DNA of 21,139 nucleotides, from the IMG/VR virus record IMGVR_UViG_3300028608_000714, positions 1-21,139 of that record; one strand, written 5' to 3'. A model generated the notes under the pieces. It was not told the DNA's origin and made no database searches. It worked only from the letters and a program-made list of their open reading frames with translations. The position numbers and the translations under genes were made by a program. Positions 1-21,139 of this stretch are shown here, piece after piece. Source of the DNA: a virus. Positions within the stretch are counted from its first letter, which is position 1. Each line of letters begins with the position of its first letter.

Positions 1-106
1 TCCGGCCGGCCAGCGCGTAAGCCAGCTCGGTCAGCGACGGCTCCACACCGACCAGGTCGCCGAGCTGCTCGACGTCGCTGCGCACGGCGTCCTCGACGGA
101 GCCCAT
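1..106 (-). CDS. N-terminal part of a terminase small subunit-like protein (runs off the window)
   Basis: This leftward frame starts at ATG 106 and stays open to base 1, giving 35 residues beginning MGSVEDAVRSDVEQLG. The start is chosen because a purine-rich GGAAGGGGG lies 7 nt upstream; in-frame ATGs at 124 and 130 lack such a site. From memory, short proteins with the pattern V-x-x-AV-x-x-D(V/L)-x-x-LG, then SL-x-x-LAY-x-LA, sit next to HNH genes in actinophage genomes and are labelled terminase small subunit. The HNH gene at 713-1006 on the same strand agrees with this. If correct, the product would bind cos or pac DNA and start packaging. Only the N-terminus is visible, so this is an inference from sequence flavour and position; a small unknown accessory protein is the main alternative. 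Confidence 0.4.
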   Translation of the reverse strand, partial: MGSVEDAVRSDVEQLGDLVGVEPSLTELAYALAGR

Positions 107-196
107 GGCGCCGCCCCCTTCCATGATCATCCGTTGTCATTGGCCCGGGGGGAGAAAAATGAAAGGGGGGCGCGGGGTTGCGAAATGTCCGATTCC

Positions 197-217
197 AAAA
201 AACGCCGGACGATCCGG
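197..217 (-). terminator. Rho-independent terminator, leftward
   Basis: Read leftward, CCGGA-TCG-TCCGG forms a perfect 5-bp stem with a 3-nt loop, followed after two bases by six T residues. A U-tract terminator is uncommon in DNA this GC-rich. It lies after the 78-aa gene and ahead of the terminase-like gene, so it probably separates their transcripts. Confidence 0.65.
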
Positions 218-243
218 AGCCGAGACGACCGGATCAACGCTCT

Positions 244-265
244 GACCTGCGGAGATCCGCTGGTC
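244..265 (-). terminator. Hairpin overlapping the stop codon of the 78-aa gene
   Basis: GACC-T-GCGGA-GA-TCCGC-T-GGTC folds into a 9-bp stem with one internal T/T mismatch. It overlaps the stop codon of the gene ending at 264 and precedes the U-tract terminator at 197-217, so the two look like a tandem terminator. Confidence 0.5.
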
Positions 266-500
266 AGGTCGCGTTGCCGAGCCTGGCGAGGGTGGTGCTG
301 ATGTTCGGGTGGTCGTCGGCGAGGTCCTCGGGGCTGGGCAGCTCGGCAGCGTCGACCAGGCCCGAGGTGTAGCCGCACGAGCAGACGACCATGGCCTTGC
401 CGGTGCGGCGCGCCTCAAGCCAGTCCGTCCCGCTGCGGCGTACCTCGATCTGGGGCATCACGTGCAGGTCGTGGCGCAGAAGCCAGGGCTGTGCGGTCAT
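264..500 (-). CDS. Hypothetical 78-aa protein
   Basis: The start is ATG 500, preceded by GAGAGGG. The predicted product runs MTAQPWLLRHDLHVMPQIEV to ...ISTTLARLGNAT. It has one CSCG pair near residue 40, within a stretch reading MVVCSCGYTSG. That could be half of a zinc-binding site, but no second Cys/His pair is obvious. There is no signal peptide or membrane segment. It is the last gene of a short leftward run behind the 63-aa and HNH genes and ends in a hairpin and a U-tract terminator. Small soluble proteins in this position are common in actinophages and AICEs. I do not recognise the family. Confidence 0.55.
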   Translation of the reverse strand: MTAQPWLLRHDLHVMPQIEVRRSGTDWLEARRTGKAMVVCSCGYTSGLVDAAELPSPEDLADDHPNISTTLARLGNAT

Positions 501-510
501 GGCACCCTCT

Positions 511-702
511 CTACCTCTGTCTGCTGCGGCACCAGGCATGGCCACAGTCGATGATCCTGGGATCGCTGAGGGCCTCGATCAGGCTGGCGGGCGGGGCGCT
601 GGGTGCCAGGCCGAGGCTGGCCTCCAGGTCCCGGATGCGCGGGTAGGACGGGCGATCGTGGGTCTCGCACCGGCGAGCGATGCGGCGCAGCAGGCCGTGC
701 AC
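511..702 (-). CDS. Hypothetical 63-aa protein
   Basis: A GTG start at 702 is chosen because GGGAGGA lies 4 nt upstream. The frame extends further upstream but would then overlap the HNH gene. The product begins VHGLLRRIARRCETH and is rich in Arg and Ala, with Cys12, Cys53 and Cys58 and nearby His residues but no clean metal-binding motif. It begins 10 bp after the HNH stop, so the two are probably cotranscribed. I recognise no family. Coding status rests on the ribosome-binding site, the spacing and the absence of a better frame. Confidence 0.5.
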   Translation of the reverse strand: MHGLLRRIARRCETHDRPSYPRIRDLEASLGLAPSAPPASLIEALSDPRIIDCGHAWCRSRQR

Positions 703-712
703 AGCGTCCTCC

Positions 713-1006
713 CTACGGGCCGGCGAACCAGTCGACGCTGGTGTGGAGCTGCACCACGTCGGCGAGCGGCCGATCGCCCTTCTCGTTGTTGCACTTGCGG
801 AGGCAGACGGGGCAGCCGGCGTTCCCGTGGATGGGGGCCAGGTTGTCCGGGTCCATCCGTGCGCCGCCCTTGGACCTGGGGATGATGTGGTCGACGGCGT
901 CGGCCGCACCATGACCGCAGACGATGCACACGTCCGACTCGGCGAGGACCTGAGCGCGGACCTTGCGGTACTCGTAGCTCGTGAGCTCTGACCGATCGGT
1001 GGCCAC
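713..1006 (-). CDS. HNH endonuclease
   Basis: This 97-aa product has a canonical HNH core: a CIVCG knuckle, then AVDHIIPRSKGG carrying the catalytic His, then DPDNLAPIHG, and a second zinc knuckle CPVCLRKCNNEKGDRP. The GTG start at 1006 follows GGAGGTGATC, an almost full match to the anti-Shine-Dalgarno, so the longer upstream frame is rejected. HNH proteins of this size in phages often sit beside the terminase small subunit and are needed for nicking or packaging of cos-type phages; others are homing or defence nucleases. The terminase-like gene lies on the same strand about 600 bp downstream. The fold is clear from residues; the packaging role is inferred from context. Confidence 0.88.
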   Translation of the reverse strand: MATDRSELTSYEYRKVRAQVLAESDVCIVCGHGAADAVDHIIPRSKGGARMDPDNLAPIHGNAGCPVCLRKCNNEKGDRPLADVVQLHTSVDWFAGP

Positions 1007-1023
1007 GATCACCTCCGGTGTGG

Positions 1024-1090
1024 TCCGCGCAGGGCGTGCGTCAGCAGCAACCCGGGTCGTGTGAGCGATGGGGGGTTGGCCCTGCGCGGA
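1024..1090. repeat. 12-bp inverted repeat upstream of the HNH gene
   Basis: TCCGCGCAGGGC (1024-1035) and its perfect complement GCCCTGCGCGGA (1079-1090) are 43 nt apart in the gap between the HNH gene and the helix-turn-helix gene. A further short palindrome, CAGGTC-GCT-GACCTG, is at 1184-1198. The 193-bp gap holds no gene. The arms could form a long RNA leader hairpin for the HNH transcript, or be protein-binding sites. Confidence 0.5.
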
Positions 1091-1099
1091 CGTCTGGGG

Positions 1100-1140
1100 A
1101 GACGACGAAGGCCCCGCTGGTGGGCGAGGCCTTGGCGTCT
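1100..1140 (-). terminator. Hairpin downstream of the helix-turn-helix gene
   Basis: AGACGACGAAGGCC (1100-1113) pairs with GGCCTTGGCGTCT (1128-1140) with one bulge, giving about 12 base pairs around a 14-nt loop. It lies 60 bp past the stop of the leftward gene ending at 1201. No T-tract follows, as is usual for streptomycete terminators. Confidence 0.5.
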
Positions 1141-1200
1141 GTGGGTGCCGTTTGCGGACACAGTTGTACACCGGGATCGTGACAGGTCGCTGACCTGCGG

Positions 1201-1410
1201 TCAAGCGGCGTCAAGGGTGCGACGCTTGGCGGCGAGGGCGGCGACCTCGTTGGCGGGGTACCAGGGCTGGCGCTCGGTGCCTCCCGAGCGGGTCAGCTGG
1301 CCGCGCTTCACCATCTGCCGGACGGTGTCCAACTGCACGCCGAGGACGCGCGCGGTCTGGTGCGCGGTGAGGTGGCCGGGCCGGATGATCTGCGACTCCA
1401 TGCCCTCCAT
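1201..1410 (-). CDS. Small helix-turn-helix DNA-binding protein (MerR/excisionase fold)
   Basis: The 69-aa product carries one MerR/HTH_17-type domain: GHLTAHQTARVLGVQLDTVRQMVKR, then a wing-like GTERQPWYPANEVAALAAKR. Proteins of this shape act as excisionases, plasmid regulators or phage regulators. ATG 1410 is preferred because AGGCGG lies 5 nt upstream; ATG 1401 has GGAGGG only 2 nt away, and ATG 1446 would put the start inside an inverted repeat. The gene begins just past the end of traB, behind the repeat region at 1419-1509, so the protein is a reasonable candidate to bind those repeats. A second Xis-like gene is at 15934-16248, so which one controls excision is open. Confidence 0.7.
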   Translation of the reverse strand: MEGMESQIIRPGHLTAHQTARVLGVQLDTVRQMVKRGQLTRSGGTERQPWYPANEVAALAAKRRTLDAA

Positions 1411-1418
1411 GATGCCGC

Positions 1419-1509
1419 CTGACGTCAGAGGGCGCGTGACACCCATCCCCCTAGGCGGGAGCGGGTGTCACGCGCCCTGACAGTGCTGCCTGACGTGCGC
1501 TGACGTCAG
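1419..1509. repeat. TGACGT boxes around a 15-bp inverted repeat at the end of traB (clt candidate)
   Basis: The palindrome CTGACGTCAG occurs at 1419-1428 and again at 1500-1509, where it overlaps the traB stop codon, with a half copy CTGACGT at 1490-1496. Between them, GGGCGCGTGACACCC (1430-1444) and its exact complement (1463-1477) face each other across 18 nt. In Streptomyces plasmids the cis-acting transfer locus clt, bound by the TraB C-terminus, consists of short repeats at or near traB. Position and repeat density fit that model. A terminator for the transfer operon, or an operator of the adjacent helix-turn-helix protein, is the alternative. Confidence 0.5.
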
Positions 1510-3536
1510 GCGTTGGACATCTGCGGGACGATCCGCCAGCGGCCCCGTCCGGCGTCCGCCAGGCGGCCCTCCAGGTACGCCTCCTTCAGCCGCTCGGACA
1601 CCCACGGGCGGGAGTAGCCGTTGCGGTCGCACCAGTCGGTGAAGTCCTTGGGGCCGATCACCATGCGGCCCTCGTTCTCGAACGAGGTGATGGCCTGGGC
1701 CAGGAGGTGCCGGGCCTCTGCCGGGTCGGGCTTGTGCCCGGTCTCCTGGACCAGCGGCACGTCGGCGCCGGCGCCCAGCTCGGGCAACTCCTGCTCCGGG
1801 TCGATGCCCTCGTCTTCGGAGTCGACCAGCGGTTCGGTCTCGTCGGTCATGTCGTCCTCGCTGTCGGGGGCGTCCACGTCCACGCGGCGCCGCTCGGTGT
1901 ACGCGCGGCCCGCCACCTTGGCGGCCGCCTTCTCGGTGATCGGGTCGACGGCGGCGCCGTTGCGGGCGAACCACTGCGCCACGGTCTCCATCAGCGAGAT
2001 GGAGGTATCGGTGAACCACCGGGTCCGGCCGGGGTCGGCGTACCGCTCCTCCGGGATACCGGGGGAGACCAGGTAGCAGTAGCCCGGGCGACGGTTCGCC
2101 CAGCGCTCGGGCGCGGCGCCCGCGTCCAGGACGGTGTCGGGCAGCATGAACCCGGCGGCGGTGGCGTTGGGGACGCCGAAGCACAGCCGGCCGCCCAGGG
2201 CGTCCCTGGTCGTGGTGCTGATCTGGTCGTGGCTGGGCCGCTGAAGCGACACGATCAGCGCCATGCCCGCCGACCGGGCCAGGTTCGCGATCGAGTTGAA
2301 CGCGTCGTCCCCGAGCAGGCCCAGGGAGACTCCGGCCTCCTCGAACCACACGACGTGGAACGGCAGGCCGGGGCAGCCGCACGCGGTGCCGTCGTCGTGG
2401 CACGAGTGCTTCGGGTCGGTCTGCTTCCGGGCGGCCGCGGCCTCCCACTGCCGGTACTTGTGGGCGCCCAACCAGCCGGTGCGGGCCGGGATGACGGCCT
2501 TGACGGCCTCCACCATGATCTCGGTGTCGGCGCCGCCCTCCACGGCCCAGTCATAGGCGGGCAGCAGGGGCCGGAAGTCCTGGAACCCCTTGGGGTCGGA
2601 CAGCCACATGATGACGTCCGTCCTGGTCAGGATCTCCGTCTGGACGTTCAGGGCGCCGTCGCCCTTGCCGGACCCGGTCATGCCCGCGATCAGCAGGTGG
2701 GTGGCGTTCCGCCCCTGCTTGGCGTCACCGGGCAGCCACAGGGCCAGCGGCGCTCCGTCGTCGTACACGCCGAGGACCAGCGGGTCGGTGATGGAGCCGC
2801 CGGGGACTGCGGGCCCGGCCTCTTCCCAGCGGACCGTGTCGGCGAGCATGTCCCGGGGGACGATGACCAGCTCGCCGCGCCGCTCGGAGTCGGGGTCGGG
2901 CTGGTAGCGCACCGCGGTACGCGGCACGTCCAGCGCGGAAGCGATGCCAGGCAGCGCCTTGGCCACGTCGTCGTTGGTCTGCGTGCCGGCGTCCAGCAGC
3001 AGCGGAGCGGTGACCCGGTTCGGCTCGACCTTCGCCGCGCCGATCTGGGCGCGGGCCAGGCCGACCCGCTCCAGCAGGCCCTTGTCAGCGCTCTGCCCGG
3101 CAGGGTCGGAGGTACGCAGCACCAACCGGACGTTCCACGACAGGGCCAGGACCGGCCCGCCCATCAGGTACAGGTCGTCCAGGGCGCCGGCCGTCGGCCC
3201 GGCGAGGCAGGCCCCGGTCAGCCACGCCGATCCGGCGGCGACGGTGATGGCGGAGTGGAGGCGGCGCTGCGAGCTGGTCGTCTTCCCCGCCCACCAGGTC
3301 GCTCCGGTCAGGGCGACGGAGGCGAGGGTGAGGCCGACGCCGGCGGCGGCGCTGCCCTCCCACCGCCAGTTACCCAGGGCGCCAGCCACGCCGACCCCGG
3401 CCATGCCGAGCCACGGCGGGAGGTGCGGCTGGAGGCGACGCACCAGGTAGTTGCGGGTGCTGCTGGAGGAGGCCCCGCCCCCCGTGAGGGGGAGCGGGTA
3501 GGTGCGTCCGTCCTGGTCAGTGAGCTTGCGTCCCAT
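1506..3536 (-). CDS. traB: TraB/FtsK-type DNA translocase for conjugation
   Basis: This 676-aa protein has three or four hydrophobic segments (about residues 42-145), a linker, an FtsK/SpoIIIE RecA-like motor and a C-terminal winged helix (about 610-670, including FTDWCDRNGYSRPWVSERLKEA). The Walker A loop is GMTGSGKG at 285-292 and the Walker B strand is HVVWFEE ending at 400, followed by the SLQRPSHDQISTTTRDALGGR sensor region typical of FtsK-like motors. Streptomyces TraB forms a membrane hexamer that moves double-stranded DNA between hyphae and recognises clt through its winged helix. Two residues are unusual: Gly292 replaces the usual Ser/Thr after the Walker lysine, and Glu399 replaces the Walker B Asp. 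ATG 3536 follows AAGGAGT at 8 nt. It is the last gene of the transfer operon. A phage FtsK-like protein is less likely given the Spd-like neighbours. Confidence 0.88.
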   Translation of the reverse strand: MGRKLTDQDGRTYPLPLTGGGASSSSTRNYLVRRLQPHLPPWLGMAGVGVAGALGNWRWEGSAAAGVGLTLASVALTGATWWAGKTTSSQRRLHSAITVAAGSAWLTGACLAGPTAGALDDLYLMGGPVLALSWNVRLVLRTSDPAGQSADKGLLERVGLARAQIGAAKVEPNRVTAPLLLDAGTQTNDDVAKALPGIASALDVPRTAVRYQPDPDSERRGELVIVPRDMLADTVRWEEAGPAVPGGSITDPLVLGVYDDGAPLALWLPGDAKQGRNATHLLIAGMTGSGKGDGALNVQTEILTRTDVIMWLSDPKGFQDFRPLLPAYDWAVEGGADTEIMVEAVKAVIPARTGWLGAHKYRQWEAAAARKQTDPKHSCHDDGTACGCPGLPFHVVWFEEAGVSLGLLGDDAFNSIANLARSAGMALIVSLQRPSHDQISTTTRDALGGRLCFGVPNATAAGFMLPDTVLDAGAAPERWANRRPGYCYLVSPGIPEERYADPGRTRWFTDTSISLMETVAQWFARNGAAVDPITEKAAAKVAGRAYTERRRVDVDAPDSEDDMTDETEPLVDSEDEGIDPEQELPELGAGADVPLVQETGHKPDPAEARHLLAQAITSFENEGRMVIGPKDFTDWCDRNGYSRPWVSERLKEAYLEGRLADAGRGRWRIVPQMSNA

Positions 3537-3548
3537 GGTCGTGACTCC

Positions 3549-4058
3549 TTACTGGTCGGCCCAGTTCATGCGCGGACGCTCGGGGCGCTTGGCGCGGTGA
3601 CGGACGGCGTTGATCTCCTGCTCGAACTCCTGGGTGTAGACCGAGTAGCAGGCAGCGGCGTTCTTCGCGGCGGACTGGAGGGCGCTGGCGGCCTTGCGCA
3701 TCTTCCGGGCGACCTTCGCGGCCCTGATCTTCGACCCGAACGACTTGCCCTCCGGGTCGGGGACCTGCGACAACGTCGCGTTCAGGATCTCCGCGCCCAT
3801 CGCGACCTCGATGGACAGGGTCACGGCGGCGGCCCGCAGGCTGTTGCAGTAGTTCCGGGTCTGCGCGGGGGACCAGAACTCGGGCGCGGGCAGCAGGGAC
3901 TGCGCCTTGGCCTTCTGCCCCTGCTGGCCGCCCTTGTTGTTGTTGATCGTGACGTTCAGCGGCGGGACGATGCTGCTGCCCAGGCCGCCGACGAACCCGC
4001 CGGCGGCGGCGCCCGCGGCGGCGAACTTGTTGCCCTTGCTGTTGGTCGCGGTGCTCAT
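3549..4058 (-). CDS. Hypothetical transfer-operon protein, 169 aa
   Basis: Starts at ATG 4058 with AAGGAGAG 4 nt upstream. The first 35 residues are rich in Gly and Ala (FAAAGAAAGGFVGGLGSSI), which could be a weak membrane or glycine-zipper segment, followed by the polar NVTINNNKGGQQGQKAKAQ. The remainder is helical, with basic stretches (KVARKMRKAASALQSAAKNAAA) and a basic C-terminus. It lies 12 bp ahead of traB and 21 bp after a small membrane protein gene, so it belongs to the transfer operon. A role in intramycelial spread or as a TraB partner is inferred from position alone; I do not recognise the family. Confidence 0.7.
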   Translation of the reverse strand: MSTATNSKGNKFAAAGAAAGGFVGGLGSSIVPPLNVTINNNKGGQQGQKAKAQSLLPAPEFWSPAQTRNYCNSLRAAAVTLSIEVAMGAEILNATLSQVPDPEGKSFGSKIRAAKVARKMRKAASALQSAAKNAAACYSVYTQEFEQEINAVRHRAKRPERPRMNWADQ

Positions 4059-4079
4059 GAGGCTCTCCTTGGACGGCTG

Positions 4080-4418
4080 TCAGCGGCCGTTGAGGTAGTC
4101 GCGCCACATGGCGCGCAGGATGAGGAAGCAGCCGGTGCCGCAGGTCGCGACGATGGCGACGGCGATGGCGGCCATGGCGAACGCGAGGGCCAGGGCGCAG
4201 GCGATGCACCCGCCGATCGCGGCCAGGGCGCCGATGGTCGCCCACTTGCGGGCGTCGAACGGCTTGGTCTGCTGCTGGTCGTGCTGGCAGGTGTGCGGCT
4301 GCATGGCCTGGCTGATGGCCTGCGCCGTGAGCACGGCCTTCACCAGCTCCAGCTGGCGGGAGTCGTCGGAGGCCTCGGCCACGGCGGCGAGGGCCTTCTG
4401 CAGGGCGTCGTCGCTCAT
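4080..4418 (-). CDS. Spd-like small membrane protein, 112 aa
   Basis: An N-terminal soluble helix (MSDDALQKALAAVAEASDD) is followed by a Cys/His stretch (HTCQH) and then two long hydrophobic segments at about residues 60-82 and 83-105, the second including AIAVAIVATCGTGCFLIL. The protein ends in a short basic tail. The start overlaps the stop of the 58-aa gene by 4 nt (ATGA), so translation is coupled. Small two-helix proteins encoded beside traB in Streptomyces plasmids are the Spd (spread) proteins, which help plasmids move through septa within the recipient mycelium. The assignment rests on topology and operon position, not on recognised homology. Confidence 0.7.
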   Translation of the reverse strand: MSDDALQKALAAVAEASDDSRQLELVKAVLTAQAISQAMQPHTCQHDQQQTKPFDARKWATIGALAAIGGCIACALALAFAMAAIAVAIVATCGTGCFLILRAMWRDYLNGR

Positions 4419-4591
4419 CGCCGCCTCCTGCGGGCCCGGGCGATACGGGTCCGCCGCGATCCGAGGGCCGCCGCGGCGCCGAGACCGAACGCCACGATGA
4501 CCGGCTGCTCGACGAGGACGCCGACCAGGCCGAGCAGGTTGGGGAAAGTCAGCAGGAGGACGACAGCGAGGGCGATCAGGGGCCAGCGCAT
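4415..4591 (-). CDS. 58-aa membrane protein, Spd-like
   Basis: A small gene between the 380-aa and 112-aa genes. ATG 4591 shares one base with the preceding stop (TGATG) and its own stop overlaps the next start (ATGA). The product begins MRWPLIALAVVLLLTF and has two hydrophobic stretches (residues 4-27 and 31-45) and a very basic tail (SRRTRIARARRRRR). A basic tail after a helical hairpin suggests cytoplasmic ends. Tight coupling on both sides argues that it is real. Very short membrane proteins are a regular part of Streptomyces spd operons. Confidence 0.72.
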   Translation of the reverse strand: MRWPLIALAVVLLLTFPNLLGLVGVLVEQPVIVAFGLGAAAALGSRRTRIARARRRRR

Positions 4592-5733
4592 CAGGCGTAG
4601 CCTCCGTTCCCGGGGTCGCGCTTCACGTGCGCATCGGCCTGTTCCTGGGTCCGCTTCGCGGCCCGGTGCAGGGCGGTGCGCACGTAGTTCTCGGTGACGA
4701 CGAGACGGCGGTGCCGGGCGACGTGGTCGACGATCTGCTTGGCCTTGGCGTCCGGACCGAGGACGGATGCGGCCTCGACGACCGCAGCCTCCATCGTGAC
4801 CGGCTCCAGAGCGGTGGCAGGGGCGCTGACCTGCTGATGCGCGGGCGCATCAGCCCGATGCACTTCGTACTCGGTGGGCTGCTGGCCGAGGACCATGGCG
4901 ACGGCGACGGGGTCCACGTGCACCTCGTAGGAGGCGAGGACCGTGGCCAGTTCGGCGGGGTGCGCATCCGGTCGCGCATCAGCCGCGAGGCGGATGGCGT
5001 CGACCGGGTCCATGCTCGCGAAGTGCGACCGGAGTGCCTCCGTGGCGGAGCCGAGTCGGGGCCGCGCGGGCGGCTCGTCGACGGCGGCCGTGACGGGGCC
5101 GGCGTACATCCCGGCGAGGGCCGCATCGGCTCCGCCGGTGATGCGCTCGCGCTGGACGTCGACCAGAGCGGCGCCGAGGATCTGGTCGCCGACACCGACC
5201 TTGCGGGCAAGGTCCCACGACTTCTTCAGGGCCTTCGTCCGGGTCTTCTCCTCGGGGTGCCGCTCTGCGGCGGCCTGGTGGTACGCCAGCTGCTGCACGG
5301 CGTGCGCGTTGCGGCGCTGTGCCTCGGCGTCCACGCCGGTGCTGTAGATGACGATGCGGCGGGCGATCAGGCCGAGGCCCTCGGCGGCGCCGCTCATTCC
5401 GAGCGGCGTGACGGTGTAGACGACGGACTCGGTGACGTTGTCGGCGAGTGCCAGGCCGGTGCCGCAGGCGGCGAGCGGGGCCAGCCACAGGCCGACGCGG
5501 ACCCAGGCCGGCGCGGACTGGCCGAGCAGGGTGAGGCCGACCATGGTCAGCGCGAGGATGAGGGTGAGGCCTTCGCCGGCGGCGACGACGCCGGCGGCGG
5601 TGGCCTTGCGGCCGAACTCGGCGAGCGTGTTGCTGTAGGTGCCGACGGCTCCGGCGATGCCGACGGCGACCATGACGGCGGCTGCGGTGCCGAGGACGCC
5701 ACGCTGCCCCTTGGTGAGGGTGCGGGTGCTCAT
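4591..5733 (-). CDS. Large membrane protein of the transfer operon, 380 aa
   Basis: The N-terminal third has hydrophobic segments at about residues 13-33, 44-68, 76-96 and possibly 100-120. A long charged helical region follows (AQRRNAHAVQQLAYHQAAAE, then KTRTKALKKSWDLARKVG). The C-terminal part is Ala-rich, with a possible helix-turn-helix near residues 325-365 (AKQIVDHVARHRRLVVTENYVRTAL). The layout, with N-terminal membrane helices and a C-terminal DNA-binding-like end, recalls SpdB/DUF2637-type proteins of AICEs and Streptomyces plasmids, whose SpdB2 relatives bind DNA and interact with TraB. Its start overlaps the previous stop by 4 nt (ATGA). Topology is visible; the link to SpdB is an inference. 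Confidence 0.75.
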   Translation of the reverse strand: MSTRTLTKGQRGVLGTAAAVMVAVGIAGAVGTYSNTLAEFGRKATAAGVVAAGEGLTLILALTMVGLTLLGQSAPAWVRVGLWLAPLAACGTGLALADNVTESVVYTVTPLGMSGAAEGLGLIARRIVIYSTGVDAEAQRRNAHAVQQLAYHQAAAERHPEEKTRTKALKKSWDLARKVGVGDQILGAALVDVQRERITGGADAALAGMYAGPVTAAVDEPPARPRLGSATEALRSHFASMDPVDAIRLAADARPDAHPAELATVLASYEVHVDPVAVAMVLGQQPTEYEVHRADAPAHQQVSAPATALEPVTMEAAVVEAASVLGPDAKAKQIVDHVARHRRLVVTENYVRTALHRAAKRTQEQADAHVKRDPGNGGYA

Positions 5734-5948
5734 CGACCCTCACCCCGCTCGGCCTCGATCGAGGCCGCCAGGTTCCGCAGCTGGTGTTCCAGGCGGACCG
5801 CGGCCCGGATGAGCTCGTTGTGGTCGTGGATGTTGGTCGCGGCTGCTTCGGTGAGGAGCACGCGGGTCTGCTCCAGCTCGGCGGTCACGGAGCCGGGGAA
5901 GGCCAGGATGTCGGACGGGTCGCGCAGCGGGGTGTAGGAGGTGCTCAT
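5730..5948 (-). CDS. Hypothetical 72-aa helical protein
   Basis: Second gene of the transfer operon, linked by 4-nt ATGA overlaps to the genes on both sides. The product starts MSTSYTPLRDPSDILAFPG and continues as one amphipathic, Leu/Ala/Glu-rich helix (AELEQTRVLLTEAAAT, then LIRAAVRLEHQLRNLAASIE) that could form a coiled coil. No membrane segment, Cys pair or catalytic motif is visible. Function unknown; the coupling implies a fixed ratio with the 113-aa and 380-aa proteins. Confidence 0.65.
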   Translation of the reverse strand: MSTSYTPLRDPSDILAFPGSVTAELEQTRVLLTEAAATNIHDHNELIRAAVRLEHQLRNLAASIEAERGEGR

Positions 5949-6286
5949 CGGGTCGCCTCCGTCTCGGCGCCGAGGGCGCGGAGCAGGATGCGGAGCGACT
6001 CGGAGAGCGCGCCGTGGGCCTGGGCGTAGCCGAACTCGTCGAAGCCGCTGCTGTCGCCGTAGGCGGCGAGCATCTTCTGCGCGACGCTGACGGCCGCCTC
6101 GAACTCGCTGCGCTGGCGCAGCTGGTCGCGGACGGCGTCGGCCACCGCGCCGGACAGCGGCTGGCGGGGCTGGTTACGCAGGTAAGCGGTGCTGGCGTAG
6201 TCCTCGTCGGCGAGGCGGTGCAGCTCAGCGACACGCTCCCGGTGGGAGGTTGCGGCGCGCTTGGGGCGCGCGAAATGATCGGTCAT
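5945..6286 (-). CDS. Hypothetical 113-aa protein, first gene of the transfer operon
   Basis: ATG 6286 follows AGGAG at 6 nt. The product has a basic N-terminus (MTDHFARPKRAATSHRERV) and is otherwise soluble and helical (VADAVRDQLRQRSEFEAAVSVAQKMLAAYG). No family is recognised. It heads the leftward operon that ends with traB. The 155-bp gap upstream contains a dyad matching the operator between the regulators at 16.6 kb, so this gene is probably the first under that control. It may be a regulator or a structural partner; nothing in the residues decides between these. Confidence 0.68.
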   Translation of the reverse strand: MTDHFARPKRAATSHRERVAELHRLADEDYASTAYLRNQPRQPLSGAVADAVRDQLRQRSEFEAAVSVAQKMLAAYGDSSGFDEFGYAQAHGALSESLRILLRALGAETEATR

Positions 6287-6339
6287 GCCGACTCCTGCTC
6301 TGATCAGGTGTTCGGTGAAGGGCCGGGCGGTGCGCGCGC

Positions 6340-6357
6340 CGGGGGCTGCAACCCCCG
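6340..6357 (-). promoter_or_regulatory. Leader hairpin of the transfer operon
   Basis: CGGGGG and CCCCCG form a 6-bp G/C stem around a 6-nt loop, between the 6401 dyad and the first gene of the transfer operon. If transcription starts near the dyad, this lies in the untranslated leader. It could instead terminate the upstream accessory operon ending at 6442. Confidence 0.35.
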
Positions 6358-6400
6358 AGCTGCTGCCCGGCTCTTCTTGCGTTCCTCAGCGTTCCATAGG

Positions 6401-6417
6401 CTGAACATTTTGTCCAG
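6401..6417. promoter_or_regulatory. Putative repressor operator of the transfer operon
   Basis: CTGAAC-ATTTT-GTCCAG is an imperfect dyad (half sites CTGAAC and CTGGAC). The same dyad with spacer GCTTT is at 16601-16617. On the leftward strand the similarity extends past the dyad (ACTG before it, then GC-x-x-ATG-x-AA after it), as if the two promoters shared a layout. It lies 115 bp ahead of the first gene of the operon. No convincing -35/-10 pair could be fixed. Confidence 0.6.
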
Positions 6418-6441
6418 ACAGTTGACTGCATCGGGTGCGCA

Positions 6442-7056
6442 TCAGGGCGCATCAGCAGGCTGGAAGTGCTTCAGCAGTACGTAGTCCTCGGGCCCATACG
6501 CGGATCCGCACCAGCGGCACTTCAGCTGCGTCTCACCCGGCATCCGGGATATCACCGCCCCGCACACCACGCCTTCACCGACCAGCGCGATGCAGTAGCC
6601 GATCCGCTGCGGCCGCGGCTCCGGGTCGCCGACGATCGAGCGGACGGCACTGTTCAACTCGGCCACCTCACGGGCCAGGTCACCGGCCGCCGGGTACTGC
6701 GCGACGATCCAGCCCAGCTCCTGGGCGAGCCACCGGCAGTCGGCGTCCAGGTGGGCGGGCGGGGTGGCCCCGCGGTGGGGCCAGCGCAGCCGTCGGACGT
6801 CGGCCCGCCACGAGTGGATGACCTCGGTGGCGCGGGCCCAGTTCACGGTGTCGATGACGTCCTCGTTGACGGGGGAGCGGGGGCCGGCGGCGCTCTTGGT
6901 AGCGATGATGTCGCCCCAGCCGGTGCGGCGGGGGACGAGGCAGTCGGCGGCTTCGCGGTAGAGGGCGGGGAGTTCACGCAGGCGCGCGGCCAGCTGCTCC
7001 TGGTGCCGGTGGCACAGGTAGCCGCTGGCCGCGCTGCCGCACAGTTCGCACGTCAC
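6442..7056 (-). CDS. Zinc-ribbon protein, 204 aa, unknown function
   Basis: The N-terminus has a Cys/His cluster, CELCGSAASGYLCHRH, and the C-terminus a second one, CRWCGSAYG, with further cysteines near GYCIALVGEGVVCGA. This suggests two small zinc sites at the ends of a helical middle part. Proteins of this type, beginning MxCxxCGxxxxxxLCxxH, are common unannotated products in Streptomyces phages and AICEs. It is the last gene of the leftward accessory run and its start overlaps the previous stop by 4 nt (ATGA). A DNA- or RNA-binding or regulatory role is possible but not shown. Confidence 0.72.
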   Translation of the reverse strand: MTCELCGSAASGYLCHRHQEQLAARLRELPALYREAADCLVPRRTGWGDIIATKSAAGPRSPVNEDVIDTVNWARATEVIHSWRADVRRLRWPHRGATPPAHLDADCRWLAQELGWIVAQYPAAGDLAREVAELNSAVRSIVGDPEPRPQRIGYCIALVGEGVVCGAVISRMPGETQLKCRWCGSAYGPEDYVLLKHFQPADAP

Positions 7057-7295
7057 TTGGTGCCGTTCTCCTTGGGCTCAGCGAGGGCGGCGCGCAGCTC
7101 GACGGCGGCACCGCCATGGGTGCGGAGGATCGCCCACCTGCGGGCGAGTCGCTCCGCCCGCTCGATGGCGGCCTCGGCGGCTTCGGCCCGCTCCTTCCAC
7201 CGGTCGCCGCGGCGCCAGCCCTCGTTGGCGTTGGCGTACAGCGCGTCCAGGGCGTCGTCGGTGATGGTGCTCGCGGTGTAGCGCTCCGGGCTCAT
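7053..7295 (-). CDS. Short coiled-coil protein, 80 aa
   Basis: ATG 7295 overlaps the previous stop by 4 nt, and the stop overlaps the next start likewise. The product begins MSPERYTASTITDDALDALY and continues as a charged helix (GDRWKERAEAAEAAIERAERLARRW) likely to form a coiled coil. The ITDDALDALY opening followed by an AEAAIER helix is a pattern I recall from many Streptomyces phage and element proteins of unknown function. No catalytic residues are seen. Confidence 0.7.
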   Translation of the reverse strand: MSPERYTASTITDDALDALYANANEGWRRGDRWKERAEAAEAAIERAERLARRWAILRTHGGAAVELRAALAEPKENGTK

Positions 7296-7627
7296 GCGGT
7301 CTGGTCCTTCCTGGTGCAGTGGGCGGTGTCGTGCTCGGTGCCGCAGCTGGTCCACCAGCGTTCGCAGCAGCCGGAGTACAGGTCGGCCCTGGCCTGGCTC
7401 TGCCACATGCCGAGGCGGGCGGCCCGCTCGGCGCGCACGGCGGCCGCGCGCGCCTGGTCGGCGGCGACGTACTCGCGGGCGAGGGCGACCAGCAGGAGCA
7501 GCGAGGTGGCGAAGAGGCCGATGCCGTACCACCAGCCGTCTGCGCGGGCGCTGGTGGCGGCGCAGTGGCCCAGGAACAGGACGGCCAGGCCGTAGCCCAG
7601 GCAGAGCGCACGGGTGGAGGGGTTCAC
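7292..7627 (-). CDS. Membrane protein with Cys-rich tail, 111 aa
   Basis: A GTG start at 7627 overlaps the DUF4326 stop (GTGA). Two hydrophobic segments, about residues 7-25 (ALCLGYGLAVLFLGHCAAT) and 33-51 (WWYGIGLFATSLLLLVALA), form a helical hairpin. A charged helix follows, then a tail with CC, C and C-x-x-H-like residues (SGCCERWWTSCG, then TAHCTRK) that may bind zinc or form disulfides. It sits inside a chain of overlapping genes. Unknown function; an inner-membrane accessory or exclusion protein is one possibility. Confidence 0.65.
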   Translation of the reverse strand: MNPSTRALCLGYGLAVLFLGHCAATSARADGWWYGIGLFATSLLLLVALAREYVAADQARAAAVRAERAARLGMWQSQARADLYSGCCERWWTSCGTEHDTAHCTRKDQTA

Positions 7628-8058
7628 GACTGCGCTCCGTTCGCCAGCTCCAGCAGGACGTCGGCGTGGCACGCCCGGTTGATCGGGCACCAGCACATGA
7701 GGTCCCGGCCCGCCAGCTGTTCCCGGACGGCGGCCACGATCTCGGGCCGCTGCCCCAGCCACTGGCGGTACAGCTCGATGACCTGCTCGGGGGTGGCGTC
7801 CTGCACGAGGTGCCACGTGATGGACTTGTCGGGGTGGACGAAGGCGTGCTGCTGGCCGGAGGTCTTGCCGAGGCGGCCCTCGTGCTGCCACTCGCTGCCG
7901 TCGATGCCGGGGATGCGGACCTGCGTCTGCCCGAGCGGGTACGGGTTGCCCCATCGGCTGCCGCGGCCGACGTAGATGGCGCGGTCGGGGGCGCGCCATC
8001 CCTTGGCGCGGCGGCGCTGGATGCGGACAGGCTGACCGAGGGCGATCTGTCGGGCCAT
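7624..8058 (-). CDS. DUF4326 domain protein, 144 aa
   Basis: The sequence matches what I know of DUF4326: IYVGRGSRWGNPYPLG near the N-terminus, a central variable part, and LMCWCPINRACHADVLLELAN at the C-terminus with a Cys/His set that could be metal-binding or catalytic. These proteins occur in phages and mobile elements; their biochemical function is not settled as far as I know. ATG 8058 lies 3 nt after the stop of the MazG-like gene, so the two are cotranscribed and may act in the same nucleotide-related process. Confidence 0.82.
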   Translation of the reverse strand: MARQIALGQPVRIQRRRAKGWRAPDRAIYVGRGSRWGNPYPLGQTQVRIPGIDGSEWQHEGRLGKTSGQQHAFVHPDKSITWHLVQDATPEQVIELYRQWLGQRPEIVAAVREQLAGRDLMCWCPINRACHADVLLELANGAQS

Positions 8059-8061
8059 GGG

Positions 8062-8622
8062 TCAGGCCTCCTTGGTGGCCTGGCGGCGGTCGATGGCCTC
8101 GACCCATGCGACGGCGACCGCAGCCACCTGCACCAGCTCGGCGCGCAGCTTCCCCGGGTCGGACTCGGCGAGCGCCTCGTGCACTTCCTCCAGCAGGACG
8201 TCCCGCCAGGCGAGGACGCCGGCCGCAGCGGCGCGGTCGGCGTGGTCGCGGTAGCGGCGCGCGCTGTGCTGGTAGACCGGGAGGCCGGTTCCGTCGGGGT
8301 GGTTCTGCTCGCCGAACTTGGAGTCCTGGCGGGTCCGCTCGTAGCCGACCTCGACGAGGACCTGGGGGGTTGCGTTGGTCCGGTGGTCCGAGCAGTAGTC
8401 CCCGGAGTAGTCGCACTGCCAGCCCTGTGTGCGCAGGTGAGCGCGGGCGACCTCCAGCCGCTCTGTGCTGGTCTGCTCGGTGGACACCATGAACTCGCCG
8501 GTGAACTCGGTGCCGCAGTCGTCGCAGAAGACGGTGATGCGAGACGGGTAGAGCGGACTGTCCGGGTCGCGCAGGATCGCCGATACGGTCTCGGGCGTCA
8601 GGCTGGTGGGCTGGTTCTCCAT
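8062..8622 (-). CDS. MazG-like NTP pyrophosphohydrolase-family protein, 186 aa
   Basis: The C-terminal half has the hallmarks of an actinobacterial MazG-like family: RQDSKFGEQNHPDGTG, then AGVLAWRDVLLEEVHEALAESDP (an E-E-x-x-E-A metal-binding pattern) and LRAELVQVAAVAVAWVEAIDRR. The N-terminal half adds a zinc-ribbon-like part with CDDCG and later Cys/His residues. Relatives hydrolyse nucleoside triphosphates to monophosphate and pyrophosphate. In phages and elements they may change nucleotide or ppGpp pools. ATG 8622 follows GGAGGA, in a 28-nt leader almost duplicated in front of the methyltransferase gene. Activity is inferred from motifs. Confidence 0.8.
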   Translation of the reverse strand: MENQPTSLTPETVSAILRDPDSPLYPSRITVFCDDCGTEFTGEFMVSTEQTSTERLEVARAHLRTQGWQCDYSGDYCSDHRTNATPQVLVEVGYERTRQDSKFGEQNHPDGTGLPVYQHSARRYRDHADRAAAAGVLAWRDVLLEEVHEALAESDPGKLRAELVQVAAVAVAWVEAIDRRQATKEA

Positions 8623-8679
8623 GGGTTCCTCCGTGGTGGGATGGGTGGGAGGCCGCCCCGCGCTCCCTGCGGGGCGGCC
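8623..8679 (-). promoter_or_regulatory. Hairpin-plus-leader module, copy A
   Basis: A perfect hairpin GGCCGCCCCGC-7 nt-GCGGGGCGGCC (8651-8679) follows the HNH-like gene, then a 28-nt leader (8623-8650) ends at the ATG of the MazG-like gene. Copy B, at 10482-10538, has the same 11-7-11 hairpin geometry with an unrelated stem sequence, and a leader identical at about 22 of 28 positions. The hairpin probably terminates the upstream transcript; the leader carries the ribosome-binding site GGAGGA. Confidence 0.7.
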
Positions 8680-8686
8680 GACTCGG

Positions 8687-9007
8687 TCAGAACAGGGACA
8701 GGGGCTCTTCGGCGTGCCGCTCCAGCTCCCGCTGGGCGGCCAGCTGCCGGTTCCGGGCCTTCGCGTGGCAGCTGGCGCACCAGGCGCGCAGCTCCTCGAC
8801 GGGCACGGCCGCCGCGGCGACGGTGGACAGGGTCAGGTCGGCGGGGGCGATCAGCAGTCGGCCGTGGGCGCTGGTGTTGATGCAGCGCAGGCCGGTGTCG
8901 GAGTGCTGCGAGCCGCACAGGCCGCCCGTGCACTGGCACTTGTGGCCGGCGGGCTCCATGACGGCCTGCCAGATGGCGGTGGCCCCGAGGGGCGGACGCT
9001 TGCTCAT
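8687..9007 (-). CDS. HNH-like zinc protein, 106 aa
   Basis: The protein has paired cysteines (GHKCQCTGGLCG), then LRCINTSAHGRLLIAPAD, and an ending LRAWCASCHAKARNRQ, the form of an HNH C-terminal knuckle. The classical DH catalytic pair is not obvious; the only nearby residues are the His in SAHG and the Asp in APAD. It may be a diverged HNH nuclease or a related zinc protein. ATG 9007 is 1 nt after the methyltransferase stop with GGAGG upstream, so the two are coupled. A restriction or nicking partner of the methyltransferase is possible but not demonstrated. Confidence 0.65.
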   Translation of the reverse strand: MSKRPPLGATAIWQAVMEPAGHKCQCTGGLCGSQHSDTGLRCINTSAHGRLLIAPADLTLSTVAAAAVPVEELRAWCASCHAKARNRQLAAQRELERHAEEPLSLF

Positions 9008-9008
9008 G

Positions 9009-10481
9009 TCACAGCACCTCCGCCACGCGGCGGCCCAGCCACTGGGCGACGTTGCACGAGACCGCGTTCCCGGCCTGCATGGTCTGCTCGCCCTTGTTGC
9101 CGAGGACGATGTAGTCGTCCGGGAAGCGCTGCGCCAGGAGCTGCTCACGCGGCTGGATCATCCGGTAGTGGCAGTCCTCCAGCGCGGGCGCCGGCGAGGC
9201 AATGCCCGCGGAGTCGACCGTGCCCAGCGTGTGCAGGGGCTCGCCGGTCGTCTTCGTGGCCGCGTTGCGGTACGGGATGACCAGCCAGTGGTGCCGTCCC
9301 TGCCCGGTGACGGTGTCGACCGGCTCGGTGACGGGGCGGGCGCTGCTGTTGCGGCGCAGGGTGACGATGAACGAGTCGTCGGCCTGCGGCGGCGTCACCA
9401 GGGCCTCGAAGCCCTTCGGGTTCGCCATGCGGGTGCGCATCGGCTCGGCCGTCGTCGTGCAGGTGGTGTTCCACGTGCCGCCCGACGGGACCAGGACGGC
9501 GTCGCCGATCTTCGCGGTGCGCGCCGCCAGCGGCGCCGAGTCCGCCGGGTACGCCCTGCCGTCGTGCCCGCCGTGGTTGACGGTCAGGACCATGCGCCGG
9601 TCGCCGAGCAGGCCGAGGCCCTTCCGGATCCGCGTCACGGTGTTCGCCGCGAGGGGCCGCAGTCCGTGCGCGGGCCGGTCGCCGATGCGCACCCCCAGGT
9701 TCGACCAGTCGATGATCGAGGCGGCTGGGCGGACGTAGGGCTCGACGACCGCGTGGCGGCAGCGCGGCCCGTTCGGGCACCGGTACACGTACTGCTGGCC
9801 GTACTTCCCGAGCCGCCGGCCCTCCTTCTTCCAGGACTGGAAGGCGGTGACGGTCTCCTCGCACACCGGGCACCAGGCCCGCGGGCGGGGCTGCACGTCG
9901 GGCAGCGGGATGCCCTCGCGGGTGCAGACGATGTAGATCCGGTCCCGCCACTGCGGCGCCGGGCTGTTGCCGTCCTCGTCCCCGGCGTGCGCGCTCGACA
10001 GGGAGACGAACTGGATGTTGTAGCCGAGGGTGCGCATCCCGGCGAGCCAGACGTCGAACAGCTCCCAGTCCGCGGCCTCCATGACGTTCTCCACCAGGAC
10101 GGCCCGGTAGCGGTGGACCTCGGTGGCGCGGATGACGTCCCAGAAGGTGGCCCGGGTGCGCTCGAACGCGGCGCTGGCGACGGGCCCGAACTCCTCGATG
10201 CCCATCTGTCCGGGCCCGGCGGCGGTGCGGCGGCGGCGTCCGCCGGCGGGGCTCAGCTCGGTGCAGATCGGGGAGGCCCAGAGGATGTCCGTCCTGGGCA
10301 GGCGCCGCATGTCGTAGTTGTTGACGTCGGCGCACAGGTGGTCGGCGTCGGTGTGGTTCGCGGCGTGGGTCTCGATGGCGCGCTGCCAGTGGTTCGCGGC
10401 CAGCTTGAGTTCCAGGCCGGCGGCGACGAGGCCGGTGGACGATCCGCCGGCGCCGCAGAAGATGTCGGTGAAGGTGAGCAT
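9009..10481 (-). CDS. C5-cytosine DNA methyltransferase
   Basis: This 490-aa protein shows the C5-methyltransferase motifs in order: motif I DIFCGAGGSS (residues 6-15), catalytic motif IV SPICTELSPAGG with Cys73, motif VI ENV (131-133), motif VIII QWRDR (177-181), and motif X AGNAVSCN near the C-terminus. The usual PC dipeptide is replaced by P-I-C. Between motifs VIII and IX there is an inserted zinc-ribbon, CPVC (204-207) and CPNGPRC (235-241), likely part of target recognition. It should transfer methyl groups from S-adenosylmethionine to cytosine C5. On mobile elements such enzymes usually protect against host restriction. ATG 10481 follows GGAGGA. The target sequence cannot be read from the protein. 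Confidence 0.93.
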   Translation of the reverse strand: MLTFTDIFCGAGGSSTGLVAAGLELKLAANHWQRAIETHAANHTDADHLCADVNNYDMRRLPRTDILWASPICTELSPAGGRRRRTAAGPGQMGIEEFGPVASAAFERTRATFWDVIRATEVHRYRAVLVENVMEAADWELFDVWLAGMRTLGYNIQFVSLSSAHAGDEDGNSPAPQWRDRIYIVCTREGIPLPDVQPRPRAWCPVCEETVTAFQSWKKEGRRLGKYGQQYVYRCPNGPRCRHAVVEPYVRPAASIIDWSNLGVRIGDRPAHGLRPLAANTVTRIRKGLGLLGDRRMVLTVNHGGHDGRAYPADSAPLAARTAKIGDAVLVPSGGTWNTTCTTTAEPMRTRMANPKGFEALVTPPQADDSFIVTLRRNSSARPVTEPVDTVTGQGRHHWLVIPYRNAATKTTGEPLHTLGTVDSAGIASPAPALEDCHYRMIQPREQLLAQRFPDDYIVLGNKGEQTMQAGNAVSCNVAQWLGRRVAEVL

Positions 10482-10538
10482 GTGGTCCTCCGTGATGTGA
10501 TGGGTGGAGGTCCGGGCCTGTTAGCGGCAGGCCCGGAC
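10482..10538 (-). promoter_or_regulatory. Hairpin-plus-leader module, copy B
   Basis: A perfect hairpin GTCCGGGCCTG-7 nt-CAGGCCCGGAC (10510-10538) begins 2 nt after the helicase stop and is followed by a 28-nt leader (10482-10509) that ends at the methyltransferase ATG. Geometry and leader match copy A at 8623-8679. The hairpin is the likely terminator of the helicase transcript. Confidence 0.7.
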
Positions 10539-10540
10539 TG

Positions 10541-12157
10541 CTACGCGGCGGGAAGGATGAGCTGGCCGAGGACGCGGCCGACGCGGTCCTGGTCGATCAG
10601 GTCGGCGACGTCGCCGGCGGACGCCCCACGCGGCACAGAGAGGCCCAAGCGGCGGCAGAGGCCCAGCTGCTTCGCGCTCGGCGTCCCGGACCTCCAGCGG
10701 GCCTGCCGCGCGACGAACGCGTGCGGGGCGAGGACCTTGGCCTGCTGCTCCAGCCACGCCAGTGCCTCCGGCAGCGGACGGGCGATGTCGTCCTTCGGCG
10801 GGTGCACGCCGTGCGCCTCCGTCCAGCGGCGCATCCGGTACAGCCGGGTGCCGGGGTCGCGCTGGAGGAAGAGGAACATGGCGCTGTTCAGGCGGATGAA
10901 CCAGGTGCCGTCCGCGGTGCGCAGCCAGCGGATGGCGCTGCTGCCGAAGAGGTTGAACTCCTCGGCCTCCACGTGGGCGACCAGCGTGCGCCGCTTCTCG
11001 GCGGCCTCCGCCCGCTCGGCAACCTCCCGCAGGCTCTTGCCCTCCTCGGCCTCCCCGACCTCCCGCGCCGTCAGGTCGACCATCGACGCGAGCTTGTGCT
11101 TGGTGGAGGCGCCCATGACGTCCAGCAGCAGCGCGTCCTGCTTCCCGGGCGCCAGGCGGAGACCGCGGCCCACCATCTGCACGTACAGGCCGGGGCTCTT
11201 GGTGGGCCGGGCGACGACGACGCACGACGTGTGTGGCGCGTCGAACCCCTCGGTCAACACCATGCAATTGGTGAGCACCTGGACCTCTCCGGCCGTGTAG
11301 CGGGCGAGCGTCGCACGCCGTTCGTCGCGGCCCATGTCGCCCCACACCGGGGCCGCCGTGATGCCGGCCGCCGTGAGCGCGGCGGCGGCGGCCTGCGCGG
11401 TCGCCACGGTCGGGGTGAAGACGACGCCCGCCCGGTCGCTCGCGTGGTCGACGTAGGCCTTCGCGATGGCGTCCAAGGCGCCCGAGTCCTCCAGGGCCTG
11501 GCCCAGCTGCCCGTCGACCAGGTCCCCGTTCCGGGTCTTCACCTTGTCCAGGTCCAGGGTGTCCACGGTGATGCGCTTGCCGCGGACGTCGCACAGGTAG
11601 CCGTCGCCGATCATGTCGAGGATGTCCAAGCGGTAGACGACGTCCTCCCACACCTCGGCCAGGCCGCCGTCGGTGCGCGTCATGGTCGCGGTGAAGCCGG
11701 CCACGGGCGTTCCGTTCCAGGCGCCGAAGTGGGCGAGGACCTCCATGTAGGTGCGGGCGGCCGCGTGGTGGCACTCGTCGACGATGACCAGGCCGATGTC
11801 GCGGATGGCCTCGCGCCGCTTGGCTACGGCCAAGGTCTGGACGCTGGCCACGATCACGTCGGCGTCGGCGTGGTCGTCGCGCTGGGCCTTGACGATGCCG
11901 ACCCGCAGCATCGGGTCGACGGCGAGCAGCTTGGAAGCGGCCTGCTCGATCAGCTCCTCCCGGTGGGCGATCACCAGGACGCGGCGGCCGCCGAGGCTGT
12001 CGAGCATCTGGTGGGCCAGGTGGGAGAACACCACGGTTTTCCCGGCGCCGGTCGGCAGGACGACGGCCAGGCGGTTGGTGCCGGCGGCCCACCCGGCGCG
12101 TAGCGCCTCGATGGCGTCGAGCTGGTAGGGCCTGGGCTTGAAGGCGGTAATGGTCAT
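10541..12157 (-). CDS. Superfamily II DEAD/DEAH-box-type helicase
   Basis: The 538-aa product has RPYQLDAI (Q-motif-like), Walker A LPTGAGKT (Lys40), motif Ia VIAHREEL, DECH (127-130), TAT (156-158), a C-terminal RecA lobe with VLTEGFDAPHT, and motif VI QMVGRGLRLAPGK (327-339). This is the RecG/UvrB/type I restriction R-like helicase arrangement. After about residue 345 there is a non-helicase extension of about 190 aa. ATG 12157 follows GAGGTG; a longer frame upstream would run into the iteron region and is rejected. It lies just downstream of the putative origin and the Prim-Pol gene, so a role in unwinding or restarting replication of the element is likely. Confidence 0.9.
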   Translation of the reverse strand: MTITAFKPRPYQLDAIEALRAGWAAGTNRLAVVLPTGAGKTVVFSHLAHQMLDSLGGRRVLVIAHREELIEQAASKLLAVDPMLRVGIVKAQRDDHADADVIVASVQTLAVAKRREAIRDIGLVIVDECHHAAARTYMEVLAHFGAWNGTPVAGFTATMTRTDGGLAEVWEDVVYRLDILDMIGDGYLCDVRGKRITVDTLDLDKVKTRNGDLVDGQLGQALEDSGALDAIAKAYVDHASDRAGVVFTPTVATAQAAAAALTAAGITAAPVWGDMGRDERRATLARYTAGEVQVLTNCMVLTEGFDAPHTSCVVVARPTKSPGLYVQMVGRGLRLAPGKQDALLLDVMGASTKHKLASMVDLTAREVGEAEEGKSLREVAERAEAAEKRRTLVAHVEAEEFNLFGSSAIRWLRTADGTWFIRLNSAMFLFLQRDPGTRLYRMRRWTEAHGVHPPKDDIARPLPEALAWLEQQAKVLAPHAFVARQARWRSGTPSAKQLGLCRRLGLSVPRGASAGDVADLIDQDRVGRVLGQLILPAA

Positions 12158-12185
12158 GTTCACCTCGGTTCGGTTGCTGGGGCTT

Positions 12186-12505
12186 TGCGGGGAGTGCGGG
12201 GAGTGCGGGGACTCGGTGCGGGGACTTCCGCCCGTCTTCCGAGCCGGTCTGATCAGCGGTTTTGCGGGGATGCGGGGACTTGCGGGGACTTGGGAAATCC
12301 CTTGATGACGGAGAGCTGCAGAACTGATCCGTGATGACGTGCGGCACATGTGTTGTGCGATGCATGTGCGACGTGCGCGCTATAGGGGAGGCGGAGGCAG
12401 GTCCCCGCAGGTCCCCGCATCCCCGCATCGGTGCAGGTGGGACCGGATGCGGGGAGTGCTTCGACTCCCCGCACAGGTCCCCGCGGAGTCCCCGCAGTCC
12501 CCGCA
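12186..12505. repeat. Iteron field, putative replication origin
   Basis: The 8-mer TGCGGGGA occurs at 12186, 12195, 12204, 12217, 12263, 12271, 12281 and 12448. Its complement TCCCCGCA occurs at 12402, 12412, 12420, 12466, 12489 and 12498, with a one-mismatch copy at 12478. The left arm reads one way and the right arm mostly the other, around a less GC-rich centre (12289-12401) that contains GGGAAATCCC and two GATGACG copies. It fills the 358-bp gap between the Prim-Pol stop and the helicase start and holds no gene. Iterons bound by an initiator are the standard reading. Operator repeats for the helicase promoter are the alternative. Confidence 0.7.
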
Positions 12506-12515
12506 AGTCCCCCGG

Positions 12516-15170
12516 TCACGACTCGTGCCGTCCGGTGCCGCGGTCCTTGTGGACGTCGACGCGCCAGAAGTTCTGCTTCTTGTGGCTGTCGACGACCATG
12601 ACGACCTTGTGGTCACCGAAGTAGCGGCCTGCGCGCGCCTTCAGCCAGATGCCCAGCTGGTTGGCGCTCGGCGGCTCGTTGCCCTTCCGCGGCACGTGGT
12701 TGGGCAGGCCCTGGATGAGCGCCCCCGTAGAGAGGGGCTCAGTGCCGTAGGTCTCCCGCCACATCTCCAGGAAGAGGGACCACTCCTGCAGTTCGTCGTC
12801 CTGGTCGCGGGCCTCGGTGCGGTCGGCCATCCAGCCTTCGACGCCGAGGAAGTCGAGCAGGCCGGCCATGAGGCTGGCCCACTCGCTGTAGTCGCCTTTG
12901 CGGACGCGGACCTGGGGCGTCCCCGCGGCGACCCAGGCCCGGACGAGCGTGACGAGCGCGGCGACCAGGGTGGAGGCGTTCTTGCGAAGCCACGGCCGGA
13001 GGTCGCCGATGGTGAAGTTGTCGCGCTGGTCGGGGTCGGGGCAGTCGGGGTCCAGGCGGACCCAGAGGACGCGGCGGCCGTTGTCCCCGCCGGTGCGGAG
13101 CGCGTTGCCGGTGACGATCCACAGCCGGTCGTTCGGCATGCTGACCTTCGACGTAGCGCCGAGCACGCGGTCTCCCCACACCTCGTTGGTCAGGAGCGCG
13201 GACAGGACCGGGCTCTTGATGACGGAGCCGTTGGGGAGGTTGTCGAGGACGACGACGGGCTGCCCGGTGCCGTACAGCTGCGTAGTGATGCTCTTCCGCA
13301 GCTCGGTGTCGTTCTCGGGCCAAGCGGTGTCGGCGATGCCGTAGGCGTGCCGGAAGATGTCTTTCAGCAGGCTCTTGCCGGATCCGGCCGCAGTCGCGGT
13401 GATCACGAACATGGGCGTCGGCCCGTGGAAGTACGGGCGCAGGATCGGCGTGAGCAGGGCGCCGAGGTAGTGCGCGCGGTCGCTGGCCGCGACCCAGGGG
13501 AAGTCCTTCAGGACCTGGTCGAGGACGATGCCCTTGGCCCTGTCGAGGCTGTCGCGGGTCACCTGCGGGGCGAGGCGGCGCAGCGGCACCCTCGGCTCGA
13601 GGTACAGGCCCGTCGTCCGGTCGTAGCCGAGGGAGTCGAGCAGTGTGCCGTCGGGTCGGATCACGGGCGACGTGACGATGCCGCGCAGGATGGGCAGGGG
13701 CCAGGACTTGCGGCCGAGGATCGTGGAGCAGCTCTTGGGCATGAGCAGCTCGCGTTCTTCCTCCAGCTGCTCGGTGAGCGGGTTGCGCTTCACGGTGAAG
13801 CTGGAGACGTGGTCGGCGAGGTAGGCCCGCAGGTTGTCGGTGCCGAGCTGCTGGACGATCGGGTCGTCGTTGTCGTCGCGGTAGACCCAGCAGGGGCCGC
13901 CGGACCGGGTGTACAGGTCGGGCAGGCGGCCGTCCTTCATGAGCTGGAGTACTCCGTCGATGGCGTCGGCCTCGTTGGTGATGTCCAGGTCGGGGCGGGA
14001 GGAGACGGACCGCAGCTGCGGGCCGCCCTCGAACTGCTCCTGGGCGTCGGGGGCGTGGTCCGGGTCCAGCGCGGACGAGCCGTCGGCGAAGTGCTGCGCG
14101 GGCACGGACGAAAGCCGCCGGCGGGGCGGCTCGGTGCCGTACCCGTTGCGGCGCAGCTCGGCCGCCGCGGCCTTGAAGTTCCCGCGGTGTTCGAGCAGCG
14201 TGTACGCGCCGAACTTGGAGTACGGCACGTCAGCCTGGAACTCCGAACCGGTGGCGAACACCCACAGCCGGTCTTTCTCCGGGTCACGGCCGGTGGTGGC
14301 CTTGATGCCTCCGACGCCGTCCGCCCACCCCCAGTAAGTGGTGTGACCGCGCGTGATGATGGGCCGGAAGTTCCCGCGAAGGATGTCCGCCCAGTCCGCG
14401 CGGGCCTCGAAGTCCTCGCCAGGGCGCAGGCCGCCGCCGGGCAGCGGCTCCTGCGGCTTGGGCGCGGTCTTCGGCGCCTCGGGCACGGGCATCTGGTCGA
14501 CCATCCGGCAGATGTCCCGGATGGCGTCCATGGTGTCGCCGTCGATGACAGGGATGCCGGCGGGCGACCCGGCGACGCGGACGTATGGCCGACCGGAGGC
14601 GTGCACCGGGCCGCTGGACGGCTCGACCAGGCCGTATCCGCCCTCGCCGCGCGTTTCGATCAGAGGCCGTACGATCTTCGTGTTCGGCTTCTCGGCGATA
14701 CGCTGACGCTCGGAGGCGTCCCACTCGTCTTCCCGGGCCAGCCGCTGAGCCAGCTTCCGGTTCGGGGGGACGGCGGCGCCATCGAGGCGGATGCGGTAGT
14801 GCCGGCCGCCGGAGGGCGACTCCGTCACCCAGCCGTTCAGGATCGCGTGCCATGCCTCGCTGACGCGGGGGCCGGACGCCTCCATGATCTCGGTGACCTC
14901 GTCCAACAGGCCTTCGCGGATAGCGAGGCCCTCGAACTCGATCAGCTCGACGGCACCGGACACCGCGCCGTAGACGACGGCGATGCCGCGGGGCCGGTCG
15001 CCGCCGAACCACGTGTCGTGATCGGCGGGAGTGGTCCGGTCCACCTTGTACTGCAGCCAGGACACGGCCGGCTTCTTGCTGCCGTCGGCCTTGATGGGGA
15101 GGACGCACAGGCCAGCGTCGTGCAGCTCGCGGGCGGCGGCCCGGAGGTCGGTGGGCTGTGAGTCGGTCAA
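12516..15170 (-). CDS. Bifunctional primase-polymerase (Prim-Pol) with D5-like helicase domain
   Basis: The TTG start at 15170 has GGGAG upstream and overlaps the previous stop (TTGA), giving 884 aa. Residues 10-130 resemble Prim-Pol: LCVLPIKADGSKKPAVSW, GIAVVYGAVSGAVELIEFEG with an E-F-E (78-80) where D-x-D is usual, and SPSGGRHYR (119-126) with His124. A central region follows. The C-terminal half is an SF3/D5-like ATPase: TATAAGSGKS (Lys599), VVVLDNLPNG (Asp643), and TGNAL with RR further on as sensor and arginine finger. Prim-Pol proteins of AICEs and phages prime and may extend DNA at the element's origin; the iteron field begins directly downstream. No separate replicase gene is in the window, so host polymerase is presumably used. 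Confidence 0.9.
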   Translation of the reverse strand: MTDSQPTDLRAAARELHDAGLCVLPIKADGSKKPAVSWLQYKVDRTTPADHDTWFGGDRPRGIAVVYGAVSGAVELIEFEGLAIREGLLDEVTEIMEASGPRVSEAWHAILNGWVTESPSGGRHYRIRLDGAAVPPNRKLAQRLAREDEWDASERQRIAEKPNTKIVRPLIETRGEGGYGLVEPSSGPVHASGRPYVRVAGSPAGIPVIDGDTMDAIRDICRMVDQMPVPEAPKTAPKPQEPLPGGGLRPGEDFEARADWADILRGNFRPIITRGHTTYWGWADGVGGIKATTGRDPEKDRLWVFATGSEFQADVPYSKFGAYTLLEHRGNFKAAAAELRRNGYGTEPPRRRLSSVPAQHFADGSSALDPDHAPDAQEQFEGGPQLRSVSSRPDLDITNEADAIDGVLQLMKDGRLPDLYTRSGGPCWVYRDDNDDPIVQQLGTDNLRAYLADHVSSFTVKRNPLTEQLEEERELLMPKSCSTILGRKSWPLPILRGIVTSPVIRPDGTLLDSLGYDRTTGLYLEPRVPLRRLAPQVTRDSLDRAKGIVLDQVLKDFPWVAASDRAHYLGALLTPILRPYFHGPTPMFVITATAAGSGKSLLKDIFRHAYGIADTAWPENDTELRKSITTQLYGTGQPVVVLDNLPNGSVIKSPVLSALLTNEVWGDRVLGATSKVSMPNDRLWIVTGNALRTGGDNGRRVLWVRLDPDCPDPDQRDNFTIGDLRPWLRKNASTLVAALVTLVRAWVAAGTPQVRVRKGDYSEWASLMAGLLDFLGVEGWMADRTEARDQDDELQEWSLFLEMWRETYGTEPLSTGALIQGLPNHVPRKGNEPPSANQLGIWLKARAGRYFGDHKVVMVVDSHKKQNFWRVDVHKDRGTGRHES

Positions 15171-15445
15171 CGGGTGCTCCCGTGGTACTTGGAAAGGTGG
15201 TACGCCTTGATGCCGTCGACGAAGGCGGCGACTCCGCCGGGCCCGCGCGGTGCGGGATTCCCGTCCTCGCCCTTCACGCGGTCGCTCGCGCAGACCGGGC
15301 CTTCCAGGCGGTGCGGGCAGCCGGGGCGCAGGCACTCGTACCTGGCTCGCTGCCCGTCCAGGTCGACGAACAGGGCGCCCTCGAAGGGCTCCGGGGCGGC
15401 CGCGCGGGCCCGGGACACCCCGGGCCGCGCGGCGGTGGCGGTCAA
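15167..15445 (-). CDS. Small zinc-finger-like protein, 92 aa
   Basis: A TTG start at 15445 overlaps the previous stop (TTGA), and the stop overlaps the Prim-Pol start in the same way, so all three genes are translationally coupled. The C-terminal two-thirds contains ECLRPGCPHRLEGPVC and ends DGIKAYHLSKYHGSTR, a possible Cys/His zinc site. The first 20 residues are Ala/Arg/Pro-rich and may lie outside the folded part; a GTG ten codons in is an alternative start. As the immediate partner of the primase gene it may be a replication accessory factor or DNA-binding protein. Family not recognised. Confidence 0.65.
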   Translation of the reverse strand: MTATAARPGVSRARAAAPEPFEGALFVDLDGQRARYECLRPGCPHRLEGPVCASDRVKGEDGNPAPRGPGGVAAFVDGIKAYHLSKYHGSTR

Positions 15446-15918
15446 CTGCCCGCCTTGTCGGCGACGCGGGCGGCCCAGTCCTCGACCGCCTCGACGTACC
15501 CGGACGCGACGGAGGCCTGGAAGCTGGCGGCCAGCTGCTCTTCCTCCTCCAGCTCGGCGATCGCGGCGCGCAGCTGCTTGAGGACGACGCGAGGGCTCAG
15601 CGCTCGGGGCACGATGGCGAGCCCGCCGGTGGCGGTCCAGATGACGTGCAGCTCGGTGGGCTGGTCGACGGCGCGGGTGGTGTGCAGCGTCAGGCCGTGG
15701 GCGCTGCTGAGGGCCCGGATCTCCTCGCGGGCCAGCGCGTCGATGACGCGTCCGAAGACGGCGTCGGGGTCGCCGTGCTGGACGATCAGTTCGGCGACGA
15801 GGTCAAGGAACTCGGCGACGGCCGGTTCCGCGTCCTGCTTCGCGGTCTCGATGTCGGTGAGGGCGCGCATCACGGTCGCGCTGGGCGACGGTGTGCGGGT
15901 CGTGGGAAGCTCAGGCAT
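15442..15918 (-). CDS. Hypothetical 158-aa protein
   Basis: ATG 15918 lies 15 bp after the Xis-like gene. The product is acidic and helical (DIETAKQDAEPAVAEFLDLV; later KQLRAAIAELEEEEQLAASF, likely a coiled coil), with a central stretch TELHVIWTATGGLAIVPRAL that looks like beta strands. There are no Cys pairs, membrane segments or catalytic motifs. It is cotranscribed with the regulators and the Prim-Pol gene. Function unknown. Confidence 0.65.
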   Translation of the reverse strand: MPELPTTRTPSPSATVMRALTDIETAKQDAEPAVAEFLDLVAELIVQHGDPDAVFGRVIDALAREEIRALSSAHGLTLHTTRAVDQPTELHVIWTATGGLAIVPRALSPRVVLKQLRAAIAELEEEEQLAASFQASVASGYVEAVEDWAARVADKAGS

Positions 15919-15933
15919 GAGCGGACCCCGTCT

Positions 15934-16248
15934 CTACTTGCTGGTGGGTGCGGGCTGCTCGGTAGATGGCGCCCCCGGCTGGACCCCGGGGGCGTCGTCG
16001 TTGGTGGCCGCTGCCGACTGGACCTCGGCGGCGACGAACTGGGAGAGGCCCATGTAGGCCAGGAGTTCCGTCTTGCGGACGCGGAAGGCGCGGCCGAAGC
16101 GGATGACCTCGACGGGGAACTCGCCCTTGTCGATGAGGTCGTAGCCGAGGGTCTCGCCGATGTTGAGGGCGGAGAACGCCTCGCGCGCCGAGGGCATCGC
16201 GGGCAGCGCCACGACCTGTGCGAGCGTCATGGGGGCGGCGGTCGTCAT
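15934..16248 (-). CDS. Excisionase-like DNA-binding protein, 104 aa
   Basis: The core MPSAREAFSALNIGETLGYDLI, then KGEFPVEVIRFGRAFRVRKTELLAYMG, is the winged helix typical of AICE and phage Xis proteins: a helix-turn-helix with a GYxLI turn, then the V-IR-GR-x-x-RV wing. The C-terminal 30 residues are low-complexity. ATG 16248 overlaps the preceding stop (ATGA). Xis bends DNA at the att site and steers the integrase to excision. Here the gene is not beside int but inside the leftward replication operon, so excision would be tied to replication. A transcriptional regulator of the same fold is the alternative. Confidence 0.75.
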   Translation of the reverse strand: MTTAAPMTLAQVVALPAMPSAREAFSALNIGETLGYDLIDKGEFPVEVIRFGRAFRVRKTELLAYMGLSQFVAAEVQSAAATNDDAPGVQPGAPSTEQPAPTSK

Positions 16249-16538
16249 ATGACCACCTGCTGTGCGGGCTGTGCGGGGATGAGGGTCCGGCCGGCGCGCT
16301 CCATCGGTATCCACAGCACCAGCAGGTCGACGCCGAGCCGCGCCGCGATCTTCCGGGCCTTGTGCTCGGGGACGACGCGCTGCGCGCCGGTCATGAGGTT
16401 GCCGATCGTGCCGTGGGCGACGCCGGCGGCCTCGGCGAGTTCGCGGCTGGTGACGGCGTCACCGGTGCCGGTGCGCTCCATGAGGAGCTTGAGTCGGTCG
16501 CCGCTGACGACCGCGTACAGGCTGGGGGTTTCGCTCAC
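16245..16538 (-). CDS. XRE (Cro/CI-like) regulator, 97 aa
   Basis: A helix-turn-helix is visible at about residues 28-55, TSRELAEAAGVAHGTIGNLMTG, followed by EHKARKIAARLGVDLLVLW, the usual end of an XRE domain. The GTG start at 16538 follows GAGGTGA at a proper distance; ATG 16565, nine codons upstream, has no ribosome-binding site. It is the first gene of the leftward Xis/Prim-Pol operon and is transcribed away from the XRE gene at 16808. That arrangement matches a Cro/CI-type switch; activators that start replication in this position (Pra in pSAM2) are a known parallel. Whether it activates or represses cannot be told. Confidence 0.8.
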   Translation of the reverse strand: MSETPSLYAVVSGDRLKLLMERTGTGDAVTSRELAEAAGVAHGTIGNLMTGAQRVVPEHKARKIAARLGVDLLVLWIPMERAGRTLIPAQPAQQVVI

Positions 16539-16600
16539 TTTCACCTCGCGTGACGTTTCTTTCATCGCGCTGAACGGCGATGGGATGAGCTTTGCATGAG

Positions 16601-16617
16601 CTGAACGCTTTGTCCAG
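16601..16617. promoter_or_regulatory. Putative operator, leftward (replication) promoter side
   Basis: CTGAAC-GCTTT-GTCCAG repeats the dyad at 6401-6417 with a different spacer. It lies in the 269-bp gap between the divergent regulator genes, 63 bp ahead of the leftward start at 16538, and probably controls the Xis/Prim-Pol operon. Confidence 0.6.
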
Positions 16618-16691
16618 CAGTCTGAAAGTTCGAAGCGTGCGGCGGTAATCAGTCAATGACTCAGAGCGACCTGGCGTGATCACTCCACTTG

Positions 16692-16708
16692 CTGAACAAT
16701 TCGTGCAG
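16692..16708. promoter_or_regulatory. Putative operator, rightward (repressor) side
   Basis: CTGAAC-AATTC-GTGCAG keeps one perfect half-site and a weaker second one. It is 115 bp ahead of the rightward start at 16808. A possible -35, TTGACC, is at 16730-16735, but no good -10 is seen. The position suits autoregulation by the repressor. Confidence 0.42.
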
Positions 16709-16807
16709 TGAGTGGAATGAACGGTGCTGTTGACCTGCTCGTATATCCCAGCGGGCTACTCAGACCTTGAACACCTTTTGACTACCTCTGACCACAGGAG
16801 TGGCAGG

Positions 16808-17239
16808 ATGACCCCCATGACCCCCACAGGCATGTCTCATGACGACGCAGCTCAGGAGCCTGAACGGCGCCAGTTCGCAGACTTGGTCCGCCGGCGCCGC
16901 GCAGAGCTGAATGAAGGCCTGGATGCTTTCGCCGCGAAGGCGGTGGATCCGGTCTCCGGGGCCCGGGTGAAGCGGGGGTGGATCTACCGCCTGGAGACAG
17001 GGGAACCGGTCACTCCACCTGTTTTTGAAGAGTTGCGCGCCTTGGCGGCGGCGTGTGAACTCCCGGTGGAGGCGTTGCAGGACGCGGCGGGCAGTCAGTT
17101 CCACGGCGTGGACCCTGTGGTCTCCGGGTCGTCTGAAGCCCGCGCGTATGTACGGAAGTTGGACCAACTTCCGGCGGCTCAGAGAGACCAGTTGCTGAGA
17201 CTGATCGACACGCTAACCCCACCCTCTTCCCGGGACTGA
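16808..17239 (+). CDS. XRE-family repressor-like regulator, 143 aa
   Basis: ATG 16808 follows AGGAGTGGCAGG; an in-frame upstream extension to 16724 has no such site. The N-terminal domain (about residues 20-92) looks like a lambda repressor-type domain: RQFADLVRRRRAELNEGLDAFAAKAV, then RGWIYRLETGEPVTPP, then FEELRALAAACELPVEAL. The C-terminal part ends in a helix (ARAYVRKLDQLPAAQRDQLL) that could mediate dimerisation. It is transcribed away from the replication operon, with three candidate dyads in or linked to the gap, and it ends in a hairpin. It is the best candidate for the master repressor keeping the element integrated and silent. Confidence 0.78.
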   Translation: MTPMTPTGMSHDDAAQEPERRQFADLVRRRRAELNEGLDAFAAKAVDPVSGARVKRGWIYRLETGEPVTPPVFEELRALAAACELPVEALQDAAGSQFHGVDPVVSGSSEARAYVRKLDQLPAAQRDQLLRLIDTLTPPSSRD

Positions 17240-17241
17240 GC

Positions 17242-17261
17242 GATGCATTCCCCTATGCATC
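17242..17261. repeat. 7-bp inverted repeat after the repressor gene
   Basis: GATGCAT and ATGCATC face each other across 6 nt, starting 3 bp past the repressor stop. It could be the first of two terminator stems or a binding site. Confidence 0.4.
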
Positions 17262-17266
17262 ACACC

Positions 17267-17305
17267 GGGTGACAGGCGCGAACCGCCTGTAGACGCCTGT
17301 TACCC
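17267..17305 (+). terminator. Terminator of the repressor gene
   Basis: GGGTGACAGGCG (17267-17278) pairs with CGCCTGTTACCC (17294-17305), giving 11 Watson-Crick pairs and one G-U pair around a 15-nt loop. It separates the repressor gene from the integrase region. Confidence 0.55.
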
Positions 17306-17318
17306 GTGGTGCGATCAT

Positions 17319-17615
17319 GTGCCAACACCTTTGGCAGGAAGGGTGCTGGTCCAATGCGAAAATCGAACACGTGATCGGTTGGGGGCGGTGGCATTGCAGC
17401 AACAGCACGGCCGGGTTTGGTTTTTCTTCAGCGACGACGTACCCCCTGATGGGGACCTGATGATCCCCATCGTGAACGAGCACGGTCTGGCCATCGCTGT
17501 GAGACCGAATGCGGGGTTGGAACAGGCGATGCTCGACGATCTGAACAGGGTCGCCGACCATGTAGTGGGGGTCGGTCTCGCGCACCTGAATGTGAGTGCG
17601 CTCTTGGCCTCCTGA
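17319..17615 (+). CDS. Hypothetical 98-aa protein upstream of int
   Basis: The frame opens at a GTG at 17319 and ends 16 bp before the integrase start. The product contains RVWFFFSDDVPPDGDLMIPIV and VNEHGLAIAVRPNAGLEQAML, which read like a small alpha/beta fold. The ribosome-binding site is weak (a GGTG tract), so the start is uncertain. The codon pattern is somewhat less GC-biased than in neighbouring genes, and no homologue comes to mind. Its position could mean cotranscription with int. Confidence 0.5.
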   Translation: MPTPLAGRVLVQCENRTRDRLGAVALQQQHGRVWFFFSDDVPPDGDLMIPIVNEHGLAIAVRPNAGLEQAMLDDLNRVADHVVGVGLAHLNVSALLAS

Positions 17616-17631
17616 GCGAGAGGAGCGAGCC

Positions 17632-19287
17632 ATGCCGTCAGCACGCCGGGCAGGCAGCATCTACCGACGCTGCGAGTGCCGCGGCGAGGACGGCAAACTG
17701 CTGGGGGCCTCGTGCCCGAAGCTGAAGCGTAAGAGCCACGGCACCGTAGCGGTCCGCCAGGAACTACCGCCGGACGCCGCGGGGAAGCGCAGAACATGGA
17801 GACGCACCGGTTACGGCAGCGTCGCGGAGGCTCAGGGCGACCTCTCCCGCCTACAGGCCATTCTCGACCTCCCCGGTGACGATCCCGCTGAACAGCAGCG
17901 CGTGGGCGATCTACTCGCCGACATCGCCCGGCGCCGCGCCGATATCCCCCAGGCCGCAGAGGTGCAGCGGCGCTTGGGCGTGGGCATTCCGCTCGACGGC
18001 ACCACGACCGTGGGCGAGTGGCTCGACCGGTGGATGGCCGGCAAGAAGACCAGGAGCACGACGCTCGCGGGCTATCGCTCGCACATCAGAGTCCACCTGA
18101 AGCCACGGATCGGACACCTCCGCCTCGACAGGCTGTCGGTCGGCCACGTCCAGGAGATGTTCGACGCCATCGCTGACGAGTCGGACGTCATCCGTGCCGA
18201 GAATCAGGCTCGCCGCGAGCAAGAGGCACGGGCGAAGTGGACGATGCCGGGACGGCCACCGGCCGCGGCGCGCGAGCGCTTGGCCGCCGAGCGCGAGAAG
18301 TTGGCCGCGATGAAGCCGTACCGGAAGGCCAACGGGCCAGCCACACGCCACGCGATCCGCCGCACGCTGCGCACGGCGCTGAACAAGGCGATCGCCGAGC
18401 AGCTCATCACCTTCAACGCAGCGAAGCACGTCGAACTCGGCAGTTCCGCGCGCCCGAAGGGCCTGCTGTGGACGGCTGAGCGCATCAGCCGGTGGAGGGA
18501 CACCGGCGTGGTCCCCAGCCCCGTCATGGTCTGGAGCCCCGAGCAGCTGGGCGCGTTCCTCGACGCAGCTGAGGAATACCCGCTGTACGCCTTCTTTCAC
18601 CTGGTCGCGCACCATGGCCTCCGCCGAGGTGAGGGCGTCGGCGCGGATTGGGCACACGTACACCTGGACGTCGACCCGCCGCGTATCGACGTGCTCACCG
18701 AGATCGTGGTGGACGGCTGGACGCCGATCGAAACGCAGCCCAAGACGGACAGCAGCATGGCGTCGGTGATGCTCGACCGGGAGACCGTGGCCGTGCTGCG
18801 CGAGCATCGTGCCCGCCAGGAGGCTGCGCGTGCGGCACGCCTGGCCGCCGGGCAGACCTGGGTCGACACCGGCAAGGTCTTCGCGGCCGAGGATGGCAGC
18901 TGGCTCCACCCCGACATCGTGTCCAAGGAGTTCAAGCGGATCGTGGCGGCGGCCGACCTGCCGCCCATCAACCTCCGCGACCTCCGCCACGGCGCGGCCG
19001 CGTTGGTGAAGGCGGCCGGCGGCGACATCGACGACGCCAGTAAGAAGCTGCGGCACAGCACGATCGTGCTGACCGCCGATACGTACATGAGCCTCTTCCA
19101 GGAGTACGAGCAGGACCTGACGGAGCGGGCGGCGGCTGCCGTGCCGCGGGCCCGGCGCGGGCGTGGAACGGCCCCCGGTGCGGGCGCTGTACCGCATCAG
19201 GGGCCGGGTGCACCGCAGCCAGCAGGCGCGGATGCTGATGACACCACGGTACGGGCCAGCACTGACATGGGGGAGTCCTCGGCGTAG
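17632..19287 (+). CDS. int: Tyrosine site-specific integrase
   Basis: The 551-aa product starts at ATG 17632 behind GAGAGGAGCGAG. The N-terminus has a Cys-containing stretch (RRCECRGEDGKLLGASCPKL) common in streptomycete integrases, then a SAM-like core-binding domain (TVGEWLDRWMAGKKTRSTTLAGYRSH region) with a long charged insertion. Catalytic residues of the C-terminal domain are visible: Arg331 (HHGLRRGEG), Lys371 (QPKTDSS), Arg452 (LRDLRHG), His475 (LRHST) and the nucleophile Tyr485 (ADTYMSLF). The first position of the HxxR box is Arg449 rather than His. It integrates the element by recombination at the tRNA core 220 bp downstream. The C-terminal 50 residues are low-complexity. Assignment is firm. 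Confidence 0.95.
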   Translation: MPSARRAGSIYRRCECRGEDGKLLGASCPKLKRKSHGTVAVRQELPPDAAGKRRTWRRTGYGSVAEAQGDLSRLQAILDLPGDDPAEQQRVGDLLADIARRRADIPQAAEVQRRLGVGIPLDGTTTVGEWLDRWMAGKKTRSTTLAGYRSHIRVHLKPRIGHLRLDRLSVGHVQEMFDAIADESDVIRAENQARREQEARAKWTMPGRPPAAARERLAAEREKLAAMKPYRKANGPATRHAIRRTLRTALNKAIAEQLITFNAAKHVELGSSARPKGLLWTAERISRWRDTGVVPSPVMVWSPEQLGAFLDAAEEYPLYAFFHLVAHHGLRRGEGVGADWAHVHLDVDPPRIDVLTEIVVDGWTPIETQPKTDSSMASVMLDRETVAVLREHRARQEAARAARLAAGQTWVDTGKVFAAEDGSWLHPDIVSKEFKRIVAAADLPPINLRDLRHGAAALVKAAGGDIDDASKKLRHSTIVLTADTYMSLFQEYEQDLTERAAAAVPRARRGRGTAPGAGAVPHQGPGAPQPAGADADDTTVRASTDMGESSA

Positions 19288-19303
19288 AATCGTGGGACGG
19301 GCA

Positions 19304-19335
19304 AAGGGCCTCTGACCTGCGGGTCGGGGGCCCTT
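19304..19335 (+). terminator. Terminator of int
   Basis: AAGGGCC (19304-19310) pairs with GGCCCTT (19329-19335), with an inner GACC/GGTC stem. It begins 16 bp past the int stop. Confidence 0.6.
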
Positions 19336-19375
19336 CCTGCTGGCCCCGTGCTGGCCCGGAAGCGGCGTAAGAGCG

Positions 19376-19490
19376 CGGTACGAGACGGTACGAGACACGG
19401 TGAAGGGTGCGCGATAAACGGCCGCTAAACGGCGCTGACCTGCGTAGGGCGGTACGGCGGGCGGTGGTGCGGTACAGGACGGTACGAGCC
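19376..19490. repeat. CGGTACGAGAC repeats, putative integrase arm-type sites
   Basis: CGGTACGAGAC is at 19376-19386 and 19386-19396, CGGTACG at 19450, CGGTACAGGAC at 19470-19480 and CGGTACGAGCC at 19480-19490. They form two tandem pairs at a 10-bp period, one helical turn, plus a single short copy. A second pair, TAAACGGC, is at 19415 and 19426. Tyrosine integrases bind short direct repeats flanking the core, and Xis and host factors bind between them. The location between int and the tRNA core fits. Assignment is by pattern only. Confidence 0.65.
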
Positions 19491-19507
19491 GCCATGAGGG
19501 CTCATCA

Positions 19508-19551
19508 GACTTTTAATCCATTGGTTGTGGGTTCGAGTCCCACAGGGCCTA
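19508..19551 (+). tRNA. 3' fragment of tRNA-Lys(UUU); attachment core (attR or attP)
   Basis: The segment has the anticodon loop CTTTTAA (anticodon UUU), a T-arm GTGGG-TTCGAGT-CCCAC (19527-19543), a 7-nt acceptor strand AGGGCCT and discriminator A. The sequence to its left does not supply the matching 5' half: the anticodon stem would need ATGGA but reads TCAGA, and no D-arm or 5' acceptor strand precedes it. This is what remains at the int-proximal end when an element integrates within a tRNA gene; the restored complete gene should be at the other end, left of this window. Integration into tRNA 3' halves is standard for AICEs. Confidence 0.8.
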
Positions 19552-19557
19552 CGCGCT

Positions 19558-19592
19558 GGACCCCAGCTCACGCAGTAAGTGGGCTGGGGTCC
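19558..19592 (+). terminator. Terminator following the tRNA fragment
   Basis: GGACCCCAGC and GCTGGGGTCC pair perfectly and the stem extends through TCAC/GTGG, to about 14 bp with a 7-nt loop. A short T run follows. It is probably the native terminator of the tRNA-Lys gene. Confidence 0.7.
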
Positions 19593-19618
19593 TGTCCGTT
19601 TTGACCGGTCGTCATGAT

Positions 19619-19640
19619 CCGTAGCTGGCCCGTAGCTGGC
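19619..19640. repeat. Tandem CCGTAGCTGGC repeat
   Basis: CCGTAGCTGGC occurs twice in direct tandem (19619-19629 and 19630-19640). A near match, CCGTGCTGGCCCG, lies on the other side of the core from 19346. It could be a binding site set for integrase or Xis, or chance in GC-rich DNA. Confidence 0.35.
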
Positions 19641-19658
19641 CCGAGAGGTCAGGGAAAT

Positions 19659-19694
19659 GGAAGGGCGGACGCCCGCGAAGGCGTCCGCCCTTCC
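19659..19694. terminator. Strong bidirectional hairpin
   Basis: GGAAGGGCGGACGCC and its exact complement form a perfect 15-bp stem with a 6-nt loop. No gene ends nearby, so it probably blocks read-through from the tRNA or int side. Confidence 0.6.
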
Positions 19695-19779
19695 CTGCGT
19701 CCAGCGTCCTCTCCTGGGGTGCCCTCCCGGGCAGCCGCAACGCCATCGGCAGGCTCACCGGGTGCATCCCCGGAGCCGT

Positions 19780-19824
19780 CAAGATCAAACAAATTAGGTT
19801 GGACCCTAATCCTTTTTGATCTTG
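19780..19824. promoter_or_regulatory. 45-bp A/T-rich nested palindrome upstream of the XRE gene
   Basis: Outer arms CAAGATCAAA (19780-19789) and TTTGATCTTG (19815-19824) are perfect complements. Inner arms ATTAGG (19793-19798) and CCTAAT (19805-19810) are too. It is markedly A/T-rich for this window and ends 20 bp before the GTG of the XRE gene. It is likely the operator/promoter of that gene. Confidence 0.6.
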
Positions 19825-19843
19825 GGCTGGGGAGCGTGGAGCC

Positions 19844-20089
19844 GTGCCGCGCTCCACCCGGCCCGATGACCGGGTCGTCATCCGCCGCCGCCAGGTCGGA
19901 GAGCGGATCCGCCACGTGCGCGAGCACCTCAACCTCTCTCAGGTCGACGTGTGCGGGCGGAGTGGAATCGACGTCGCCTCCTACAGCCGCATCGAGCAGG
20001 GCCACGCGGCGCCGCTGCTGGACACGCTGATCCGGATCGCTGACGCCATGGGCGTCGAGCTGGAGGAGCTTGTCCGCCGAGATGGGTGA
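19844..20089 (+). CDS. Small XRE-family regulator, 81 aa
   Basis: A GTG start at 19844 has GGAGC upstream. The product is nearly all one XRE domain: RRRQVGERIRHVREHLNLSQ, then VDVCGRSGIDVASYSRIEQG, then PLLDTLIRIADAMGVELEEL. Such single-domain repressors bind palindromic operators as dimers, and a large nested palindrome lies directly upstream, suggesting autoregulation. The gene is on the far side of the tRNA fragment. It is therefore host chromosome if this junction is attR, or element DNA if the sequence is a circular attP form. It ends at a 13-bp-stem terminator. Confidence 0.82.
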   Translation: MPRSTRPDDRVVIRRRQVGERIRHVREHLNLSQVDVCGRSGIDVASYSRIEQGHAAPLLDTLIRIADAMGVELEELVRRDG

Positions 20090-20125
20090 GCGGCCCGTCC
20101 CCGACGGGGTACGGGGACGGGCCGC
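20090..20125. terminator. Terminator between convergent genes
   Basis: GCGGCCCGTCCCC (20090-20102) and GGGGACGGGCCGC (20113-20125) make a perfect 13-bp stem with a 10-nt loop. It follows the XRE stop directly and faces the leftward gene ending at 20176, so it can serve both. Confidence 0.75.
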
Positions 20126-20175
20126 TCGGGTCCCGCGCCCGGTGCGATCGGCGGACTGCACACCGGGTACGGGAG

Positions 20176-20361
20176 TCAGTGGGTGCAGCGTCGGATCATC
20201 ACATTGCAGTCGGAGACACGCGTGAGGTCGCCCGCCTGCCGGGCCATGTCTCGCCGGCAGGCCCAGCCGCGGCAGTCGGCGCAGCCGGGGGCGGGCTCAG
20301 CATCGGACAGCGGAGCGCCCAGTACCGGCGCGGGTTCCATGGTCGTCACCGGCTCGGTCAC
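20176..20361 (-). CDS. Small Cys-rich protein, 61 aa
   Basis: GTG 20361 overlaps the stop of the upstream gene (GTGA). The first 25 residues are Pro/Ala-rich and probably unstructured; the rest has CADCRGWACRRD, then SDCNVMIRRCTH, four or five cysteines that could bind one zinc. Coupling to another Cys-rich protein suggests a joint function. I do not recognise the family. Pairs like this beside short GntR genes occur in streptomycete genomes and elements. Confidence 0.6.
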   Translation of the reverse strand: MTEPVTTMEPAPVLGAPLSDAEPAPGCADCRGWACRRDMARQAGDLTRVSDCNVMIRRCTH

Positions 20362-20690
20362 AGCTCGGCCTCCTGCATGAGGCGCGTCGCGGCCACCGAC
20401 ACCGGGCAGGTGGGGTCCGTCCGGCATACGTCGCACGCCCGCGAGTGCTCCCACAGGAGCTGGTACGCGGCGCGGCCGGCGCACTTCCGGCAGCCGCGGG
20501 GGAAGAGCTGGCCGCCGTCGACGGCGGGCCGTTCGCCGGCGTCGACCGCCGTCTCGGCGGTGAGCGTCGTCCGGCACCAGGCGCAGCAGGCGCCGCGGCG
20601 CTGCGGGTCGGACAGCAGGGAGAGAGCGGGCAGCGGTAACTGAAGGACGCCGTCTGTCCGTAAGGCGGTGGGCTGGATAGTCTCTGGCAC
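20358..20690 (-). CDS. Cys-rich zinc-binding protein, 110 aa
   Basis: A GTG start at 20690 follows GAGGGAG at 7 nt. After a 30-residue N-terminal part come ACCAWCRTTL, then GCRKCAGRAAYQLLWEHSRACDVCRTDPTCPV, giving three C-x-x-C-like sites compatible with two zinc ions. This could be a zinc-ribbon or treble-clef protein that binds nucleic acid or protein. It is divergent from the GntR gene at 20849, with a GntR-type operator in the gap, so the regulator may control it. Function unknown. Confidence 0.68.
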   Translation of the reverse strand: MPETIQPTALRTDGVLQLPLPALSLLSDPQRRGACCAWCRTTLTAETAVDAGERPAVDGGQLFPRGCRKCAGRAAYQLLWEHSRACDVCRTDPTCPVSVAATRLMQEAEL

Positions 20691-20781
20691 GTCGTCGCTC
20701 CCTCAAAGCGGTGGCCATCCCCCGGGCCGTTCGCGCGGTCGCGGGGTCTACTCGTGCTCGGGACCATACCCCTTACATCCC

Positions 20782-20800
20782 CTGTATGCACTACATACAG
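20782..20800. promoter_or_regulatory. GntR-type operator
   Basis: CTGTATG-CACTA-CATACAG is a perfect dyad containing GT-N(x)-AC, the usual GntR-family form. It sits between the divergent genes at 20690 and 20849 and just ahead of a possible -35 TTGACC (20805-20810). Confidence 0.65.
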
Positions 20801-20848
20801 CGCATTGACCGCTCGCGGAGAGTGATCACCCTCCTTAGCGTGAAGCGC

Positions 20849-21088
20849 ATGATTGACCCGACCTCGGAGGTACCGCGCTGGCGGCAGGCCCACGCGATCC
20901 TCGCCGACCGCATCCGCGCCGGCACCTACCCGCCGGGCAGTCGGGTCCCCTCGGTCGTCGCACTGTCCGAAGAGCTGGGCATCAGCACGCCGACCGCGCA
21001 GAAAGCCCTGCGCCAGCTGCGCGAGGACGGCCTGACGTACACGGTGCCGGGCTTCGGGTCCTACGTAGCCGACCGGCCCCGGGCATGA
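20849..21088 (+). CDS. Short GntR-family regulator, 79 aa
   Basis: The product is little more than the GntR winged helix: WRQAHAILADRIRAGTYPPG, then SRVPSVVALSEELGISTPTAQKALRQL, then EDGLTYTVPGFGSYVADRP. No effector-binding domain follows, so it is a minimal regulator like several small GntR proteins of actinomycetes. ATG 20849 matches the family's N-terminus; a GTG three codons upstream is possible, and neither has a strong ribosome-binding site. A dyad fitting GntR operators is 50 bp upstream, suggesting autoregulation and control of the divergent Cys-rich genes. In pSAM2 a GntR protein, KorSA, silences the element, but here the gene is outside the att core. Confidence 0.85.
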   Translation: MIDPTSEVPRWRQAHAILADRIRAGTYPPGSRVPSVVALSEELGISTPTAQKALRQLREDGLTYTVPGFGSYVADRPRA

Positions 21089-21092
21089 CGAA

Positions 21093-21132
21093 ATGCCCCC
21101 GCCCTCCCCATGGCGGGGAAGGGCGGGGGCAT
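21093..21132 (+). terminator. Terminator of the GntR gene
   Basis: ATGCCCCCGCCCT and AGGGCGGGGGCAT form a 13-bp stem, extended inward by CCCC/GGGG with a one-base bulge. It starts 4 bp after the GntR stop. Confidence 0.75.
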
Positions 21133-21139
21133 AGGTGGC

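Follow-up and report, generated by a model that had tools for sequence, protein, structure and literature searches.

The window, that is, the whole stretch of 21,139 nucleotides of viral DNA that was analysed, carries a pair of divergent regulator genes in its right-hand part. The rightward one (16808-17239, plus strand) encodes an XRE/HTH_31 protein of 143 aa, which is proposed to be the lysogeny repressor, and the gene is followed by a tyrosine integrase gene (17596-19287, plus) and by an att core (19510-19549, plus) that coincides with the 3' part of a tRNA-Lys(TTT) gene. The leftward one (16245-16538, minus), which has a GTG start and a conserved ribosome-binding site, GAGGTGAA, encodes a 97-aa XRE protein and is the first gene of operon 1, which also contains a 105-aa HTH_17 protein that is excisionase-like with a score below the cutoff (15934-16251, minus), a Prim-Pol replication protein (12516-15335, minus) and a DEAD/ResIII helicase (10541-12349, minus). 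Around the Prim-Pol/helicase boundary, at 12186-12512, lie several arrays of 9-10 bp repeats of the TTGCGGGGAC type, possibly the iterons of an origin of replication. Further left, a conserved 204-aa protein (6442-7056, minus) is encoded by the last gene ahead of the distal operator described below.

Operon 2 begins with the gene of a 113-aa protein (5945-6286, minus) and includes a 380-aa protein that is conserved in relatives (phrog_16651; 4591-5733, minus), the plasmid-transfer DNA translocase TraB (1506-3536, minus), an 81-aa MerR/excisionase-like HTH protein (1201-1446, minus) and an HNH endonuclease (713-1204, minus), which in relatives is followed by terminase, portal and capsid genes. 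This is the "transfer operon" of the original prediction, and the name is apt insofar as the translocase can be classified as a genuine plasmid TraB: it matches the equivalog model NF041214 with 929 bits, against a cutoff of 800, and is 61-65% identical over its full length to TraB of Streptomyces plasmids. No match to it was found in the annotated phage collection searched. With GACCCGGA as the query, which we take to be the 8-bp TraB recognition (clt/TRS) repeat and which may differ from the repeat of this TraB, no clustered recognition repeats were found in the window. The 11 copies present in 846-17130, where about 2 are expected, are scattered and all on the minus (coding) strand, and their excess is probably a coding bias (Asp-Pro-Glu/Asp).

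A temperate phage at tRNA-Lys

Actinomycete integrative and conjugative elements (AICEs) are defined by a gene list that comprises a Prim-Pol/replication module, an integrase and an FtsK-type Tra protein (PMC3218068). The window contains a tyrosine integrase, Prim-Pol and TraB from this list, as well as a tRNA site, and has no structural gene within its 21 kb, all of which fits the conjugative element that had originally been proposed. However, beyond the integrase, the contig L001, which is 99.2% identical to positions 6245-20770 of the window, carries genes for an endolysin (5e-68), a holin and minor tail proteins. In about 34 relative contigs, the HNH gene, at which the window ends, is followed by terminase and portal genes, and the control region has relatives in prophages as well as in a phage-plasmid that carry terminase, portal, protease and capsid genes. 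An intact tRNA-Lys gene is found at the end of the prophage G004 (L036:570). Because of these lysis and tail genes, the HNH-terminase-portal synteny, the phage-type relatives and the att site at tRNA-Lys, the element is identified as a temperate Streptomyces phage that integrates at tRNA-Lys, and the window probably stops just before its packaging genes. The assignment as an AICE was rejected once the phage genes had been found on the nearly identical contig and by synteny, and an AICE that has borrowed phage regulation is a very improbable description of it.

A rare dyad overlapping two predicted leftward promoters

A motif scan of the 21-kb window finds exact matches to CTGAAC-N5-GTCCAG at 6401-6417 and 16601-16617, and a copy with one mismatch, CTGAACAATTCGTGCAG, at 16692-16708, in agreement with the original prediction, which had named these three sites. 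Two of them lie between the divergent regulator genes. Operator copy 1 (16601-16617, CTGAACGCTTTGTCCAG) overlaps the -35 element of the predicted promoter of the 97-aa gene, and operator copy 2 (16692-16708, CTGAACAATCCGTTCAG in relatives) is placed 91 bp from it, on the side of the 143-aa gene; in 33 loci the two proximal copies are spaced 85-93 bp apart. The distal operator (6401-6417, CTGAACATTTTGTCCAG) is found between the 204-aa and 113-aa genes.

The resemblance of these palindromes is real and goes beyond chance, the latter being an explanation of practically negligible probability that is ruled out by an out-of-sample matrix, by rarity in genomes and by the fixed position of the sites in relatives. 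A position weight matrix (PWM) was derived from relatives only, using 32 intergenic dyads and leaving out the window and the contigs L001 and L002, and its top three sites in the window are those at 6401, 16601 and 16692 (27.1, 25.3 and 25.0 bits, respectively). The next-best site scores 12.0 bits, and the best score among 100 Markov-simulated windows is 16.05 bits. The motif is also not as common at unrelated positions: a Streptomyces genome of 8-10 Mb contains CTGRACN5GTYCAG 3-4 times, as against twice in the 21 kb of the window, and the composite of operator and promoter is present in 4 of 394 Streptomyces genomes. Relative records contain 2-3 dyad sites each, similar to the three near-palindromic sites of the window, and in whole records the exact dyad is nearly confined to the intergenic pair and a single place 8-10 kb downstream. 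A loose scan that allows three mismatches returns 43 sites in the window, where 21 are expected, most of them in coding sequence.

Read leftward, both strong copies of the dyad fit the pattern TGGACA-N17-AA(A/C)GCT. The predicted promoter of operon 1 (16588-16616, minus) consists of the -35 hexamer TGGACA (16616-16611), a 17-nt spacer and the -10 hexamer AAAGCT (16593-16588), preceded by TG. That of operon 2 (6388-6416, minus) has the same arrangement, with TGGACA at 6416-6411, a 17-nt spacer and AACGCT at 6393-6388, also preceded by TG. The minus-strand composites read CTGGACAAAGCGTTCAGCTCATGCAAAGCT ahead of the 97-aa gene and CTGGACAAAATGTTCAGCCTATGGAACGCT ahead of the 113-aa gene. The flanks of the first two dyads, which had originally been noted as similar, are therefore a repeated promoter-operator unit, and one half of the dyad reads CTGGAC instead of CTGAAC because it doubles as the -35 element.

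The arrangement is well conserved. An alignment of 17 relatives shows four invariant parts: ACA in the -35 element, the half GTTCA, TG ahead of the -10 element and, within the latter, G..CT. The form TGGACA-N17-AATGCT is kept ahead of the 97-aa regulator gene in about 42 distinct loci, a count of which one part was gathered with a pattern that requires the promoter arrangement and another part, the loci L003-L034, was found by protein. The promoter of operon 2 is conserved in L005, L006, L007 and L015. A scan with the sigma-70 consensus did not list the promoter, since TGGACA/AACGCT departs too much from the E. coli consensus used, and no confident position could be assigned to the promoter of the 143-aa gene. 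Directly ahead of the ribosome-binding site of the 97-aa gene, at 16545-16580, there is an additional half-palindrome, GTTCA-N6-TGAA, the counterpart of which in L009, L012 and L014 is a TGGGACAN4TGTCCAG-like dyad. It may act as a third operator of lower strength or form a hairpin in the leader.

Candidate binders of the dyad

The reading we favour, with fair confidence, is that the dyad is the operator of the lysogeny repressor and that the divergently encoded 143-aa XRE protein occludes both leftward promoters. It builds on the conservation and rarity of the site, the constancy of its position, its overlap with a likewise conserved promoter-like sequence and the phage context; use of the promoters, the 143-aa protein as the binder and repression by binding are what we infer. 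Under this model, two operators 91 bp apart would sit between the 143-aa gene, which is transcribed rightward in the direction of the integrase, and the leftward operon 1, which would be the first lytic operon with the 97-aa regulator, the excisionase-like 105-aa protein, Prim-Pol, the helicase and others. A third operator, 10 kb away, would head the leftward operon 2, leading from the 113-aa gene to TraB, the 81-aa excisionase-like protein and HNH, and by synteny the packaging genes would join this operon. In both leftward promoters, the -35 hexamer would be the dyad's left half, its sequence TGGACA being intermediate between CTGAAC and TTGACA, and a bound repressor dimer would therefore exclude RNA polymerase from both. 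If the repressor were lost, the TraB/packaging operon would be switched on at the same time as excision and replication.

One repressor thus probably silences replication, excision and DNA transfer at once. The original prediction had a single repressor coordinating these three processes from sites 10 kb apart. A conserved operator-like dyad common to the XRE switch and the TraB operon bears out the shared site, which is not universal among relatives, being found in 5 of 46 lineages, and the coordination agrees with the gene order, from which alone it is read: the excisionase-like gene and Prim-Pol lie in operon 1, and TraB lies in operon 2. The regulon had been called lysogeny-like; lysogeny is the right term, and the element being a phage, it is a phage lysogeny regulon proper.

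As to the identity of the binder, the 143-aa protein is likely the lysogeny repressor and a better candidate than the 97-aa protein, as the recognition helices suggest. At one position, the helix of the 143-aa protein has G in loci with GTTCAG operator halves and A or S in those with GTCCAT halves, and the helix of the 97-aa protein (GT[IV]G) is nearly constant between the two groups. This switch of operator and helix is one event on the tree, so that it provides a lead on the identity of the repressor, not a proof, and leaves that identity weakly tested. The 143-aa protein matches HTH and repressor families only, with no recognised S24 (RecA-type) peptidase or oligomerisation domain, which counts against the model. 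Its AlphaFold model consists of an HTH and short helices. For both regulators, fold searches return only generic XRE folds, and the AlphaFold models, which are of moderate confidence, show the same.

The 97-aa protein could instead be the main binder, acting as an autorepressor of operon 1 that also lowers operon 2 in lytic growth, with a Cro-like timing. Its gene stands directly behind the proximal promoter, its HTH is SinR/434-Cro-like in the fold search, and it is conserved to the same degree as the 143-aa protein. Considering that its helix hardly differs between the two operator groups, while that of the 143-aa protein does, if in one event, this assignment is regarded as rather unlikely. 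With the 143-aa protein as the repressor, the 97-aa protein may still be a Cro-like partner that acts on the same sites. The annotated phage collection searched contains no match to the 97-aa protein, and a scan of genome contigs with the single protein gave none either; the alignment used as the query retrieved 10 Streptomyces loci in genome contigs.

Control of operon 2 and its TraB slot

Of the 46 distinct loci that contain the 204-aa gene, five lineages have the distal operator 27-30 bp past this gene, namely the window with L001 as one lineage, L005, L006, L007 and L015, where it scores 23.9-30 bits, as against at most 8.3 bits in the other 41. A scan of 2.9 million IMG/VR viral contigs for the composite yielded 45 sites, about 32 of which lie ahead of the 97-aa gene, 4 at the distal position, 130-140 bp before the first gene of operon 2, and about 9 at unrelated places. 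The absence of the distal copy from the 41 lineages speaks against the 143-aa repressor model, as does the fact that read-through from operon 1 could also feed operon 2. Such read-through is central to another explanation, in which the distal dyad is mainly a roadblock, like the "stoperator" of phage L5, and not the operator of a promoter. The dyad does lie on the same strand as operon 1, about 27 bp beyond its last gene. However, it comes with a full -35/-10 match of the proximal type, which is conserved in the five lineages, and there are just three sites, each a near-symmetric palindrome, unlike in L5 (PMC6550527). A roadblock is therefore judged improbable, and a promoter operator bound by the repressor is preferred.

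In the inspected lineages without the distal copy, a small HTH gene or other sequence takes its place. The small HTH gene is found between the 204-aa and 113-aa genes, before a similar leader, in L003, L012, L013, L014, L027, L115 and L117, and the shared distal site is therefore one of at least two controls of operon 2. In L003, L013 and L014, a palindrome like CCTAGAACNCTAGGG precedes the small HTH gene and is perhaps the operator of its own product. The leader of operon 2 contains a strong two-stem hairpin (6322-6371, minus; z = -4.5), perhaps with a role in translation control or antitermination, with two compensatory pairs in 9 sequences, which is kept in relatives even where the small HTH gene replaces the promoter. 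It has no Rfam match, and a scan of viral contigs with the hairpin pattern returned mostly noise, plus additional operon 2 leaders.

The TraB slot lies between a 112-aa gene and the excisionase-like gene. In most relatives, it is occupied by a different FtsK/SpoIIIE-like translocase (e.g., L223:4692-6797 and L247:10126-12222), and a related TraB is found on L047 and L048, contigs that also carry tail or terminase genes. A broader interpretation, which we consider less likely than not, is that of a family of temperate Streptomyces phages that has conjugation-type TraB/FtsK-like dsDNA translocases as a standard module, which is here gated directly by the repressor, with the shared operator and a local HTH regulator as interchangeable controls of operon 2.

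In the CI/Cro system of the lambda type, paired operators are located at divergent promoters, and a second operator region controls another early operon. The present locus resembles it in its divergent HTH regulators, in operator-like sites that overlap predicted promoters and in the one repressor proposed for two separated lytic operons. It differs in having single 17-bp dyads instead of the tripartite operators of lambda, two lytic operons that run in the same direction 10 kb apart, a 143-aa protein in which no S24 peptidase domain was recognised, and a second operon that holds TraB and leads to packaging. The c repressor of the actinophage phiC31 has conserved inverted repeats of about 17 bp, which are intergenic and located at promoters across the genome. 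This is the nearest precedent known to us, likened by its general description as a Streptomyces phage with inverted repeats of this length at promoters; the present window has only three such sites.

L5 and Bxb1 are actinobacterial phages in which one repressor acts and operator-like sites lie far from its gene, as they do here (PMC6550527; PMC9283540). The L5-type systems have 20-30 asymmetric sites, mostly away from promoters, and a monomeric repressor (PMC6550527; PMC9283540), whereas the window has three near-palindromes, two of them at predicted promoters. Control of the transfer of a Streptomyces mobile element by a repressor is also exerted by KorSA of pSAM2 and by KorA-KorB of pIJ101 (PMC3218068; PMC4170104). 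KorSA is a GntR-type repressor (PMC3218068), whereas both switch regulators of the present element are XRE/HTH_31 proteins and belong to a phage.

The kind of regulon is already known, and what is unusual is a plasmid TraB within a phage immunity regulon, together with a replaceable control of operon 2. If the broader interpretation given above is true, induction would open two routes of spread, by virions and by TraB-driven transfer through the mycelium. A plasmid-transfer gene under probable phage immunity control forms a bridge between phages and the conjugative elements of Streptomyces. In addition, the analysis provides a precise set of operators for a family of phages in which the 97-aa regulator and TraB lack a match in the annotated phage collection searched, and the five lineages with the shared operator, next to the many without it, offer a ready comparison for the gain and loss of operators in phage regulons.

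To the right of the att core, at 19844-21139, the window contains a third XRE gene and a GntR-like gene (the latter at 20711-21088), and at the matching place of L001, ahead of the lysis cassette, there is a different GntR-like gene.

What the first reader, a model, noticed from the sequence alone, without database searches (positions are those of the whole stretch)
8623..10538. Methyltransferase-HNH cassette bracketed by duplicated hairpin-leader modules
Two modules have the same build: a 29-nt hairpin (11-bp stem, 7-nt loop) just after a stop codon, then a 28-nt leader ending at an ATG. The leaders agree at about 22 of 28 positions while the hairpin stems are unrelated. They bracket exactly the methyltransferase and HNH-like genes. 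This suggests a cassette-swapping system: conserved leaders as recombination homology, with each gene block carrying its own terminator, as with phage morons.
Basis: partly seen in the sequence, partly recalled or inferred. Interest (0 to 1): 0.72.

Follow-up and report, generated by a model that had tools for sequence, protein, structure and literature searches.

The report
Conserved hairpin-leader socket for swappable cargo
In a family of Streptomyces conjugative elements, a constant ~60-base hairpin-plus-ribosome-site unit sits right after a replication helicase gene, and different elements carry completely different cargo genes (often DNA methyltransferases) starting exactly at its end, so it acts as a standard plug-in point for exchangeable genes.

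Summary
The window is a Streptomyces-type AICE (TraB, Prim-Pol, helicase, integrase), although it is filed as a virus record. Both hairpins and leaders are where stated (22/28 leader match). All 35 distinct relatives with a close helicase (>=77%) carry the same unit: a hairpin 1-3 nt after the helicase stop, then a constant leader ending at a start codon. About 20 unrelated gene families follow it. Over 276 element pairs the unit is 93% identical (helicase third positions 62%), and matching stops at the start codon (median 3 nt). Stems covary. The leader is nearly absent elsewhere: 1 exact copy in 392 Streptomyces genomes, and that one lies in such an element. In isolate element L084 the methyltransferase-HNH-hairpin-2 block is missing and the MazG-like gene follows leader 1. 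In L061 the methyltransferase is replaced but the HNH gene and hairpin 2 remain. L081 joins an L080-like helicase to L072-like downstream DNA at the unit's left edge. Corrections: the stems are two standard family types, not gene-specific terminators; no U-tract or promoter is present, so cargo is probably co-transcribed. That recombination uses the unit as homology, and that it sets cargo expression, are inferred.

The parts
10510..10538 (-). hairpin type 1 (11-bp stem, 7-nt loop), 2 nt after the helicase stop
   Evidence: model R2 79 bits; stem covariation across 20 sequences
10482..10509 (-). conserved 28-nt leader 1 with Shine-Dalgarno GGAGG, ends at methyltransferase ATG
9009..10481 (-). 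cargo: C5 cytosine DNA methyltransferase
   Evidence: PF00145 1e-29; phrog_116
8687..9007 (-). cargo: HNH-like small protein
   Evidence: weak HNH match phrog_1571 4.5e-4; 80% aa / 88.7% nt identical in L061 behind a different methyltransferase
8651..8679 (-). hairpin type 2 (11-bp stem, 7-nt loop), 7 nt after the HNH-like stop
   Evidence: model R1 71 bits
8623..8650 (-). conserved 28-nt leader 2, ends at MazG-like ATG
8062..8622 (-). cargo: MazG-like protein; follows leader 1 directly in L084 (90.7% nt identity)
Evidence: phrog_2831 6e-29, function unknown.
7624..8058 (-). cargo: DUF4326 protein
   Evidence: PF14216 2e-22; first cargo gene in L056
10541..12157 (-). backbone: helicase that marks the left side of the cargo site
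   Evidence: PF04851/PF00271; 80 relatives; start chosen by codon bias and RBS
7292..7627 (-). backbone gene bb1, first conserved gene to the right of the cargo site
12516..15290 (-). backbone: Prim-Pol replication protein (start approximate)
   Evidence: PF09250 1e-7
1506..3536 (-). backbone: TraB transfer ATPase, diagnostic of an AICE
   Evidence: NF041214 plasmid_TraB, 929 bits against cut-off 800
17596..19287 (+). tyrosine integrase
   Evidence: PF00589 5e-10

Best explanation
The hairpin-leader unit is the conserved left edge of a cargo site in a family of Streptomyces AICEs. SHOWN by comparison: an invariant ~60-nt unit (hairpin 1-3 nt after the helicase stop, then a constant leader with GGAGG, about 5 nt, start codon) is followed in different elements by unrelated genes beginning exactly at the start codon. 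Further units of the same plan separate successive cargo blocks, and blocks are gained, lost or replaced with junctions at the unit. INFERRED: (1) recombination between co-resident elements resolves within the unit or flanking backbone, so any incoming gene gets the same 5' end; (2) the unit is transcribed within one operon, the hairpin insulating or processing the mRNA and lowering read-through, while the unstructured leader gives each cargo gene a context-independent ribosome site, making it an expression socket. Selection on (2) keeps the sequence constant, and that constancy in turn makes it a junction for exchange.
For: 35 of 35 distinct elements with a helicase >=77% identical carry the unit there, model R2 52-85 bits (20 of these trained the model). 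About 20 cargo families follow it. Pairwise identity: unit 0.93; helicase third positions at conserved residues 0.62; cargo start 0.63 against 0.61 for shuffled sequence. Matching ends a median 3 nt from the first base of the start codon. Stem: 94% of cells paired, 15 two-sided changes against 5.2 shuffled. Cassette absent in L084, partly replaced in L061. L081 is recombinant at the left edge. 27 cargo changes on a 34-row helicase tree. Leader specificity. Ten isolate-derived loci have canonical leaders with 9 different cargo families.
Against: No transcript data. Junctions at the unit could also arise if recombination runs in the ~85-90% identical flanking backbone genes and selection keeps only clean gene starts. 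The L081 junction comes from a metagenome contig. Leader copies within the window are not homogenised. The more distant helicase clade (60-65%) mostly lacks this unit and carries a conserved gene there instead, so the socket is a clade trait.
Confidence: 0.72

Rival explanations
1. Ordinary terminators plus ordinary ribosome sites: the helicase and the HNH block each end in a standard Streptomyces terminator, and the leaders resemble each other because good RBSs do.
For: Streptomyces terminators often have few U residues and very stable hairpins (PMC12207403). The hairpins follow stop codons.
Against: The leader is conserved over ~28 nt, well beyond the Shine-Dalgarno, and is almost absent from 392 Streptomyces genomes: 1 exact match, in an AICE; the 2-mismatch hits other than the AICE copy in G001 lack a hairpin. 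There is no room for a promoter between hairpin and start codon, and none was found. The unit evolves more slowly than synonymous sites.
Confidence: 0.12
2. The unit is a regulatory site (operator, RNA switch or antitermination signal) that places all cargo genes under one control, and recombination junctions fall there only because functional cargo must keep it. Comparable to SAS/ESAS of cluster K mycobacteriophages or EGeRS1 of pLS20 plasmids.
For: Strong constraint on hairpin and leader. Known parallels with conserved pre-RBS repeats ahead of variable genes (PMC3203893; PMC8708921). The leader's CCTCC can pair with GGAGG.
Against: Two unrelated stems serve the same leader within one element, so a sequence-specific operator is unlikely. 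The CCTCC anti-SD is absent in L078, L079 and L082. Not exclusive of the socket reading.
Confidence: 0.35
3. A dedicated site-specific or hairpin-targeted recombination system mobilises cassettes, as an integron does with attC hairpins.
For: Array-like repeats of hairpin-leader-gene, up to 3 units in L092; structured, covarying hairpins.
Against: No second recombinase was found in the window apart from the integrase. Stem sequences differ between units, and no attC-like core was seen by eye.
Confidence: 0.05
4. Assembly artefact: the repeated unit joins unrelated contigs in metagenomes.
For: Many relatives, including L080 and L081, are metagenome contigs; L083 ends near the unit.
Against: The same diversity is seen in isolate-derived elements. 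L081 differs from L080 just upstream of the unit, and L083 ends where those two haplotypes diverge, not at the repeat.
Confidence: 0.03

Closest known systems
[quoted passage not shown]
   Same: A constant sequence holding the RBS just before ATG, often preceded by an inverted repeat, repeated within genomes and found ahead of different gene families; rare outside the group.
   Different: Different sequence and element type (phage against AICE). SAS is 13 bp in 11-19 copies per genome; here there are 1-3 copies at one locus. ESAS repeats showed little support for RNA hairpins, whereas these stems covary. Not described as a cargo swap junction in the passages read.
Short conserved boundary sequences proposed for phage mosaicism (as discussed in PMC3029335)
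   Same: Short conserved sequence at gene borders where unrelated modules are exchanged.
   [quoted passage not shown] Here the boundary is a structured hairpin plus RBS, in a conjugative element.
EGeRS1 regions ahead of establishment genes on pLS20-type plasmids (PMC8708921)
   Different: 420-750 bp long and in plasmids of that family; Streptomyces AICEs transfer double-stranded DNA (established knowledge), so the single-strand promoter idea does not carry over easily.
AICE cargo diversity within families (PMC9513070; PMC3218068)
   Same: Related AICEs with different cargo genes.
   Different: 'Hairpin' and 'terminator' do not occur in PMC3218068, and the passages of PMC9513070 read mention no conserved cargo-border sequence.
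Integron gene cassettes (own knowledge)
   Same: Promoterless genes in an array separated by structured repeats.
   Different: No integron-type recombinase or attC core seen; the repeat lies 5' of each gene as a leader.

Membership tests
AICE (actinomycete integrative and conjugative element) | FtsK/SpoIIIE-type TraB transfer protein | tested here: met
   NF041214 plasmid_TraB 929 bits, cut-off 800
AICE (actinomycete integrative and conjugative element) | Integrase plus replication module | tested here: met
   PF00589 and PF09250
AICE (actinomycete integrative and conjugative element) | Two att direct repeats at a tRNA gene | tested here: inconclusive
   A tRNA-like 3' half at 19508-19550 (by eye); only one copy in the window
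SAS/ESAS of cluster K phages | Consensus GGGATAGGAGCCC | tested here: not met
   Leader consensus is CCACCCATCACACCACGGAGG
SAS/ESAS of cluster K phages | Conserved RBS-containing repeat within a few nt of start codons of different gene families, with an upstream inverted repeat | tested here: met
Integron cassette array | Integron integrase and attC sites | tested here: inconclusive
   The only recombinase found in the window is a tyrosine integrase next to the tRNA-like end; attC was judged by eye only and no attC covariance search was run
Canonical intrinsic terminator | GC-rich hairpin followed by a U-tract | tested here: not met
   0 terminator-like sites in 8500-12600; hairpin present, about 2 U in the next 10 nt
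Canonical intrinsic terminator | RNA 3' ends at the site | not testable with these tools
   No transcript data
Boundary sequence for modular exchange | Module junctions coincide with the conserved sequence | tested here: met
Boundary sequence for modular exchange | Exchange occurs by recombination in that sequence | not testable with these tools
   Needs recombination assays

The most novel reading that the evidence does not exclude
The unit is a dedicated plug-in element: a structured recombination and expression junction that lets conjugative elements assemble arrays of promoterless cargo (methyltransferases and other possible anti-defence genes) without a cassette recombinase, the hairpin itself promoting exchange.
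Probability: 0.12. Interest if true: 0.85.

Novelty: new variant of a known kind. Interest (0 to 1): 0.62.

Why it matters
How mosaic mobile elements exchange single genes cleanly is a long-standing question, because conserved border sequences are rarely found. Here the border is explicit, repeated in 35 elements and specific to the family, so exchange rates, homology needs and the effect on expression can be tested directly in Streptomyces. It also gives a search handle (models R1, R2) for cargo sites carrying possible anti-restriction genes: 8 of 35 first-cargo genes are DNA methyltransferases of several types (L086 by motif).

Tried and rejected
Promoter and U-tract terminator scans of the region: nothing. 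Rfam: no match. BLAST of the 62-nt unit against phages and plasmids: no match. Leader travelling with the methyltransferase: rejected, since close homologues (87-88%) in L007 and L008 and the plasmid homologues lack it. Helicase protein searches over Streptomyces genomes failed twice. The genome contigs helicase scan returned mostly distant helicases. My automatic gene calls split or missed a few ORFs (for example L086, corrected).

Full report
OBSERVATION. On the minus strand the window has two modules of one plan. Module 1 (hairpin 10510-10538, leader 10482-10509) lies between the helicase stop and the methyltransferase ATG. Module 2 (hairpin 8651-8679, leader 8623-8650) lies between the HNH-like stop and the MazG-like ATG. 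Leaders match at 22 of 28 positions. The leader pattern is not expected by chance, and neither are stems of this length (5 observed, 0.25 in shuffles).

WHAT THE ELEMENT IS. It is filed as a virus record, but it carries a plasmid TraB at 929 bits (cut-off 800), a Prim-Pol protein, a helicase and a tyrosine integrase, with a tRNA-like 3' half next to the integrase (by eye). This is the make-up of a Streptomyces AICE. Only one copy of the tRNA-like stretch lies in the window, so the element may be cut at one end.

RELATIVES. A helicase search of IMG/VR gave 80 loci, a methyltransferase search gave 23, and the leader pattern gave 27 stretches. Gene order in the family is Prim-Pol, helicase, variable cargo, then bb1, bb2, bb3, bb4, Spd-like and TraB-like genes. 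In all 35 distinct elements whose helicase is >=77% identical and whose contig reaches past it, a hairpin begins 1-3 nt after the helicase stop and a leader with a Shine-Dalgarno follows (model R2 52-85 bits; 20 of these sequences trained the model). The stop-to-start distance is 58-61 nt in the 24 loci with the canonical leader. About 20 different gene families start there: C5 methyltransferases of three types, a D12 adenine methyltransferase, a PAPS-reductase-like protein, the MazG-like gene, the DUF4326 gene and many unknowns.

CONSERVATION. Among the 24 canonical loci (276 pairs) the mean identities are: helicase protein 0.86, helicase third positions at conserved residues 0.62, hairpin plus leader 0.93, first part of the cargo gene 0.63 against 0.61 for shuffled sequence. 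Ungapped matching from the first base of the start codon runs a median of 3 nt, that is, the start codon alone; the only pairs that go on beyond 30 nt are those sharing the same cargo. The unit is therefore more constrained than synonymous sites, and homology ends at the start codon. Two of the 24 loci (L063, L236) are the same or near-identical elements, and the elements are related, so pairs are not independent.

HAIRPIN. For type-1 stems, 94% of cells pair, 15 cells have two-sided changes (5.2 in shuffles, 0 of 500 reach it), and sliding the partner by one column drops pairing to about 50-58%. Type 2 (GGCCGCCCC...) follows the first cargo block in most multi-module elements, whatever the gene before it. 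So the two 'unrelated' stems are two standard family types. Because unrelated stems serve the same leader inside one element, pairing matters more than sequence, which speaks for an RNA or DNA hairpin rather than an operator. There is no U-tract and no sigma-70-like promoter. With about 28 nt between hairpin and start codon, cargo must be transcribed through the hairpin unless an unusual promoter exists, so a full terminator is unlikely. Streptomyces hairpin terminators with few U residues do exist (PMC12207403), so partial termination cannot be excluded.

PRESENCE, ABSENCE AND REPLACEMENT. Window against L084 (isolate-type record): the last 300 nt of the helicase are 89.6% identical, unit 1 is shared, the 1.86-kb methyltransferase-HNH-hairpin-2 block is absent, and the MazG-like gene resumes directly after the leader at 90.7% nt identity. 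Window against L061: helicase 91.1%, unrelated methyltransferase, HNH-like gene 88.7% nt, hairpin 2 with one change, then another gene after leader 2. L023: methyltransferase 89%, hairpin 2 and leader, then bb1, with HNH, MazG-like and DUF4326 genes missing. The MazG-like family occurs behind type-1 units (L084, L096) and type-2 units (window, L056, L058, L092). On a helicase tree of 34 rows the first cargo changes at least 27 times.

A RECOMBINANT. L081 is 98-100% identical to L080 along the helicase (92% in the last 50 nt) and 100% identical to L072 from the unit onward for about 400 nt and nearly so for over 3 kb apart from a short gapped stretch, while L080 and L072 differ on both sides (0.98/0.57 and 0.79/1.00). 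The switch lies at the end of the helicase or the hairpin's left edge. L081 has its own few differences from L080 in the last 30 nt of the helicase, so the exact donor is unknown. A third contig, L083, ends exactly where the L080 and L081 haplotypes part, as an assembler would do if both were present. These are metagenome contigs, so a chimera is unlikely but not excluded.

SPECIFICITY. In 392 Streptomyces genomes the leader has one exact match, inside an AICE (L236), no one-mismatch copies and 19 two-mismatch copies; apart from the AICE copy in G001 (L216), those lack the hairpin. The unit has no BLAST match in phage or plasmid collections. Model R2 over 1.26 Mb of control loci hits, besides the window, clearly only L009 and L023. 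The methyltransferase's close relatives in other elements lack the unit. The more distant helicase clade mostly has a conserved gene there instead. A model search of 392 Streptomyces genomes found 14 with a match; several are diverged hairpin-leader units in other AICE-like settings, including one ahead of an SSB-like gene and one ahead of a MazG-like gene. The plan is thus probably older than this exact sequence.

INTERPRETATION. Shown: a conserved, structured 5' unit marks the border of a cargo site, and cargo changes with junctions at that unit. Inferred: that exchange uses the unit as homology (flanking backbone homology could serve), and that the unit gives each cargo gene a uniform, insulated translation start. 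The nearest known things are SAS/ESAS of cluster K mycobacteriophages (PMC3203893), whose function still requires experimental verification according to a 2025 paper (PMC12699233); boundary sequences in phage mosaicism (PMC3029335); and EGeRS1 of pLS20 plasmids (PMC8708921). None is the same sequence or the same setting, so I rate this a new variant of a known kind.

Noticed in passing
window 1-21139: The IMG/VR virus record is an AICE (TraB equivalog, Prim-Pol, integrase), so the virus label is probably wrong; many related IMG/VR records look the same.
   Followed up: partly
window 19508-19550: 3' half of a tRNA gene (anticodon loop reads TTT, tRNA-Lys-like) next to the integrase, a likely att site; no second copy in the window.
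   Followed up: partly
L057, L074, L075, L098 (L076 intact but with G-U pairs): When a second type-1 unit lies downstream, the helicase-proximal hairpin and leader are shortened or altered; two identical units were never seen in one element.
   Followed up: no
L241, L243, L253, L249 (Streptomyces genomes): Diverged hairpin-leader units in other AICE-like elements, one ahead of an SSB-like gene and one between a distant methyltransferase and a MazG-like gene: the plan may be widespread.
   Followed up: partly
window 8055-8065 against L084: Right after the MazG-like stop the two elements share GGAGGCCTGACCC up to the next start codon and then diverge (DUF4326 against another gene): a second swap border without a hairpin.
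   Followed up: no
window leaders 8623-8650, 10482-10509: CCTCC at the hairpin/leader joint is complementary to the GGAGG ribosome site; absent in the L078/L079/L082 subclade.
   Followed up: partly
L009 6730-6795: A type-2 unit in an element found only through its methyltransferase, ahead of a homologue of the L060 first cargo gene: unit and cargo can occur together in another backbone.
   Followed up: partly

Follow-up and report, generated by a model that had tools for sequence, protein, structure and literature searches.

A 320-bp array of 8-bp iterons, lying between a Prim-Pol gene and a helicase gene at positions 12186-12505 of the stretch of DNA analyzed here (hereafter the window; 21,139 nt, IMG/VR record IMGVR_UViG_3300028608_000714), is very probably the replication origin of an actinomycete integrative and conjugative element (AICE). 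This reading draws on comparison of sequences and on analogy with the theta plasmid pWTY27 of Streptomyces sp. Y27; the origin is a variant of the pWTY27-type iteron origin, an already-known kind.

An integrated element with a Prim-Pol replication module

The window, which IMG/VR classes among its viruses, is an integrated actinomycete element of the Streptomyces type, and the hallmarks of an AICE, an integrase, a replication module and an FtsK-like Tra protein, are all found in it. The tyrosine integrase gene (17596..19287, plus strand) has near it a tRNA 3′-end fragment (19507..19553, plus strand), tRNA-Lys-like and recognized by eye (ARAGORN returned no tRNA), which is probably the attachment site; the other end of the element lies outside the window. 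An excisionase-like HTH protein is also encoded. Genes for XRE-like and GntR-like regulators, past the tRNA fragment (19844-20089 and 20711-21088), belong perhaps to host DNA or to a second element. The product of the traB gene (1506..3536, minus strand), a double-stranded DNA translocase (NF041214), is 64% identical to the TraB of pWTY27, and beside the gene, at 1429..1478, is a candidate clt, an inverted repeat (AGGGCGCGTGACACCC / GGGTGTCACGCGCCCT) with TGACACC, the clt word of pWTY27. A C5 cytosine methyltransferase is encoded within the element at 9009-10481. No match to the phage capsid family PF05065 was found in the window, and family scans of the window detected no ParA/ParB genes.

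The replication initiator (12516..15170, minus strand; the start is probably the TTG at 15170) consists of an N-terminal Prim-Pol domain (PF09250), a P-loop AAA+ half and a predicted C-terminal winged helix. Its stop codon at 12516 and the ATG at 12157 of a DEAD/DEAH helicase gene (RadD/ResIII-like; 10541..12157, minus strand; RBS GAGGTG) bound the gap that holds the array. The array starts straight after the initiator stop codon and the helicase gene lies directly downstream. We found no credible gene in the gap, in line with the first-pass annotation, which had described the array as gene-free and flanked by two replication genes.

Fourteen iterons in two mirrored arms

A word count on both strands gave 14 exact TGCGGGGA/TCCCCGCA sites within 12186-12505 and a 15th with one mismatch (CGCGGGGA, minus strand, about 12477-12485), the same count as had been made before; a single stray exact copy lies outside the array, at 16272. 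The earlier judgment that the iterons are far above chance was borne out, as neither set of shuffles approached 14: in dinucleotide shuffles of the whole window (n = 100) the iteron word had a mean of 1.8 copies and a maximum of 6, and in shuffles of the gap only (n = 2000) the commonest 8-mer of any sequence averaged 2.05 copies, with a maximum of 8. In the rest of the window, any 8-mer is present in at most four copies per 320-bp stretch.

The two arms are opposed, as the first-pass annotation had it. The left, helicase-side arm (12186-12288) has seven iterons, all on the plus strand: an outer cluster of four (12186..12224; sites at 12186, 12195, 12204 and 12217) and an inner triplet (12263..12288; spacing 8 and 10). 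The right, Prim-Pol-side arm is formed by an inner triplet of inverted iterons (12402..12427, minus strand; spacing 10 and 8), a lone plus-strand iteron (12448..12455) and an outer cluster (12466..12505, minus strand) with iterons at 12466, 12489 and 12498 and the one-mismatch CGCGGGGA near 12478. The spacings, [9,9,13,46,8,10], then 120, then [10,8,46,12,11,9], are mirrored, down to the inner triplets (8,10 and 10,8) and the 46 bp that lead to the outer cluster on either side. The site at 12448 opposes its own arm, and its mirror partner, decayed in the window, is intact in pWTY27; the plan is thus that of a decayed palindrome. Between the arms, the central core (12291..12395) is less GC-rich, as also noted before (58%, versus 70% and 75% for the arms), carries TATAG near its Prim-Pol-side edge and is the probable melting region.

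A search of Rfam gave no match, and a literature search on the iteron words found nothing relevant. DnaA boxes show no cluster or excess with the array; they would not be needed if the initiator brings its own helicase. Two other assignments were considered and rejected. The words resemble the repeat stems of type I-E CRISPR, but there is no repeat-spacer structure; and a classical Rep/DnaA iteron plasmid origin has iterons of about 17-22 bp, helical-turn spacing and DnaA boxes, whereas here the words are of 8 bp, the spacing is 8-13 bp and DnaA boxes are not in excess.

The plan of the array is conserved while its letters drift

The first-pass annotation had suggested looking for the array beside the Prim-Pol genes of related elements and had counted a lack of such conservation against its reading; the array proved to be conserved. 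We sought relatives of the initiator in viral contigs, genomes and plasmids, and about 40 distinct relatives, among temperate phages, a plasmid-prophage and integrated elements, keep the array in the same place and with the same plan. In every intact full-length relative (62-100% identical) the array lies directly behind the initiator gene. The order of the sites, ++++-+++-------, and the spacings, roughly 9,11,12,46,8,10 / core / 10,8,46,12,10,9, are kept while the letters of the iterons drift. No array was found at one locus with a frame-broken relative of the initiator (L060), nor was an adjacent array seen in L066-L069, distant relatives in which the similarity is limited to one half. The plasmid-prophage (L033; NZ_CP108372.1) is a circular 34-kb Streptomyces plasmid that is also a prophage, with terminase, portal, capsid and integrase; it bears the same module of initiator, array and helicase, and no other replication initiator is annotated on it.

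An experimentally defined counterpart in pWTY27

The C-terminal half of the initiator is 44.6-44.8% identical to RepA of pWTY27 over aa 337-880 (tblastn). Replication of this plasmid is abolished when 300 bp of non-coding DNA behind repA are deleted; adding back the 300 bp restores it but a 149-bp part fails to do so, and RepA binds its own array, as established by EMSA and by footprints at 405-447 and 462-509 (PMC3583192). The locus also drives a linear plasmid, which its authors read as bidirectional replication, and clt and the iterons were mapped separately, as two loci (PMC3583192). By sequence, the two RepA footprints coincide with the inner iteron clusters of an array that is an exact mirror, [11,17,39,9]|73|[9,39,17,11]. 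The pWTY27 iteron DR1, GTGGGAAC, matches GCGGGGAC of the window at six of eight positions, the two differences being transitions; there is thus a precedent for the iteron, which the first-pass annotation did not know to have been described. Since the window has an array behind the initiator gene and a TGACACC repeat behind traB, it has separate counterparts to both of the mapped pWTY27 loci.

The C-terminal half of the initiator as the probable reader of the iterons

One relative, L058, amounts to a natural swap, nearly a controlled one. It has a Prim-Pol domain 69% identical to that of the window and a downstream helicase 87% identical, but the C-terminal half of its initiator is unrelated (DUF927 type), and the word of its array is GGTACGC. 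Because the C-terminal half and the letters of the array changed together, the array belongs to the C-terminal half. Arrays of CAGTGCC or CAGTGAC were found in L061-L065, which have the Prim-Pol half, and not the C-terminal half, in common with the window.

Within one element the iterons drift in concert. Position 4 of the iteron is A in 148 of the 162 sites of A-type (TGCAGGGA) elements and nearly always G in TGCGGGGA elements, and the C-terminal half follows it most closely at columns 868, 833 and 841 (numbered on the 887-codon translation of 12516-15179), all of which are in the last 60 residues. Of 31 G-type elements, 29 have Lys868, as against none of 11 A-type elements; the two exceptions, pWTY27 and CP108626, are the two most distant elements, and the tracking held in elements added after the first tally. 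Gln841 was a near-perfect tracker among the first 30 elements and weakened later (L216 has Gln with A, and L225 Met with G). With about four independent changes, two of which are on firmly supported branches, the link from residue to base is a lead and not a proof.

For the C-terminal 110 residues of the initiator (codons at 12519..12848, minus strand), a winged helix is predicted with a mean pLDDT of 79 (84-92 in the core), with residue 841 in the third (recognition) helix and residue 868 at the tip of the wing. Comparison of this fold with the PDB returned mostly winged helices with Z scores of 6-7; as all were below 8, a winged-helix fold is supported, but no particular family. A sequence search of the PDB gave no informative match. 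An AF2 model that took in all of the C-terminal half could be used for the winged helix and for nothing else; the AAA+ half folded too poorly in it to assign a helicase class. The C-terminal winged helix is the probable reader of the 8-mer, and the support for this role comes from the covariation. The first-pass annotation had the origin recognized by the Prim-Pol protein or a partner; the conservation of the array and the homology to pWTY27 RepA favor the Prim-Pol protein, but the reader within it is probably the C-terminal winged helix and not the Prim-Pol domain.

A companion box in and beyond the arrays

In many relatives, GCAGGTCA/TGACCTGC, often as AAAACCGCAGGTCAGA, is found between the inner and outer clusters. 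The two copies in the window origin are degenerate, with two mismatches each: box X′ (12250..12257, minus strand) is GCTGATCA in the context AAAACCGCTGATCAGA, for which the consensus of the relatives is AAAACCGCAGGTCAGA, and box X (12433..12440, plus strand) is GCAGGTGG (ACCTGC when read along the rep strand), with TGACCTGC in its place in pWTY27. At least one exact box is present in L032, L034, L058, L059, L061-L065 (some copies one mismatch apart), L070, L074 and L078; the total within one mismatch is 80 sites, versus 18 expected. The box occurs with unrelated initiators and other iterons, and also outside arrays. In the window itself, seven exact copies of GCAGGTCA lie on the minus strand outside the array (243, 1191, 4827, 7779, 16731, 19313 and 19436), two of them in the interval from the integrase to the tRNA fragment. 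When one mismatch is allowed, the boxes in the window number 39, versus 23 expected, and no shuffle reached 39.

Matches to the 15-mer AAACCGCAGGTCAGA ran to dozens in 41 Streptomyces genomes, versus none for its reversed control, and at seven of 30 loci this bait led to dense arrays of still other words. A 16-mer form used on viral contigs was abandoned; its matches were mostly chance or stand-alone copies, with a dense array at one of 123. Seven Streptomyces loci found by the box bait alone (L238, L239, L242, L255, L257, L259 and L261) have dense arrays of TGACGCA, AGCGACT or AGGGACT in 8-11 copies, and related open frames terminate about 330 bp away in five of them (L238, L242, L255, L257 and L261); the frames of L242 and L261 had no Pfam match. 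A phage contig (L148) encodes a TOPRIM + AAA protein (3376-5091), followed by a TGGGACA array (5100-5340) with three GCAGGTCA boxes, the same plan as in the window with a bacterial-type primase instead.

A speculative reading, to which we give a rather low probability, is that actinobacterial iteron origins follow a single two-code design even where their initiators are unrelated. The iterons would vary and be read by the initiator's own C-terminal domain, which can be swapped; the box, (A)AAACCGCAGGTCAGA, would stay constant and be read by a factor present in every host, such as a replication-loading or nucleoid factor. If so, phages and plasmids would have in the companion box a general landing site of a kind not described before.

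Other functions considered for the array

Control of the DEAD-box helicase gene or of the replication operon, by the initiator or a regulator acting on the array as an operator and nothing else, would suit an array that ends about 20 nt before the ribosome site of the helicase gene, and iteron-bound initiators often repress transcription too. However, L058 has the same helicase (87% identical) and different array letters, which go with its different initiator half; L032, L059 and L061-L065 have arrays and no such helicase in the locus examined; and in pWTY27 the array re-added in cis restores replication. Together, these three observations contradict a sole operator function, which the first-pass annotation had named as a finding that would undo its reading, and make it very unlikely. 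We also found no consensus promoter in 12100-12600, a weak point since Streptomyces promoters differ. Autoregulation alongside origin function is quite possible.

Slightly less likely still is that the array is the clt transfer site, its 8-bp repeats being the TRS at which the FtsK-like TraB starts double-stranded conjugation. A TraB is indeed encoded in the window, and those of Streptomyces plasmids use a C-terminal winged helix to bind 8-bp motifs that occur as repeats (as quoted in PMC3583192 and PMC4170104). Yet about 8.7 kb separate the array from traB, with the TGACACC repeat directly behind traB instead, and pWTY27 has its clt and its iterons at two distinct loci. Moreover, 22 other phage records and the plasmid-prophage have the array and, in a search with the TraB protein of the window, no TraB, and a phage capsid gene is present in 14 of these 23 records. 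Most of the phage records are integrated or fragmentary, and a single absence is weak, but the pattern is uniform. PF01580 was discarded as a test for TraB, as it barely detects the window's own TraB (E 0.031), and was replaced by the TraB protein itself as query; G012, a TraB-negative fragment of the window's own element, was left out of the count. Least likely of the three functions is that the array acts in partition or incompatibility, as a parS-like locus or as copy-control iterons, rather than as a start site. Short-repeat arrays can serve partition or copy control, and phage P4 has a second iteron region for copy control. Against this, the family scans found neither ParA nor ParB in the window, each element has one array that changes along with the initiator half, and the homologous array of pWTY27 is essential for replication.

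Proposed mechanism and significance

For the array as a replication origin, the following course of events can be proposed. The element would excise as a circle before replicating. The fused Prim-Pol/AAA+ initiator would then bind the 8-bp iterons, presumably via its C-terminal winged helix, and the two mirror arms could place two initiator assemblies in opposite orientation, head-to-head, around the GC-poorer core. The AAA+ half would melt the core and unwind outward, the Prim-Pol half may lay the first primers, and the DEAD-box helicase encoded next door possibly assists; the outcome would be bidirectional theta replication.

In the parts of the literature drawn on here, experiments have done little to define where Prim-Pol AICEs start replication. 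The present analysis places one such probable origin within 360 bp, ties it to an experimentally defined origin and offers a putative recognition rule, from C-terminal winged helix to 8-mer. It also shows that matched cassettes of initiator half and array have been exchanged as a unit among actinobacterial phages, plasmids and conjugative elements, which could serve to predict origins and incompatibility from sequence and to build Streptomyces vectors.

Comparison with known systems

In its integrase, Prim-Pol replication module and FtsK-like Tra, and as an integrated actinomycete element, the window resembles the SLP1-like Prim-Pol AICEs, as far as these are described in the part of the source used here (PMC3218068). 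SLP1 has a two-gene Prim-Pol/RepPP operon, whereas the initiator of the window is one fused protein, and the same part of that source gives no origin array for SLP1-like AICEs (PMC3218068).

The nearest working analogies are the alpha protein of phage P4 and ORF904 of the Sulfolobus plasmid pRN1, and we claim membership in neither system. P4 alpha is a single protein with primase and helicase parts and a winged helix for binding the repeats of the origin (PMC4234260), and the initiator of the window is likened to it by this description; the primase of P4 is, however, of the TOPRIM type and that of the window is a Prim-Pol. ORF904 joins a Prim-Pol and a helicase to a C-terminal winged helix, and its gene is immediately followed by the origin (PMC4234260). 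The window has the same set of domains, with the winged helix as a prediction, and, probably, its origin behind the gene, but the pRN1 origin is a 100-nt stem-loop with no iterons.

The comparison with pWTY27 goes further. In both, the array occupies the non-coding gap directly behind the gene for RepA or its homologous half; two opposed arms of 8-bp iterons surround a core with mirror spacing; TGACCTGC/GCAGGTCA boxes are at mirror positions, exact in pWTY27 and degenerate in the window; and there is a Prim-Pol partner, together with a similar TraB with TGACACC repeats behind it. The two differ in that pWTY27 is a free plasmid and the window an integrated element, and in that RepA and RepB are separate genes in pWTY27 but one fused protein in the window, whose Prim-Pol is not close to RepB (only 39 aligned residues are similar), for which reason we treat the origin as a variant of this type. 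The iteron letters also differ, as does the core between the inner sites, which is 73 bp in pWTY27 and 120 in the window.
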